The notes: generated by a model not told the origin, from the sequence alone. Numbered from the stretch's first letter, positions 1-64,000 are shown. The stretch: DNA of 64,000 nt from Bacteroidaceae bacterium (GCA_017559845.1 JAFYQQ010000023.1:1-64000), one strand, 5' to 3'. Program-made: numbers and translations.

Positions 1-47
1 ACACAAGGATTGTCAGTCCTTTGCTCTACCAACTGAGCTATGGCACC
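1..47 (-). tRNA. tRNA-Val(GAC), partial at the window edge
   Basis: The minus strand reads GGTGCCA (acceptor), the D arm, and an anticodon arm with loop CTGACAA, giving anticodon GAC (valine). The variable loop, T arm and 3' half lie outside the window. A well-matched promoter lies just upstream, back to back with the promoter of the plus-strand tRNA-Pro. Confidence 0.9.
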
Positions 48-69
48 ATCATTTTCTTGAATGCGGTTG

Positions 70-101
70 CAAAGATAGGTGTTTTTTTCTTTTCTGCCAA
101 A
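70..101 (-). promoter_or_regulatory. Bacteroides-type promoter of tRNA-Val
   Basis: On the minus strand TTTG (98-101) is followed after 20 bases by TATCTTTG (70-77). This matches the Bacteroides sigma-ABfr consensus of -33 TTTG and -7 TAnnTTTG. The start of transcription would fall roughly 17 bases before the mature tRNA. Confidence 0.8.
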
Positions 102-126
102 TTTTTCTCTTAAAAAATACAAAAAG

Positions 127-158
127 TTTGCATATTAGCAAGGTTTGTCTTACCTTTG
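127..158 (+). promoter_or_regulatory. Bacteroides-type promoter of tRNA-Pro (and rlpA)
   Basis: TTTG at 127-130 and TACCTTTG at 151-158 are separated by 20 bases, the expected spacing. No second promoter is visible between tRNA-Pro and the following gene, so it may serve both. Confidence 0.8.
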
Positions 159-176
159 CACTTGCTAACAAGCATT

Positions 177-249
177 CGGAAAGTAGCGCAGTTGGTAGCG
201 TACTACGTTCGGGACGTAGGGGTCGGGAGTTCGAGTCTCCTCTTTCCGA
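177..249 (+). tRNA. tRNA-Pro(CGG)
   Basis: The acceptor stem CGGAAAG pairs with CTTTCCG, with discriminator A. The anticodon stem CTACG/CGTAG holds loop TTCGGGA, anticodon CGG (proline). The T loop TTCGAGT is normal. The CCA end is not encoded. The next gene starts 18 bases downstream. Confidence 0.95.
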
Positions 250-267
250 CTACAAATATTGAGCACT

Positions 268-780
268 ATGAGAAATTGTCTCTCTATCATGCTCCTTCTA
301 TTATTAGGTGCAAACACGCATGTCTTTGCCGAAGAACAGGATACAATTATCGGTAAAGCATCATATTACTCTGACAAATTACACGGACGAACAATGAGCA
401 ACGGCAGGCCATACCACCGCGACAGCATGACGTGTGCCCATCTGAAATTCCCGTTCGGCACCATGCTGAAGGTAAAGAATCCCATAAACGACAAAGAAGT
501 AATCGTTACCGTTACGGACAGAGGCCCATATTCCAAAAGATACATTGTGGATCTTAGCAGAGCCGCAGCCAAAGAATTGGGCCTGATTCACCGCGGGTGG
601 GCCATGGTAGAGATTACACCGTACATCCCGCAGAAAGTGCCTTACAAGCTTAAACAGGAACTTCCAGAAATTCCTGAACTTAACATTGAGTATTCCCCTA
701 TTGCCATTTATCCAGACCCTGCATGGAAGGACGACAGCGTAATTGCCAAAAAGAATGTCGTTACGGGAAAAAAGAAATAG
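268..780 (+). CDS. rlpA: RlpA-like secreted double-psi beta-barrel protein
   Basis: A 170-residue protein of the RlpA family (septal-ring lytic transglycosylase fold). A hydrophobic signal peptide covers about residues 1-21 (MRNCLSIMLLLLL to VFA). It is followed by a single double-psi beta-barrel domain with the family blocks GKASYY, the LKFPFGT stretch, and TDRGPY with its conserved Asp, then DLSRAAAKELG. The SPOR domain of proteobacterial RlpA is absent. The domain should act on cell-wall glycan in the periplasm, but activity in this lineage is inferred only. I chose ATG at 268 because it gives a proper signal peptide; a TTG nine bases upstream is also open. The gene begins 18 bases after tRNA-Pro and is probably transcribed from the tRNA promoter. 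Confidence 0.88.
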   Translation: MRNCLSIMLLLLLGANTHVFAEEQDTIIGKASYYSDKLHGRTMSNGRPYHRDSMTCAHLKFPFGTMLKVKNPINDKEVIVTVTDRGPYSKRYIVDLSRAAAKELGLIHRGWAMVEITPYIPQKVPYKLKQELPEIPELNIEYSPIAIYPDPAWKDDSVIAKKNVVTGKKK

Positions 781-823
781 CACAGGAACAACCATCAATC
801 CATAACCTAAAATTCGCACAAAC

Positions 824-2038
824 ATGAAGAACAGATTCTTATGCATGACCATGTGGTTCATGCTCTGCTCACGCATTTTGGCACAAGGATGGGTTTCCAT
901 TCAAGAATTTGGTGTACAGCCTAACAATACGGCAGCAGAAAACGCCAAATGCCTACAAAAAGCCATAGACAGTATGGCAAACAGGGGAGGCGCACTTTTT
1001 GTAGAACCAACAGAGGGCGGATACCCAATTGACGGCGGATTGACACTAAGAAGAAATGTCACACTTGTTGGCGTACACGGCCCCACAGGACGCGGAACGG
1101 CCACAAACGACCGGACAAAGCCAACTGGATCGCTTTTTGTCATACGGGACAAAGAAAAGCCTTTTATTACGGTGGAATCCGCCACACAAATAAAGGGCAT
1201 TCAATTCTATTACCCAGAACAAGCATTTAACAAACCTGAAGGCATCATACCCTACCCTGCTACGATACAAATGTCACAACAAAATGCGGTGCAAGGAGTG
1301 GCGCTATCATGTCTTACCTTCTATGGTGAGTATATTGCTATGGACTTCAGGGGGAAAGAGCCTCAAGTGTGCGAACAAATCCTTTTTGAACACTGCTACG
1401 GTTATCCGTTAAGCGGACAATTCATCGCTATTGACCGATGTTATGATGTCCCACGCATTTTACATTGCCACGTGAACCCTGCAAACATGAGAGAATTTGG
1501 AAGGAGTTTTCATAAATCCGTAATAGATTCAGTTGTAAAACAAAAGACATATACCTACTGGATAGATCATACTGACAATGCCCAATTAATGGATTTGTTT
1601 ACCTTTGGGGTACATGGGGGCATTTACTTGGGTTCAGAAACATACGGCCAATTGACGAACTTTAATTTTGACTGCGTATCTATTGGCATACACAAACTGG
1701 GGAGCCAATGGAAAAACAGGAACTGGCAAATAGCACAGGGATCAATCATTGCAAATGTGGGAGAAAAGTTGGAAGACATACACCCGATTTTAATAGAGGG
1801 CATCGGGCACACCTCAATAACTAACGTGGAAGCATTTTCCGGGGAGAATGGAGCACTAACAAATAAAGGAGCCTCATGGGATTACATGACTGTAACAGGG
1901 GAAGCAACCATATCATTGGCCAACTGTCGGATGCACGGATATAAAGCAGACACCCCCATCAACGCGCACCCTAAGGCTAAGATATCTGCATATGGCTGCA
2001 TAGACAAAAACAACGTTTTCTTCGAGATGAAGCCATAA
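824..2038 (+). CDS. Secreted right-handed beta-helix protein (pectate-lyase-3-like)
   Basis: A 404-residue protein with a signal peptide (about residues 1-20, ending SRILAQ) and an N-terminal block resembling the Pectate_lyase_3 / rhamnogalacturonase family: an EFGVQPNN turn, AIDSMANRGGALFVEP, then GGLTLRRNVTLVGV. The rest is rich in short beta-strand turns (for example ISLANCRMHGY) as in parallel beta-helices. No catalytic set can be assigned, so the substrate, presumably a polysaccharide, is unknown. It follows rlpA by 43 bases without a visible promoter and ends at a hairpin shared with the convergent ribosomal operon. Confidence 0.7.
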   Translation: MKNRFLCMTMWFMLCSRILAQGWVSIQEFGVQPNNTAAENAKCLQKAIDSMANRGGALFVEPTEGGYPIDGGLTLRRNVTLVGVHGPTGRGTATNDRTKPTGSLFVIRDKEKPFITVESATQIKGIQFYYPEQAFNKPEGIIPYPATIQMSQQNAVQGVALSCLTFYGEYIAMDFRGKEPQVCEQILFEHCYGYPLSGQFIAIDRCYDVPRILHCHVNPANMREFGRSFHKSVIDSVVKQKTYTYWIDHTDNAQLMDLFTFGVHGGIYLGSETYGQLTNFNFDCVSIGIHKLGSQWKNRNWQIAQGSIIANVGEKLEDIHPILIEGIGHTSITNVEAFSGENGALTNKGASWDYMTVTGEATISLANCRMHGYKADTPINAHPKAKISAYGCIDKNNVFFEMKP

Positions 2039-2065
2039 TCTTAATTCAATGAAGGTAAAATAGGA

Positions 2066-2100
2066 AATCGCCCAGTATCTTTCACAGACACTGGGCGATT
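2066..2100. terminator. Bidirectional hairpin between convergent transcripts
   Basis: An 11-bp perfect stem (AATCGCCCAGT / ACTGGGCGATT) around a 13-base loop sits between the convergent beta-helix gene and rplQ. T-runs are short on both sides, so termination strength is uncertain. Confidence 0.7.
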
Positions 2101-2119
2101 CAATTATTGCAATATAGAA

Positions 2120-2611
2120 TTATTCTGCTGTTTCAGTAGCATTTTCAGTTGCTACAGGAGCTTCAGTCGCAGGAGCTTCTGCAACAGCCTCAGCAGCCTT
2201 CTTTGAAGAGCGACGGGTACGCTTAGCCTTCTTCTCGGTCTTTGCCATGTTCTCATCAAAATCTACCAATTCAATGAAACACATTGCTGCGTTGTCATTT
2301 GCACGGTAACCAGTCTTGATAATACGAGTGTAACCACCGGGACGGTCGCCTATCTTGGTAGAAATGGTGGTAAACAGCTCAGTGATGGCCTTTTTGTCCT
2401 GAAGGTAGCTGAACACAACACGACGTGAATTTGTGGTGTCCTGCTTAGATTTTGTAATCAGGGGCTCAACATACTTCTTCAAAGCCTTAGCCTTGGCCAG
2501 AGTCGTAGTGATTCTTTTGTGCATAATCAGAGAGATTGCCATGTTTGACAACATAGCTGCTCTGTGAGATGCAGTACGACTCAAATGGTTAAATTTCTTA
2601 TTATGTCTCAT
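2120..2611 (-). CDS. rplQ: 50S ribosomal protein L17 (bL17)
   Basis: A 163-residue L17. The conserved start [12 protein letters not shown] and the core to about residue 118 match the family, which binds 23S rRNA near the exit tunnel. A C-terminal extension of about 45 residues follows, first Lys/Arg-rich and then a low-complexity Ala/Glu/Thr tail ending ENATETAE. The E. coli protein ends near residue 127. This is the last gene of the alpha segment, 5 bases behind rpoA. Confidence 0.98.
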
Positions 2612-2616
2612 TTGAT

Positions 2617-3609
2617 TTAATCTTTATCTAATCTATATTTTGTAATATCAGTTCCAAACGAAAGATTCAGACTCTCTAGCAAATCATCAAGCTCAGTGAG
2701 CGATTTCTTACCGAAGTTTCTGAACTTCAAAAGATCAGTTTTATTGAACTGAACCAAATCACCGAGTGTTTCTACATCAGCGGCCTTCAAACAATTGAGG
2801 GCACGAACTGAAAGATCCATATCGACAAGTTTGGTCTTAAGAAGCTGACGCATGTGAAGTACTTCCTCGTCAAATTCTTCATTACCTTCCAAATCTGAGT
2901 TCTCCAGTGTGATTTTGTCATCAGAGAACAACATGAAGTGGTGGATAAGAATCTTAGCGGCTTCCTTCAGGGCATCCTTCGGGTGAATGGAACCATCAGT
3001 AGAAATTTCGAGTACAAGTTTTTCGTAGTCAGTCTTCTGCTCTACGCGGAAGTTTTCTACATTGTACTTTACATTTCTGATAGGAGTGTAAATTGAATCG
3101 ACAGGGATAACATTAACATCGGTGCAATATTCGCGGTTTTCCTCTGCAGGAACATAACCACGACCCTTGTTAATGGAAATCTCTATACGCATCGTTGCTT
3201 TGGCATCTAAATGGCAAATAACTAATTCAGGGTTTAACACTTCAAATCCAGTCAGATACTTATTGAAGTCGCCAGCCTTGAACACAGTAGTATTCTCGAC
3301 AACAACGCTAACTTTCTCGTTCTCGAATTCGTCTACTAATTGCTTGAATCGAACTTGCTTCAAATTCAAGATAATGTTGGTTACATCCTCTTTCACTCCG
3401 GGAATAGAAGCAAATTCATGCTCTACTCCGGAAATTGAAACGGTATTGATAGCAAAGCCATCCAAAGAGGACAGTAGAATGCGGCGCAAAGCATTACCAA
3501 TGGTAGTACCAAAGCCACCTTCGAGGGGACGAAACTCAAATTTACCATATTGGTTGTCCGCCTCCAACATTATCACCTTATCGGGTTTTTGAAATGCTAA
3601 TATCGCCAT
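2617..3609 (-). CDS. rpoA: RNA polymerase alpha subunit
   Basis: A 330-residue alpha subunit. The N-terminal dimerisation domain (about 1-235) shows the [20 protein letters not shown] block that assembles with beta and beta-prime. After an acidic linker, the C-terminal domain (about 250-320) has VRALNCLK, which keeps the Arg equivalent to E. coli R265 for UP-element contact, and the helix-hairpin-helix NFGKKSL. It lies between rpsD and rplQ as in most bacteria. Confidence 0.98.
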
Positions 3610-3618
3610 CCTTAATTA

Positions 3619-4224
3619 TTATTTAGAGTACAACTCAACGATCAACTGCTCCTTGATATTCTCGGGAATATCTGCACGTTCGGGCTTGTGCAAAAGCTTA
3701 CCGGCCTTCTGGTTCTCATCCCACTCCAGCCAGGGATACTTGCTGTGGTTGAAACCAGCCAGACAGTTCTGGATAACTTCGAGGCTCTTTGAACGCTCGC
3801 GAACACCTACAATCTGACCAGGCTTAACTGAGTAAGATGCAATGCCTACAACCTTGCCATCAACTACGATATGCTTGTGGTTAACAAGCTGACGTGCAGC
3901 TGCACGGGTAGGAGCAATACCCAAACGGAAAACAACGTTGTCCAGACGACACTCGAGGTTCTGCAACAGGATCTCACCGGTAATACCGCTGGTACGTGCT
4001 GCCTTCTCAAACATGTTGCGGAACTGCTTCTCCAACAAACCATATGTATACTTAGCCTTCTGCTTCTCAGCTAACATGATACCGTACTCAGAAGTCTTTC
4101 TTCTGCGAGAATTACCGTGTTGACCGGGAGGGAAGTTTCTCTTTGAAAGCACTTTGTCTGCACCGAAAATAGCCTCTCCGAAACGACGAGCGATTCTTGA
4201 CTTAGGTCCAATATATCTTGCCAT
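3619..4224 (-). CDS. rpsD: 30S ribosomal protein S4 (uS4)
   Basis: A 201-residue S4, a primary 16S rRNA binder that nucleates 30S assembly. The N-terminal block [17 protein letters not shown] is followed by the S4 RNA-binding fold at about residues 90-150 ([20 protein letters not shown]). No N-terminal zinc-type cysteine cluster is seen. In other bacteria S4 represses the alpha operon; no matching leader pseudoknot can be claimed here. Confidence 0.98.
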
Positions 4225-4261
4225 AACTTATATCTAAATTTAAAAAGGTACTGGTAAATGA

Positions 4262-4651
4262 TTATACTCTTCTTCTCTTGGGAGGACGACAGCCGTTGTG
4301 AGGCAGGGGAGTTACATCCACGATTTCTGTTACCTCAATACCTGCACCGTGTACGGTACGGATAGCTGATTCACGACCATTACCGGGACCCTTGACATAA
4401 GCCTTTACCTTGCGCAAACCCAAGTCGAAAGCGACCTTGGCGCAATCCTGAGCTGCCATCTGGGCAGCATAGGGAGTGTTCTTCTTAGAACCACGGAATC
4501 CCATCTTACCAGCAGAAGACCAAGAAATAACCTGTCCTTCTGAATTGGTCAATGTTACGATAATATTATTGAAAGAGCTGTGTACATGAAGCTGACCGTT
4601 AGCGTCAACCTTTACCACTCTTTTCTTTGCTGCAACTGTTTTCTTTGCCAT
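4262..4651 (-). CDS. rpsK: 30S ribosomal protein S11 (uS11)
   Basis: A 129-residue S11 of usual length, located on the 30S platform near the mRNA exit and the 3' end of 16S rRNA. The family blocks [22 protein letters not shown] and the C-terminal [11 protein letters not shown] are all present. It is separated from rpsM by 8 bases. Confidence 0.98.
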
Positions 4652-4659
4652 ATCAATTA

Positions 4660-5040
4660 TTATTTAGTAGCCTTTTTCTTGTTAGCAACAGTCTTCTTCT
4701 TACCCTTACGTGTACGGGCGTTGTTCTTGGTGCTCTGACCACGAACGGGAAGACCATGACGATGACGAACTCCACGATAACAACCGATATCCATCAGTCG
4801 CTTAATGTTGAGTGAAATCTCACTGCGCAGATCACCTTCTACCTTGTACTCTGCACCGATAATCTCACGAATCTTACCAGCCTCGTCATCAGTCCAGTCG
4901 CAAACCTTCTTATCCTTGTCTACGCCTGCTTTTTCCAGGATTTTGGCTGAGCTACTGCGACCTATTCCAAAAATATAGGTCAAGGCGATTTCACCTCTCT
5001 TGTTCTGAGGCAAATCTACACCAACAATTCTAATTGCCAT
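4660..5040 (-). CDS. rpsM: 30S ribosomal protein S13 (uS13)
   Basis: A 126-residue S13 of the 30S head. The start [15 protein letters not shown] and the block [20 protein letters not shown] are typical. The basic tail ([15 protein letters not shown]) is the part that reaches toward the P-site tRNA. First gene of the rpsM-rpsK-rpsD-rpoA-rplQ block. Confidence 0.98.
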
Positions 5041-5070
5041 ATACTATTAATATTTCTTTTGCAATAATTT

Positions 5071-5187
5071 TTAACCCTGACGTGTCTTGTACTTGGGGTT
5101 TTTCTTGTTAATCACATACAGACGACCCTTACGGCGTACAATCTTGCAGTCGGGGGTACGTTTCTTTAAAGAAGCTCTTGTTTTCAT
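5071..5187 (-). CDS. rpmJ: 50S ribosomal protein L36 (bL36), zinc-free type
   Basis: A 38-residue protein starting [10 protein letters not shown] and ending KYKTRQG, the normal length of L36. Of the four zinc ligands of the C+ form, only one Cys (residue 14) remains; the others are replaced (Thr/Pro at the first, Asn at the third, Tyr at the His position). This is therefore a C- type L36 that does not need zinc. It lies between infA and rpsM, the classical place for rpmJ. Confidence 0.95.
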
Positions 5188-5197
5188 ATTGATGTGT

Positions 5198-5416
5198 TTA
5201 TTTGTATCTAAATACGATGCGACCTTTTGTTAAGTCGTAAGGACTCATCTCTACCTTTACTTTATCACCGGGGAGAATCTTGATGTAGTGCATTCTCATT
5301 TTTCCTGAGATATTACAAATGATTTTTGCACCGATTTCCAGTTCTACTCGGAACATCGCATTGGAGAGTGACTCCACTATAATACCATCCTGTTCAATTA
5401 CCGCTTGTTTTGCCAT
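5198..5416 (-). CDS. infA: Translation initiation factor IF-1
   Basis: A 72-residue S1-fold (OB) protein that binds the 30S A site during initiation. The start [15 protein letters not shown] and the end [16 protein letters not shown] are standard, as is the length. It is 5 bases downstream of map, in the order secY-map-infA-rpmJ. Confidence 0.98.
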
Positions 5417-5421
5417 GCTCT

Positions 5422-6210
5422 TTAATATTTCAATAATTCTTCAATTTCCTTAAAACTTGAAAGGATATCAGCCTTGCCGTTGTGAATGGCTATTGTGTGC
5501 TCATAATGTGCAGCAAGTTTGCCATCACGGGTACGAATTGTCCATTTGTCCGGCATCATGTAAATCTGAGGCTTTCCCATTGTGACCATTGGTTCAATAG
5601 CCAAACACATGCCATTTTTCAACATGGGGCCATTTCCACGACGGCCATAATTGGGAACTTGAGGATCTTCGTGCATCTTACGACCAATTCCATGACCTAC
5701 AAACTCACGAACTATACCATAACCTTTTGATTCGTTGTGCAGTTGAACTGCATTGCTGATATCTCCGATTCTGTTGCCTGCTACGGCTTTCTCTATACCG
5801 CTATACAGAGACTCCTTAACTGTTTGCAAGAATGCGGAAACTTCATCAGAGACCTCTCCTACACAGAAGGTGTAACAAGAATCACCATTGAATCCATTTA
5901 AGAGAACACCACAATCAACCGATACGATATCTCCATCTTTTAATGGTTCATCATTTGGGACTCCATGGACAACCTGATCGTTGACAGACGCACAGATTGC
6001 AGCAGGGAAAGGCTCGCCATAAGGATTAGGGAATCCTAAAAATGTTGGAGTAGCCCCGTGGTCTCTTATATATTCTTCAGCTACCTTATTCAATTGATTG
6101 GTGGTGACGCCTGGAAGAACGTTTTTACCGACCTCTGCCAGGGTCTTTCCAACCAACAAATTGGCAACTCGCATCAATTCAATTTCATCCTCAGTCTTAA
6201 GAAAAATCAT
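5422..6210 (-). CDS. map: Methionine aminopeptidase, type I
   Basis: A 262-residue type-I enzyme that removes the initiator Met from new proteins in the cytoplasm. The five metal ligands are visible: Asp in VSVDCG, Asp in FNGDSC, His in [11 protein letters not shown], Glu in LAIEPMV and Glu in HYEHTIAI. There is no N-terminal zinc-finger extension. It sits 11 bases behind secY, a common arrangement. Confidence 0.97.
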
Positions 6211-6221
6211 AACTGAATTTC

Positions 6222-7568
6222 TTATTGAGCTGACATTCCAGAACGTCCATGAATGCGGCCAGAGCTGAGCAAGCCGTCATAATGGCGCATCAACAAGTGG
6301 CTCTCGATTTGCTGCAATGTATCCAAAACCACACCGACAAGAATCAACAGAGAAGTACCTCCGAAGAATTGTGCGAACTCGGGCTGAACATTCATCAGAC
6401 CGGCAAATGCGGGCATACAGGCAATAAGAGCCAAGAACAGAGAGCCGGGGAAAGTAATGCGCTCTATAATACCATCAAGGTAAGCACTTGTATCCTTTCC
6501 GGGGCGAACACCTGGGATAAATCCATTATTACGCTTCATATCCTCTGCCATCTGAACAGGGTTCAAAGTAATGGCAGTATAGAAATATGTGAATGCTATA
6601 ATCAATACAGCGAACAATAAATTATAACCAAGGCTAGTGTGATCTGACAGTGTCATCAAGACAGGTGATGCATTTTCACCACCGGCAATCATTGTTACCA
6701 AAGTAACAGGGATAAACATGATCGCCTGAGCAAAAATAATAGGCATAACGTTAGCAGCAAAAACCTTGAGAGGAATGTACTGACGCACACCACCAACCTG
6801 CTGACCTCCATACATACGCTTAGCATATTGTACAGGCACCTTGCGAGTTCCTTGTACCAAGAGTATCGCTCCAAGAATTACAACAAAGAGCAGCAAAATC
6901 TCAATGAGGAACATAACAAGTCCACCACCAGACAAATTATTCAATCGTGACACTACTTCTTGACCAAATGCTTGGGGCAATCGTGCGACAATACCCAACA
7001 TAATGATCAAAGAAACACCATTACCGATTCCTTTATCAGTGATGCGCTCGCCGACCCAAAGGGTGAACATACTACCAGCAGCAAGGATAAATGTACTGGC
7101 AATCATGAACATATTCCAGTCCAGAGCGGGATTTAATGCACCTGCTGCCTGAGCACGCAGATTGAGCAAATAGAAAGGAGCTTGGAAAAGGAGAATCAAG
7201 ATAGTCAGATAACGGGTATACTGATTAATCTTTCTTCTACCACTCTCTCCTTCACGCTGCATTTTCTGGAAATAAGGTACCACAAACGCAAACAACTGAA
7301 TAACGATAGAAGCAGAAATGTAAGGCATGATTCCCAAAGCAAAAACAGATGCATTTGAGAAAGCGCCACCAGAGAACATATTCAACAAAGACATAAGTCC
7401 TGTATCGGTCTGCGCACGCAATGCGGTAAGCGCCTCGGGATTAATGCCAGGAAGGACAATGAATGATCCGAAACGATAGATAGCTGCGAAACCAAGCGTA
7501 ATGAGGATTCTTGATCTAAGATCCTCAATACGCCATATGTTCTTTAATGTTTCAATAAACTTCTTCAT
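6222..7568 (-). CDS. secY: Preprotein translocase subunit SecY
   Basis: A 448-residue polytopic membrane protein, channel subunit of the Sec translocon. Ten hydrophobic segments can be followed; the plug/TM2 region reads MFSGGAFSNASVFALGIMPY and the cytoplasmic loop before TM5 reads WVGERITDKGIGNGVSLIIM, both diagnostic. The partner SecE is encoded at 53686-53883. It lies 5 bases behind rplO. Confidence 0.98.
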   Translation of the reverse strand: MKKFIETLKNIWRIEDLRSRILITLGFAAIYRFGSFIVLPGINPEALTALRAQTDTGLMSLLNMFSGGAFSNASVFALGIMPYISASIVIQLFAFVVPYFQKMQREGESGRRKINQYTRYLTILILLFQAPFYLLNLRAQAAGALNPALDWNMFMIASTFILAAGSMFTLWVGERITDKGIGNGVSLIIMLGIVARLPQAFGQEVVSRLNNLSGGGLVMFLIEILLLFVVILGAILLVQGTRKVPVQYAKRMYGGQQVGGVRQYIPLKVFAANVMPIIFAQAIMFIPVTLVTMIAGGENASPVLMTLSDHTSLGYNLLFAVLIIAFTYFYTAITLNPVQMAEDMKRNNGFIPGVRPGKDTSAYLDGIIERITFPGSLFLALIACMPAFAGLMNVQPEFAQFFGGTSLLILVGVVLDTLQQIESHLLMRHYDGLLSSGRIHGRSGMSAQ

Positions 7569-7573
7569 CAGAA

Positions 7574-8017
7574 TTACAGTTTTGTAGCAGTTCCACCAAC
7601 GGCTTGGATAGCAGCTTCAGCTGATTTAGAGAAAGCATTGGCGGTTACATCAATCTTGGCAGTGAGTTCACCATTGCTCAAAACCTTTACCAACTGACCC
7701 TTCTTGGCCAATCCTGCTGCAATCATTTCCTCAATACCAATGGTAGTGATATTAGCCTCAGCCAACTTCTGCAGAGAAGAGAGGTTGATGGGCTGATATT
7801 CTACACGGTTGATATTCTTGAAGCCAAACTTAGGAAGACGACGCTGTAAGGGCATCTGACCACCCTCGAAACCAATCTTCTTCTTGTATCCTGAACGAGC
7901 CTTGGCTCCCTTGTGACCACGGGTAGAAGTGCCACCCAGGCCAGAACCAGGACCACGACCAATTCTTCTGCGGCTATGTGTTGATCCACAAGCAGGTTTC
8001 AAATTATGTAATTTCAT
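7574..8017 (-). CDS. rplO: 50S ribosomal protein L15 (uL15)
   Basis: A 147-residue L15, a late 50S assembly protein. The N-terminal Gly/Arg-rich arm (GRGPGSGLGGTSTRGHKG) and GFEGGQMPLQRRLPK are typical, with the globular domain after about residue 75. It precedes secY as in most spc operons. Confidence 0.98.
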   Translation of the reverse strand: MKLHNLKPACGSTHSRRRIGRGPGSGLGGTSTRGHKGAKARSGYKKKIGFEGGQMPLQRRLPKFGFKNINRVEYQPINLSSLQKLAEANITTIGIEEMIAAGLAKKGQLVKVLSNGELTAKIDVTANAFSKSAEAAIQAVGGTATKL

Positions 8018-8049
8018 AACGTTGTTCTTATTTACATGTTGAAACTTTA

Positions 8050-8226
8050 TCAGTCAACAACCTTTACAAGGTGATGAACTGTATTAATCAAACCACGGTT
8101 TGAAGGAGTATCTTCAATCTCAACAACCTGATTCATCTTCTTCAGACCTAAGGTGTCAAGAGTTGCCTTCTGATTGCGAGGAGCATGTATGCGGCTCCTT
8201 ACTTGTTGTACTTTAATTGTTGCCAT
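8050..8226 (-). CDS. rpmD: 50S ribosomal protein L30 (uL30)
   Basis: A 58-residue protein reading from [13 protein letters not shown] to HHLVKVVD, with the L30 block [18 protein letters not shown]. Length and position between rpsE and rplO are as expected. The sequence AAGAAGGAATATG at its start contains a weak AAGGA, but the gene is otherwise without a clear ribosome-binding site. Confidence 0.97.
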
Positions 8227-8234
8227 ATTCCTTC

Positions 8235-8747
8235 TTAACCTCTAAATACTTTGTCAATACTGATTCCGCGATTGGCAGCAACAGTCTTTGCATCACGCAT
8301 TTCGCACAATGCTGCAATAGTTGCCTTTACAAGGTTGTGAGGGTTAGAAGAACCCTTTGACTTGGCCAAACAGTCGGTAATACCAACACTCTCCATTACT
8401 GCACGCATAGCTCCACCTGCTACCACTCCGGTACCGGCAGATGCGGGCATGATCAAAACCTCTGCACCACCGAAGTGAGCTGTGGCCTCATGAGGAACTG
8501 TACCCTTGATTACGGGAACCTTAACCAAGTTCTTCTTGGCAGACTCAACGCCCTTGGCAATAGCAGCTGTTACTTCACCTGCCTTACCAAGTCCCCATCC
8601 AATGATACCATTCTCATTACCTACCACAACAATGGCAGAAAAAGTGAAGGTACGTCCACCTTTGGTAACCTTGGTAACGCGATTGATAGCAACCAATCTA
8701 TCCTTCAATTCGATATCGCTACTTAACTTAACCTTATTAATTGCCAT
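8235..8747 (-). CDS. rpsE: 30S ribosomal protein S5 (uS5)
   Basis: A 170-residue S5, which lines the mRNA entry channel and affects fidelity. The double-stranded-RNA-binding-like N-terminal domain ([18 protein letters not shown]) and the C-terminal block [19 protein letters not shown] are conserved. It overlaps nothing and is 8 bases from rpmD. Confidence 0.98.
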
Positions 8748-8752
8748 AATCT

Positions 8753-9094
8753 TTAGAATTTAAGTCCACCGTTACGTGCAGCATCAGCTACCTCCTTAAC
8801 ACGTCCATGATACAGATAACCATTACGATCGAACACGATAGTAGTGATGCCAGCCTCAAGAGCTTTCTTAGCAATGAGAGCGCCAACCTTTGCAGCCTGC
8901 TCCTTCTTAGGACATGCTTCCATTCCAAGAGATGAAGCTGCTACGAGAGTTGTACCAGTCTGGTCATTGATGATCTGCACGTAAATTTGCTTGTTGCTTC
9001 TGAATACAGACATACGGGGGCGTTCTGCTGTACCAGAAATCTTATTACGAACTCTGTATTTAATCTTAATTCGTCTTTCTATTTTTGTTGTCAT
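8753..9094 (-). CDS. rplR: 50S ribosomal protein L18 (uL18)
   Basis: A 113-residue L18, one of the 5S rRNA binding proteins with L5. The blocks [20 protein letters not shown] and [13 protein letters not shown] are typical. Slightly shorter at the N terminus than the E. coli protein. Situated between rplF and rpsE. Confidence 0.98.
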
Positions 9095-9118
9095 GATCTT
9101 AACTGTGTTTTAAAGTTA

Positions 9119-9691
9119 TTACTTAGCACCAGCTGACTTACCAGACTTTCTACGAATCTGCTCGCCAACGAACAAAACACCCTTACCCTTATAAGGTTCA
9201 GGCTTACGGAAAGAACGAATCTTTGCACATACTTGTCCTAAAAGTTGTTTGTCGCAAGACTCCAATGTGATGAGAGGATTCTGATTTCTCTCAGACTTGG
9301 TCTCAACTTTGATTTCATCGGGAAGCATGAACATAATGGGGTGAGTGTAACCCAGAGCGAAATCCAAAAGATTACCCTGGTTAGATACGCGGAAACCTAC
9401 ACCAACTAGTTCGAGTTCCTTCTTGTATCCTTCTGACACACCAACAACCATGTTGTTCAAGAGAGCACGATAAAGGCCGTGGAATGCCTGCTTCTGCTTC
9501 TGCTCTACGATATCAGTTGCTTCGTCAATCTCCAGAACTACTTCAGCTTCAGAAACCTTAACAATAATTGAGGGGTTTACAGCCTGGCTCAATTCACCTT
9601 TCTTACCTTTTACGGTAACAACATTGTCTGCATCAACGCTAACGGTTACGCCTGCAGGGATGCTAATGGGCAATTTACCAATTCTTGACAT
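9119..9691 (-). CDS. rplF: 50S ribosomal protein L6 (uL6)
   Basis: A 190-residue L6 near the factor-binding centre of the 50S subunit. The start MSRIGKLPISIPAGV fixes the ATG at 9691; an upstream in-frame start would add 11 residues not found in the family. Two homologous halves are present, the C-terminal one ending RKPEPYKGKGVLF and RRKSGKSAGAK. Unusually for this genome, a full Shine-Dalgarno GAGGAGG lies 8 bases before the ATG, directly behind the rpsH stop. Confidence 0.98.
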   Translation of the reverse strand: MSRIGKLPISIPAGVTVSVDADNVVTVKGKKGELSQAVNPSIIVKVSEAEVVLEIDEATDIVEQKQKQAFHGLYRALLNNMVVGVSEGYKKELELVGVGFRVSNQGNLLDFALGYTHPIMFMLPDEIKVETKSERNQNPLITLESCDKQLLGQVCAKIRSFRKPEPYKGKGVLFVGEQIRRKSGKSAGAK

Positions 9692-9699
9692 AAATAAAT

Positions 9700-9706
9700 C
9701 CTCCTC
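9700..9706 (-). promoter_or_regulatory. Strong Shine-Dalgarno site of rplF
   Basis: The minus strand reads GAGGAGG followed by 8 bases and ATG. Nearly all other starts in the window lack such a site, as is usual in Bacteroidetes, so this one stands out and supports the chosen start. Confidence 0.85.
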
Positions 9707-9708
9707 AA

Positions 9709-10104
9709 TTAATATACATAACAAAGAACTTCACCACCGATCTTCAGCTCGGCAGCTTCTTTGTTAGTCATTACACCCTTGGAAGTGGATAAAATAGCAA
9801 TACCCAATCCATTAATTACTCTCGGCATATCCTTATAACCAGTGTACTTACGCATACCGGGAGTGGATATTCTGATCAACTTCTTGATAGCATTCACCTT
9901 GTTAACGGTGTCATACTTCAAGGCAATCTTGATTGTACCTTGAGGTCCATCCTCTACGAACTTGTAGTTCAAGATGTAACCCTTTTCGAAGAGAATCTTG
10001 GTGATTTCCTTCTTCAAATTTGACGCAGGCACTTCCACAATTCTGTGCTTAGCCATGATTGCGTTGCGCAATCTTGTCAAATAATCTGCTATTGGATCTG
10101 TCAT
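9709..10104 (-). CDS. rpsH: 30S ribosomal protein S8 (uS8)
   Basis: A 131-residue S8, a central-domain 16S rRNA binder. The start MTDPIADYLTRLRNA and the C-terminal GLGIAILSTSKGVMTNKEA with GGEVLCYVY are conserved. In E. coli S8 represses the spc operon at the L5 start; here a small hairpin (TCGGG/CCCGA, 10125-10139) precedes rpsH, but a link is not shown. Confidence 0.98.
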   Translation of the reverse strand: MTDPIADYLTRLRNAIMAKHRIVEVPASNLKKEITKILFEKGYILNYKFVEDGPQGTIKIALKYDTVNKVNAIKKLIRISTPGMRKYTGYKDMPRVINGLGIAILSTSKGVMTNKEAAELKIGGEVLCYVY

Positions 10105-10158
10105 GTTATAAAAAATTTAATTAATCGGGGCTCTCCCGACAATATTAAAAAATAAAAA

Positions 10159-10458
10159 TTACCAGCTTGCCTTCTTTACGCCAGGGATCAAACCACTTGA
10201 AGCCATCTCACGGAACTGAATACGTGAAAGGCCGAAGAAGCGCATATATCCCTTGGGACGACCGGTCAACTTGCAACGGTTGTGCAGACGAATGGGGTTT
10301 GCGTTGCGAGGAATTGACTGCAACTTCTGAGCTGCTTCAAATGCTTCAACTGGGTCACCAGTGTTAACAATCTTCTTCAACGCTGCACGCTTCTCTGCAT
10401 ACTTAGCTACGAGTTTGGCACGCTTTACCTCGCGTGCCTTCATGGATTCTTTTGCCAT
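10159..10458 (-). CDS. rpsN: 30S ribosomal protein S14 (uS14), long zinc-free type
   Basis: A 99-residue S14 of the long C- class as in E. coli. The zinc-ribbon cysteine pairs of the short form are absent; only the Cys in [11 protein letters not shown] remains. The end [11 protein letters not shown] is typical. It lies 3 bases behind rplE. Confidence 0.98.
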
Positions 10459-10461
10459 ATC

Positions 10462-11022
10462 TTATTTATCGTTTTTTGCGTTCTTAAAGGGAAGACCAAA
10501 TTCCTTCAGCAGAGCATATCCCTCTTCGTCTGTCTGTGCAGTGGTTACGAAGGTAATGTTCATACCCAAAATACGGTCAATAGCATCGATATTGATTTCG
10601 GGGAAAATAATCTGCTCCTGAATACCAAGAGTGTAATTTCCACGACCATCCAACTTGCTCTCGATACCCTTAAAGTCACGGATACGAGGAAGAGCTACAC
10701 GCACGAGTCTCTCCAAGAACTCGTACATTCTCTCACGACGAAGTGTTACGCGTACACCGATAGGCATCTTCTTACGAAGCTTGAAGTTTGCCACGTCCTT
10801 CTTAGAAACAGTAGCAACAGCCTTCTGACCGGTGATAGCAGTAAGTTCATTGATGGCAACCTCGATAATCTTCTTATCGGCAGTAGCCATACCAAGGCCT
10901 TCGTTGATAACGATCTTCTTCAATACAGGAATCTGCATAGGAGAAGTGTAGTTGAATTGCTTCATCAAAGCAGGAGCTATACGCTCTGCATATTCTTTCT
11001 TAAGGCTTGCAGTATTTGCCAT
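10462..11022 (-). CDS. rplE: 50S ribosomal protein L5 (uL5)
   Basis: A 186-residue L5 that binds 5S rRNA and forms the intersubunit bridge in the central protuberance. The blocks [10 protein letters not shown] and [12 protein letters not shown] are conserved. An AAAGGAGA Shine-Dalgarno-like site lies about 8 bases before the ATG, one of only three clear cases in the window. Confidence 0.98.
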
Positions 11023-11030
11023 TACTTAAA

Positions 11031-11037
11031 TCTCCTT
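11031..11037 (-). promoter_or_regulatory. Shine-Dalgarno-like site of rplE
   Basis: The minus strand reads AAGGAGA about 8 bases upstream of the rplE ATG. Such sites are rare in this genome. Confidence 0.7.
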
Positions 11038-11038
11038 T

Positions 11039-11317
11039 TTATTTTATGGTTACCTTCATGGCCTTACCGTTAGAACGGGTGGCCTGGCCATTTACAATGG
11101 GATTCAACTTAGAAATATGAATAGGAGCCTCCTGCTTTACAATGCCACCCTGAGGGTTCTTGGCACTGGGTTTCTGGCTCTTGGACACCATGTTCACACC
11201 CTCTACAACGGCACGCTGTTCTTTTACGAACACCTTCAATACCTTACCTTGCTGGCCCTTGCTGGCACCAGAGTTTACGTATACGGTATCGCCTTTCTTA
11301 ATATGTAATTTACTCAT
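11039..11317 (-). CDS. rplX: 50S ribosomal protein L24 (uL24)
   Basis: A 92-residue L24 with the KOW motif near the N terminus ([20 protein letters not shown]). Assembly initiator at the tunnel exit. It is shorter than the usual 100-105 residues, lacking part of the C-terminal region; the end [10 protein letters not shown] is intact. Confidence 0.97.
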
Positions 11318-11338
11318 TACTTATACTTAGTTAAAGGA

Positions 11339-11704
11339 TTAAAGAACCTCAGGTGCCAAAGATACGACCTTCATATTTACAGTACGCAACTCACGGGCAA
11401 CGGGACCGAAAATACGGCTACCGCGCAACTCACCAGAGTTATTGAGCAATACACAAGCATTGTCATCAAAACGGATATATGAACCATCGGGACGACGAAC
11501 TTCCTTCTTTGTGCGTACAATCAAGGCCTTTGATACGGCACCTTTCTTAATATCACTGGATGGAATGACGCTCTTCACAGAAACGACGATTACATCACCT
11601 ACAGACGCATAACGACGACGAGTACCGCCCAAAACACGAATGCAAAGACATTCCTTGGCACCGCTATTGTCTGCAACAACCAATCTAGATTCGGATTGTA
11701 TCAT
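11339..11704 (-). CDS. rplN: 50S ribosomal protein L14 (uL14)
   Basis: A 121-residue L14 of normal length, at the 50S face contacting 16S helix 14. The start [18 protein letters not shown] and the end [11 protein letters not shown] are diagnostic. It lies 2 bases behind rpsQ. Confidence 0.98.
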
Positions 11705-11706
11705 AA

Positions 11707-11964
11707 TTACTTAGCTCTTTCAACGATTTCTACTACTCTCCATCTCTTTGTCTTGCTCAAAGGACGAGTTTCCATAATCAGAACGGTGTCACCCTTGTGA
11801 CATTCGTTCTTCTCGTCATGAGCATGGTACTTCTTTGTCTTTGCGACAAACTTACCATAAATAGGGTGCTTCTCCTTGAATTTTGCAGCCACAACAATGG
11901 TCTTATCCATCTTATCGCTTACTACAACACCCGTTCTAGTCTTTCTTAAATTTCTTGCTTCCAT
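11707..11964 (-). CDS. rpsQ: 30S ribosomal protein S17 (uS17)
   Basis: An 85-residue OB-fold protein of the 30S body. The blocks [21 protein letters not shown] and [18 protein letters not shown] are typical. Situated between rpmC and rplN as in nearly all bacteria. Confidence 0.98.
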
Positions 11965-11977
11965 GTTTGGACCATTA

Positions 11978-12172
11978 TTACTTGTTAAGCTCTTTCTGAC
12001 GGAGTACAGTCTTCAAACGAGCTATGTTACGACGCGCAATCTTAATCTGAGAGTTGTTCTCGAGGGGAGAAACGGCATGGTTCAACAACATCTGGTTGTA
12101 GTTTGCCTGCTCTGTCTGGATACGCTCTGCCAATTCGGCAGCGGTCATCTCCTTAATTTCAGCTATCTTCAT
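11978..12172 (-). CDS. rpmC: 50S ribosomal protein L29 (uL29)
   Basis: A 64-residue two-helix protein at the tunnel exit, next to the trigger-factor and SRP site. [18 protein letters not shown] and the C-terminal [15 protein letters not shown] match the family. It lies 2 bases behind rplP. Confidence 0.97.
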
Positions 12173-12174
12173 AA

Positions 12175-12600
12175 TTATGCGTTTTTATCGTAATCTCTTC
12201 TAACTACAAACTTTGTGGTTACAGGCAACTTCTGAGCTGCAAGACGAAGAGCTTCCTTAGCAATCTCATAAGATACACCTTCAATCTCGAAAATGATACG
12301 TCCGGGGGTAATGGGGAATACATATCCTACTGGATCTCCCTTACCCTTACCCATACGTACGTCTGCAGGTTTCTTGGTAACAGGCTTGTCGGGGAAAATA
12401 CGAATCCAACTCTGACCCTCACGCTGCATATAACGTGTCATGGCAACACGGGCTGCTTCAATCTGACGAGCGGTAATCCAATGTGTATCCAAAGACTTGA
12501 TACCAAAAGATCCGAAAGCCAGCTGATTTCCACGCATGGCATTGCCTTTGCAACGACCTTTTTGTGGTCTTCTATATTTTGTTCTTTTTGGTTGTAACAT
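12175..12600 (-). CDS. rplP: 50S ribosomal protein L16 (uL16)
   Basis: A 141-residue L16, next to the A-site tRNA elbow and needed for late 50S assembly. [16 protein letters not shown] and the loop [12 protein letters not shown] are conserved. The Arg in the RMGKGKGDP loop, modified by YcfD in other bacteria, is present. Confidence 0.98.
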
Positions 12601-12614
12601 GATAATTCTGAAAT

Positions 12615-13343
12615 TTAGCGATTGTTGTTCTTCTTACGACGGAAGTTCTTACCACCGTTGCCGTTAAAGTTACGTCCACTCTCCTTCTGCTGAGTGAAGT
12701 TGGGTGACAAATCCTTCTTGCCATATACCTCACCACGGCAAATCCAAACCTTGATGCCCAAGATACCAACCTTTGTCAGCGCTTCTGCGTGGCAATAGTC
12801 GATATCGGCACGAAGTGTGTGCAATGGAGTACGACCTTCCTTGAACATCTCTGAACGAGCCATTTCAGCACCGTTAAGGCGACCACAGATTTGAACCTTG
12901 ATACCTTCTGCACCGGCGCGCATTGAATTTGCTACAGCCATCTTGATGGCACGACGGTAAGAAATCTTACCTTCAACCTGACGAGCAATATTGTTGGCTA
13001 CTATCACAGCATCCAGCTCAGGCTTCTTAACCTCGAAGATGTTGATCTGAATTTCCTTCTGAGTCAACTTCTTCAATTCTTCCTTCAGATTGTCAACTTT
13101 TTCGCCACCCTTACCAATGATAAGTCCTGGACGGGCAGTACATACGGTAATGGTTACCATCTTAAGTGTGCGTTCGATGACAATACGGGAAATACTGGCA
13201 TCGCCCAGACGAGCGTTAAGATACTTGCGAATCTTGCTATCCTCAAGGATAGAATCTCCGAAGTCTTTGCCACCATACCAATTAGAGTCCCAACCGCGTA
13301 CAATACCTAAGCGATTGCTTATAGGATTAACTTTCTGTCCCAT
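12615..13343 (-). CDS. rpsC: 30S ribosomal protein S3 (uS3)
   Basis: A 242-residue S3 at the mRNA entry. [20 protein letters not shown] starts the protein; a KH domain ([18 protein letters not shown]) and the C-terminal domain ([18 protein letters not shown]-like block) follow. A short Asn/Gly/Lys-rich tail after about residue 215 ([16 protein letters not shown]) is an extension beyond the conserved core. Confidence 0.98.
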
Positions 13344-13358
13344 ACTTTTACTTAATCA

Positions 13359-13754
13359 TTAATCATTCTTAGTGTCGACGAACAAAGTAACATGGTTAGA
13401 ACGCTTACGGATTCTATAACCACGGCCCTGAGGAGCAGGTCTCATTCGCTTGAGGGTAGCACCACAATCTACAAAAATCTTTGTGATATAGAGCTCGCCA
13501 TCCTCTGCCTTACGCTCATTTTTTTGTTCCCAGTTTGCAATAGCCGAACGGAGAAGCTTCTCAACATCGGCTGAAGCTGCCTTAGCGCAGAACTTCAAAG
13601 TTGCAAGTGCTCGGTTAACTTCCATGCCGCGAACCAAATCAACCACATATCTCATCTTGCGGGGAGAAGAAGGCACATTGCGCAACTTAGCAAAATATTG
13701 GGTTTTGAGGGCTGCCTTTCTTGCATCAGCAGCTAATCTTTTTCTTTTTCCCAT
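13359..13754 (-). CDS. rplV: 50S ribosomal protein L22 (uL22)
   Basis: A 131-residue L22 whose beta-hairpin lines the exit tunnel ([19 protein letters not shown]). A basic N-terminal extension of about 20 residues ([19 protein letters not shown]) precedes the core; the same kind of extension is known in Bacteroides L22, supporting the lineage call. Confidence 0.98.
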
Positions 13755-13791
13755 TATATTATTACTCTTTTATTATCTTTAAACGACCTGC

Positions 13792-14061
13792 TTACTTCTT
13801 CTTGTTACCAGCATGGCCACCGAACTTACGTGTGGGAGCAAACTCACCCAACTTGTGTCCAACCATGTTTTCAGTAACGTAAACAGGAATAAACTTATTT
13901 CCGTTATGAACGGCTACCGTATGACCAACGAAGTCAGGAGAAATCATTGAAGCACGAGACCATGTCTTTACGACATTCTTCTTGCCACTCTCATTCATGG
14001 CAAGAATCTTTTTCTCCAGACTAACTTCAATATACGGACCTTTCTTTAATGAACGACTCAT
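13792..14061 (-). CDS. rpsS: 30S ribosomal protein S19 (uS19)
   Basis: An 89-residue S19 of the 30S head, forming a complex with S13. [19 protein letters not shown] and the end [16 protein letters not shown] are standard. Confidence 0.98.
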
Positions 14062-14082
14062 ACTTTACTCTAGTTAACTTGA

Positions 14083-14907
14083 TTACTTTTTACATCTTTC
14101 GATAATATACTTGTTGGACTGCTTCTTAGGTGCACGTGTCTTGAGACCCTTAGCATACAAGCCCTTACGTGAACGAGGATGACCTCCAGACTGACGTCCT
14201 TCACCACCACCCATGGGGTGATCGTGGGGGTTCATAACGACACCACGGTTGTGGGGACGACGACCCAACCAGCGAGAACGACCGGCCTTACCTGAGCATT
14301 CCAACGCGTGATCGCTGTTACCTACACTACCGATAGTAGCCTTGCAGGTGTTGAGAATCAGACGAGTCTCACCAGAAGGCAACTTGATAACACAGTAACG
14401 ACCATCACGAGAAGTCAACTGAGCGAAATTACCAGCGGAACGCACGAGCAGAGCGCCCTGACCAGGACGAAGCTCGATGTTGTGGATTACAGTACCGACG
14501 GGAATGTTCTGCAAGGGCAGACAGTTTCCAACTTCGGGAGCTGCTTCGGCGCCACTCATCACAGTGGTACCCACCTTCAAACCGTTGGGAGCAATAATAT
14601 AACGTTTTTCACCGTCAGCGTAAAACAACAGAGCGATACGAGCCGAACGGTTGGGATCGTATTCAATTGTTTTAACCACTGCGGGCACACCATCTTTCTC
14701 TCGTTTGAAGTCAATGAAACGGAAAAGCTTCTTATGGCCACCGCCAAGGTAGCGCATGGTCATCTTACCGACGTTGTTGCGACCACCAGTTGAACGCTTT
14801 CCGTAAACGAGAGACTTTTCAGGTACCGATGCAGTAATTTCCTCGAAGGTACCTATAACTTTGTGTCTTTGGCCCGGTGTTGTGGGCTTAAATTTACGTA
14901 CTGCCAT
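14083..14907 (-). CDS. rplB: 50S ribosomal protein L2 (uL2)
   Basis: A 274-residue L2, essential for subunit joining and near the peptidyl-transferase centre. The C-terminal block [12 protein letters not shown] contains the conserved His at the catalytic centre; [13 protein letters not shown] precedes it. Length is normal. Confidence 0.98.
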
Positions 14908-14915
14908 CTTATAAA

Positions 14916-15206
14916 TTAAATGTTGCTATAAAAATCAATAACATCGCCTTCCTTCAAAGTCACGATTGCCTTCTTGAAGGCGTTTGTGCGGCCCTTAATC
15001 AGGCCAGACTTTGTATAGCGGCTTTTGTTCTTACCTGCATAATTGCAAGTATTCACTGCGGTTACAGTGACATTATAGAGAGCCTCAACTTCCTTCTTAA
15101 TCTCTATTTTGTTTGCCTCAGGACGCACGATGAAGCCGAACTTGTTCTGCTTCTCGGTGATTTGGGTCATCTTCTCTGTGATGATAGGCTTAATGATATA
15201 TCCCAT
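14916..15206 (-). CDS. rplW: 50S ribosomal protein L23 (uL23)
   Basis: A 96-residue L23, docking site for trigger factor and SRP at the tunnel exit. [11 protein letters not shown] and the region [15 protein letters not shown] match the family. It lies 8 bases upstream of rplB. Confidence 0.98.
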
Positions 15207-15226
15207 AATAGTTATGACTCTTTATC

Positions 15227-15856
15227 TTATTTTATTAAGTTTCCTTCAATTACGTTCAACGCGCCTTCAGTCACAACCATTACCTGAGCATCCAATACTT
15301 TGTAGGTATTCAACGCTTCGGCAGGCATAACATTGACACGTTCGATATTACGAGCCGACAAATATACTACTTTATTTGCACCTGGCAAAACAAAAAGGCT
15401 CTTCTTTTCTGAAACTTTAAGATTATTTATGATTTCTACCATAGATTTGGTCTTAGGAGCCTCAAAATTGAAGTCTTCAATTACAATGATTGCATTTTCT
15501 TTTGCCTTATATGCAAGAGCAGACTTACGTGCCAACAGACGAAGTTTCTTGTTCAACTTGAAACCGTAATCGCGGGGCTTGGGGCCGAATACACGACCAC
15601 CACCTACCAATACGGGAGAGTTGATATCACCACGGCGAGCGCCACCGCCACCCTTCTGGCGACCGAGCTTGCGTGTTGAACCACTTACTTCGCTTCTTTC
15701 CTTTGACTTTGCAGTACCCTGACGCTGGTTAGCCAAATAGAGCTTTACATCAAGATAGATTGCATGATCATTGGGTTCGATTGCATAGATATCATCATTG
15801 AGGACAACCTTACGACCGGTATCCTCGCCCTTAATATTTAATACACTGATTTCCAT
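15227..15856 (-). CDS. rplD: 50S ribosomal protein L4 (uL4)
   Basis: A 209-residue L4 with the tunnel-reaching loop ([21 protein letters not shown], quoted in part: [14 protein letters not shown]) at about residues 70-90. The start codon overlaps the rplC stop by one base (TAATG), indicating coupled translation. In E. coli L4 also controls the S10 operon; such control here is not shown. Confidence 0.98.
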
Positions 15857-16473
15857 TACTTCAAAACGCTAACAATTGAACCATTGTATCCAGGAACACT
15901 ACCCTTGATCAAAAGAAGGTTATGTTCGGGGATTACCTTTAACACTTGCAGATTGTGAGTAGTTACACGGTCACAACCCATCTGGCCGCCCATGCGCAAA
16001 CCTTTGAATACCTTTGCGGGGTAAGAACATGCGCCGATTGAACCGGGCTTACGCTGACGGTCATCCTGACCGTGAGTAGTCTGACCTACACCACCAAAGC
16101 CATGACGCTTCATTACACCCTGGAAACCGCGACCCTTTGATGTACCGATTACATCAACATACTCGCAGCCCTCAAACATTTCAACGGTTACGGTGTCGCC
16201 AAGGTTCAATTCCTTGTCGAAGCCTGTGAACTCGGCCAAGTGTCTCTTGGGTGTTACACCAGCCTTCTTAAAGTGACCCATCAAAGCTGCGGTAGTATTC
16301 TTCTCCTTAGCTTCCTGGAAACCGAGCTGAATGGCGCTATAACCATCCTTCTCTACACTCTTGACCTGAGTAACAACACAAGGACCCAATTCGATAACAG
16401 TGCATGGTACATTCTTACCCTCGGCACTGAATACGGAAGTCATTCCGATTTTCTTTCCTAATAATCCTGGCAT
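15856..16473 (-). CDS. rplC: 50S ribosomal protein L3 (uL3)
   Basis: A 205-residue L3, an early assembly protein with a loop reaching the peptidyl-transferase centre. [31 protein letters not shown] and [13 protein letters not shown] are diagnostic. The Gln methylated by PrmB in other bacteria would lie in the THGQDDRQR stretch. Confidence 0.98.
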
Positions 16474-16509
16474 TTCAGATAAATTTAAAAAACAAATTAA
16501 TTAATAGTA

Positions 16510-16815
16510 TTAAACCTTGATCTCAACTTCCACGCCGCTGGGCAATTCCAACTTCATCAGAGCGTCAATAGTCTTCTCTGTTGAGCTGTAAATGTCGATA
16601 AGACGCTTGTAAGAAGACAGTTCAAACTGTTCACGGCTCTTCTTGTTAACGAAAGTAGAACGGTTAACGGTAAAGATACGCTTGCGGGTGGGCAAGGGTA
16701 TAGGACCGCTAACGATAGCACCAGACAACTTTACTGTCTTTACAATTTTCTCTGCAGACTTGTCCACCAGATTGTGGTCATAAGACTTCAGCTTAATTCT
16801 AATTTTTTGACTCAT
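16510..16815 (-). CDS. rpsJ: 30S ribosomal protein S10 (uS10)
   Basis: A 101-residue S10 of the 30S head and partner of NusB in antitermination. [20 protein letters not shown] and [17 protein letters not shown] are typical. It is separated from fusA by 95 bases that contain a strong hairpin. Confidence 0.98.
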
Positions 16816-16847
16816 GTTATTTTTTATATTAATATTGTTTATAATAG

Positions 16848-16893
16848 GAAAGGAACGTTCCCTAAGAGTCGTTTGCTAGAGAACGGCCCTTTC
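16848..16893 (-). promoter_or_regulatory. Long hairpin between fusA and rpsJ
   Basis: On the minus strand GAAAGG pairs with CCTTTC, and after a 2x2 internal mismatch CGTTCTCTAG pairs with CTTAGGGAACG-like sequence (10 bp with two G-T pairs), closing a loop of about 9 bases. It is not followed by a T-run, so a processing or mRNA-stability element is more likely than a terminator. Confidence 0.6.
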
Positions 16894-16910
16894 ACTATCG
16901 TTTATTTTTA

Positions 16911-19028
16911 TTATACGAGGTCTACGCGGCCCTTGATTTCCTCCAATACTGCCTTGGCGATACCAGAGCTAACGGGAGCATGGTGATCGTAGGTCATTGA
17001 AGATGTTGCACGACCAGAAGTGATGGTACGCAATGCAGTTACATAACCGAACATCTCGGCCAGGGGAACCATTGCCTTAACCAGACGGGCACCAGTACGA
17101 GTGGTATCCATACCTTCTACCTGTCCACGACGCTTGTTCAAGTCACCGATAACGTCACCCATGTTTTCTTCGGGAGTAACAACCTCCAACTTCATTATGG
17201 GCTCCATCAAAACGGGCTTAGCCTTGGCGCAGCAAGCCTTGTAAGCCATCTGGGCTGCGATTTCAAATGACAACTGGTCAGAGTCTACGGGGTGGAATGA
17301 ACCATCAACGAGCTCAACCTTCAGGCTGTCCATGGGGAATCCACCGAGAACACCGTTCTTCATAGCGGCATCAAATCCCTTCTGTACGCTGGGGATAAAT
17401 TCCTTAGGAATGTTACCACCGGTAACGCTGTTGATGAACTGCAAGGGAGTTTCGTTATAATCCTCATCGCGGGGACCTACGTTAACAATAATATCAGCGA
17501 ACTTACCGCGACCACCAGACTGCTTCTTGTAAACCTCACGGTGGTTAACAGTGGCGGTGATAGCTTCCTTATAGTTAACCTGGGGCTTACCCTGGTTACA
17601 TTCAACCTTGAATTCACGCTTCAGACGGTCGATGATAATATCCAAGTGAAGCTCACCCATACCTGAGATAACGGTCTGACCGCTCTGCTCATCAGTCTTA
17701 ACTGTAAAGGTGGGATCTTCTTCAGCCAACTTAGCCAAGCCGTTAGACAGCTTGTCGAGGTCCTTCTGAGTCTTGGGCTCTACTGCGATACCAATAACGG
17801 GATCGGGGAAGTCCATAGACTCCAGTACGATGGGTGCATCCTCATCACAGAGGGTATCGCCGGTACGGATATCCTTGAAACCTACACCTGCACCGATATC
17901 ACCAGCTGTGATTTCCTCTACGGGATTCTGGTGGTTAGAGTGCATCTGGAACAGACGGCTTACACGCTCCTTCTTACCAGAACGGACATTGAATGTATAT
18001 GAACCGGCAGCAATCTTACCAGAGTAAACACGGAAGAAGGTCAGACGGCCAACATATGGATCGGTTGCAATCTTGAACGCAAGAGCAGAAGTCTTTTCAT
18101 CCTCACTGGGCTTACGCTCCTCATCCTCGCCTGTATCGGGATTTGTACCGATGATATTGGGAGTATCCAGAGGAGAAGGCAAGAACATACAAACATAGTC
18201 AAGCAGAGTCTGTACACCCTTGTTCTTGAAAGAAGATCCACAGGTCATGGGAACGATATCGAGTGCCAGGGTACCCTTACGGATAGCAGCTACGATTTCC
18301 TCTTCAGTCAAGCTGTCGGGATCCTCGAAGTACTTCTCCATCAGCGTGTCGTCCTGCTCTGCAGCCAGCTCAATCATCTTGCCGCGCCACTCTTCACACT
18401 CATCAGCCATGTCTGCAGGAATATCCTCTACGCTGTATTCTGCACCCATAGTCTCATCGTGCCACAGGATAGCCTTCATCTTAATCAGGTCTACGATACC
18501 CTTGAAGTTTTCTTCAGCACCGATGGGCACTGCCACAACACAGGGAGTAGCGCCCAAGATTTCCTTCATCTGGCGTACAACCTCGAAGAAGTCAGCACCA
18601 GAACGGTCCATCTTGTTTACATAACCGATACGGGGAACATTGTACTTGTCAGCCTGGCGCCATACGGTTTCAGACTGAGGTTCAACACCACCCACAGCAC
18701 AATATGTTGCAACTGCACCGTCGAGCACACGCAGTGAACGTTCTACCTCAGCGGTAAAGTCAACGTGTCCCGGAGTGTCAATCAGGTTGAACTTGTACTT
18801 GTTACCATTCCATGTCCAGAACGCAGTTGTAGCAGCAGAGGTAATGGTGATACCACGCTCCTGCTCCTGAGCCATCCAGTCCATTGTTGCAGAACCGTCA
18901 TGGGTTTCACCGATCTTGTGAGTCTTACCGGTGTAGAAAAGAATACGCTCTGAAGTTGTTGTCTTACCGGCATCGATGTGAGCCATAATACCGATATTAC
19001 GTGTCAAGAGAAGATCTTGCTTTGCCAT
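16911..19028 (-). CDS. fusA: Elongation factor G
   Basis: A 705-residue EF-G that drives translocation by GTP hydrolysis. The G domain shows [15 protein letters not shown] (G1), the switch-[10 protein letters not shown] and NKMD; domains II-V follow, with the domain-IV end [19 protein letters not shown]. The neighbourhood (rpsL-rpsG-fusA) marks it as the canonical EF-G rather than a paralogue such as EF-G2. The tuf gene that follows fusA in E. coli is absent here and lies at 54043-55230. Confidence 0.98.
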
Positions 19029-19050
19029 TGTTATTTTCGTTTAACAGTGA

Positions 19051-19527
19051 TTAGAAACGGAAATGTGCAAAAGCACGGTTGGCCTCAGCCATACGGTGCA
19101 TATCCTCCTTACGCTTGAATGCACCACCCTGCTCGTTGTAAGCATCCATAATCTCAGCAGCCAGCTTGTCTGCCATGGTCTTACCACCGCGCTTGCGAGC
19201 ATAAAGAATCATGTTCTTCATTGAAACGCTCTCCTTGCGGTCGGGACGGATTTCTGTGGGAACCTGGAAGGTAGCACCACCGATACGGCGGCTCTTTACC
19301 TCAACCTGAGGAGTGATCTTGTCCAGAGCCTCTTTCCAAATCTGAAGTGACTCCTTCTCCTCGTTAGCCATCTTGGTCTTCACAATCTCAAGAGCATTGT
19401 AGAAAATTTCGTAAGAAATGCTCTTCTTACCATCGTACATCAGGTGATTTACGAACTTAGACACCTTCACATCACCGAAAACGGGATCGGGAAGGATAAC
19501 ACGCTTTTTTGGTTTTGCTTTACGCAT
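19051..19527 (-). CDS. rpsG: 30S ribosomal protein S7 (uS7)
   Basis: A 158-residue S7 that starts assembly of the 30S head. [38 protein letters not shown] and the end [13 protein letters not shown] are typical. A 121-base spacer separates it from rpsL, longer than the other gaps of the operon, with no clear hairpin or promoter that I can identify. Confidence 0.98.
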
Positions 19528-19648
19528 TTTTGTTTTGTTTGATTTTGATTAAAATAGGCTGCAATCTTTGTTCTTCAAGTCTCTCGCCAGAAACTTTACT
19601 CAACCTTAAGCATATACAACCAAACTTTTGTTTAATTTGTCCTTAGAA

Positions 19649-20032
19649 TTACTTCTTTGCGGCCTTGGGACGCTTGGCACCATACTTACTGCGGCGCTGT
19701 GTTCTGTTTGCAACACCGGCGGTATCCAGAGTACCACGAACGATGTGGTAGCGAACACCAGGGAGGTCCTTCACACGACCACCACGCACCAATACGATGC
19801 TGTGCTCCTGCAAGTTGTGACCTTCTCCAGGAATGTAGCTGTTCACTTCCTTAGAGTTTGTAAGACGAACACGTGCGACTTTACGCATCGCAGAGTTAGG
19901 CTTCTTGGGCGTGGTGGTGTACACACGAACGCAAACACCACGACGCTGAGGACAGCTGTCCAGCGCAGGGCTCTTGCTCTTGTCCACCATAGCCGTACGG
20001 CCTTTGCGAACTAATTGTTGAATTGTAGGCAT
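19649..20032 (-). CDS. rpsL: 30S ribosomal protein S12 (uS12)
   Basis: A 127-residue S12 at the decoding centre. [33 protein letters not shown] and [12 protein letters not shown] are present. The lysines at the two streptomycin positions (in PKKPNS and RVKDLPG) are the sensitive, wild-type residues. First gene of the super-operon. Confidence 0.98.
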
Positions 20033-20115
20033 TTGTTTGATTTTTAAATTATTATATTATATTTATATTTTCTATTTCATGAGCAGAGAGGACATAATAT
20101 GCCCAATCTGGGGTG

Positions 20116-20123
20116 CAAAGGTA
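20116..20123 (-). promoter_or_regulatory. -7 element of the str-S10-spc-alpha super-operon
   Basis: On the minus strand TACCTTTG matches TAnnTTTG, about 84 bases before the rpsL start. The -33 position is AT-rich but has no TTTG, so the promoter is only half matched. It is the only good -7 element upstream of rpsL. Confidence 0.55.
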
Positions 20124-20190
20124 CGATTTTTTTCTATAATAATGTATATTTCAAGCTGTTCAATTTCAAGAAAAATAATGTTTTTAGCAA

Positions 20191-20210
20191 TATTTAACAT
20201 TATTTAACAT
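20191..20210. repeat. Tandem 10-bp direct repeat upstream of the str promoter
   Basis: TATTTAACAT occurs twice in direct succession, about 70 bases upstream of the -7 element of the rpsL promoter. The rest of the 251-base gap 20033-20283 is AT-rich and shows no gene. Confidence 0.5.
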
Positions 20211-20283
20211 AAGCCTGTGTTTTTCTTATCCTTCAAGGATGTTCTTCACAATCGAACATACATCTTCAAACTAATGAGTTAGC

Positions 20284-20703
20284 TTAAGGGAACATTTGTC
20301 TTAACGAACGTCTAAATCGTTCAATATCAACTTTAAGCAAATTAAACTCATATCTGTTAGAATCCATAAAAGCGATGACCTCCTGCGAGTATTCTTCGGC
20401 CATAAAGGAAGAATCCGCCTGAGCCGGAACGGTCAGTCTGGCACATGCCGAATCCAACAATGCCACCACACCCGCACTGTCATGCGCAGCCAAACAAAGA
20501 GACACATCAGCCAGCACAGAATCTGAAAAAGACGGGATTTCCGGTTCAAGAAAGGCTACCGTATCCACCAAAAGACAAAAAGAATCGGTCTGTTCATCAT
20601 CCGAACCGCCACCATTCCCCGGTGCCCACATACAAGTGCACAACAAGAGGGAATGGGCTGCAATTACGAAAGCGCAGAGGGATCGTCTTATCTTTGGAGC
20701 CAT
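20284..20703 (-). CDS. Small exported protein, probable lipoprotein, unknown function
   Basis: A 139-residue protein I do not recognise. Residues 1-25 form a signal peptide (RRSLCAFVIAAHSLLLCTC) with cysteines at the place of a lipobox, though Thr at -1 is atypical. The mature part is acidic and helical, with a Gly/Asp/Glu-rich linker (GNGGGSDDEQTD) and an Arg-rich end (IERFRRSLRQMFP). It has its own well-matched promoter. A periplasmic or outer-membrane location is inferred from the signal only. Confidence 0.6.
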   Translation of the reverse strand: MAPKIRRSLCAFVIAAHSLLLCTCMWAPGNGGGSDDEQTDSFCLLVDTVAFLEPEIPSFSDSVLADVSLCLAAHDSAGVVALLDSACARLTVPAQADSSFMAEEYSQEVIAFMDSNRYEFNLLKVDIERFRRSLRQMFP

Positions 20704-20733
20704 TTTCTATAGAATGTCTGTTTGTAGCAAGTG

Positions 20734-20764
20734 CAAAGATACAAATAAAAAACATATATGCAAA
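20734..20764 (-). promoter_or_regulatory. Bacteroides-type promoter of the small lipoprotein gene
   Basis: On the minus strand TTTG (20761-20764), 19 bases, TATCTTTG (20734-20741): a full match to the -33/-7 consensus, about 31 bases before the start codon. Confidence 0.8.
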
Positions 20765-20805
20765 CACTCCGCACCACATATTTGACACTTCAATACAGAA
20801 AAACG

Positions 20806-20881
20806 CAATGCGTTGCAATGGCCTATGCAATGCATTGACTTTGCTCACGCACCGCATTGTCTTTGTCTACGCACCGCATTG
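20806..20881. repeat. GCATTG-rich palindromic and direct repeats
   Basis: The stretch contains CGCAATGCG, GCAATGCATTG and two direct copies of ACGCACCGCATTG 22 bases apart. Together with the CTCATT-type low-complexity run at about 20927-20970 it fills the gap between two minus-strand genes. A related palindrome occurs at 62644-62673. Confidence 0.55.
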
Positions 20882-20969
20882 CGTCTTTTATTTTAGTATG
20901 AGGTATGGGCAGGATGACATTTGTGGTTCACAACTCATCACTCACAACTCATTACTCATTACTCATTGC

Positions 20970-23897
20970 TCAATCCCCCCACAACAAAGTTCCGTCCGCA
21001 GCCTGTCCTGCGGCATCCACGCTGATTTGTGTCGTGCGCGCGTTATTATATAAGGTAATAGTGGCCTTTCCGTCCTGGTCCAACATTACGTTAGGATTCC
21101 AATAGAGCGTGCGACGGTAGTCTTTCACGCTGTCCGGCGGTGTCTGTTTGCTATAGTCGGGACTGTAGCATTCGGCGGGATAGGCAAAGCCAGGGAGAAT
21201 GTATCGGCGGTCACGATAGATTACACGATGGTCCTCGTTGGGATGAGGAAACTTGGCCAAATACGTTTCCGGCAGATTGGAACCCTTGTATCGGTTGCTA
21301 CCTTCAAGACGCGGACAATAATCTGTATATAAACCATATTTATCTATAGCAAAATCTTCTCTGTCATTTACCATATCCTGCATGTAGGAAAGATATGTCA
21401 GCTTTCTTCCTAATTGTAAGTTCTTCTGGAAGTAAACTTTCAGATATTTCGGGTGATAGGCAGAATCTTCAGGAACGGAAATGTTTTCTTGTAATTTGGT
21501 AACACGATCATACCCATAAATCTCATATAATCTCTCTCTGTTGCCGTCCGCTTCTGGATCAACAGCACAATATGGGGCATCAAGACCGTAATCCCCTACA
21601 AAGATTCTTGTAACAGGGGCAAATAACATTCCCGAATCATAGTGGCGGTTTTTTGCTTCATAAGCATCTATCAGATATGCCGGTTGCGATTCTTTAAATT
21701 CCCTCAATCCTCTAATGCGTTTACCTTGCACATATACTTCTTCTATCTGCGTTGTACTATCATTTATTTCTATTCTTTTTGCCCCCTCAGCCTTTCCGTG
21801 CACTGAAATATTTTCCTGATAAAAGTTGTAATTTTTAACGAAGTTCGGGTAAGGAAATGATACCCTGACAAAATTGTCTGCAGTTTCAGTTCTAAATTTT
21901 CTCTTTTTGTTCTCAGGCAAATCTGCAGCATTTGTCAGCATCTGTATCCACATATATTCCTCTTCGGGCTTCCATTTTGAGGTATCTGCAGCAGACAGAA
22001 AGAACACTCCTTGACCATAGAAGCGTGGAAGTTGAATTCGGAACAATCCTTGACGAGTTTCCGTTTCACCCACAATGGCTTTATCTTCCTGCGGATGTAT
22101 CAACTCTGCATGCACCCTTACTTCACGTTCCAGTTTCGTTTTCAAACCGTATTCCTGTTTATACGCCTTCCATGAATCTACTTCCGAGCGAATAGACTCT
22201 TCTACTTTTTCAGTTGCTTCTTCCGCTACGCTTTCATCCACAGATCCATTTTTTTGCAGACTTACGGATTCATCTTTTGCTCTATAAGGGGATTCGGGCG
22301 CACGTTCGATTTTTCGGTCTTGCTCTTTCTTTTCCTCTCTAATTCTTTCAATTCTATTATGCATATGTTCCACATCAAAGTCGAACACAGAACCCATGAT
22401 GATGGGGGCTTTCTCTGCCGGCTGCGTAAGTTCCCATTCCCCTGTCAGCGCCATGTCCTTCCATTCGAACCTGCGCCATCCCTGTGTCATCATCAGAAGG
22501 TCCAGTGCCTGGCGGTGTTCCTTGTCATCCTTATGGAAGTACCAGCCCGGTTCGGGGATGAAGCCTTTTATCTCGCTTGCCAGCAACATCTCCGTCATGA
22601 TGTTGCCGTTGTCATGCAGATAGTCCATCTGATATCCGTCGCGCACCGCTACGGATATGGGAGTTCCCGCAGCCGGCGATTCAATCGCCAGATTTATCTT
22701 CTCATACGGTTTGTACTCTTCCTTCTCCGTCTTCATGGAAAGAACGGGCTTGTCCATGCCTCCGCCTCTGACAAAGAACAGACGGTCGGCAAGAATGCCG
22801 CCCTTCGTGTCGAACACGGTCACCTGATTCACGCCGGGCTTCAGCTCTTGTGTGCCAAAGACAAAGTTATTCTCCCTTTCCTTCATTGGGTGGAAGTGGC
22901 AGAGATTGCCTTCGTGCATGACGGTCATGCCCACACTGTCGGGATGCAGGCCGGCAGAAAGCGCCACCTTCACGCTCCACTTGTCCGCCTCTTCCCACAC
23001 CGTCAGCGCCGCACCTTCCTTGCGCGGCTGGGGCAGTTTGGCCTTTACGCTCTGCCCGTCCTTGGACTGGAAGACGGCTTCCGCCTCTTCACCTTCCTTT
23101 ACGGTTATGGTGAACACTCCCCTTCCCCTGTGTACAACAGGAACGGACTGGCCTGCCACTTGCAGGTTGCCCTCCAGCCACTCGCCGTCGTTCCATGTGG
23201 CCTCATACGCCACACGGCAGGGAACGCCCGCCACAAGGTTGCCGCCCTCTGGAAAGAGTGTCAATGTCTGTGTGCGCGGGTCTATGTTGTCCTCGTCCTT
23301 AAACTTACGGCGCATGATGCGCGAGGTCATGAAGCGTTCGGGGTTCTCGGGGTCTTCGGGACGGTCATATACGGGGAACACTCGGCTGTACAGCTTGTGG
23401 TAGTCGCGGTAATATTCCTTCTCCAGGGCTTTGGTCAGGAACCATTCGCCCGCCAGACGGCTGTGCTTGTGTTCAAACACGCCCCAGTTGAGCTGCCATC
23501 TGGTATAGGCCCTCAGCTCATAAAAGCCGCTGTACATGACGGGCTGGTTCAGGGCGAAGAATCCGTCGCCCCTTCCCTTGCTCATCTCAATGAGCTTGCG
23601 CTCCACCATGTATCCCTCGTGGTTATAGAGTTCCACATAGAGCACACCGCTCATCTGCGAGGGCTGTCCGGTATTGGTCTGCCGCGTGTAGGCCGAGAAC
23701 CAGATGGTGTCGCCCTGAAAGTAACAGGTGTTGTCCATGTGTATGAAGACCTTTTCCTGTGGAATCCGCTGGCCAAAGGCTTGCAGGCGTTCAATATACG
23801 CTGCAAACGGTGTATCCTTGTATTCGTTATTTTGTGCAAGGATATTGATACCAAAAGGCATCAGCAACATAATTAAGGTGAAGAGTTGCTTTCTCAT
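20970..23897 (-). CDS. Large exported MG2-domain-like protein of unknown function
   Basis: About 975 residues. The start MRKQLFTLIMLLMPFGINIL gives a signal peptide; an upstream in-frame TTG start would spoil it. The N-terminal part (about 40-160) contains KVFIHMDNTCYFQGDTIWF and GVLYVELYNHEGYMVERK, the pattern of macroglobulin MG2-like domains common in secreted Bacteroidetes proteins. The central part has a Lys/Glu-rich coiled region. A later EVYVQGKRI stretch resembles the start of TonB-plug domains, but no beta-barrel follows. The end (TLYNNARTTQISVDAAGQ) is again macroglobulin-like. Such proteins are usually annotated as TonB-plug or MG2 proteins; the role is not known. It stands alone between two non-coding regions. 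Confidence 0.65.
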   Translation of the reverse strand: MRKQLFTLIMLLMPFGINILAQNNEYKDTPFAAYIERLQAFGQRIPQEKVFIHMDNTCYFQGDTIWFSAYTRQTNTGQPSQMSGVLYVELYNHEGYMVERKLIEMSKGRGDGFFALNQPVMYSGFYELRAYTRWQLNWGVFEHKHSRLAGEWFLTKALEKEYYRDYHKLYSRVFPVYDRPEDPENPERFMTSRIMRRKFKDEDNIDPRTQTLTLFPEGGNLVAGVPCRVAYEATWNDGEWLEGNLQVAGQSVPVVHRGRGVFTITVKEGEEAEAVFQSKDGQSVKAKLPQPRKEGAALTVWEEADKWSVKVALSAGLHPDSVGMTVMHEGNLCHFHPMKERENNFVFGTQELKPGVNQVTVFDTKGGILADRLFFVRGGGMDKPVLSMKTEKEEYKPYEKINLAIESPAAGTPISVAVRDGYQMDYLHDNGNIMTEMLLASEIKGFIPEPGWYFHKDDKEHRQALDLLMMTQGWRRFEWKDMALTGEWELTQPAEKAPIIMGSVFDFDVEHMHNRIERIREEKKEQDRKIERAPESPYRAKDESVSLQKNGSVDESVAEEATEKVEESIRSEVDSWKAYKQEYGLKTKLEREVRVHAELIHPQEDKAIVGETETRQGLFRIQLPRFYGQGVFFLSAADTSKWKPEEEYMWIQMLTNAADLPENKKRKFRTETADNFVRVSFPYPNFVKNYNFYQENISVHGKAEGAKRIEINDSTTQIEEVYVQGKRIRGLREFKESQPAYLIDAYEAKNRHYDSGMLFAPVTRIFVGDYGLDAPYCAVDPEADGNRERLYEIYGYDRVTKLQENISVPEDSAYHPKYLKVYFQKNLQLGRKLTYLSYMQDMVNDREDFAIDKYGLYTDYCPRLEGSNRYKGSNLPETYLAKFPHPNEDHRVIYRDRRYILPGFAYPAECYSPDYSKQTPPDSVKDYRRTLYWNPNVMLDQDGKATITLYNNARTTQISVDAAGQAADGTLLWGD

Positions 23898-24288
23898 GTT
23901 TTTGTACTTTATAATGGTTAGTAGATACAAAAATAACGATTTCTCTCGGAACGGCCTAATGATAAGGCTACTTTTTAATTATCTGATGGCATATTCGTTG
24001 ATTTTTAGACTGTAGATATAGTTATGAGTAGTGAGTAGATGGTCATGCTGAACTTGTTTCAGCATCTGTCCGCGGTGAAGTATTAATATTGGCTCGCAGT
24101 GAGATCCTGAAACAAGTTCAGGATGACATCAGGAGTCATTTGTTATTTATACCCTCATTTGGGGGACGCCAATTCAATACTTCTGTCCAAAAATAAAAAT
24201 ATTTTACCTTTATTGGCTTTTGGATGGAAAATTAGTCATAACCTTAACAGAATTGTGGACAAACTCCCTATTTCTGTGAAAATTTGTA
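23898..24288. other. Non-coding gap between divergent genes
   Basis: AT-rich sequence between the divergent MG2-like gene and msrC. It holds the inverted repeat pair described at 24042-24127. No further gene is supported. Confidence 0.5.
24042..24127. repeat. Pair of inverted palindromic repeats (AACTTGTTTCAG type)
   Basis: The left arm GTCATGCTGAACTTGTTTCA (continuing GCATCT) is inverted relative to the right arm AGATCCTGAAACAAGTTCAG (continuing GATGAC) with about 34 bases between. Each arm also folds on itself (TGCTGAA/TTCAGCA and TCCTGAA/TTCAGGA). Repeats with this core are widespread in intergenic DNA of Bacteroidetes. Confidence 0.75.
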
Positions 24289-24296
24289 TAACTTTG
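24289..24296 (+). promoter_or_regulatory. -7 element directly in front of msrC
   Basis: TAACTTTG matches TAnnTTTG and ends 5 bases before the msrC ATG, so transcription would start at or within two bases of the start codon. The -33 position has no clear TTTG. Confidence 0.5.
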
Positions 24297-24301
24297 CACG
24301 C

Positions 24302-24751
24302 ATGAGCAAAAGTACAGCATACGAAGAACTGCTGAATGAAGTCAAGTCCTTCATTCAGGGTGAGAATGACAAGATTGCGTGCATGGCCAACGTGGCCGCA
24401 CTTATCCATGAACGTTTCGGCTTCTGGTGGACTGGTTTCTACCGGGTGATTGGAGAGGAGCTGGTACTGGGTCCGTTCCAAGGGCCGGTGGCCTGTACCC
24501 GAATCCGCAAAGGACGTGGCGTATGCGGCACCAGTTGGAACGAAGCCCGCACAGTGATAGTACCCAACGTACATGAGTTTCCCGGACATATTGCTTGCAG
24601 CAGTCTGTCCAACAGTGAAATCGTAGTTCCGGTATTCGACGAATGCGGCAACGTAACCGGCGTGCTGGACATAGACAGCCGCGACTTCGACACCTTTGAC
24701 GAGACAGACGCGGAATGGCTTGAAAAAATATGCCGCTTGATCAGAATTTGA
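24302..24751 (+). CDS. msrC: Free methionine-(R)-sulfoxide reductase (GAF domain)
   Basis: A 149-residue single GAF-domain protein of the fRMsr (YebR/MsrC) family, which reduces free Met-(R)-sulfoxide in the cytoplasm. Family blocks: WWTGFYRV, LVLGPFQGPVACTRI, GRGVCGTSW, FPGHIACSS, EIVVPVFDE and TGVLDIDS. The three catalytic/resolving cysteines are all present (in VACT, GVCGT and HIACSS). ATG at 24302 is chosen; a TTG 18 bases upstream overlaps the -7 element. First gene of a run of tightly packed plus-strand genes, with proC 20 bases behind. Confidence 0.93.
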   Translation: MSKSTAYEELLNEVKSFIQGENDKIACMANVAALIHERFGFWWTGFYRVIGEELVLGPFQGPVACTRIRKGRGVCGTSWNEARTVIVPNVHEFPGHIACSSLSNSEIVVPVFDECGNVTGVLDIDSRDFDTFDETDAEWLEKICRLIRI

Positions 24752-24771
24752 AACCACAACTGCAAGATACA

Positions 24772-25569
24772 ATGAAAATAGCCATTATAGGAGCCGGCAA
24801 CATGGGCGGAGCCACTGCCCGCGGATTGGCCAAGGGCACTATTGTCCGCAACGAAGACATCTTTGTAAGCAACCCCAGCCGTCCGAAACTTGACGCATTG
24901 GAACAAGCGTTTCCCCAAATACGGACAACCCAGGACAATCGCGAATGTGTGAAAGGTGCAGACCTGGTCATCCTGGCGGTGAAACCATGGAAGATTGAGG
25001 AAGTCATCCTCGAAATCCGCGATGTGCTGGACTACAGCAAAGTGGCAGTAGCCAGCATGGCTGCGGGCATGGGCACAGAAGCTGTAAGCCGATGCCTTGA
25101 GCGCAATGACGGCAGCACTCTCCCACCCGTCTACTACATTATCCCCAATACCGCCATTGCCGTGCAGCAAAGCATGACCTTCATTTCCGGTGCACGCACA
25201 AACAAAGCGATGGACAATGCCCTACTGGACATCTTCAACGAGCTTGGCTGTGCCATGATGATTGAAGAGCGGCAGATGAATGCCGGCATGGCACTGGCAA
25301 GCTGTGGCATAGCCTATGCCATGCGCTACATCAGGGCAGCCACGGAAGGGGGCGTAGAGTTGGGCATGTATGCCCACGAAGCCCAACAAATTGTGGCACA
25401 AACGCTGAAAGGAGCCGTAAGCCTGCTCGAAGCGAACCACTCGCATCCCGAGGCGGAGATAGACAAAGTGACCACACCAGGAGGCATCACCATAAAAGGC
25501 CTGAACGCCATGGAACGAAACGGCTTCAGCAACAGTGTGATTGAAGGCTTGAAGGCCTCAAAGAAATGA
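24772..25569 (+). CDS. proC: Pyrroline-5-carboxylate reductase
   Basis: A 265-residue enzyme making proline from pyrroline-5-carboxylate with NAD(P)H. The Rossmann motif MKIAIIGAGNMGGATARGL fixes the start; upstream in-frame residues are not part of the family. The C-terminal signature VTTPGGITIKGLNAMERNGF is present. It is 20 bases behind msrC and 53 before the nucleotidyltransferase gene. Confidence 0.97.
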   Translation: MKIAIIGAGNMGGATARGLAKGTIVRNEDIFVSNPSRPKLDALEQAFPQIRTTQDNRECVKGADLVILAVKPWKIEEVILEIRDVLDYSKVAVASMAAGMGTEAVSRCLERNDGSTLPPVYYIIPNTAIAVQQSMTFISGARTNKAMDNALLDIFNELGCAMMIEERQMNAGMALASCGIAYAMRYIRAATEGGVELGMYAHEAQQIVAQTLKGAVSLLEANHSHPEAEIDKVTTPGGITIKGLNAMERNGFSNSVIEGLKASKK

Positions 25570-25622
25570 AACAGAGAAACGGATATATAATACAAGGTTA
25601 TACAACATAAAGCAAAAGCACA

Positions 25623-26333
25623 ATGACATTCGCAATCATTTCCGCCGGAGAAGGCTCACGACTCTCGCAAGAGGGAGTGGCACTACCCAAACCACTTGTC
25701 CGTCTGAACGGCACAGCCATGATTGACCGTCTGATACAGATTTTCACTCGCAACGGCGCAGACAAGATAGTTGTCATCATCAACAACGAAACGCCTCAGA
25801 CAAAAGCGCATCTGCTGAAGCTGCAGGAAGAGTGGCCCATTCCGGTGGAACTGGTCGTTAAGACCACACCCAGTTCCATGCACAGCTTTTACGAACTGAG
25901 CCAGTTCCTTACCGATGACAAATTCTGTCTGACTACCGTAGACACCATCTTCCGCGAAGAGGAGTTCTCCCGTTTCATCACCTTCTTCAAGGAATCAGAT
26001 GCCGACGGCTGCATGGCCGTTACAGACTATATCGACGACGAGAAGCCCCTCTACATTTCCACCGATGAAAAGTTGGACATCACCGGATTCCATGATGCCA
26101 TAACACCGGAATGCAAATACATATCAGGCGGCATCTACTGTCTCACCCCGCCAGCCATAAAGACACTTGAGTACTGCATGGCTACAGGCATGTCCCGAAT
26201 GAGGAACTTCCAACGGCAATTGGTTGCAGACGGATTGCACCTGAAAGCATATCCCTTCCACAAGATTGTGGACGTGGACCATGCGGAAGACATAAAGAAA
26301 GCCGAGGCGTTCTTGATTGGAATAGATTCGTAA
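25623..26333 (+). CDS. Nucleotidyltransferase of the MobA/GlmU-like NTP-transferase fold
   Basis: A 236-residue protein with the NTP-transferase signature at its start: ISAEG-like loop GEGSRL, then LPKPLVRLNGTAMIDRL. The metal-site Asp is likely that of LTTVDTIF; a late VDVDHAEDIKKAE matches the closing motif of sugar-phosphate/alcohol-phosphate nucleotidyltransferases. It would join an NTP and a phosphorylated sugar or polyol. The downstream CDP-alcohol phosphatidyltransferase suggests a CDP-activated product (for example CDP-inositol), but neither nucleotide nor sugar is determined by the sequence. It is 3 bases from the ATP-grasp gene. Confidence 0.8.
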   Translation: MTFAIISAGEGSRLSQEGVALPKPLVRLNGTAMIDRLIQIFTRNGADKIVVIINNETPQTKAHLLKLQEEWPIPVELVVKTTPSSMHSFYELSQFLTDDKFCLTTVDTIFREEEFSRFITFFKESDADGCMAVTDYIDDEKPLYISTDEKLDITGFHDAITPECKYISGGIYCLTPPAIKTLEYCMATGMSRMRNFQRQLVADGLHLKAYPFHKIVDVDHAEDIKKAEAFLIGIDS

Positions 26334-26336
26334 AGG

Positions 26337-27188
26337 ATGAAGAGTACAAGAATCATCGGTATCAGCAGAGGAAGCCAATACTCTCCCAACCACATAGGAA
26401 ACGACGCAGCCATTTTCAACCGGGTAACCGAAGAACTGCGCACTATGGGGCACACCGTAGAGACATATACCGAGAAAGAATTTACAGAGAGCGGTGCAGA
26501 AAGCGCCGTCATCTATGGCATGGCACGCGACACCGCCACACTGGAAAGGTTAAGGATTTTGGAAGACAAGGGCGCAGTGGTCATCAATTCGGCTTACGGA
26601 ATTGACAACTGCATACGCAAGGCCATGACCATGTTGCTCACAAGCCACGATATACCTCACCCCGACAGTCTGATCGTTTCCACGGCTGTCCCTTATTCCG
26701 GACAGCACTTACCCTGTTGGATAAAGCGGGGAGATTCGCACGCCATTTTGAAAGAAGACGTATCCTATGCCGCCACACGCGAAGAGGCAGACGCCATCCT
26801 TGCCAGTTTCCGGCAAAGAGGCATTGCCGAAGCGGTGGTGAACGAACATCTGCAAGGCGACCTTGTAAAGTTCTATGGTGTGCGGGACACCGGATTCTTC
26901 CACTGGTTCTACCCTGACCCTTCCGCACACAGCAAGTTCGGTCTGGAAAAGATAAACGGCAGAGCCAAAGGCATCTGCTTTGACGAAGAGAGGTTGAAAG
27001 CATATAGCGACAAGGCGTCCAGAGTTCTGGAGGTTCCCGTCTATGGCGGCGACTGCGTGGTAACTCCCAACGGCGACATAAAAATCATAGACTTCAACGA
27101 CTGGCCCAGTTTTGCATGCTGCCGAGACATGGCAGGAAAGAAAATAGCGGAATACATCCACAACATGGCCATAAAACAAGAAAAATGA
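26337..27188 (+). CDS. ATP-grasp (RimK-like) ligase, substrate unknown
   Basis: A 283-residue protein with features of an ATP-grasp enzyme: a nucleotide-binding Lys region (PCWIKRGDSHAILKED), a hinge Glu (VVNEHLQGDLVKFYGV) and the C-terminal Mg-binding IKIIDFNDWPSF with the DxN pair. The N-terminal domain starts GISRGSQYSPNHIGND. Enzymes of this fold join a carboxylate to an amine or similar group using ATP. Lying between a nucleotidyltransferase and a CDP-alcohol phosphatidyltransferase with an ATGA overlap, it may modify the lipid headgroup or its precursor. Fold assignment is good; function is open. Confidence 0.7.
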   Translation: MKSTRIIGISRGSQYSPNHIGNDAAIFNRVTEELRTMGHTVETYTEKEFTESGAESAVIYGMARDTATLERLRILEDKGAVVINSAYGIDNCIRKAMTMLLTSHDIPHPDSLIVSTAVPYSGQHLPCWIKRGDSHAILKEDVSYAATREEADAILASFRQRGIAEAVVNEHLQGDLVKFYGVRDTGFFHWFYPDPSAHSKFGLEKINGRAKGICFDEERLKAYSDKASRVLEVPVYGGDCVVTPNGDIKIIDFNDWPSFACCRDMAGKKIAEYIHNMAIKQEK

Positions 27189-28129
27189 ATACAAATACAA
27201 AGAAAAGCGATTTCAGGGCTTCATTCAAGTCCATGGACACAGAAGAGCTACTAGACATCTACACCAACCGCCCCATCGGATACGTTTGGGCCAAGTTATT
27301 TGCAAAGGCAGGAATACACCCCAACGTGGTCACCATACTGTCCATCATTCTGGGCATGAGTGCAGGAGTCATGTTCTATTATCCCGACATGAAGCACACA
27401 ATCATTGGCATCCTGCTGCTGATGTGGGCCAACCATTACGACAGCGCAGACGGGCAACTGGCACGCATGACCGGCAAGAAGACCTTGTGGGGACGCATGC
27501 TTGACGGTTTTGCCGGCGACCTTTGGTTTTTCAGTATCTACTTTTTCATCTGCCTGCGACTTACCCCTCAGCCCATCCCCTTTCTGCCCGACACGGAATG
27601 GGGCATCTACATCTGGCTGTTAGGCGCCATTGCAGGCCTCATCTGCCACACCCGCCAATGTATGCTGGCAGACTATTACCGAAACATACACCTGTACTTC
27701 CTGAAGGGGAAGTCGGGCAGCGAACTGGACAATTTCAAGCAACAGCGTGAAGCATTCCACAACCTGCCATGGAAAGGAAACGTGTGGTGGAAACTGTTCC
27801 TCTACTTCTATGGCAACTACACACGCAAGCAAGAGAAGTCCACTCCTAACTTCCAACGCTTCTACGCCTTGGTGAGGGATAAATTCGGAGACGACATTCC
27901 GCAAAGCCTGCGCGACGAGTTCCGTGCCGCAAGCAAGCCCCTGATGAAATACACCAACATCCTTACGTTTAACACGCGTGCCATTGTGCTGTACATCAGT
28001 CTGCTCATTGGACAGCCCTGGCTGTACTTCCTGTTTGAGGTTACTGTGCTGACAAGCCTTTACCTCTACATGCACAACCGACATGAAGCGCTGAGCGCAC
28101 GCCTTTATCATAAATACAGAAACGCATGA
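27185..28129 (+). CDS. CDP-alcohol phosphatidyltransferase family protein
   Basis: A 314-residue membrane protein with the CDP-AP motif at about residues 93-119: DSADGQLAR, eight residues, G-RML-D. The last Asp of the classical motif (Dx3D) is displaced by one (LDGFAGD), an odd feature. Several hydrophobic segments follow, for example LLGAIAGLICH and LYISLLIGQPWLYFLF. The family moves a phosphoalcohol between CDP and an acceptor (as in PI or PG-phosphate synthesis) at the inner membrane. The start MNTNTKKS overlaps the preceding stop (ATGA); a longer upstream reading would lie inside the ATP-grasp gene. Likely the key lipid-forming step of the cluster. Confidence 0.85.
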   Translation: MNTNTKKSDFRASFKSMDTEELLDIYTNRPIGYVWAKLFAKAGIHPNVVTILSIILGMSAGVMFYYPDMKHTIIGILLLMWANHYDSADGQLARMTGKKTLWGRMLDGFAGDLWFFSIYFFICLRLTPQPIPFLPDTEWGIYIWLLGAIAGLICHTRQCMLADYYRNIHLYFLKGKSGSELDNFKQQREAFHNLPWKGNVWWKLFLYFYGNYTRKQEKSTPNFQRFYALVRDKFGDDIPQSLRDEFRAASKPLMKYTNILTFNTRAIVLYISLLIGQPWLYFLFEVTVLTSLYLYMHNRHEALSARLYHKYRNA

Positions 28130-29130
28130 CAAACAAACTGAGAAACCTCTTTCTGGGCATCGGCCTTGCCGCCGTCATTGTCATGCTATGCACGTTCGAC
28201 GTGGAATCGGACGAATTGTGGAACGGACTAAGGCGTGCCGGTCTGTGGTTGCCCGCCATCATCATCCTATGGGCATTCATATACCTGATGAACGCCATCG
28301 CATGGCATCTGATTGTCCGCGACGGGGCTTCAAACCGTGTCCCCTTCTGGTTTACCTACAAACTGACCATATCGGGGTATGCGCTGAACTATGCCACACC
28401 TGTGGGACTGATGGGCGGAGAACCTTACAGAATCATGGAACTTTCGCCTTATGTGGGAAAAAGCAAGGCGGCATCTTCAGTCATCCTCTATGCCATGATG
28501 CACATCTTCTCCCACTTTATCTTTTGGCTGTTCTCCATCCTACTCTACCTTCTGTTCTACCCCATCAATGCAACTATGGCCACGTTGCTTGCGCTAACCG
28601 GCGCATTCTGCCTGCTTGCCATCTACTTTTTCATGCAGGGCTATAAGAACGGCATGGCCATGCGCACACTGCGCCTGCTCGGACGCATCCCTCTCGTCAA
28701 GAAATGGGCTGTTCCCTTCACCCAGAGAAAGCAAGAGACGTTAGAACGGGTGGACCAGCAAATTGCCGAACTGCACAGACAACGGCGGACCACCTTCTAT
28801 GCGTCTTTGGGACTGGAATTCCTGGCGCGGATTGTGGGCTGCCTGGAAGTCTATTTCATAATGAACATCCTTACCACAAACGTCAGCTTCACCGCCTGCA
28901 TACTCATTGTGGCATTCACCTCGCTGTTTGCCAACATTTTCTTCTTCTCGCCCCTCCAGATGGGAACGCGCGAAGGAGGGTTCGCCCTTTCCACCGGCGG
29001 ACTGTCCATCCCCAGCGCCTTTGGGCTTTATACAAGCCTCATCACCCGGGTGCGGGAACTTGTATGGATTATCATAGGCGTCCTGCTGATGAAAGTGGGC
29101 AATGGCAAACATAACAACAACAAAAAATGA
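28126..29130 (+). CDS. Lysylphosphatidylglycerol-synthase-type transmembrane (UPF0104) protein
   Basis: A 334-residue integral membrane protein with seven or eight hydrophobic segments and family blocks such as SGYALNYATPVGLMGGEPYR and FFSPLQMGTREGGFALS. This flippase-like domain occurs in MprF (N-terminal part) and in stand-alone YbhN/AglD-type proteins. The soluble aminoacyl-transfer domain of MprF is missing. With the lipid-synthesis neighbour it may move the product across the inner membrane. ATGA overlaps exist on both sides. Confidence 0.8.
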   Translation: MTNKLRNLFLGIGLAAVIVMLCTFDVESDELWNGLRRAGLWLPAIIILWAFIYLMNAIAWHLIVRDGASNRVPFWFTYKLTISGYALNYATPVGLMGGEPYRIMELSPYVGKSKAASSVILYAMMHIFSHFIFWLFSILLYLLFYPINATMATLLALTGAFCLLAIYFFMQGYKNGMAMRTLRLLGRIPLVKKWAVPFTQRKQETLERVDQQIAELHRQRRTTFYASLGLEFLARIVGCLEVYFIMNILTTNVSFTACILIVAFTSLFANIFFFSPLQMGTREGGFALSTGGLSIPSAFGLYTSLITRVRELVWIIIGVLLMKVGNGKHNNNKK

Positions 29131-29852
29131 ATACACTTAAAGACATTAAAGGTGTCATCTTTGACTATGGTGGCACTATAGACACAAACAGCCGCCACTG
29201 GGCAGAAGTCCTGTGGGAGAAATACAGAGAGAGCGATATTCCCGTCAGCAAAGAAGCATTCCGCGAGGCATACGTCCACGGCGAACGCTCGTTAGCAAAA
29301 TTTCCCCACGTGAAACCAGAGCACAATTTCCGGGATGTATTAAGCATCAAGACCCGGATACAAATGGAGTATCTAGCAGAAAAAGGCTGTCTGCTGGCAG
29401 AAGAAGCGTTGCTGCAAGACTATGCCGAAAAGGTAACAGATCTTTGTTATGGATATGTACTGAAAGTTCTGGAACGCACACGTCCCATTGTGGAACAACT
29501 GGCTGGCCGACTACCGTTGGTACTCGTTTCCAACTTCTACGGAAACATAGAAACAATACTAAACGATTTCGGACTTTCCAAACACTTCGGCCACATCATT
29601 GAATCTGCTGTAGTGGGCGTACGCAAGCCCGACCCTGCCATTTATCAATTGGGAGTGGACGCCATTGGGCTTCCTGCCGGAAACGTACTGGTGGTAGGCG
29701 ATTCCTTCTCAAAAGACATTGTGCCGGCAAAGGCCGTAGGATGCCAGGCCGTATGGTTGAAAGGAGAAGGATGGGGAGGTGAAGAGACGGATGACAACTT
29801 GCCGGATGCCATCATCACCGATATGACACAACTACCCGTTTTACTTGCATAA
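29127..29852 (+). CDS. HAD-superfamily hydrolase, subfamily IA-like
   Basis: A 241-residue HAD protein. Motif I reads VIFDYGGTID: the nucleophile Asp is present but the usual second Asp (general acid, DxD) is Gly. Motif II Ser (LVLVSN), motif III Lys (VGVRKPDP) and motif IV (VVGDSFSKDIV) are intact. In the cluster it could remove a phosphate from a polyol- or lipid-phosphate; the DxG motif leaves room for a different activity. The start overlaps the preceding stop (ATGA). Confidence 0.8.
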   Translation: MNTLKDIKGVIFDYGGTIDTNSRHWAEVLWEKYRESDIPVSKEAFREAYVHGERSLAKFPHVKPEHNFRDVLSIKTRIQMEYLAEKGCLLAEEALLQDYAEKVTDLCYGYVLKVLERTRPIVEQLAGRLPLVLVSNFYGNIETILNDFGLSKHFGHIIESAVVGVRKPDPAIYQLGVDAIGLPAGNVLVVGDSFSKDIVPAKAVGCQAVWLKGEGWGGEETDDNLPDAIITDMTQLPVLLA

Positions 29853-29865
29853 ACCCAGAAGGACA

Positions 29866-31083
29866 ATGGAAAAGAAACACGCACACGCTCTGGTACGCAA
29901 GGAGTACCTTCTTCCTTTCATACTTGTTACTTCCCTCTTCTTTATGTGGGGTTTTGCCCGCGCCATTCTGGACGTACTGAACAAGCATTTCCAGGAAGCG
30001 TTGGACATCAGTCTGGCTCATTCTGCAATGATACAGGTCATGTTCTATCTGGGCTATTTTACTATGGCCATTCCCGCTGGTCTGTTTATCGCCCGTAACG
30101 GTTATCGCAGAGGAGTAGTGCTCGGCCTGTTACTGTTCGGCATCGGCTCGCTCATGTTCATTCCGGGGGAATACTATATGTCGTTCAATTTCTTCTTGTT
30201 CTCATTGTTTGTCATCGCCTGCGGGCTGGTGTTCCTTGAAACGGCGGCCAATCCCTATATGACAGAGTTGGGTGAAAGGGAAACCGCTGCAAGCCGTCTC
30301 AATCTGGCCCAGTCATTCAATGGTTTGGGCTGCGCCTGTGCGCCGTTGCTGGTGGGTATGATTGTGTTCTCAGAAGACCAGGACGCCAACATTTCCCTTC
30401 CATATACGATAATGGGAGTGGTGGTACTGTGCGTCGCACTCATTTTCTCAAAGGTAAGGCTGCCCGAAATTGCACACGCAAAGGATGACTCCTCAATACC
30501 GGAAAAGAAGAAAGGGTTATGGTCTCAGAAACTTTTCACATTCGGCCTGTTGGCGTTGTTTTGTTACGAAATTGCCGAGATTTCCATTAACAGCTTCTTT
30601 ATTAATTATGTAGTGGACGATGGATGGATGAACGCGCGCGAAGCATCGGCCATGCTTTCTTTCGGAGGACTTGGGCTGTTCATGTGCGGCCGTTTTGCCG
30701 GCAGCTGGATTATGCGTTACATCAAGGCTGAAAAGGTGCTGTTCTACTGCGCAATCGGCACAGTAATCACCACCGCAATGGTTGTCCTCAACCTTGGTCT
30801 GTTCTCGTTCGTAGGATTGATTCTCATCTACGTATTCGAGGCCATCATGTTCCCCACCATCTTTGCCATCGCTCTGCGCGGACTGGGAGACTATACCAAA
30901 CGTGCCTCATCCTATCTGATGATGACGCCCATCGGCGGTGCTGTGGGTCCCCTGCTGATGGGATTTGTGGCAGACCAGACCAACATGTCCGTATCCTTCA
31001 TCGTACCGTTGGTTTCCTATGTGGTGGTTTGGGCTTATGCGACAAAAGTCTTGAAGAACGGCGAAAAGTCTGTTTTTGCATAG
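29866..31083 (+). CDS. FucP-like major facilitator transporter
   Basis: A 405-residue, 12-TM transporter of the fucose-galactose-glucose:H+ symporter (FHS/FucP) family. Family blocks: FFMWGFARAILDVLNKHF, FLETAANPYMTELG and ASRLNLAQSFNGLGC. It should import a sugar or polyol across the inner membrane. MEKKHAH at 29866 is preceded by a weak AGAAGGA. Its stop codon (TAG) is the first base triplet of the 42-bp repeat array, so the array begins exactly at the end of the gene. Substrate unknown; myo-inositol is my guess from context. Confidence 0.85.
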   Translation: MEKKHAHALVRKEYLLPFILVTSLFFMWGFARAILDVLNKHFQEALDISLAHSAMIQVMFYLGYFTMAIPAGLFIARNGYRRGVVLGLLLFGIGSLMFIPGEYYMSFNFFLFSLFVIACGLVFLETAANPYMTELGERETAASRLNLAQSFNGLGCACAPLLVGMIVFSEDQDANISLPYTIMGVVVLCVALIFSKVRLPEIAHAKDDSSIPEKKKGLWSQKLFTFGLLALFCYEIAEISINSFFINYVVDDGWMNAREASAMLSFGGLGLFMCGRFAGSWIMRYIKAEKVLFYCAIGTVITTAMVVLNLGLFSFVGLILIYVFEAIMFPTIFAIALRGLGDYTKRASSYLMMTPIGGAVGPLLMGFVADQTNMSVSFIVPLVSYVVVWAYATKVLKNGEKSVFA

Positions 31084-31440
31084 GTGCAGCGCTGCATCTG
31101 CTTCGAAATTGCAGTTTCGACATAGGTGCAGCGTTGCATCGGTCTCGAAATTGTAATTTTGACGAAGGTGCAAAGCTGCTTGAACGATGAAATTACGATT
31201 TTGACATAGGTGCAGCGCTGCAACTGTCTCGAAATTGCGATTTCGACCTTCACGCAACGCTGCATCGGCCTCGAAATTGTAATTTTGGCGAAGGTGCAGA
31301 GTTGTTTGAACGATGAAATTCGGATTTTTGCATAGGTGCAGCGCTGCATCGGCCTCGAAATTGCGATTTCGACCTTCATGCAACGCTGCATCGGCCTCGA
31401 AATTGTAGTTTTGACGAAGGTGCAAAACTGCATCTGCCTT
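31080..31440. repeat. 42-bp tandem repeat array with 126-bp higher-order period
   Basis: Eight full units of exactly 42 bp (starting at 31080, 31122, 31164 and so on) and a ninth of about 25 bp. Units fall in three kinds in the order A-B-C three times: A begins ATAGGTGCAGCGCTGCA, B ends CTCGAAATTGTAATTTTG, C contains GAACGATGAAATT. Most A units hold two palindromes, TGCAGCGCTGCA and TCGAAAT-TGCG-ATTTCGA. The array runs from the stop codon of the FucP-like gene to the stop codon of the convergent kinase gene and leaves no other intergenic DNA. Two minus-strand frames stay open because 42 is a multiple of three. Confidence 0.92.
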
Positions 31441-32323
31441 AAGGCCGTTGACCGCTGTTGACAATCTGCTGGATATCCTCCTCCGTTCCGCAGAAGGGGC
31501 CGGAATGCTCCAACTTTAACGTGGACATGGCGGCGGCAAAACAACCGGACTCGTAGCAAGAGCACCCTTTATTGCGCATATACAAATAACCGGCCATGTA
31601 AGTGTCGCCACAACCTGTTGCATCCACTACTTCACGAGGCGCGTAAGCCGGAATGCGGCAGAACTCGCCTTGGGCATAAATGAGAGAGCCCAGACTGCCC
31701 TGGGTAATGATTACTTCCTTCACCCCCCAACTGGCCAGGCACTTGGCGGCAAGTTCAGGGTCGTCGTAACCGGTAAGGACTTCCATTTCGTGCTCGTTTA
31801 CCTTCAGTATGTCCACATAACGCAATGCCTCCAATTTTTCCGTCCAGTCCACAGGATAAACATTCTCTCCACGCACCTCGCGCAGATAGCCCTGCGCATC
31901 CACGGACACGATTCCCTTTGCAGAAAGGTGTCGGATTACATCAAGTGAAAAATCATCGGCAAGGAGGCTACCCAGATGGAAGATATGCGCCTCTACGTCA
32001 ATTAGGCCTTCAACGGTAAAGGGGTCGGCCTTGGCCAGCACACGCTGTGTTCGGTTATCTTGATTCTCGCCATAAACGTTTTCGAAATAGACAGAGAACT
32101 GGCTGGGGAGCACTTTTACAAGTATTCCTTTCTTGCGGATTTCCTCCACAGCGGAGAGTTCAGACTCCGCCAACGCTGTTATCAGTTCATAACGGTCTGC
32201 ATCGTTAAGGCAACTAATGCCATGCGAGAAGTAATAGGATGTGCCGCCAGGCATATAGGTTGTCTGCCGGGGCGTTACAATCTTATCCAACGTGATATGG
32301 CCTATACAACAAATTTTCTTCAT
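31439..32323 (-). CDS. PfkB-family carbohydrate/polyol kinase
   Basis: A 294-residue ribokinase-like kinase. The N-terminal KKICCIGHITLDKIV and the PGGTSYYFS block, and the C-terminal signature VDATGCGDTYMAGY with its catalytic Asp, define the PfkB family. The stretch VSVDAQGYLREVRG resembles that of plant myo-inositol 3-kinases more than that of fructokinases, as judged from memory. MKKICC at 32323 is the start; an upstream frame adds residues unlike the family. It converges on the FucP-like gene, making an uptake-plus-phosphorylation pair plausible. Confidence 0.85.
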   Translation of the reverse strand: MKKICCIGHITLDKIVTPRQTTYMPGGTSYYFSHGISCLNDADRYELITALAESELSAVEEIRKKGILVKVLPSQFSVYFENVYGENQDNRTQRVLAKADPFTVEGLIDVEAHIFHLGSLLADDFSLDVIRHLSAKGIVSVDAQGYLREVRGENVYPVDWTEKLEALRYVDILKVNEHEMEVLTGYDDPELAAKCLASWGVKEVIITQGSLGSLIYAQGEFCRIPAYAPREVVDATGCGDTYMAGYLYMRNKGCSCYESGCFAAAMSTLKLEHSGPFCGTEEDIQQIVNSGQRP

Positions 32324-32375
32324 GTTTGTCTTTTTCTTTTGGGTGGATGGTACCAATGTTTATGTGTCGCGCGGG

Positions 32376-34973
32376 TCAAAAGGAAAACTCCAAAGCCCCT
32401 CTTATGCCCCACCGTTGCATGCCGGGCGTATGATAGTTGAGACGGTGGACGTACTCCAAACGCACAATCTTGAACACGTTATGGATGCCCGCCACAATCT
32501 CCACATAAGGTTTGTGCGGATTCATCACACGAGTCATGTATTCGAAGCCGTTATCGTTCGTGAAGGAACCTGGAAAATAAAACAAATCCTTGTCGCCTGC
32601 GTTCTGGGGGAGATAGGGGTTGTTTCTGTCAGTCAGGGTTCCCCACAGCACATTGCAACCAATATTCTCACGCCACTTCAGTTCGCGCAACAGGGGAATG
32701 CGGTTGAAGAGCTTTCCATTAAGATCCCAATTAAGAATAGCCGAGGCATAACGGTCGTTCAGGAATTCCATGTTACGGATGAGTCTGAACGAACGCGTGT
32801 CTATGATATAGCTCAAATTGGATGCCGGCATAATGAGGAAAGGATACGGCACCTTGTTCCATTGCGCACCGGCTTTTGCCAACACATCAAGCTTGCCCCA
32901 GGAGCGCATCCAGAAGCGTTTGTAAACCGATGCTTCCGTGAAGTTATATCTGTACTCACCCCCGAAGACTCCTTTCAAGCCCATTGTGTGCTGCAGACCG
33001 AAGATGGGGGCGTCAAGATTGGTGACAAGACGGCGCTGCTTGGTGTTCACATAACTGGCATTGGGGCGGAACTGCAGTCCTAAAGTCGCCTCTGAAAATG
33101 CCAGTCTCTTCAGATGGGAGGCAGGGTCTGCGGAAGGTAGTCCTTCGGCGTCCAGCGGTTGGTAGAACAAGTCGCCAGCACCCTCATTACGTTCGTGACG
33201 GAACTGCACGGTGGCGCGCAAGCCGTTGTGCCATTCCTTGTCATACATCAGGTTATAGCGTTCAAAATAGTTCATGTGCTTTACCGGTGTCCATTTCCAT
33301 GCCACAAATACATTGTCCTTGTCAGTAGACAGAAACTTGTCGCTCGGCGAGGCCACATCATTCATATACGTGAACGTAAGGTTGTTTACAGGAAACTCGC
33401 TGGGCACATATTCCTTGGCATTGAAGGAATAAGTCAGCTCGCCCATCCCCTTCCATCTCTGATCGCCGAATCCGTACTTCACATAACCCTTGGCAAAAAG
33501 GTGTCTGTGAAGATTTGCGGTAGTCTGCGCACTGGCACGCAGTCGGAACCCCTCCACCCAGTTGCTTCCAATCATCGTGTTGATTGGGCCTATATCCACG
33601 AGGTTAGGCTTACCGGGCTTTACAGTGGTCTCCACATAATTCTCAATGAAAGCCTTAGCAATCCAAATAATGGGGCGGAATCCCCTTATCCCTTGCATCT
33701 TGTGCAACATGTTTCCCATGCCCTGCTCACTACGGGACAAGGGTACGGGACGCTGCTCTTGCCAGTATTCATCTGAACGCGTACGGGCAGAAGCCTCTGT
33801 ACGTGTCTTTGTCTCTCCACGGAAAAGGCGGTCGGGGATTGGGCTGAAATCATAATCGAAGCCATGCGTTACGCGCTCGGCCATTATCTTTTGCACTCCG
33901 TCCACGAGTTTCAACTGCAGAATCATCTTGTTTTCCACCACAAGCTGCTCGCCCGAGGGCAAGGAGTCAAAATCCTGCACAATATCCATCTTTTCCACAA
34001 AGTTCACATCACTACGTGTAGGGATGCCAATCTCTGCTCTGCGGAGCCGCCATGAAGAGTCGGCACGCACATAAAGAGAACCGGAGAAACCGAAGTCCTG
34101 AGGATTATTAGGAGTGAAGTTCAGCCTATAGCATCGGTCATGCCCCACATTCAGGGTATCGACAATAAAATAGCGGTAAAAGCCGATGGCTGATGAGGTG
34201 CTTAGCGGACTGATAAAGGGATATTGCAGCAAGCGCACCTGGTCTTGATAAAAGTCCACCTCGGTGATACAGTCTTCAAGCAAGACATTCATAATTTCAC
34301 CTGTGTTGAACAAGTCATTGATGCCCTCACTACGTTCAGCCTCAATAAGCAGTTTTTCCTCCTGCGGTTGCCTGCGGTAGAGCGTGCGGGTGATACGTTC
34401 GCTGACGGTAAGCGGCAAAATAAGCTTACCCGTTTCCGGGTGTACCTCTACATGATCCTTCAGAAAAGGCATGCTCTTGAACTGCCCTTCTTGAAACACC
34501 TTTTCCGTAAACTCATTCAGGGAAAAAGTGAGTTTCTCATACTTGCGGAAAGACAGGAAATCGCGATTGCGCAAATCGGCACCTCCCTTAGCTGCAATGA
34601 CCTTCTTCATCATCTCTACTGCAGGATTGTCCTTTCGCGAATACTTCTTACGCTTGGCCTCAACTCTGACTTCATCAAGAGAAGCGCTGGACTCGCGCAA
34701 TTTCACATCAAGTTTCTGGGGTTTGGAAACTGCAACCATCTTCGTTTCAAAACCCATCATGGAGAAAACGAGCTGGCCCTTGCGGTAACGGATGCGGTAA
34801 TTCCCCTCCAAATCGGCTTGGGTAGCCGTGTGCGTTTGTCCTTCGTAATACACATACGCAGTAGGCAAAGGCTCACCTGTTGCCGCATCAGTGACCCGTC
34901 CCTGCACATACTGAGCCAGGGAAGATGCCACGCAAAGCACCCATGACATATAAAGGAGGAAACATCTTTTCAC
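32376..34973 (-). CDS. DUF5686 outer-membrane protein with carboxypeptidase-regulatory-like domain
   Basis: An 865-residue protein with a signal peptide (MKRCFLLYMSWVLCVASSLA), then a CarbopepD_reg_2/CNA-B-like domain at about residues 22-100 (VQGRVTDAATGEPLPTAYVYY ... GNYRIRYRKGQLVFSMMGFE). The long remainder matches the DUF5686 pattern (KRKKYSRKDNPAVEMMKKVI; NFTPNNPQDFGFSGSLYV) and ends in alternating, aromatic-rich strands with a C-terminal Phe (GALEFSF), typical of an outer-membrane beta-barrel. Function unknown; commonly near envelope genes in Bacteroidetes. A -7 element lies 36 bases upstream. Confidence 0.85.
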   Translation of the reverse strand: MKRCFLLYMSWVLCVASSLAQYVQGRVTDAATGEPLPTAYVYYEGQTHTATQADLEGNYRIRYRKGQLVFSMMGFETKMVAVSKPQKLDVKLRESSASLDEVRVEAKRKKYSRKDNPAVEMMKKVIAAKGGADLRNRDFLSFRKYEKLTFSLNEFTEKVFQEGQFKSMPFLKDHVEVHPETGKLILPLTVSERITRTLYRRQPQEEKLLIEAERSEGINDLFNTGEIMNVLLEDCITEVDFYQDQVRLLQYPFISPLSTSSAIGFYRYFIVDTLNVGHDRCYRLNFTPNNPQDFGFSGSLYVRADSSWRLRRAEIGIPTRSDVNFVEKMDIVQDFDSLPSGEQLVVENKMILQLKLVDGVQKIMAERVTHGFDYDFSPIPDRLFRGETKTRTEASARTRSDEYWQEQRPVPLSRSEQGMGNMLHKMQGIRGFRPIIWIAKAFIENYVETTVKPGKPNLVDIGPINTMIGSNWVEGFRLRASAQTTANLHRHLFAKGYVKYGFGDQRWKGMGELTYSFNAKEYVPSEFPVNNLTFTYMNDVASPSDKFLSTDKDNVFVAWKWTPVKHMNYFERYNLMYDKEWHNGLRATVQFRHERNEGAGDLFYQPLDAEGLPSADPASHLKRLAFSEATLGLQFRPNASYVNTKQRRLVTNLDAPIFGLQHTMGLKGVFGGEYRYNFTEASVYKRFWMRSWGKLDVLAKAGAQWNKVPYPFLIMPASNLSYIIDTRSFRLIRNMEFLNDRYASAILNWDLNGKLFNRIPLLRELKWRENIGCNVLWGTLTDRNNPYLPQNAGDKDLFYFPGSFTNDNGFEYMTRVMNPHKPYVEIVAGIHNVFKIVRLEYVHRLNYHTPGMQRWGIRGALEFSF

Positions 34974-35008
34974 CGTCTATACTGTATTGAACTATCCTAA
35001 TTCGGCAG

Positions 35009-35016
35009 CAAAGATA
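35009..35016 (-). promoter_or_regulatory. -7 element of the DUF5686 gene
   Basis: TATCTTTG on the minus strand matches TAnnTTTG. The -33 site is a T-run without a clear TTTG. Confidence 0.5.
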
Positions 35017-35173
35017 CAAAGTATTGGTGAAACCGAAAAATCCTTTGTCACAATGTGTACTATTTTTATGATAAAATGACAATCATTTGCTTTTCCCTAC
35101 CGGGCAACAAATACCGGATACAGCCTATGTCAGGCTATTCTTACTTCGATTCAGTCTGCACAAGCTATTAAAC

Positions 35174-36658
35174 TCACAAAGCTTGGTCCACTTCAAAATC
35201 GTAGAGCGTTTTGCGCATGATGTCAGCCAGACTCAGCTGATAAGCGATGTATGCGCTCAGGTGGTTACGGTATGCACTGTTGAGGCGGTTTCGCTCCAGA
35301 GCCAGTGTCTGGCTGTCAATGTCACCGTCGGTATATCGCTGTAGGGTGATGGCAAAACTCTTTTCGGCTATACTCACATTCTTTTCCAGCAGTTGCAGAC
35401 GCTTCAAGTTGTTGTTGAGCTGGGCAACGGCATTGCGTGTCTCGGTTTCGATGGAGCGTTCCAGATCTTCCTTCGCCATAAAATTCTGTCTCTGCCGTGC
35501 TTCTGCCGCACGCACACGCGATTTGTTCTCTCCCCAGTCCAACAAGGGCACGGATAAAGTGAATCCCACACCGAAGTCCATGGGGCGGTCTGTAAAGTCT
35601 TCCCACGAGCTTTGCATCGTCTTGCCATAGCCGGTGCCTCTGTCCTGCATGCTGGTACCGGTTTTCTGCACATAGGCATCAACGTAGCCACGAACCTTTC
35701 CCTCGGCTTTAAGCTGTTTGATGGTCATCTTCTGCTGTTCTATGGCGATGTCCTGGTCTCGCAGTTCGGTACGATTCTTGAGCGCATACTCAACCGCCTT
35801 GTCGGGGTCTATAACCACCACGGAATACTTCAACTTGTCGTTAAGTATCACACTGTCTGTGAGTTCTAGACCAATCATTTCCTTAAAGTTGCGGAGTCCG
35901 GACTCCTGGTTAATCATCGCAAGTTCATAGCTGTTCTGTGATTCGGTCAGGTCCACTTCCATCTGCAAGGCATCCACCTCTCTGATTAATCCAGCGGCAA
36001 ATTTATTTTGTGCTATTTCATTTGCTTCGGCCTGCCTTTCATAGTCGAGCTTGGCAATTTCTGTACTTCTTTGTTGCTGCAGTAGGTTGTAGTAGCTGCT
36101 GCTCACCTGATATTCCAGATTGAGTTCCTCGCGACGCAACGACTTGTTGGTGCGTTCGTAATTCAGACGTGCCGACTTGAGCGAAGAGCGAATGGCATTA
36201 TAGCCATAGATGGCATCGATGGGCTGGCGTAGTCTGAGGCGTGTGTTGAGCGTGGCCGAACGGATGTCATTATTGAAGTTGTCATAGCTGTTCAACATGG
36301 TTTCCCAATAAATGTTACCATTGGTAATCAAGGGTTGGTTAACCGTGATGGTACCGCCATAGTCCAGACGCTTCACTGAATAGAAAGACACGCCGGTGGT
36401 GTCATCCCATGTACGCACAGTCTGATTAAACTCAGGAAAGCTCAAGTTGAAGTCTATATGCGTCTTCAACTGGCTGGTGGCCGTTTTCAGGTTATATTCC
36501 GCAATCTTGAGGTTCTCTTTCAGATTACGCATGGTAAAACTCTTCTCTTTGGCCAGATTGATGCTCTGTTCCAATGTGAGAATATAAATATCGGCGTTAA
36601 CAACATTAGTGGCTATGAGTGCGAGTGCCACAAGAGATACTCTCAATTTCCTTATCAT
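35174..36658 (-). CDS. TolC-family outer-membrane efflux protein
   Basis: A 494-residue TolC-like protein. A signal peptide ([22 protein letters not shown]) precedes two repeated helical-hairpin halves typical of outer-membrane factors ([56 protein letters not shown]). It would form the trimeric outer-membrane channel for the adjoining ABC exporter. Its ATG overlaps the stop of the ATPase gene (ATGA), so the two are translationally coupled. Confidence 0.92.
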
Positions 36659-37353
36659 GATACAATGGTTCTGTTTGTATTGATTCTGTCGTAATGTATG
36701 GAGCCATCCTTGATGTATACGTTACGGATGGCATAGTTGGCAATTTCCTGCTCGTGGGTAATGAGGATAATGGTATTGCCCTCCTGATGCAATTCGTCAA
36801 AAAGTTTCATGATTTCTATTCCCGTCTTGGAATCGAGCGCACCAGTGGGTTCGTCGGCCAGAAGTATGCCGGGATTGGTAACCAAAGCACGCGCAATGGC
36901 CACACGTTGCCGCTGTCCGCCCGAAAGTTCGCTGGGCTTATGATACATACGGTCTGCCAGTTTTACCCGTTGCAGGGCACGCACGGCCCTTTCCCTGCGT
37001 TCAGAGGCATCCACCCCGGCATAGGCCAGGGGCAATTCTACATTCTGTACGGCATTGAGTTTGGGCAAAAGGTTGAAATTCTGAAAGACAAAGCCGATTT
37101 CGCGATTACGCATGTCAGAGAGGTCGTCATCGTTGAGGTTACTCACATCAACCCCGTTAAACTTGTATTCACCGGTAGACGGTGTGTCCAAACAACCGAG
37201 AATGTTCATGAATGTACTCTTTCCCGATCCGGAAGGTCCCATAATACTGATGTATTCCCCCCGTTCTATACAGAGATTCACATCGCGCAGGGCCATTACC
37301 TCATTGTCGCCCATTACATAGCGCTTTGTGATGTTGTTGATTTCTATTAGCAT
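36655..37353 (-). CDS. ABC transporter ATPase, MacB/LolD type
   Basis: A 232-residue ATPase with Walker [11 protein letters not shown]-loop FQNFNLLP, signature LSGGQRQRV, Walker [13 protein letters not shown] and the switch His in ITHEQE. It is of the LolD/MacB class that works with FtsX-like permeases. In E. coli MacB the ATPase and permease are fused; here they are separate genes. Confidence 0.96.
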
Positions 37354-37382
37354 CCTGATTCAAGTATGATAAAGCGTGTAAA

Positions 37383-38621
37383 TTATTCGTAACGGATGGA
37401 ATCCACCGGTTTCAGATTGGCGGCATTCTTGGCCGGAAGGTAGCCGAACACGATACCCACAATCACAGAGAAACCGAAGGCAATGATGATACTGTAAATA
37501 CGGATATGCGTGCTTACATCCGTGAATACAGACACCAACACAGAGAGCGATATGCCCAGGAACACGCCAATCAGTCCGCCGGCGATACTGATGACCACGG
37601 CCTCTGTAACGAACTGGCGCATGATGTCCTTCTTGCGTGCGCCAATGGCCCTGCGGATACCGATTTCACGCGTACGCTCCATAACCGTGGCCAGCATGAT
37701 GTTCATAATGCCGATGCCGCCCACAATAAGAGAAATGGCAGCAATGGCTCCAAGCAGGAAATTGTACATCTGGCGTTCCTTTTCCTCCTGTTTGAGCAGT
37801 TCCAATGGAATGACGATGCCATAGTCCTCATTCTGGAAGTGATGGCGGCGCAGAATTTCCTCTATCAGGAGGGAACTCTCCGTCAACCGGTCAGAATTTT
37901 GCACCTGTACGGTGATTTGCTGTATCTCGCTGGCCAATGCGTTTCCACGCGTAAAACGGTCAAGGAACATGCTCAGGGGAACGTATACGTCTGTGTTGAG
38001 GTCTCGTGCGGCCAATTCGCCCACCGTCTCGGTAAAGATGGCCTTTGACTCCAATACGCCCACAACCTCCAGCCACTGGTCTTCAATCTTTATCATTTGT
38101 CCCACGGCCTCCTCCTTCTGGAAAAGTTGGCGGGCAATGCCAGCCCCCAGCACACAGACCTTCTGTTTTGTGTCATGATGCAACTTGGAGAAGAAGTTTC
38201 CCGTTTCAATGGTGTAGTTCAGAATGTCATAGAATTCATGGGTAACACCAATGATGGAAGAACGCACGGAACGGTTGGCAAAGCGTACGTCGGCCGTAAT
38301 TTCCGCCTGGGAGGCAATGCTGCTCACCTCTGGCACAATGTCGCGTATCACTTGGGCATCGCGAAGCGAAAGTCCCGGAGAGAATTTGGCTCTTACCTCG
38401 TTCAATTCCTCATCGGTCATGTTCTTTTCACGAACGATGATGTTGTTTACTCCCAAATCCTGGTATTTGGCTATCGCCTCGCGCTTGGCGCCTTCGCCGA
38501 TGGAAAGCATGGCGATAACGGATGCCACACCAAAGATAATACCCAGCATGGTTAGGAACGAGCGAAACTTATGATCGGCAAGTCCCTCTAATGCCACTTT
38601 TACATTTTCTCTATAATCCAT
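37383..38621 (-). CDS. ABC permease, MacB/FtsX type
   Basis: A 412-residue permease with one TM near the N terminus (SFLTMLGIIFGVASVIAML), a periplasmic MacB_PCD domain of about 200 residues (GVNNIIVREKNMTDEE; TVQVQNSDRL), and three TM helices at the C terminus (LIVGGIGIMNIMLATVMERT, EAVVISIAGGLIGVFLGI). This mechanotransmission type moves substrates from the periplasm through TolC. Confidence 0.95.
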   Translation of the reverse strand: MDYRENVKVALEGLADHKFRSFLTMLGIIFGVASVIAMLSIGEGAKREAIAKYQDLGVNNIIVREKNMTDEELNEVRAKFSPGLSLRDAQVIRDIVPEVSSIASQAEITADVRFANRSVRSSIIGVTHEFYDILNYTIETGNFFSKLHHDTKQKVCVLGAGIARQLFQKEEAVGQMIKIEDQWLEVVGVLESKAIFTETVGELAARDLNTDVYVPLSMFLDRFTRGNALASEIQQITVQVQNSDRLTESSLLIEEILRRHHFQNEDYGIVIPLELLKQEEKERQMYNFLLGAIAAISLIVGGIGIMNIMLATVMERTREIGIRRAIGARKKDIMRQFVTEAVVISIAGGLIGVFLGISLSVLVSVFTDVSTHIRIYSIIIAFGFSVIVGIVFGYLPAKNAANLKPVDSIRYE

Positions 38622-38642
38622 GAATCAAATCTTTCTCCTTCG

Positions 38643-39683
38643 TTATTCATCTTCCAGAAACTCGCAACTCACCGTCATTCCCGTCTTCAGACGTTCGTCC
38701 GATACAAGAAGTTTAAGTTCCACGTCGAATCCCTTCTGGCGGGGATTGTTATAGTCTCGTGGATGGCAGAACAGCCCCATGTTGCTTACCTCGGCCTCGA
38801 AGGGAACCTCGGGAAGCGCATCCAGGCGCACGATTACCTTCTGTCCCTTGCGCACACGCAAAAAATCGTTCTCGTTCACAAAAGTGCGCACCTTCATCTG
38901 CTTCAGGTCGGGTACCATGGCCATGCGGTTGCCGCGCCACACCTCGTCGCCCACTTTGATGAGCTGGCCTCCACGCCTTCTGTCAAGCTGCAGTATGCCG
39001 TCAATGGGGGTTCTTATCGTGAGCATAGGCACGGCCTCCCATGCCATTTGTATGTCCTTCTTTATCTGCTCAACCCTGATTTGCTGTATCTTTATGTCGT
39101 TCTCGTTTACAATCTGGTTGATTTCCAGGCGGCGGCGTGATATCCTGAGCGCAATGGTGGCCTGTTCAAACTCAAGTTCCTTTATCTTTCGGGTTCGTTC
39201 AGACTCGAATCGGGACGATTCCAGTTCCAACTTGCGCAATTCATAAGTGGCCTCGTCCGAGCGTATGGTGGATTCTGTTTCGCTGTCTCGGTTGGCCTGG
39301 TTGATGAGCATCTTGTCCAGCGAAGCCTGTTCGGACTCCAGCTGTGTCTCGCGTTCCAGGATGTATTTTGTAATGTCCGTAGGGTCCAGAAGTATTACCG
39401 AGTCACCGGCCATAACCTCTTTTCCGTGTTCTTCAACCCAGGTTACGCGCAGATTACCCCATCGGCGCAAGTTGGGTGTGAGAAGTGCCTTTGAACGCAC
39501 CGCCACCAACTCGCCGGTTTCCACCAGCGGCGTTCTTGCTCCGCTTCCTTCCCCTTCTCCGTCGGAATTCTTTCCTTGGCATGCAGTCAGGGTGCACAGT
39601 ATCAGGGCCATAAGCATCCCCACCATGCTCCTTTCCTTTATATATATTATATATTGTCTTCTCCAGTTCATGGCGTATAGCAT
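38643..39683 (-). CDS. Membrane-fusion lipoprotein 1 (MacA/HlyD-like, short form)
   Basis: A 346-residue periplasmic adaptor lipoprotein with lipobox LTAC after a long signal (LMALILCTLTAC). It has a lipoyl half-motif, a long coiled-coil hairpin (about 105-210, Glu/Arg-rich), the second lipoyl half (TIRTPIDGILQL) and a beta-barrel (MKVRTFVNENDFLRVRKGQ). It ends right after the barrel (KTGMTVSCEFLEDE) and lacks the membrane-proximal domain that its two paralogues keep. The start codon overlaps the stop of the preceding gene by one base (TAATG). Confidence 0.9.
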   Translation of the reverse strand: MLYAMNWRRQYIIYIKERSMVGMLMALILCTLTACQGKNSDGEGEGSGARTPLVETGELVAVRSKALLTPNLRRWGNLRVTWVEEHGKEVMAGDSVILLDPTDITKYILERETQLESEQASLDKMLINQANRDSETESTIRSDEATYELRKLELESSRFESERTRKIKELEFEQATIALRISRRRLEINQIVNENDIKIQQIRVEQIKKDIQMAWEAVPMLTIRTPIDGILQLDRRRGGQLIKVGDEVWRGNRMAMVPDLKQMKVRTFVNENDFLRVRKGQKVIVRLDALPEVPFEAEVSNMGLFCHPRDYNNPRQKGFDVELKLLVSDERLKTGMTVSCEFLEDE

Positions 39684-40909
39684 TATTTACCTTCGGATGT
39701 CTTTTCTTCCTGTTCTTCCAGTTTTGTGGGGTCTATCAGTGCCACATGGTCATTCGGCTTCAGCCCGTCAGTGATGATTACGTAATCCGAGTTTGTAACT
39801 CCAGTCTGCACTTCCACACGTTCATATTTCCCACCCTTGCGACGATACACATACTTTATGTTGCCGTCCGTGTGCAGGGCTTCCAGGGGAATATACTGTA
39901 CGTTCTCAATTTCGTCTATAACCACTCGGCAACTGACGGTAAGGCCCGGCAACAGGTTCTTGTTGGTCTGGTCCAGCAATATTTCCACGGGGAAAACCTT
40001 GATATTGCTGTTGTGGTCCTTGTTTACCGCCAGGTTGGCCACATGTATCACGCGTCCGGTGAACGTGCTGTCCGAGAAAGCGTCCGGCTTTATCTCCACG
40101 CGCAAATCACGGGTAATATACGAAATGTCCACCTCGTTGATGTTTATCTTTGTCTTCAGCTTAGACAAATTGGGCAGTTGCATCAGGGTGTTGTTCGGCC
40201 ACATCTGGTCGCCAATCTGGTACTTGTTCTGTGTGCTCCAATTGTACGATATGATGGCGATGCCGTCAGCGGGCGATATCAGGCTGAGTTTGTCCAGTGT
40301 CTCCTGTGCTTCCTTCAGGCGGGCTTCATCCTCTTCAATGGCCAGTCTCATCTGTTTCTGCTCCTCCTGCTGTATGCGGCGCCTGTTCTCAATCTGTTCC
40401 TTGGCGCGTTCAAGGGCAATCTCCGCCTTTTCCAGATTCAGTTCAATCTCGCGTCGCTTGATGTCCGACTCGTGTGCGGCCGATTCCAGTTGCATACGGG
40501 TTATCTCGAACGTAATCTCCGACGAGCGGTGTTCGGCCTGCAGGTTCTCCATGTCCAGCTGGTGCTGTGCCATCATCTTTTCCATTTCGGCATGCCTCAC
40601 AATCAGTCGGTCCTCGCTTTCAAGGATAGCCTTGTTCACCTCTGAAGGGTCAAACACACACACGGTGTCGCCGGCCTTTACCTGTGTGCCGTCTTCAACC
40701 AGTTCTGCAATTTTCAGATTGTCAAAGCGCCAAGACAAGTTGGGGGCATTGATGTTGATGGAACTGAAAGCCTCAATTTGGCCTTCTTCGTAAAGGTCCA
40801 CTTGAAAGGTGCCCTCCTGAACTTGTGCTTCGGGTATCTTTGTTTCCTCCTTCTCGCCGGCACAAGCCACCGTCAGAAGGATGGAGGAGAGGATGATGCT
40901 CTTTTTCAT
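39683..40909 (-). CDS. Membrane-fusion lipoprotein 2 (MacA/HlyD-like)
   Basis: A 408-residue adaptor lipoprotein with signal and lipobox ILLTVAC. After the lipoyl half (LVEDGTQVKAGDTVCVFDPS) comes a coiled-coil hairpin at about residues 90-215 (KRREIELNLEKAEIALERAK), then LISPADGIAIISY, a beta-barrel and a membrane-proximal domain (IPLEALHTDGNIKYVYRR). It should link the permease to TolC. Middle of three consecutive, diverged adaptor genes. Confidence 0.92.
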   Translation of the reverse strand: MKKSIILSSILLTVACAGEKEETKIPEAQVQEGTFQVDLYEEGQIEAFSSININAPNLSWRFDNLKIAELVEDGTQVKAGDTVCVFDPSEVNKAILESEDRLIVRHAEMEKMMAQHQLDMENLQAEHRSSEITFEITRMQLESAAHESDIKRREIELNLEKAEIALERAKEQIENRRRIQQEEQKQMRLAIEEDEARLKEAQETLDKLSLISPADGIAIISYNWSTQNKYQIGDQMWPNNTLMQLPNLSKLKTKININEVDISYITRDLRVEIKPDAFSDSTFTGRVIHVANLAVNKDHNSNIKVFPVEILLDQTNKNLLPGLTVSCRVVIDEIENVQYIPLEALHTDGNIKYVYRRKGGKYERVEVQTGVTNSDYVIITDGLKPNDHVALIDPTKLEEQEEKTSEGK

Positions 40910-40935
40910 TTATTATACGATATGATTTATTGTTT

Positions 40936-42141
40936 CTATTTTTTCTTGGGCTTGAGCAGGGAGATGACTTCTCCTTCGTCGAGTCCCTCGGTTACGATGG
41001 CTTCCTTTTGCGACGAAAGTCCCAATGAAACTTCCCGCTCCTTGAACGAGAAGCGTTTTTTCACATAGACAACCTTCTTCATCGAGTCCACCTGATGGAT
41101 GCAGACCATGGGCACAACCAGGACGTTTGGCTTGCGCTGCGTATAGATATGGCAGACGGCAGAGATGCCGGGGGCCAACGGCTGCCTTACCGAGTCCACC
41201 GAGGCTTCCACGTCGAATACCTTCACCGCCGAGCCCTGGATTCTTTCCTTTCCCACAGAGGCAAGTTTGACAATCCGTCCCCATCCCTTGTTATCAGGCA
41301 TGGCGTCAAAAACATATTCCACCGTATCCCCTTGGCTGATACGCTTGTACTCCGCTTCGGGAATCTGCAGTTTCACCTTCATCCTGGACACATCGGGCAG
41401 GGTTCCCACCAACAGTCTTCCGCGCAGTCTGGTTCCCACCACATGTTCCTCTCTGCTGCCCCAAGGCACTCTGCCGCGCAAAAAGATTCCGTCCGATGGC
41501 GCCAGCACCACTTTGGAGTCTACAACCTTCTTGGCCTCCTCCAGTCTGCGGCGGTCCCGGGCAATGCGGTTCTTCAGACGCATCACCTCCGCCTTGTCCA
41601 TCACATCCTGGGCATCCAACTGCCTTTGGTACCGGGAACGGCTCAATGCCGCACGTTCCAATTGTAGTTCCTGTATTCTGCGTGCCGTCGGACTCATGTA
41701 CTGCATTTGTGCCGAATCGAATTCTGCAAGTATAGCCTCGGCCTCGCTGCTTCGGATATTGGCTTCCAGCAAGGCCCGTTCCAGTTCCTGGTTGGCCGTC
41801 AGTTTCTCCAGTTCGGCCAATCGTGATTCCAGATTCTTGACACGTTCATCGTATTCAGTCTCCGCTTCCGGCGCATCAAAGATGCAGACCGTATCGCCCG
41901 CCTTTACGTGTGTACCGTTTTCCAGGATGAAACTGATAGTGCCATTCAGATTATCGGGTGTGGGTATGTTTACCGAAGAGTTCGCCTCCGTGGTGCCTTC
42001 CGCCACAATCACGTCCTCAAAGGCGGTTCGCTGAACGGTAAAGAGCGGTATATCCTGGCCCTCTCCCGAAGAACAAGACCACACCACTGAACTCCAAAAA
42101 ATTGCCAGCAAGAGCGCAATTGGATTATTCTGAAAAACCAT
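40936..42141 (-). CDS. Membrane-fusion lipoprotein 3 (MacA/HlyD-like)
   Basis: A 401-residue adaptor lipoprotein, first gene of the efflux operon. Signal and lipobox: FWSSVVWSC. Domains in order: lipoyl half (LENGTHVKAGDTVCIFDAPE), coiled-coil hairpin (about 90-210), VLAPSDGIFLRG, barrel (MKVKLQIPEAEYKRISQGD) and membrane-proximal domain ending VVYVKKRFSFKEREVSLGL. A -7 element lies about 35 bases upstream. Confidence 0.92.
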   Translation of the reverse strand: MVFQNNPIALLLAIFWSSVVWSCSSGEGQDIPLFTVQRTAFEDVIVAEGTTEANSSVNIPTPDNLNGTISFILENGTHVKAGDTVCIFDAPEAETEYDERVKNLESRLAELEKLTANQELERALLEANIRSSEAEAILAEFDSAQMQYMSPTARRIQELQLERAALSRSRYQRQLDAQDVMDKAEVMRLKNRIARDRRRLEEAKKVVDSKVVLAPSDGIFLRGRVPWGSREEHVVGTRLRGRLLVGTLPDVSRMKVKLQIPEAEYKRISQGDTVEYVFDAMPDNKGWGRIVKLASVGKERIQGSAVKVFDVEASVDSVRQPLAPGISAVCHIYTQRKPNVLVVPMVCIHQVDSMKKVVYVKKRFSFKEREVSLGLSSQKEAIVTEGLDEGEVISLLKPKKK

Positions 42142-42175
42142 TATAAATATAGTGCCTAAACAAACTTAACAAGCA

Positions 42176-42183
42176 CAAAGTTA
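42176..42183 (-). promoter_or_regulatory. -7 element of the efflux operon
   Basis: TAACTTTG on the minus strand, 34 bases before the first adaptor gene. The -33 TTTG is not evident. Confidence 0.5.
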
Positions 42184-42642
42184 AGGAAAAATAGTATATA
42201 AATCACCATTTCTGAGATGTTTTTTACAGATTAAGCTTGTTTGTTATTCTTTTCTGTACCTTAAGGCAAGATTCTTCTTGAATTTTGCGCTTCTGCAACT
42301 TTTCAGCGTTATTTCCTAGAAAAACTTTTACACCCTTTCAGGCGCATGGCGTGGAAAAACATACGGCATGGCATGGGAGAAAAATTTTCCTCACGACGCA
42401 AGAAATAAAGACACCAAATACCGAAAGCCATGACAGTAATAATTTTTTACAAGTAAGCTGACGGTTGCCATTTTGCAAAGGACTTGCAAAGATTTGCAAG
42501 TGCACAAAACAGATAACACTTTGTTTATCATATATATAAAACATTAGTTATGCGTTTTTGCATTTTTGCATGATTCCTTTTATATGGTTTAATGATAATA
42601 AGGACACAGTTCCTTTCCATGCGCTTCCAATAACAGAAGGCG
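42184..42642. other. Long non-coding gap between rpoC terminator and efflux operon
   Basis: About 460 AT-rich bases without a convincing gene. It contains three TTGCAAAG-type repeats (42473-42500) and low-complexity GTTTTTGCATTTTTGCATG near 42552. A small RNA or regulatory region is possible but not shown. Confidence 0.4.
42473..42500. promoter_or_regulatory. Operator-like TTGCAAAG repeats
   Basis: TTGCAAAG at 42473 and 42484 and TTGCAAG at 42494 lie about one helical turn apart. The last two also form a perfect inverted repeat, CTTGCAAA-GA-TTTGCAAG (42483-42500). Confidence 0.45.
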
Positions 42643-42682
42643 AAAAAAATCCCCACAACAACCATTCTGTGCTGTGGGGATT
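42643..42682 (-). terminator. Rho-independent terminator of the rpoBC operon
   Basis: On the minus strand AATCCCCACA pairs with TGTGGGGATT (10 bp) and is followed by a T-run. It lies 26 bases behind the rpoC stop. Confidence 0.9.
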
Positions 42683-42708
42683 AGTTTAATTATATGGGAT
42701 TACGTTGA

Positions 42709-45700
42709 TTAGTATTCCATGTCATCAAGCACTGCCTTGCGGTGTGCTGCCACACGTTCAAAGTCTTCGCGGTTTCCGACAACAATCTTATCGAACTCGC
42801 GCAAACCAGTTCCAGCAGGGATGAGGTGACCGCAGATTACGTTCTCCTTCATACCTTCCAGACGGTCGCTCTTGCCGTTGATGGCGGCTTCGTTGAGCAC
42901 CTTGGTGGTTTCCTGGAAGGACGCGGCAGACATGAAGCTGCTTGTCTGCAATGCTGCACGAGTGATACCCTGAAGAATCTGGGTTGAAGTGGCGGGCATA
43001 GCATCACGCACCTGAACAAGCTTCAAGTCCTTACGCTTGAGCATAGAGTTCTCGTCACGCAGTTTTCTTGCGGTAACAATCTGGCCCTTCTGCATGTTCT
43101 CAGAATCTCCGGCATCCACAACGACCTTCTTGCCCCAGATCTTGTCATTCTCTTCAAAGAAGTCGAGCTTGTCCACCACCTGCAGTTCCAGGAAGTTGGT
43201 GTCGCCGGGTTCATTGATCTGAACCTTGCGCATCATCTGACGTACAATGACCTCGAAGTGCTTGTCGTTAATCTTTACACCCTGCAGACGGTATACGTCC
43301 TGAATCTCATTTACGATATATTCCTGAACGGCTGTGGGACCCTTGATGGCCAGGATGTCAGCAGGAGTGATGGCACCGTCGGACAGGGGAGTTCCGGCAC
43401 GAACATAGTCGTTTTCCTGTACCAGAATCTGCTTGCTCAGAGGCACGAGGTACTTGCGTACATCGCCAACCTTGCTGGTAACAGTAATCTCGCGATTTCC
43501 ACGCTTCAGCTTGCCCATGGTAACCTCTCCGTCGATTTCTGAAACCACAGCGGGGTTGCTGGGGTTACGGGCCTCAAAGAGTTCGGTAACACGGGGCAGA
43601 CCTCCGGTAATGTCACCGCCACCACCAACAACACGAGGAATCTTAACCAGTACATCACCGGGCTTGACAACCTGATTGTCCTCGATGACAATATGTCCAC
43701 CGATAGGCAGGTTGTAGGTACGGATCAGTTCACCGTTTTCATCCAGAACGTGTGCGGCAGGCACCTTGTTCTTGTCGCGGGACTCAATCACGATAAGTTC
43801 GCGCAAACCGGTTGTTTCGTCGGCTTCAACACGATAAGTTACACCTTCGATTACATTCTCGAACTTGATGCGTCCGGCAGCTTCGGTAACGATTACAGCG
43901 TTGAAGGGGTCCCACTTGGCTACCACTTCACCCTTAGTTACCATATCTCCGTCCTTCTTATACAATGTACATCCGTAGGGAATGTTCTGGCTCAGCAGGA
44001 TAATTCCGGTGTTTACGTCCACAAAGCGGACTTCGGCCAAACGGCCTACAACCGTCATGGCAGCCTTGCCCTCATCGTCTGTAATGTCCACAGTACGCAA
44101 TTCTTCAAACTCCAGACGTGCGTCATACTTGGCCTTAATCATGGCATTTGCCGCTGCATTACCGGCCACACCACCGGCGTGGAACGTACGCAGAGTAAGC
44201 TGGGTACCGGGCTCACCAATTGACTGTGCAGCGATGACACCTACAGCCTCACCCTTCTGAACCATACGACTGGTGGCGAGATTGCGACCGTAGCACTTCA
44301 TACATACACCGCGCTTGCTTTCGCAGGTAAGCACAGAACGGATTTCCACACTTTCAATGGGGCTTTCCTCAATTTCCTGTGCCTTTGCTTCTGTAATCTC
44401 ATCACCGGCAGCACAAATGAGCTTTCCTGTTGTGGGATGAATGATATCGTGAACGGAAACACGTCCGAGGATTCTGTCATAGAGGCTGCTGATAACCTCG
44501 TCACCGTTCTTCAGAGCGGTGCAGACAAGTCCGCGCAAGGTTCCGCAGTCTTCTTCATTGATAATCACATCATGACTTACGTCAACAAGACGACGTGTCA
44601 AGTATCCGGCGTCGGCAGTTTTCAAGGCGGTGTCGGCAAGACCCTTACGGGCACCGTGGGTACTGATGAAGTATTCAAGCACGCTCATACCTTCCTTAAA
44701 GTTAGAAAGAATGGGGTTCTCAATGGTCAGAGGTTCGGCACCTGCCTTCTGGGGCTTGGCCATCAGACCACGCATACCAGACAACTGGCTGATCTGACCG
44801 GCACTACCACGGGCTCCAGAATCGAGCATCATGTACACGGCATTGAATCCCTGGTCGGCCTCTTTCATTGTCTTCATCAGAATGGCAGAAAGGTCGTTGT
44901 TAACGTGGGTCCAAGTGTCAATAACCTGGTTGTAACGTTCCTTGTCTGTGATGAAACCCATTCCGTATTCAGAAGCAATACGCTCGATTTCCTCGTTACC
45001 CTTACGGATGAGTTCTTCCTTTTCTTCGGGAATGATAATGTCGCCCAAGTTGAATGAAAGTCCGCCTTCGTAAGCAAGTCTGTAACCCAAATCTTTAATA
45101 CCATCGAGGAATTCGCAAGCACGGGCCACACCTACTGTCTTGATAACGTCTGTGATGATGCCACGCAAGGTTTTCTTGGAAATCACATCATTGAAATAAC
45201 CCACTTCTTTGGGAATAATTTCATTGGCAATTACACGGCCTACTGATGTTTCCACCATGCGCTTGCCCAATGTGCCGTCTTCCATCAGGTCATCAACGAT
45301 TACCTGAACAGGGGCATGCACATCGACACGCTTTTCGTTATATGCGATGATAGCTTCTTCGGGACCATAGAACTTAAGACCGGCTCCCTTGGCTCCGGGA
45401 CGAATCTTTGTAATGTAATACAATCCGAGCACCATATCCTGTGAAGGCACGGTAATGGGGGCACCGTTGGCAGGGTTCAAAATATTATGCGACTGCAACA
45501 TGAGCAGCTGGGCCTCCAAAATGGCCTCGTTACTCAAGGGCAGATGGACTGCCATCTGGTCACCGTCAAAGTCGGCATTGAACGCTGTACATGCCAGAGG
45601 ATGGAGCTGGATGGCCTTTCCCTCGATCATCTTGGGCTGGAACGCCTGGATACCCAGACGGTGCAGTGTGGGGGCACGGTTAAGCAATACGGGGTGACCC

Positions 45701-46995
45701 TTCATTACATATTCCAGGATATCCCAAATGATGGGGTCTCTTCTGTCAACAATTTTCTTGGCGCTCTTTACGGTCTTCACGATTCCGCGCTCAATCAGTT
45801 TGCGGATTACAAAAGGCTTGTAAAGTTCTGCAGCCATGAGTTTGGGCAGACCACACTCGCCCATCTTCAACTCGGGACCAACAACGATAACCGAACGGGC
45901 AGAATAGTCTACACGTTTACCGAGAAGGTTCTGACGGAAACGTCCTTGTTTACCCTTGAGGGAGTCAGAGAGAGACTTCAGAGGACGGTTGGAGTCGGTC
46001 TTCACAGCACTGCTCTTGCGGCTGTTGTCAAACAAGCTATCCACAGCTTCCTGAAGCATGCGCTTTTCATTACGCAGAATTACTTCGGGGGCCTTGATTT
46101 CCATCAGTCTCTTCAGACGATTATTGCGGATAATCACTCGACGATAAAGATCATTCAAGTCGCTGGTTGCGAAACGACCGCCATCAAGAGCAACCAAAGG
46201 ACGCAGTTCGGGTGGAATAACCGGCAGAATACGCATGATCATCCATTCTGGTTTGTTGCGTTCACGGCTGTTGCGGAAGCTTTCCACTACCTGCAGGCGC
46301 TTCAGCGCTTCAGTCTTGCGCTGCTGTGCGGCATCGCTACCGGCAGTATCGCGGAGCTGATATGAAAGTGAGTCCAAATCAATACGAGTCAGAAGGTCAT
46401 AAATTGCCTCTGCACCCATCTTGGCAATGAACTTATTGGGGTCTGAATCCTCCAAATAAGCATTGTTTGAAGGCAGACGGTCCTGAATTGCCAGGTATTC
46501 ATCCTCAGAAAGCAAATCATATTCTGCAACGGGCATGTCCTTGTCCTTTGCCATTACACCAGCCTGGATTACCACATAGCGTTCATAGTATATGATAGCA
46601 TCAAGCTTTTTGGTGGGCAAACCTAAAAGATAACCTATCTTGTTAGGCAAAGAACGGAAATACCAAATATGAGCTACGGGTACCACCAGCTGGATGTGAC
46701 CGCTACGCTCACGGCGTACCTTCTTTTCGGTTACCTCTACACCACAACGGTCACAAACGATTCCTTTATAACGGATACGCTTGTACTTTCCGCAATGACA
46801 TTCATAGTCTTTTGTCGGACCAAAGATGCGCTCGCAGAACAAACCGTCGCGTTCAGGCTTGTAAGTACGGTAATTGATGGTCTCGGGTTTGAGCACCTCT
46901 CCGTAAGAATCCTCCAAGATCTTTTCTGGAGAAGCCAAACCAATGGTAATCTTAGTAAAGTTATTTTTTACCTTTGTTTCTTTCTTGAAAGCCAT
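42709..46995 (-). CDS. rpoC: RNA polymerase beta-prime subunit
   Basis: A 1428-residue beta-prime. The N-terminal zinc site (ECHCGKYKR ... [10 protein letters not shown]), the catalytic Mg loop [12 protein letters not shown], and the second zinc site ([15 protein letters not shown]) are all visible, as is the trigger-loop region [18 protein letters not shown]. Length is normal for Bacteroidetes. It is 21 bases behind rpoB. Confidence 0.99.
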
Positions 46996-47016
46996 AATTA
47001 TTGATATTTACAAGTC

Positions 47017-50000
47017 TTAATCCAATGTTACACTCAATCCCAGGCCACGCAGTTCGTGCAGAAGCACGTTCAAAGATTCGGGAATACCAGGTGTGGGCAT
47101 GGGTTCACCCTTAACGATAGCCTCATATGCCTTGCTGCGACCTACAACATCGTCACTCTTGACAGTAAGGATTTCCTGCAATACATGACTTGCGCCGAAG
47201 GCTTCGATTGCCCAAACTTCCATTTCTCCGAAACGCTGTCCACCGAATTGTGCCTTACCACCCAAAGGTTGCTGTGTAATAAGTGAGTACGGTCCAATGC
47301 TACGGGCATGCATTTTGTCTTCAACCATATGACCCAACTTAAGCATGTAGGCGATACCTACTGTTGCCAACTGGTCGAAGGGCTCGCCAGTTGCACCATC
47401 ATACAGCTGTGTTGAGCAATAACGGGGCAGTTCAGCTTTGTCAGTCCATTCGTTCAAGTCTTCAAGATGTGCTCCATCGAAAATGGGAGTAGCAAACTTG
47501 ACACCCAACTTGCGTCCAGCAGCACCGAGAACGGTCTCGAAAATCTGACCGATATTCATACGAGAAGGCACACCCAGGGGGTTCAACACAATATCTACGG
47601 GTGTTCCGTCTGCCAAGAAAGGCATATCCTCCTGGCGTACGATCTTGCTGACAATACCCTTGTTTCCGTGGCGTCCAGCCATCTTGTCTCCCACACCAAT
47701 CTTACGTTTCTTGGCAATATAAACCTTAGCCATCTGGATGATACCAGAGGGGAGTTCATCACCGATTGTGATAGCAAACTTGCGACGCTTCATTTCTGCA
47801 TCCAACAACTTGAATTTCTTCAAATAGTTGATTATTAGCTTGCTTATCAGTTCATTGGCATGTTCATCGTTTGTCCAGCCGCTCAGCTGAACAGCGGTAT
47901 AGTCAAATGTATCAAGAGCACTAGCGGTAATATTGGCACCCTTTGCTATCAGCTCGGCACCCATATAATCCTTGACTCCCATGCTCTTAAGTCCCTTTGT
48001 CAATTCAAGAAGTTTGTCAATCAGAATCGCCTTCAAGTCGGCAACCTTTGTCTTGAACTCATCATCAATAGCGAGCAGGCGAGGCTTATCCTGTGCCTTA
48101 GCTGCACGTGTCTTGATGGCACGGGAGAACAATTTCTTGTCAATTACCACACCGCTCAAAGAAGGACTTGCTTTCAAAGAAGCATCCTTAACGTCACCGG
48201 CCTTGTCACCGAAGATGGCACGAAGCAATTTTTCTTCGGGGCTGGGGTCGCTCTCTCCCTTAGGTGTAATCTTACCAATCATGATATCACCGGGAGAAAC
48301 ACGGGCACCGATACGGATAATACCATTCTCGTCCAAATCCTTTGTGGCTTCTTCGCTCACATTGGGAATGTCAGAAGTAAGTTCTTCCATACCACGCTTG
48401 GTCTCGCGAACTTCCAAGTTGAACTCTTCAACATGAATACTTGTAAGAATGTCTTCGCGTACCACACGTTCGTTCAACACGATGGCGTCCTCATAATTGT
48501 ATCCCTTCCAAGGCATATATGCCACCAAAAGGTTCTTACCCAAAGCCAATTCTCCGTTCTCTGTACTATATCCTTCTGTCAGAATCTGACCCGCAACAAC
48601 TCTGTCTCCCTTATTAATAATGGGACGGAGGTCAATGGTCATGTTTTGATTGGTACGACGGAACTTGGGTATGCGGTATTCTTTAAGAGAGGGTTCAAAA
48701 CTTACAAACTCTTCGTCTTCAGTGCGGTCATACAGAATGCGGATGGTTGTTGCATCAACGTACTCAACAACACCATCACCTTCGGCTGTAATCATGGTAC
48801 GGCTGTTCTCACATACTTGACGTTCGATACCTGTACCAACAATCGGAGCTTCTGAACGCATCAAAGGAACTGCCTGGCGCATCATGTTAGAACCCATCAA
48901 CGCACGGTGGGCATCATCATGCTCCAAGAAGGGGATGAGACCAGCAGCTATACTTGCAATCTGCTGCGGTGCCACGTCCATCAAGTCTACATCAGATGGG
49001 GGAACCACTGGGTAATCGTCATCCTGGCGACACTTAACCTTGGTACGGATAAATGTTCCATCTTCATTCAAAGGAGCATTACCCTGGCCGATGATCTGAC
49101 CTTCCTCTTCTTCTGCAGTCAAGTAGCGGATTCCTTCATCACTCAGATCCACGACACTATCCTTAACGACACGATAAGGAGTTTCAATGAAACCAAGATC
49201 ATTAATCTTTGCGTATACACACAATGAAGAAATCAAACCGATATTTGGGCCTTCAGGGCTTTCGATAGGACAAAGGCGGCCATAATGAGTATAGTGTACG
49301 TCACGAACCTCAAAACCGGCACGTTCACGGCTCAAACCACCAATACCAAGAGCTGAAAGACGACGCTTGTGTGTTACCTCAGCCAATGGGTTGGTCTGAT
49401 CCATAAACTGGCTCAAGGCATTCGTTCCAAAGAAACTGTTGATTACACTACTGATGGTTTTAGCGTTAATCAAATCTGCAGGTGTGAACACTTCGTTGTC
49501 ACGAACATTCATGCGTTCGCGAATAGTACGGCTCATACGAGCCAGACCTATTGCAAACTGATTGCTGAGCTGCTCACCTACGGTACGAACGCGTCTGTTA
49601 CTCAAATGGTCAATATCATCGACATTGGCTTTACTGTTAACCAATTCAATGAGATACTTGATAATTTCAATAATGTCCTCACGAGTCAGTACGCGCACTG
49701 CTGGATCAATGTCCATATTCAGCTTGCGGTTGATGCGGTAGCGACCAACATCGCCCAAGTCATAACGTTTGTCACTGAAGAAGAGGTTGAAAATTACTTC
49801 TTTTGCACTGGCATCGTCAGCAGGATCAGCGTTTCTCAATTGGCGGTAGATATAAGTAACAGCTTCCTTTTCACTATTACTTGTATCCTTCATCAAGGTA
49901 TTGAAGATTGTGCTGTAATCTGAACTGCCGCTTGATTCTTTGTGGATGAGGATAGTACTTACATTGCTATCGAGGATGATTTCAACAACATCTTCATCAA

Positions 50001-50829
50001 TGAGACGTTCACGCTCAAGAACCACTTCGTTGCGCTCTATAGAAACCACTTCACCGGTTTCTTCGTCTACAAAGTCTTCATTCCATGTTTTCAGGACACG
50101 AGCGGCCAACTTATGTCCGATATGTTTCTCGATATTTTTACGGGTAACCTTAACTTCTTCTGCAAGGTCAAAAATCTCAAGAATATCTTTATCAGACTCA
50201 TATCCGATTGCTCTTAACAGAGTGGTCACTGGCAACTTTTTCTTACGGTCAATGTAAGCATACATGACGTTATTGATGTCGGTAGCAAATTCAATCCAGC
50301 TACCCTTAAAAGGAATGATACGCGCACTATACAATTGCGTACCGTTAGCATGTATGCTGCTTCCGAAGAAAACACCAGGTGATCTATGCAACTGAGAAAC
50401 CACAACGCGCTCAGCACCATTAATCACAAATGTACCGTTATCTGTCATATAGGGAATGGGACCCAGAAAAACATCCTGGATCACAGTGTCAAATTCAACA
50501 TGGTCAGGGTCGGTACAATATAATTTCAGTTTTGCCTTCAAAGGCACACTGTATGTGAGACCTCGTTCAAGACACTCATCAATTGTGTAACGAGGGGGGT
50601 CAATATAATAATCCAAGAACTCCAGAACGAAGTTATTCCGGGTATCATTTATAGGGAAATTCTCACTGAATACCTTATACAAGCCATCGTTCTTACGAAG
50701 TTCTGGTGGTGTATCTAATTGTAGAAAATCCTTGAAGCTCTTTAGCTGCACATCCAAAAAATCTGGATATGGCATAGGATTTTTGACTGTTGCGAAATTA
50801 ACTCGCTGATTAATGATGTGTGAAGCCAT
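47017..50829 (-). CDS. rpoB: RNA polymerase beta subunit
   Basis: A 1270-residue beta subunit. The rifampicin region reads [20 protein letters not shown] then [15 protein letters not shown]: the Asp, His and Ser of the main resistance sites are wild type, while Ile replaces the Pro found in E. coli after LG. The C-terminal blocks [20 protein letters not shown] and [13 protein letters not shown] are typical. A hairpin with T-run separates it from rplL. Confidence 0.99.
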
Positions 50830-50873
50830 CTAAACTCAGTTTGTGGGTATTGAAAAGTTTATAGACACAAAAA

Positions 50874-50906
50874 GGTAAAGGAACCTCTACCAGAGGCACC
50901 TTTACC
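50874..50906 (-). terminator. Attenuator-like hairpin between rplL and rpoB
   Basis: On the minus strand GGTAAAGG pairs with CCTTTACC, and inside it CCTC pairs with GAGG around TGGTA. A T-run (TTTTTGTG) follows directly. Position and form recall the rplL-rpoB attenuator of E. coli, which sets the ratio of ribosomal protein to polymerase. Confidence 0.75.
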
Positions 50907-50932
50907 GTATATCCTGATAACCAGGAAAAATC

Positions 50933-51310
50933 TTACTTGAGCTCGATTTCAGCACCAGCTTCCTCGAGGGTCTTCTTCAGAGCCTCAGCGTCAGCCTTGG
51001 GCATACCTTCCTTCAATGTGCTGGGAGCACCGTCTACCAGTTCCTTAGCTTCCTTCAGACCCAGACCGCAAGCTTCCTTAACAGCCTTTACAACCTGAAG
51101 CTTAGCTGCACCAGCGCTCTTCAATACTACATCAAAGTCGGTCTTCTCTTCTTCTGCAGCAGCAGCGCCGCCAGCAGCAGGAGCAGCAACTGCAACAGCT
51201 GCAGCAGCGGGCTCAATTCCGTACTCATCCTTCAGGATGGTTGCCAACTCATTAACTTCCTTTACTGTCAAGTTTACCAACTCTTCAGCGATAGCTTTCA
51301 AATCTGCCAT
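50933..51310 (-). CDS. rplL: 50S ribosomal protein L7/L12 (bL12)
   Basis: A 125-residue stalk protein. An N-terminal dimerisation domain, an Ala/Glu-rich hinge ([20 protein letters not shown]) and the C-terminal factor-binding domain ([20 protein letters not shown]) are present. It recruits GTPase factors to the ribosome. Confidence 0.98.
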
Positions 51311-51357
51311 TTTATTCTAAATTTTTTATTTGTTGATACTAAATGAAAATTGTGAAA

Positions 51358-51882
51358 TTATTCGGGCTTCTCCCCGAGAGTCTTCAAAACTCCATGAATT
51401 GTGTTTGCACCAGACTGCAATGCTGATACAACATTCTTGGCTGGAGACTGAAGCAGAGCCACAATCTCAGCAATAACTTCGTTCTTACTCTTGATAGCGC
51501 ACAATACATCAAGCTGGTCAGCGCCTACATAGCAACCTTCTTCAGCATAAGCGGCCTTCAATTCAGGCTTTGCCCATTTCTTGCCCTTCAGGTCTTTGAT
51601 CAGCTTAGCAGGTGCGTTTGCTACCTGAGTGAAAACTACAGCTGTAGTACCCTTAAGTGTACCATACAGAGGAGAGTAATCAGCCTCAAGATTATCCAAT
51701 GCCTTCTGCAGCAAAGTATTCTTTACTACGACCATCTTCAAATCAGTCTGGAAGCACTTACGTCTCAAATCGCTGGTCTGACCAGCATCCATACCTTCAA
51801 CATCTACCAAGTAGAAGTGAGGATATTGCTTAAGCAATTCGCCCAACTGAGCGATAATTAAACTTTTATCTTCCTTTCTCAT
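51358..51882 (-). CDS. rplJ: 50S ribosomal protein L10 (uL10)
   Basis: A 174-residue L10, base of the L12 stalk. MRKEDKSLIIAQLGELLKQY and the C-terminal helical L12-binding region (NVVSALQSGANTIHGVLKTL) are typical. Only 17 bases separate it from rplA, so there is no room for a classical L10 leader. Confidence 0.98.
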   Translation of the reverse strand: MRKEDKSLIIAQLGELLKQYPHFYLVDVEGMDAGQTSDLRRKCFQTDLKMVVVKNTLLQKALDNLEADYSPLYGTLKGTTAVVFTQVANAPAKLIKDLKGKKWAKPELKAAYAEEGCYVGADQLDVLCAIKSKNEVIAEIVALLQSPAKNVVSALQSGANTIHGVLKTLGEKPE

Positions 51883-51899
51883 GACTTTCGTAAAATTAA

Positions 51900-52598
51900 T
51901 TAGATTTCATCGATTGCCTTGGTATCAATCTTGATGCCAGGACTCATAGTACTTGAAAGATAAATGCTCTTCAAATATGTACCCTTAGCTGCAGCAGGCT
52001 TCATCTTAACGATGGTTGACAAGAATTCCTTTGCATTCTGAGCAATCATCTCAGGAGTGAAACTTACCTTACCAATAGAAGTATGTACGATACCAGTCTT
52101 GTCTACCTTAAAGTCAATCTTACCTTGCTTTACCTCGCGAACAGCTTTAGCCACGTCCATGGTTACAGTACCACTCTTGGGGTTGGGCATCAAACCACGA
52201 GGACCAAGGATACGACCCAAGGCACCAATCTTACCCATGATGGCAGGCATAGTGATGATTACATCTACGTCAGTCCAACCACCCTTTATCTTCTCGATAT
52301 ACTCATCGAGACCTACATAGTCAGCTCCTGCTTCTTTGGCGGCAGTTTCGGCATCAGGTGTACAAAGGCAAAGAACTCGTGTTACCTTACCGGTTCCGTT
52401 GGGGAGAGATACCACACCACGAACCATCTGGTTTGCCTTACGAGGGTCAACGCCCAAACGTACATCGATATCTACAGAAGCATCAAACTTGGTTGTGGTA
52501 ATTTCCTTAACCAATGCAGAAGCTTCCTTCAGAGTATAAGCCTTCCCTGCTTCAATCTTATCAGCGACCAACTTTTGATTTTTTGTCAGTTTACCCAT
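51900..52598 (-). CDS. rplA: 50S ribosomal protein L1 (uL1)
   Basis: A 232-residue L1 of the mobile stalk near the E site. [20 protein letters not shown] and [18 protein letters not shown] are diagnostic. It lies 19 bases behind rplK. Confidence 0.98.
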
Positions 52599-52617
52599 TT
52601 TAAATTGAAGTTAAAAA

Positions 52618-53058
52618 TTATTCACCAGGGAATTCACCCTTTACTGCTATACCCAAGCTGCGAGCTGTTCCAGCTACCATACGCATTGCAGACTCTACTG
52701 TAAAACAGTTCAAGTCAGGCATCTTGTCTGTAGCAATAGCACGAACCTGTTCCCAAGTAATCTCAGCGATTTTCTTACGATTAGGCTCTGCTGAACCGCC
52801 CTTCACCTTTGCAACTTCCATCAGTTGGATTGCAACAGGGGGAGTCTTTACAACAAAATCATAGGACTTGTCGGTGTAGTAAGTGATTACTACAGGCAAC
52901 ACTTTGCCAGCTTTGTCCTGAGTTCTGGCATTGAACGCCTTGCAGAAATCCATGATGTTGATACCCTTAGAACCCAAAGCAGGACCTACTGGGGGTGATG
53001 GATTTGCTGCGCCGCCCTTAATCTGTAGCTTGATTAATCCAGCAACTTCTTTAGCCAT
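52618..53058 (-). CDS. rplK: 50S ribosomal protein L11 (uL11)
   Basis: A 146-residue L11 at the GTPase-associated centre. [20 protein letters not shown] and the C-terminal RNA-binding domain ([20 protein letters not shown]) are conserved; the Lys/Pro sites for methylation and thiopeptide binding ([10 protein letters not shown]) are present. Confidence 0.98.
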
Positions 53059-53112
53059 TTTTATTATCTTTTAATATTTAATTTTTGAAGCTGAGTGCAC
53101 GTAACAAATACA

Positions 53113-53670
53113 CTATTGCTTCTCTACTTGCATAAAACCAAGTTCCAATGGAGTTTTTCTTCCGAAAATCTTCACCATGACCTTTAGTTTCTTTTTCTCG
53201 GTGTTTACCTCTTCAATCAAGGCATCGAATCCGCTGAACGGACCTTCAATAACCTTAACACTTTCACCCACTTCGAATGGTATATCAAGAACTTCGGGCA
53301 CTTCAGCCATTTCATCTACGGTTCCTAAAAGTCTGCTGACTTCATTGGGGCGCAGAGGAGCGGGCGTTGTACTTTCTTTGCTCTCTCCGAGAAAACCTAA
53401 CACATTGGGGATATTCCTCAATTTGCTCTGAATCTCACCAACCAATTCACATTCAACAAGAACGTATCCAGGCAAGTGATTTCTTTCCTTTACGACACGC
53501 TTGTTATTGCGATTGATTGTAACAACCTTTTCTGTAGGAATAAGTATCTGAGATACATGCTTAGCAAAGTCTTCTTGCTGAAGAAGCATGGCATCGGCAT
53601 ATTGCTTAACCTTGCTTTCCTTGCCACTGATTGCACGCATAACGTACCATTTCATTTCAGTTTCAGCCAT
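53113..53670 (-). CDS. nusG: Transcription antitermination factor NusG
   Basis: A 185-residue NusG with the NGN domain ([20 protein letters not shown]) and a C-terminal KOW domain ([20 protein letters not shown]). It binds RNA polymerase and couples transcription with Rho or the ribosome. Its place, between secE and rplK, and the normal length show the housekeeping NusG, not the UpxY-type capsule regulators of Bacteroides. Confidence 0.97.
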
Positions 53671-53685
53671 GATCTCTATACCTAT

Positions 53686-53883
53686 TTAGCGTAAAACACC
53701 ATAAACCAACTCCATTCCCGTTTGGAAAATGAAGTCCATCACGAACACGACAAGTGCGATACATAGGGAAGCAGTTAAAACAACTATCGCACTGCCCATA
53801 AGTTCTGAACGTGAAGGCCAGGAGGTCTTATGCACTAGTTCATTATATGAATCCTTACAATATTGAACGAATCTTTTATACAT
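53686..53883 (-). CDS. secE: Preprotein translocase subunit SecE
   Basis: A 65-residue short SecE with an amphipathic N-terminal segment (YNELVHKTSWPSRSELMGS) and one TM helix (AIVVLTASLCIALVVFVMDF). ATG at 53883 is chosen; a longer reading would run through tRNA-Trp, which ends 18 bases upstream. Partner of SecY. Confidence 0.95.
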   Translation of the reverse strand: MYKRFVQYCKDSYNELVHKTSWPSRSELMGSAIVVLTASLCIALVVFVMDFIFQTGMELVYGVLR

Positions 53884-53900
53884 AATTTTATCTATTTTAG

Positions 53901-53973
53901 CACGGAAAGAGAGGCTCGAACTCCCGACACCTGGTTTTGGAGACCAGTGCTCTACCAACTGAGCTATTTCCGT
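53901..53973 (-). tRNA. tRNA-Trp(CCA)
   Basis: Acceptor ACGGAAA/TTTCCGT with discriminator G; anticodon stem CTGGT/ACCAG with loop CTCCAAA, anticodon CCA. CCA end not encoded. It sits between tuf and secE, as in several other phyla. Confidence 0.96.
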
Positions 53974-53978
53974 AAGAG

Positions 53979-54017
53979 AAGGAGAAAGGTTATTGTTACC
54001 AATAAGACTTTCTCCTT
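53979..54017 (-). promoter_or_regulatory. Hairpin with GTAA tetraloop between tuf and tRNA-Trp
   Basis: On the minus strand AAGGAGAAAG pairs with CTTTCTCCTT (10 bp) and, inside, TTATTG pairs with CAATAA closing a GTAA (GNRA) loop. No T-run follows, so an RNA processing or stability role is more likely than termination. Confidence 0.6.
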
Positions 54018-54042
54018 ATATTGACTTATATCAGTGTGTCAA

Positions 54043-55230
54043 TTAGTCGAATACTTCAGTAATCTGACCAGAACCTACGGTACGACCACCTTCACGGATA
54101 GCGAAGCGGAGACCAACGTTCAGAGCTACAGCGTAAATCAACTCTACGGTAATTTCTACGTTGTCACCGGGCATTACCATTTCGATTCCTTCGGGCAAGT
54201 GGATTTCACCGGTACAGTCCATAGTACGCAGATAGAACTGAGGACGATACTTGTTTCCGAAAGGAGTATGACGACCACCTTCTTCCTTCTTCAGTACGTA
54301 GATAGAAGCCTTGAATCCCTTGTGAGGAGTAATAGCACCGGGGTGAGTAATAACCATACCACGCTTGATCTCCTGCTTGTCAATACCACGGAGCAACAGA
54401 CCTACGTTGTCACCAGCTTCACCCTGATCCAGCAACTTGCGGAACATTTCTACACCAGTAACTACAGACTTCTTATCTTCACCCAGACCGAGGATCTGAA
54501 CTTCGTCACCTACCTTAACAACACCAGTCTCGATACGACCAGTAGCTACGGTACCACGACCAGTAATTGAGAATACGTCTTCAACGGGCATCAAGAAGGG
54601 CTTGTCAATAGCACGCTCGGGCTCCTGAATCCAGGTGTCACAAGCATCCATCAGCTCCATTACCTTGTCGCTCCATTCGGGCACACCATTCAGAGCACCG
54701 AGAGCAGAACCACGGATGATGGGAGTATCCTCTTCGAAATCATACTGAGACAGCAATTCGCCCATTTCCATTTCTACGAGTTCCAACATTTCCTCATCCT
54801 CAACCATGTCGCACTTGTTCAAGAATACAACCAGACGGGGAACGTTTACCTGACGAGCCAAAAGGATGTGCTCGCGAGTCTGAGGCATAGGACCATCAGT
54901 TGCAGCTACTACGATGATAGCACCGTCCATCTGAGCAGCACCAGTAACCATGTTCTTTACATAGTCGGCGTGTCCAGGACAGTCTACGTGAGCATAGTGA
55001 CGGTTCTGAGTTTCATACTCAATATGAGCAGAGTTGATGGTAATACCACGCTCCTTCTCTTCGGGAGCATTGTCAATCTGGTCGAAAGACTTAACTTCCT
55101 TGCTACCGAAACCCTTATCAAACAGAGTCTTAGAGATAGCGGCAGTCAAAGTAGTCTTACCGTGGTCTACGTGACCGATGGTACCAATGTTTACGTGAGG
55201 TTTGGTACGCTCGAATTTTTCTTTTGCCAT
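54043..55230 (-). CDS. tuf: Elongation factor Tu
   Basis: A 395-residue EF-Tu delivering aminoacyl-t[17 protein letters not shown] (G1), [12 protein letters not shown] (G3) and NKCDMVED (G4) are present, with domains II and III following ([14 protein letters not shown]; end [14 protein letters not shown]). The only tuf in the window, placed behind four tRNA genes rather than after fusA. Confidence 0.99.
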
Positions 55231-55301
55231 AGCAGTACTTTAATACTATAAATTATTGATAAATATGTTTTCTCGAATTTTTCTTTTTAAGCTTAAGTAT
55301 G

Positions 55302-55373
<72 letters not shown>

Positions 55374-55393
55374 AACATATTTGCTCTCAATTG

Positions 55394-55466
55394 AGCGGAA
55401 GACGGGGCTCAAACCCGCGACCCCCAGCTTGGAAGGCTAGTGCTCTATCGACTGAGCTACTTCCGC
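55394..55466 (-). tRNA. tRNA-Gly(TCC)
   Basis: Acceptor GCGGAAG/CTTCCGC, anticodon loop CTTCCAA, anticodon TCC. Lies between tRNA-Tyr and tRNA-Thr(GGT). Confidence 0.95.
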
Positions 55467-55482
55467 AATTCGTCTTTCGACG

Positions 55483-55565
55483 TGGGTAGTGATGGATTCG
55501 AACCACCGAAGGCGTAAGCCAGCAGATTTACAGTCTGCCCCATTTGGCCACTCTGGTAACTACCC
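55483..55565 (-). tRNA. tRNA-Tyr(GTA)
   Basis: A class II tRNA with a long variable arm (83 bases). Acceptor GGGTAGT/ACTACCC, anticodon stem GCAGA/TCTGC with loop CTGTAAA, anticodon GTA. Confidence 0.95.
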
Positions 55566-55600
55566 TTTAAACAAACTAACGAATATCATTTTTTTGTTTG

Positions 55601-55674
55601 AGCCTCTTGTCGAATTCGAACCAACGACCCCGAGATTACAAATCACGTGCTCTGGCCAACTGAGCTAAAGAGGC
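55601..55674 (-). tRNA. tRNA-Thr(TGT)
   Basis: Acceptor GCCTCTT/AAGAGGC, anticodon loop TTTGTAA, anticodon TGT. The anticodon stem has one T-T mismatch. First tRNA of the tRNA-tuf operon. Confidence 0.93.
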
Positions 55675-55679
55675 GTTTT

Positions 55680-55719
55680 GCATCCGCTTCAAAAGCGAAT
55701 CCTTTGTTTTAGCGGATGC
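55680..55719 (-). promoter_or_regulatory. Inverted repeat in the leader of the tRNA-tuf operon
   Basis: GCATCCGCT and AGCGGATGC (9 bp, perfect) flank about 22 bases between the promoter and tRNA-Thr(TGT). One arm touches the -7 element. It could form a 5' leader hairpin. Confidence 0.5.
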
Positions 55720-55749
55720 AAAATTAGACATATTTTCTGAATCACCAAA
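55719..55749 (-). promoter_or_regulatory. Bacteroides-type promoter of the tRNA-tuf-nusG-rpoBC region
   Basis: On the minus strand TTTG (55746-55749), 19 bases, TAATTTTG (55719-55726): a full consensus match upstream of tRNA-Thr(TGT). Confidence 0.8.
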
Positions 55750-55765
55750 ACTTTTCTATAAATTT

Positions 55766-56065
55766 TTAGCGATTTTTCTGCTTTTCTTTATATTTGGACA
55801 GCTGTCTTGTCAGCGAATCCAAGGTTTTATCAACTCCTTCTTCAAAAGTGTCGCAAATTTCCTGAGCAATCAAATCCTTTCCAGGAAGGTTCACTATTAT
55901 CTGTGTTTCCTTGTTCATTGCCGTCTCAGGCTTCACGACTTTTAATGACACCTCTACCTTTCTTATTTCATCACTGAACTTTCCTAACTTCGTTGTTTTC
56001 TTAACAATGAAATCTTGCAATTTCTCACTTGCCTCGAAATGGATGGCTTGAATGTTAATGTCCAT
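55766..56065 (-). CDS. hpf: Ribosome hibernation-promoting factor, short form
   Basis: A 99-residue HPF/RaiA-fold protein (DINIQAIHFEASEKLQDFIV; VNLPGKDLIAQEICDTFEEG). The short form lacks the C-terminal dimerisation domain of long HPF. It would bind the 30S decoding region in stationary phase. GAGGAGG stands 4 bases before the ATG, a strong Shine-Dalgarno site in a genome that mostly lacks them. It lies 9 bases behind xerC. Confidence 0.92.
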   Translation of the reverse strand: MDINIQAIHFEASEKLQDFIVKKTTKLGKFSDEIRKVEVSLKVVKPETAMNKETQIIVNLPGKDLIAQEICDTFEEGVDKTLDSLTRQLSKYKEKQKNR

Positions 56066-56069
56066 AATA

Positions 56070-56076
56070 CCTCCTC
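56070..56076 (-). promoter_or_regulatory. Strong Shine-Dalgarno site of hpf
   Basis: GAGGAGG on the minus strand, 4 bases (TATT) before the hpf start codon, overlapping the end of xerC. Confidence 0.85.
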
Positions 56077-56980
56077 ATTTTTTAGGGGCTCTTGGATGAG
56101 CCTGGTTATACATATCTCTGAGTTCCTCAAAGGTTGTATGGGTATAGATTTCTGTCGTTGACAGCCGTTCATGACCCAACAATTCTTTTACGGACTGCAA
56201 ATCTGCACGATGATTAAGCATAGATGTGGCAAAACTATGTCGCAGTACATGGGGACTTTTTTTCCTCAGCGTTGTCACTTGCCCCAAATAGGCTTGTACA
56301 ATCTGCCGGACTTTGGAATCTGACATTCTGCTTCCAGACTTTTCGCTGACAAAAAACCAATTGCTTTCAATTCCCTTTTCCATCAGCATGGCATGGCGCA
56401 TAGCCAGATAACTATGGATGGACGACATCATTTCGGAGCCAAACGGAATCACACGTTGTTTGTTCCTTTTACCCGTCACTCTCACCTGACTTTGTTTACA
56501 ATCCACGTCATCAAGCACCAAGCCGGTAAGTTCAGACAAGCGCATGCCTGTGCTATAAAAAGCCAACAGAATCAGACGATCACGCACACCGACAAAATCT
56601 TCCGGAAAATAGTTGCCATCCAAGAGCCTGTCCATCTGATCTTCTCTGACAAAGATTGGCAGATTCTTTTCTCGTTTAGGAGCTACCACCAAATGTGCCG
56701 GATTACGGTCAACGAGTCCTCGTTTTAACAGGAATTTATAAAATGCTCTGACACTGCTGAGTCTGCAACAAATACTCCCTGTGCGATTGCCTTCTTCCAT
56801 CATGGCCATCATCCAATCACGGATGACATCCTCGTCCAAATTATCCCAACAAAGTTCTGCATCAAGTCTCTTGAAAAACCGCTCGAACGCTTCCAAGCCG
56901 GCCGAATATCCTTTTATTGTACGCTCGGATAAATTCCGTTCATACCTTAGATAGTCTACAAAAGACTGAATCCACATCAT
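56075..56980 (-). CDS. xerC: Tyrosine recombinase, XerC/XerD type
   Basis: A 301-residue recombinase. The N-terminal SAM-like domain (FVDYLRYERNLSERTIKGY) binds the core site; the catalytic domain keeps R147 (GMRLSEL), K171, H244 and R247 (HVLRHSFAT), H270 (GHERLSTTEIY) and Y279. Full length and chromosomal context beside hpf and rpsU indicate the housekeeping Xer protein for dif resolution rather than an integrase. XerC versus XerD cannot be told from this view. Confidence 0.9.
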   Translation of the reverse strand: MMWIQSFVDYLRYERNLSERTIKGYSAGLEAFERFFKRLDAELCWDNLDEDVIRDWMMAMMEEGNRTGSICCRLSSVRAFYKFLLKRGLVDRNPAHLVVAPKREKNLPIFVREDQMDRLLDGNYFPEDFVGVRDRLILLAFYSTGMRLSELTGLVLDDVDCKQSQVRVTGKRNKQRVIPFGSEMMSSIHSYLAMRHAMLMEKGIESNWFFVSEKSGSRMSDSKVRQIVQAYLGQVTTLRKKSPHVLRHSFATSMLNHRADLQSVKELLGHERLSTTEIYTHTTFEELRDMYNQAHPRAPKK

Positions 56981-57056
56981 TATTCGCTCTTTTCAGATGC
57001 GAATATAGACATTTTTTCTGAAATACGCAAGAAGAAAGTCAGAAATTTAAGTTTCT

Positions 57057-57248
57057 TTAATCTTCTACACGCTGCAACTGCTGTACATAAACAGCACGTT
57101 CCTTAGCCAGACGCTTGAGCACTGAAGGCTTGTCGAACTGCTGACGGGCACGGAGTTCCTTTACCACACCGGTCTTTTCAAACTTACGCTTGAACTTCTT
57201 CAACGCTTTTTCAATGTTCTCGCCTTCTTTTACAGGTACTACAATCAT
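57057..57248 (-). CDS. rpsU: 30S ribosomal protein S21 (bS21)
   Basis: A 63-residue S21 (MIVVPVKEGENIEKALKKFK; KELRARQQFDKPSVLKR). In Flavobacterium bS21 helps to hide the anti-Shine-Dalgarno end of 16S rRNA. No Shine-Dalgarno sequence is seen before this ATG (upstream AACAAACAAAAAA). It has its own full-consensus promoter. Confidence 0.97.
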   Translation of the reverse strand: MIVVPVKEGENIEKALKKFKRKFEKTGVVKELRARQQFDKPSVLKRLAKERAVYVQQLQRVED

Positions 57249-57302
57249 TTTTTTGTTTGTTAAAAATTAATTAATTATACTTATCGCACGTTAAATGCGG
57301 CG

Positions 57303-57333
57303 CAAAATTACATATACTTTTTGACGTGACAAA
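57303..57333 (-). promoter_or_regulatory. Bacteroides-type promoter of rpsU
   Basis: On the minus strand TTTG (57330-57333), 19 bases, TAATTTTG (57303-57310). The leader to the ATG is about 50 bases and AT-rich. Confidence 0.8.
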
Positions 57334-57454
57334 ATAATTCCGTTTTTTTCTGCCCGATGTCGCTATATTTTTAGCCACTGACGTCATGTATACGGCAAAG
57401 GGTCATCAACGAAAAGCTCACGATTTTGCGCCGCCAGTGCCATCGTAATTTTAT

Positions 57455-57493
57455 TTTCCTCCCGAGGAAATATTTTTTCCCTCCCGAGGGAAA
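57455..57493. repeat. Two tandem palindromes behind the mdh terminator
   Basis: TTTCCTC-CC-GAGGAAA (57455-57470) and TTTCCCTC-CC-GAGGGAAA (57476-57493) are perfect, near-identical short palindromes in a row, directly beyond the mdh terminator. The rest of the gap 57334-57567 holds nothing else that I can identify. Confidence 0.8.
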
Positions 57494-57530
57494 TAAAAAC
57501 GCTTCCCGACAAGCAACGTGTCGGGAAGCG
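57494..57530 (-). terminator. Rho-independent terminator of mdh
   Basis: On the minus strand CGCTTCCCGACA pairs with TGTCGGGAAGCG (12 bp, 7-base loop) followed by TTTTTATTT. Confidence 0.93.
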
Positions 57531-57567
57531 CGGTATACTTCTAATACCTATCTAATTTGAAAGGATA

Positions 57568-58560
57568 TTACAGGTTGGGGTTTTCCTTTGTCCACTCTTC
57601 AACAGCGGGAATGATGCCCAATGCGATGATTTCGTCGCGCATTTTGCCCAAGTGCTCAACAGAAGAAGCCAATGCTGCCATTTCCTCTTCAGTTCCTTCG
57701 GGAGTTGTATAGTGAACACCGTCTGCGTCGATAACGGTGGGCATAGCCATCATTACGTTCTTGTAACCGAGTTCCTCGCTGTTAACATAGCAGCCAGCGG
57801 GCAAAGTGTAAGGCTCACCGCCCATTGCAGCCTCAATCATCTTGATAGCGCAGTAAGAGGGGCTCTGGAATGAGCTGCGGCCACGAAGCTTGATGATGTT
57901 TGAACCACCCTGTACGGTATTGTGCTTGATTTCTGCCCAACGCTCTTCAGAAAGACCCATTTCTGCCAAAGGCTTGCCATCGATCTTAACCTGAGATGCG
58001 AATACAGCCATCTGCTCGCCGTGTCCACCATAAGTCTTGGCACCGGTAACCTTGTCCTGCTGTACGCCGAATTCCTTGGCCAAAGCCTGCTGCAGACGAG
58101 TAGAGTCAAGAGCTGCCAATGAAGTCAACTGATTGGGCTTCAAGCCAGAGTGGATCAAAGCTGTCAAAGCGGTTACGTCAGCGGGGTTGAAGATAACAAC
58201 TACATGCTTAACGTCGGGACAGTACTTCTTGATGAAGTCACCGAACTCTGCAGCAATCTGACAGTTGCCCTTCAACAAATCTTCACGGGTCATACCCTCC
58301 TTGCGAGGAGCACCACCTGAAGATACAATATACTTAGCACCGGTGAAAGCCTCCTCGGGATTAGTTGTCCAAGTGATATTTGCACCGGGGAAACCACAAT
58401 GAGCCATTTCGTCAGCTACACCATGAACGCCGGGTTCAAAAATATCATACAAACAAATGTTGGGAGTAAGACCGAGCATCAATGCGCTCTGTACCATGTT
58501 TGAGCCAATCATACCACCGGCTCCAACAATAAGAAGTTTCTCGTCTGTTAAAAATGCCAT
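57568..58560 (-). CDS. mdh: Malate dehydrogenase
   Basis: A 330-residue NAD-dependent LDH/MDH-fold enzyme interconverting malate and oxaloacetate, used by Bacteroidetes in the reductive branch to succinate. The Rossmann loop IVGAGGMIGSN (residues 11-21), substrate-loop Arg86 and Arg92 (GGAPRKEGMTRED), Asp152/Arg155 (LDSTR) and catalytic His180 (YGGHGEQM) are visible. It has its own promoter and terminator and is thus a single-gene unit. Confidence 0.93.
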   Translation of the reverse strand: MAFLTDEKLLIVGAGGMIGSNMVQSALMLGLTPNICLYDIFEPGVHGVADEMAHCGFPGANITWTTNPEEAFTGAKYIVSSGGAPRKEGMTREDLLKGNCQIAAEFGDFIKKYCPDVKHVVVIFNPADVTALTALIHSGLKPNQLTSLAALDSTRLQQALAKEFGVQQDKVTGAKTYGGHGEQMAVFASQVKIDGKPLAEMGLSEERWAEIKHNTVQGGSNIIKLRGRSSFQSPSYCAIKMIEAAMGGEPYTLPAGCYVNSEELGYKNVMMAMPTVIDADGVHYTTPEGTEEEMAALASSVEHLGKMRDEIIALGIIPAVEEWTKENPNL

Positions 58561-58597
58561 AATTTATATATTCTTTTAAAAATTAGTTAATTATTCG

Positions 58598-58629
58598 CAA
58601 AGATAGAGAAAATCCGCGTTCCTTCCAAA
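58598..58629 (-). promoter_or_regulatory. Bacteroides-type promoter of mdh
   Basis: On the minus strand TTTG (58626-58629), 20 bases, TATCTTTG (58598-58605), about 38 bases before the ATG. Confidence 0.8.
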
Positions 58630-58688
58630 AAAGATTCGGATTTTATCCGTTCATATATTCATTTTTTCCCTTTTGACAAAGCCGTTTA

Positions 58689-59999
58689 TCATTTATCTAC
58701 TATAATTTCCTTAACCAAACGCAAGCGGTATTTTTTCTTTTCTCCCGCTTTAGAAGGTGCCGTCGTCCCTGCCATAGAAAAGCTTTTCTTCCCATCATCG
58801 CACAAATACCGAGCTTTCTCGGTTGAACTGTTCGGTTCATAATCCAAGAATGGGGGCAATCCCTCCTGTGTCAGCATTTCATTCAAGTCCAACAAAGCAT
58901 CTCCGCCTAATGACTGTTGCAGCATCTGCGCTTCAGCCGTTGTCGGGACATTCCATCCAGACAATTCTCCTTCGGTGTAACTGCCAGCGTAATCCAGCGC
59001 CGCATCAGGATTATCATCCGTGCTCAATGCCGACGGCACTTCCACCTTCTCTTCACGGGAGAGCAGATACACACTCCATTGCGTTGCATTCAATTCGCTT
59101 ACATAAGCGACTATATGATTCCCCCATAATGTTCCAACAATAGGTGCGTCTGAAGGTTCATTGACGTCCGGCACAGAAACACTGGGGCCAAAACCAAAGT
59201 CCCAATTTACGGTTTCCGCCCAACCTTCAACCGAGAACTCCCCCTCAACTACCATGTCTCCGGTTGAATAAGAACCATTCAAGAGATATGGCACTCCTGA
59301 GCGCAACGCTTCGGGACAAGTGTAGGCATAAGACACATTCCCAGTCGGTGTGGCCAGGTTTAGTGTAAGTGTGGCTGGCCCTTCCGTTGGCAGCACATAG
59401 ACATCTCCAGTCTCCCAAATTCCTGGAAGAGAGCCGGGTTTCAATGTCTTGGTGTACGAGGTCGGAGTGGAGCCCGTTCCGGAAAACGCCCATTGCGAAT
59501 AGGGTTTTGACAACACCATAGAAATAGACGTAACATCATCGGGCAGACCTGACAATGACACTTTTACCTGAGACACCAGATAACGCATCTGTAAATAGGC
59601 CTTCGTGCTGTTCTGACCCATTGTCACATCAGCCTGCCCCATCTGCAAAGGCACCGTCGCATTCTCCTTGAGCGTCAGACAAGATGTGAGTTTTGGTGTG
59701 GAAGGCAGATCACAACTTGATATTCCACCCAGTGCCACAATGCGGTAAGAGCCTGACGGCAATTGGAAGGAGAAAGTGGAACCCTTTTCCAGCAATGTCT
59801 GCTGTCCCCGGCATTGCCCTTTGGCATCAAACACAAAGACCACCAGAGGATATTGCAACGCATCAGTATCCGATGCGCGTGTATAGATTTCCAAATTGCG
59901 GTTCTTCTCCTGAACCTCAACTTCCGAAAAATCGACTTTCTCGCACGATGTCACCAACATCATCAGAAAGCACATTGCCATCAAGATACTCTGTTTCAT
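58689..59999 (-). CDS. Mfa/FimB-like (fimbrillin-family) lipoprotein
   Basis: A 436-residue lipoprotein with signal and lipobox LMMLVTSC. The N-terminal part (YPLVVFVFDAKGQCRGQQTL; LPSGSYRIVALGG) resembles the first beta-sandwich domain of Mfa2/FimB and fimbrillin-family proteins. The second half is Ser/Pro/Thr-rich and less recognisable, ending in a basic strand (KYRLRLVKEIIVDK). A surface or pilus-related role is possible, but there is no pilin operon here: it follows the carbonic-anhydrase-like gene by 35 bases in an enzyme operon. Confidence 0.65.
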   Translation of the reverse strand: MKQSILMAMCFLMMLVTSCEKVDFSEVEVQEKNRNLEIYTRASDTDALQYPLVVFVFDAKGQCRGQQTLLEKGSTFSFQLPSGSYRIVALGGISSCDLPSTPKLTSCLTLKENATVPLQMGQADVTMGQNSTKAYLQMRYLVSQVKVSLSGLPDDVTSISMVLSKPYSQWAFSGTGSTPTSYTKTLKPGSLPGIWETGDVYVLPTEGPATLTLNLATPTGNVSYAYTCPEALRSGVPYLLNGSYSTGDMVVEGEFSVEGWAETVNWDFGFGPSVSVPDVNEPSDAPIVGTLWGNHIVAYVSELNATQWSVYLLSREEKVEVPSALSTDDNPDAALDYAGSYTEGELSGWNVPTTAEAQMLQQSLGGDALLDLNEMLTQEGLPPFLDYEPNSSTEKARYLCDDGKKSFSMAGTTAPSKAGEKKKYRLRLVKEIIVDK

Positions 60000-60034
60000 G
60001 CTTGTGCCATTTACATTATTATATATACCCTTAT

Positions 60035-60619
60035 TTAATCATCGTATGCACGGTAATCCTCGCTTGTGGTAACCTCTTGCGTATTCCGGGCATCGGCATC
60101 CGCATTGCGGAACCAATCGCTGTATTCTATGTAATGACGTGCATAAGTCTGGTTCAATTCTGCCGCCTGAACCGGATCCACCTTCTTGATGAATTTTGCT
60201 GGTACGCCAGCCCACAGTTCTCCGTCACCAATCTTTGTATTGCTCAACACCAATGCGCCGGCAGCCACAATGGCTCCCTTGCCCACTTCTGCATGATCAA
60301 GCACAGTTGCGCCCATTCCTATCAGCGCACCGTCATGCACCACACATCCGTGCAACGTCACGCTATGTCCAATGGTTACGTCGTCACCCAGTATCACCGG
60401 AGCCTTTCCGTTCAGTGTATGCAAGCAACTGTTGTCCTGAATGTTGGTACGGTTTCCTATTTTTATGAAATGTACGTCGCCGCGCACCACAGCATTGAAC
60501 CAAACGGTGCAGTCATCGCCCATTTCCACATCGCCAACTATCACCGCGCCTTCGCTGAAGTAACAATGCTTGCCAAATCGCGGTGCGGGCATTCCCGAAA
60601 GTCTTTTTATTATAGCCAC
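60035..60619 (-). CDS. Gamma-carbonic-anhydrase-like hexapeptide-repeat protein
   Basis: A 194-residue left-handed beta-helix protein (gamma class, CaiE/PaaY/YrdA group). Hexapeptide repeats run from about residue 20 to 150 (VIVGDVEMGDDCTVWFNAVV; VIVAAGALVLSNTKIGDG). Three metal-ligand histidines are plausible in SCLHTL, TIGHSV and TLHGCV. The C-terminal helix follows (PAKFIKKVDPVQAAELNQTY). Carbonic anhydrase activity is uncertain in this group. It is 30 bases behind the aminopeptidase P gene. Confidence 0.87.
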   Translation of the reverse strand: MAIIKRLSGMPAPRFGKHCYFSEGAVIVGDVEMGDDCTVWFNAVVRGDVHFIKIGNRTNIQDNSCLHTLNGKAPVILGDDVTIGHSVTLHGCVVHDGALIGMGATVLDHAEVGKGAIVAAGALVLSNTKIGDGELWAGVPAKFIKKVDPVQAAELNQTYARHYIEYSDWFRNADADARNTQEVTTSEDYRAYDD

Positions 60620-60649
60620 TTTTCTGTATCTTTAAAATTAATATTCACG

Positions 60650-62440
60650 TTATTTCGCCAAAGGCGCAGTCGCGTCTCTCAGCCAAGCCCTTTCTTCCTC
60701 ACTCAGGGCAGAAGATAATTGTTCATATACTCTGGCATGATATGCGTTCAGATATGCGATTTCATCGTCCTGCATCATATCCGGTATAATGGGGGACTTG
60801 TCTATAGGGCAAAGCGTCAATGCCTCCAACTGCAAAAATTCTCCATATTCGCCTTGCATGTAGGGGGCTACGAGCATTGTGTTCTCAATTCGCACACCAT
60901 GGCTGCCGGCCCGATAGATTCCAGGTTCATTGGTAACAGTCATGCCAGGTTTCAATTCCGCAGGCACGTAATTCATCCTTATCTGATGAGGGCCTTCGTG
61001 CACATTCAGGAACGAGCCCACTCCATGACCTGTGCCATGCAGATAGTTCACGCCTTGTTGCCACATCGCATAACGGGCACAGACATCAAGTTGTGTGCCA
61101 CTGCTCCCAGCCGGGAAACGCACCATGGCCAAGCGAATGTGCCCCCTGAGCACCAGTGTATAGTCAATCCGTTCCTGTTCTGTCAATGTTCCCAAGGCTA
61201 TCGTTCTGGTAATGTCAGTGGTACCATCCTGATATTGGGCACCGCTGTCCAACAAAAGCAACCCTTTGGGGAGTAGTTCGCAGTCGCTCTTCTCGTCCGC
61301 CTCATAATGCACAATGGCACCGTGCGCGGCATAACCAGCTATCGTGTCAAAGGAAAGTCCCTTATACAACGGCTGCATGGCACGGAACTCTTCCAGTTTG
61401 CGGCTGACGGAAAGTTCTGTCTGACCACCGGTCTTCACCGCAGGCAAAAGCCAATGCAGGAATTTCACCATTGCAATGCCGTCCCGATACATGGCATTTC
61501 TGAAACCGTTTATTTCTGTTTCGTTTTTCACCGCTTTTTCAGGAGCGATCAAACTTCCTCCCGACACAATTTTACACGCCTCGGGAAGGAGTTCGCCAAG
61601 CCTGCTGTTGGTAGAGTTCACATCCAACAATACTGACTGCACTCCGCACACAGGCAAATCCTGCACCAAACTGCCATATGGACGGCATTCTATTCCCTGT
61701 TCCAAAAGAGCTTTTCTAACTGTGTCATCCAACTTCGCGTCGTCCACATACAACACTGCCTTCTGTTGGGTAACCCACATATATGCAACCACCAGCGGGC
61801 AGCAATGTACATCGGTTCCACGGATGTTGGCAAGCCATGCCACCTCATCCAGTTTGCACACCAACGTTGCTTCCACATGACGCGCCTGCAGTCGTTCGCG
61901 CAAATCTTTGATCTTATCCGCAGCAGACTTGCCGGCATAGGCAATAGGGTGCAAGCAAACCGGAGCCTGAGGTATGGCAGGACGCTCTGCCCACAACGTT
62001 TCGGCGGGGTCGTCGGCCAGCACCAAATCTAATCCAGAAAAAGCCAACTCTTCGCGCAGGGCATGCTCCTCCGCAATGGAGAACACCCATCCGTCCACTC
62101 CTACCCTTCCGCCCGTTCCAATTTCTTCTGAGAGCCATTCGGCAACGCTGGGTGTGCCGGGAATTCTTTCACGCATTAAAGCAAAGGGAGTCTCCTGCAA
62201 CTGTTCTTCCGCAGCCAGAAAATAACGGCTGTCCGTCCATAAGGCGGCACACCCACGGGTAACGACTGCGGTTCCGGCACTTCCATTGAAACCGCTAATC
62301 CACTCGCGCGTCTTCCAATGCGAGGGCACATATTCTCCGTTATGAGGGTCTGAACCGGGAAAAACAAATGCGTCCAATCCATGTTTATCCATGAATTGCC
62401 GTAACGCTTCAACTCTCTGGCATATCTGGTTTTTCGGCAT
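60650..62440 (-). CDS. Aminopeptidase P family protein (M24B)
   Basis: A 596-residue three-domain enzyme like eukaryotic cytosolic aminopeptidase P, cleaving Xaa-Pro N termini. Two creatinase-like N-terminal domains precede the pita-bread catalytic domain. Metal ligands: Asp in LLDSGAQY and TTDITRT, His in GTGHGVGSFLNVHEGPH, Glu in VTNEPGIY and RIENTMLV. MPKNQICQRV at 62440 is chosen as start, behind a full-consensus promoter. First gene of a three-gene operon. Confidence 0.93.
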   Translation of the reverse strand: MPKNQICQRVEALRQFMDKHGLDAFVFPGSDPHNGEYVPSHWKTREWISGFNGSAGTAVVTRGCAALWTDSRYFLAAEEQLQETPFALMRERIPGTPSVAEWLSEEIGTGGRVGVDGWVFSIAEEHALREELAFSGLDLVLADDPAETLWAERPAIPQAPVCLHPIAYAGKSAADKIKDLRERLQARHVEATLVCKLDEVAWLANIRGTDVHCCPLVVAYMWVTQQKAVLYVDDAKLDDTVRKALLEQGIECRPYGSLVQDLPVCGVQSVLLDVNSTNSRLGELLPEACKIVSGGSLIAPEKAVKNETEINGFRNAMYRDGIAMVKFLHWLLPAVKTGGQTELSVSRKLEEFRAMQPLYKGLSFDTIAGYAAHGAIVHYEADEKSDCELLPKGLLLLDSGAQYQDGTTDITRTIALGTLTEQERIDYTLVLRGHIRLAMVRFPAGSSGTQLDVCARYAMWQQGVNYLHGTGHGVGSFLNVHEGPHQIRMNYVPAELKPGMTVTNEPGIYRAGSHGVRIENTMLVAPYMQGEYGEFLQLEALTLCPIDKSPIIPDMMQDDEIAYLNAYHARVYEQLSSALSEEERAWLRDATAPLAK

Positions 62441-62461
62441 CTTACAGGTATTTATTTTAAG

Positions 62462-62492
62462 CAAAGTTAAAACAAAAATATCACATCACAAA
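62462..62492 (-). promoter_or_regulatory. Bacteroides-type promoter of the aminopeptidase P operon
   Basis: On the minus strand TTTG (62489-62492), 19 bases, TAACTTTG (62462-62469), about 22 bases before the start codon. Confidence 0.8.
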
Positions 62493-62643
62493 AAAGTAAA
62501 TGTGATATTTTGTCCTTTACGCAAAATTGCACGTAAAAATGCAATAGTACTGACTAGCATATCGCAGTTATACTTCAAGTGGAAATACAGTTCATCTGCT
62601 CTGGCTAGTCTATATTTCAGCTTTAAAAAGTCAACAGCTTGAG

Positions 62644-62673
62644 TTGGGCAACACAATGCATTGCGTTGCCCAA
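62644..62673. repeat. 30-base palindrome TTGGGCAAC...GTTGCCCAA
   Basis: A palindrome with one mismatch built of TTGGGCAAC and CAATG arms, behind the GH27 gene. On the minus strand it could act as its terminator. More GCATTG-type words lie beside it (62674-62710), as in the gap near 20806. Confidence 0.65.
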
Positions 62674-62720
62674 TGCAACAGCATGCATCAGCCAATACAA
62701 TGCACTGCGATTATTTGGGG

Positions 62721-64000
62721 CTACCTTTTGATAATATAGGGTTTGTGTACTATCTTCTCAAGCGTATTGGGTGGAGAGACCAACAGGAGGGCTGCGCCGT
62801 GGGGTGCCACATCCTGCTCATAACGGTCGCGAGGGCCAATCTCCGCCACATCCTGCTGGCGCCAGACATCGCGGATGGTAATCTTATTGCTCCACAAACC
62901 GAGTGTGCGGGGTGTAAAACCAATCTTCTTAGGCTCTGCAGATGTGTTGAAAAGACCTACTGCCAGATTGCCGTTCTCAAGGATCTTCACATAGACCACA
63001 TAACCTTCTCCACGAAAATAGGGAACAGCACGCATGCCTCGAGGGTCTTGACAAATGTCGTTCACCTCGTAATTACACAGGAGGCTGAGAGTGAAATCAT
63101 CAATCTGGGCTATATCGCAACCAATGAGGAAGGGTGATGAGAAAAGTGCCCAAAGGGAAATGTGGGTATATTGCTCATCGGGGGTAAGACGGGTATAATG
63201 GAGATTTGGTCCCCAACCTACCATGCCCACCACCAACATGTCGGCATCGGCCCAATGGCCAGGACCGCTGAATGCCGGCCAACGGTCTTGCGGGCCGAAA
63301 CCGATGCGGACAATGCTGCTCCAGGTATCGAAGATGTCGTCTGTTGTGCGCCAACATTGCACCAATTCGGGCCAAGTGTATGCCATGGCAAAGGGATCGG
63401 AGCCGGAAATGCTGAGTGCGATGTCTCGTCCTGTGGCACGCAAGGCTTCGGACATTTCCTTGGTATAATAATAATCATTGGGATTCCAGTCATACTTTAG
63501 GTAGTCAAAACCCCAATCTGCCCACTGGCGTGCGTCTTGCTCGGCAAAGGAATAGGCACCATGATAACGGAAATATCCGCTATGAAGTTTGCCATCGGGA
63601 TCTTCCAACTTATAGTTCTCATCGCAAAGCCCTTTTTCAATCCATTCGTATTTGCCCTCGGGATTGTCACACTGGGTGCCGACATGGCCCTGATAAGTGG
63701 CGACCCAGGGAGCCGAATAGATTCCGGCCTTGAGCCCCATGCCATGAATTTCGTCCACAAGTCCCTTTATGTCCTGAAACTTGCGGTTGGGTTGAATGGC
63801 ATTATGCTTGCCGCCACGGATACCTTGCCATCCGTCATCAATATTGATATAGGTGTAACCGTAATTGGCAAGACCCTTGTCTACCATTGCCTTGGCTGAA
63901 CTGAGAACTTTCTCCTGGCTGACACTCTTGCCCCAGCAATTCCAACTGTTCCAGCCCATGGGAGGAGTGAGAAGAATGTCTTCACCCACTTCTATGCGAA
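62721..64000 (-). CDS. Alpha-galactosidase, GH27 family (5' end outside the window)
   Basis: At least 425 residues of a GH27 (beta/alpha)8 enzyme hydrolysing alpha-galactosides. LLTPPMGWNSWNCWG starts the domain; YINIDDGWQG, the nucleophile Asp in FDYLKYDWN and the acid/base Asp region CWRTTDDIFDTW follow, then WADADMLVVG. A C-terminal beta-sandwich ends VAPHGAALLLVSPP. The frame stays open to the window edge, and a signal peptide or extra N-terminal domain is expected beyond it. The in-frame GTG at 63989 is therefore probably not the true start. Confidence 0.93.
   Translation of the reverse strand, partial: RIEVGEDILLTPPMGWNSWNCWGKSVSQEKVLSSAKAMVDKGLANYGYTYINIDDGWQGIRGGKHNAIQPNRKFQDIKGLVDEIHGMGLKAGIYSAPWVATYQGHVGTQCDNPEGKYEWIEKGLCDENYKLEDPDGKLHSGYFRYHGAYSFAEQDARQWADWGFDYLKYDWNPNDYYYTKEMSEALRATGRDIALSISGSDPFAMAYTWPELVQCWRTTDDIFDTWSSIVRIGFGPQDRWPAFSGPGHWADADMLVVGMVGWGPNLHYTRLTPDEQYTHISLWALFSSPFLIGCDIAQIDDFTLSLLCNYEVNDICQDPRGMRAVPYFRGEGYVVYVKILENGNLAVGLFNTSAEPKKIGFTPRTLGLWSNKITIRDVWRQQDVAEIGPRDRYEQDVAPHGAALLLVSPPNTLEKIVHKPYIIKR

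Follow-up and report, generated by a model that had tools for sequence, protein, structure and literature searches.

How might a bacterium that carries an operon for what appear to be inositol lipids, and no gene for myo-inositol-phosphate synthase (MIPS), obtain the inositol phosphate of its lipid headgroups? This question is raised by a locus in the window, the whole 64,000-nucleotide stretch of gut Bacteroidaceae DNA analysed here (GCA_017559845.1, JAFYQQ010000023.1:1-64000). We propose that the locus encodes a salvage-fed pathway, in which imported inositol would be phosphorylated by a kinase, converted to CDP-inositol and built into an inositol lipid, and we put the probability of this reading at roughly three in four.

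The locus is organized around an operon of six genes on the plus strand (25623-31083), with a PfkB gene converging on it. Specifically, the six genes encode a nucleotidyltransferase (NTPT; 25623-26333; NTP_transferase, PF00483, 1.9e-13), an ATP-grasp protein (26337-27188; AF2 fold, pLDDT 92), a CDP-alcohol phosphotransferase (CDPAP; 27185-28129; CDP-OH_P_transf, PF01066, 1e-11), an MprF-type membrane protein (28126-29130; LPG_synthase_TM, PF03706, 1e-28), a HAD-superfamily protein (29127-29852; PF00702, 1e-18) and a FucP-like MFS proton symporter (29866-31083). The PfkB-family kinase (31439-32323; PF00294, 2e-23) is encoded on the minus strand, and the region between importer and kinase contains a 366-bp tandem repeat array (31074-31439; TRF, period 42, higher-order period 126). 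Also on the minus strand lies a gene for a DUF5686/carboxypeptidase-regulatory-like outer-membrane-type protein that resembles BT_1527 (32376-34973; PF18939 and PF13715). The positions of the seven genes from NTPT to PfkB agree with those of the initial annotation, their families being confirmed by Pfam and NCBIfam and the ATP-grasp fold by AF2. The same holds for the three ATGA overlaps, each of 4 nt (at 27185, 28126 and 29127), and for the tight spacing, with gaps of 3 nt between the NTPT and ATP-grasp genes and 13 nt between the HAD and MFS genes. Tens of Bacteroidales genomes show this gene order, so the operon is not a product of chance.

The initial annotation had seen no MIPS in the window and had suggested a genome-wide search. 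The absence is borne out at both levels, as searches with PF01658 and PF07994 find no MIPS in the bacterium's own genome (3.06 Mb, 92.9% complete); given this completeness, the absence is strong, not absolute. A MIPS gene might lie in the 7% that is missing from the assembly, in which case the MFS and PfkB genes could be a catabolic or unrelated pair, for instance for L-fucose, that happens to stand beside the operon. On the other hand, MIPS is not found either in the kinase-bearing relatives G032, G518, G006 and G017, nor in G325 and G388, two genomes that are 99% complete and both carry the kinase, which argues against a gene merely missed in one assembly.

Comparison of gene order in relatives, mostly represented by metagenome-assembled genomes (MAGs), reveals what stands in the place of MIPS. 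The common Bacteroidales order is NTPT-ATPgrasp-CDPAP-(flippase)-HAD-MIPS, with MIPS directly after the HAD gene in most loci read. In the window and in G032, G518 and G006, it is the MFS and PfkB genes that follow the HAD gene, and they do so likewise in Phocaeicola oris (L146), Bacteroidales RUG12482 (L147) and Prevotellaceae UBA1720 (L193). Variants of this arrangement occur in G477, where a DUF5686 gene separates the HAD gene from the MFS and PfkB genes, and in G306, a MIPS-less genome of the order-wide sample, where a divergent PfkB gene directly follows the HAD gene. Additionally, both sources of inositol phosphate can meet in a single locus: in the Phocaeicola-like genomes G534 and G503, the order NTPT-GRASP-CDPAP-FLIP-HAD-MFS is followed by a converging PfkB gene and then by MIPS, and elsewhere MIPS and PfkB are divergent neighbours (G294, Phocaeicola faecium). 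In L051, an ORF after the MFS gene that had been suspected of being a kinase was ruled out; the kinase of that genome adjoins its MIPS. Among the other genes of the neighbourhood, LPG_synthase_TM is kept in the cluster of many relatives and the DUF5686 gene adjoins the cluster in many loci. No neighbour of this PfkB family is more common than the window-type MFS (22 loci, with another MFS in 11). Many members of the family, and many PfkB-MFS pairs, are found away from any cluster, as would be expected if the pair in the window were an independent one.

The distribution of the kinase points in the other direction. In a family-wide sample of 211 genomes, the ATP-grasp and NTPT genes occur in 138, MIPS in 142 and the kinase in 38. 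Among cluster-bearing genomes of this sample, 12 of the 18 that lack MIPS carry the kinase, against 18 of the 120 that have MIPS (Fisher p 1e-5, phylogeny ignored), and the kinase is present in 8/9 of the MIPS-less cluster genomes that are at least 90% complete; five of the six MIPS-less cluster genomes without the kinase are less than 90% complete. An order-wide sample of 393 genomes gives a similar picture, with the kinase in 5/6 MIPS-less vs 8/45 MIPS-bearing cluster genomes (p 0.003, relatedness ignored); the sixth MIPS-less genome is G306, with its divergent PfkB gene next to the HAD gene. Across the family sample as a whole, the association between kinase and cluster is not significant (30/138 vs 8/73, p 0.06), and for this reason our argument draws solely on the MIPS-less cluster genomes, in which the kinase is enriched. 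In the kinase tree, the kinase of the window falls in a clade of 12 rows, 10 of which are linked to the cluster or to MIPS (support 88/85, not starred), and cluster linkage is also seen in a separate group (L041, L193). Taken together, the homologous operons with MIPS in this place, the loci that combine MIPS, importer and kinase, and the enrichment of the kinase where MIPS is lacking support the proposal of the initial annotation that importer and kinase supply a phosphorylated polyol instead of MIPS.

The polyol in question is probably inositol, as the initial annotation had suspected. In a PDB search, the closest solved relatives of the kinase are TM0415 (1e-29, residues 4-287) and MI3K_TK (residues 4-271), and the remaining matches cover the C-terminal (donor) half or little beyond. 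TM0415 phosphorylates position 1 of myo-inositol with PPi as donor, and MI3K_TK position 3 with ATP (PMC5931981). The residues with which TM0415 contacts inositol (D11, N78, Q141 and R145) are matched in the window by D13, N82, Q144 and R148, and its catalytic D234 by D240; these residues are kept in 109-110 of 110 homologues. A PPi-dependent inositol kinase can be ruled out by the residues: of the PPi signature K171, F221, R229, R232 and M266, the window has K, Y, A, C and L, so that R229 and R232 are replaced by A and C. Because the PPi-specific residues are missing, ATP is the likely donor. Furthermore, S89 of TM0415 is Gln in the window kinase, and a homologue that also has Gln at this position yielded a product other than Ins(1)P (PMC5931981). 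The residue evidence thus fits Ins(3)P, the same product as that of MIPS, and we propose that the protein is an ATP-dependent myo-inositol kinase standing in for MIPS.

The binding of myo-inositol by TM0415 itself, however, is weak, with a Km of 12 mM, and the authors who described the enzyme doubt that myo-inositol is the genuine acceptor (PMC5931981). Together with the mixed products obtained from related homologues (PMC5931981) and with the IolG-like dehydrogenases that adjoin some of the PfkB relatives, this high Km leaves room for another polyol, such as a different inositol isomer or a keto-inositol, which importer and kinase would feed into a headgroup other than myo-inositol. We regard such a substrate as quite unlikely, given that the residues contacting the acceptor in the two solved inositol kinases are retained, that the sole product of MIPS, with which the pair is exchanged, is inositol phosphate, and that MIPS and kinase adjoin in some loci.

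The MFS protein passes the cut-off of the NCBIfam L-fucose:H+ symporter model (TIGR00885 fucP, 301 bits vs 280), and in alignment D46 and E135 of E. coli FucP correspond to its D36 and E125. The name of this model lends some weight to the view of a fucose-related pair beside an operon whose MIPS has gone unsequenced. Fucose catabolism, however, is not known to use a PfkB-type kinase, and with the kinase-bearing genomes that also lack MIPS and the enrichment described above, we consider a hidden MIPS very improbable and a simple catabolic role for the MFS and PfkB proteins less likely. The FucP-like protein is instead the proposed importer of inositol, a substrate assigned from its context. As importer and kinase occupy the place of MIPS, the lipids are therefore probably built from inositol of the surroundings. 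A MINPP-type phytase of the bacterium itself is rejected as the source of this inositol, as none is found in its own genome; none is found in the close relatives searched either, and such phytases are present in the Phocaeicola-like genomes G294 and G534 and in G456 and G477.

Two proteins of the operon could carry phosphoinositol from the kinase to a lipid. The best NCBIfam match of the NTPT is NF041135, an L-myo-inositol-1-phosphate cytidylyltransferase fusion, at a score well below the cut-off, and its family profile matches IPCT (2xme, 4mnd), IMPCT (4jd0) and LicC (1jyk). By motif position, its R13, K23 and D107 correspond to the critical R16, K26 and D112 of T. maritima IMPCT, and all three are conserved in 65 homologues. 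The NTPT is therefore likely a CTP:inositol-phosphate cytidylyltransferase with CDP-inositol as its product. The modelled CDPAP fold is closest to AF2299 (Z 19.1) and IPCT-DIPPS (4mnd, Z 16.9), with lower scores for PIP synthases (Z ~14) and choline phosphotransferases (Z 10-12.5). Its motif, D86xxD89GxxAR...G103xxxD107, contains D1, D2 and D3 and is incomplete at D4, the column of which holds G111, with D112 one residue later. Because nearly all relatives examined have Gly in the D4 column with Asp next to it, this register shift is a trait of the family; the lack of the canonical last Asp in register counts against the proposed pathway. The PF01066 domain and the fold together predict that CDPAP is a lipid headgroup transferase.

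The role of the ATP-grasp protein is less apparent. Its gene is found in nearly every copy of the cluster and forms a fusion with the NTPT gene in several genomes (L030, L035, L036 and L037). The protein itself has no Pfam match and weak RimK-type matches in NCBIfam, and a Pfam search of 30 family members at E 0.1 again yields weak RimK matches and no ITPK family. The family profile gives a different result, as six of its eight PDB matches at E <=1 are ITPKs, the best at 1e-5. In fold comparisons, RimK/LysX/ArgX ligases score Z 21-22 vs 19.7 for ITPK1. These nearest folds and the RimK matches would fit a ligase that attaches an amino acid to some acceptor, such as the headgroup, so that the inositol product would be aminoacylated or decorated in another way. 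The Z differences decide little, however, because several ATP-grasp families have this fold in common. Additionally, D239 and D252-x-N254 are invariant, and the ITPKs among the matches likewise have Asp (DxN) as their second metal ligand, whereas ArgX and PsnB have Glu; this Asp-x-Asn motif favours a kinase. We therefore consider a ligase unlikely; the term ATP-grasp ligase used in the initial annotation holds for the fold, as confirmed by AF2, and is disfavoured for the ligase activity by the D-x-N motif and the profile matches. Because these matches are mainly to inositol polyphosphate kinases, the protein may be a second inositol kinase, that is, an ITPK-like kinase of inositol or inositol phosphate.

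A second kinase would bear on the stereochemistry of the lipid. Activating Ins(3)P to its CDP form would lead to a headgroup linked through D-3, and a D-1 linkage would become possible with a second kinase and a phosphatase. Tentatively, two inositol kinases might act in succession, PfkB forming Ins(3)P and the ITPK-like protein adding a second phosphate, for example to give meso Ins(1,3)P2, after which activation and later removal of the 3-phosphate would lead to a D-1 headgroup like that of eukaryotes. Such an order of events would explain why this kinase and the HAD protein stay together, and, if true, it would place a bacterial ITPK-type kinase in lipid synthesis. The HAD protein is itself ambiguous: its motif I reads FDYGGT, with D13 conserved and the +2 Asp replaced by Gly. 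Because this Asp is missing, a plain HAD phosphatase is uncertain, and the suggestion of the initial annotation that the enzyme trims a phosphate is doubtful. The LPG_synthase_TM (MprF-type) protein is a possible lipid flippase.

The genes present, their homologies, the replacement of MIPS, the retained binding residues and the enrichment described above lead us to infer the reactions, their order, the specificity of import and the lipid product as follows. The FucP-like symporter would import free inositol, which the PfkB kinase would phosphorylate with ATP to an inositol monophosphate, probably Ins(3)P. The NTPT would then combine inositol phosphate and CTP into CDP-inositol, from which CDPAP would move phosphoinositol onto a lipid acceptor. 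The HAD protein would act after, or together with, the transferase, the ATP-grasp protein would most likely serve as a second kinase on inositol phosphate, CDP-inositol or the lipid headgroup, and the MprF-like protein may translocate the lipid. This salvage pathway predicts that some gut Bacteroidaceae take the inositol of their lipids from host or diet, which would tie a bacterial surface lipid to nutrition, and the combination of kinase and importer without MIPS could serve as a genetic marker for salvage. Because B. thetaiotaomicron draws very little exogenous inositol into its lipids (PMC9246714), the inositol lipids of the gut have mostly been regarded as made de novo.

The individual proteins have counterparts in known systems. 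The window kinase is alike to TM0415 and MI3K_TK in full-length homology and inositol-contact residues; it differs from TM0415 in lacking R229/R232 and in having Gln for S89, and, unlike both, it is linked to lipid genes. The pair of a cytidylyltransferase and a CDP-alcohol transferase is common to the Archaeoglobus IPCT-DIPPS and Thermotoga IMPCT systems, as reflected in the profile and fold matches to 2xme, 4mnd and 4jd0. Those systems, however, make a soluble di-inositol phosphate, whereas the window encodes separate proteins and presumably a lipid product. With ITPKs, its best PDB profile matches, the ATP-grasp protein has the metal motif D...DxN..PSF in common, yet it has no Pfam ITPK match, shows low identity and belongs to a bacterial lipid operon.

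Among inositol-lipid loci, B. thetaiotaomicron BT_1522-BT_1526 has the proposed class of end product in common with the window, as well as BT_1521-like and BT_1527-like neighbours, but its pathway uses CDP-DAG, a PIP intermediate, a PIP phosphatase and MIPS, unlike that of the window (PMC9246714). A closer counterpart, which the initial annotation did not name, occurs in Phocaeicola (Bacteroides) vulgatus and Prevotella, where Heaver et al. 2022 described an alternative gene cluster with a putative role in making inositol lipids (BVU_RS13095, 13105 and 13115; PMC9246714). Its genes encode a CDP-alcohol phosphatidyltransferase, a HAD protein and an NTP transferase, usually together with MIPS, and its PI-DAG and PI-DHC products are likewise putative. 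An LPG-synthase-like type of homologue lies near both Bacteroidetes inositol-lipid clusters, carboxypeptidase-regulatory-like genes lie near the alternative one, and no transporter, inositol kinase or ATP-grasp gene appears in the main text of that study (PMC9246714). The part of the literature that we covered contains no paper that connects bacterial inositol lipids with this kinase, the importer or the ATP-grasp gene. Two candidates for missing steps of the alternative pathway are supplied by the window, namely the ATP-grasp enzyme and the proposed inositol kinase. The window has counterparts of all the genes of this cluster except MIPS, and of its flippase-like and carboxypeptidase-regulatory-like neighbours, the kinship to the BVU proteins being judged by gene order and families as seen in Phocaeicola-like genomes, and the spacing of the BVU tags would fit exactly two extra genes, for the ATP-grasp and flippase proteins, as in those genomes. 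The cluster has MIPS, whereas the window has a FucP-like importer and a PfkB kinase instead; the operon is therefore that putative cluster with salvage genes in the position of MIPS, and the predicted salvage feed is its new part.

The candidate inositol-lipid operon resides in a conserved chromosomal region, since the rpoC and rpoB genes (42709-50829) lie approximately 8 kb from the DUF5686 gene and EF-G is encoded at 16911-19028. Between the two converging genes, encoding the MFS importer and the PfkB kinase, a tandem array spans 31074-31439 with a period of 42 and a higher-order period of 126, and its reading frames give rise to spurious ORFs, such as 30907-31464.

A member of the proposed myo-inositol kinase family lies near an IolG-like GFO/IDH/MocA dehydrogenase at four loci, Tannerella MAGs included (L132, L137, L192 and L199), and this proximity suggests a different use of inositol. 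Additionally, Mucilaginibacter, Chitinophaga and related soil Bacteroidota carry close kinases that lie apart from the lipid cluster (L173, L174, L178, L185, L189, L194-L198, L201, L205, L209, L214, L216 and L217).

The cluster itself varies among loci. In L095, a single 820-aa frame (7437-9899) joins the nucleotidyltransferase, the ATP-grasp protein and the CDP-alcohol phosphotransferase (CDPAP), and is followed downstream by the flippase, the HAD gene and a divergent protein of the myo-inositol-phosphate synthase (MIPS) family (PF01658). A TIR-domain protein gene (6037-7263) sits immediately 3' of the HAD gene in L089. L099-L109 hold a paralogous CDPAP cluster, without an ATP-grasp gene or adjacent MIPS, in which a flippase is often present and the other partners are of approximately 364, 155 and 242 aa.

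The CDPAP motif of the window (27440-27525) was compared with its homologues in L030-L243. Nearly all CDPAP members of this cluster carry Gly at the canonical position of D4, the last Asp of D1xxD2GxxAR(x)nGxxxD3xxxD4, with Asp or Asn one residue further on.
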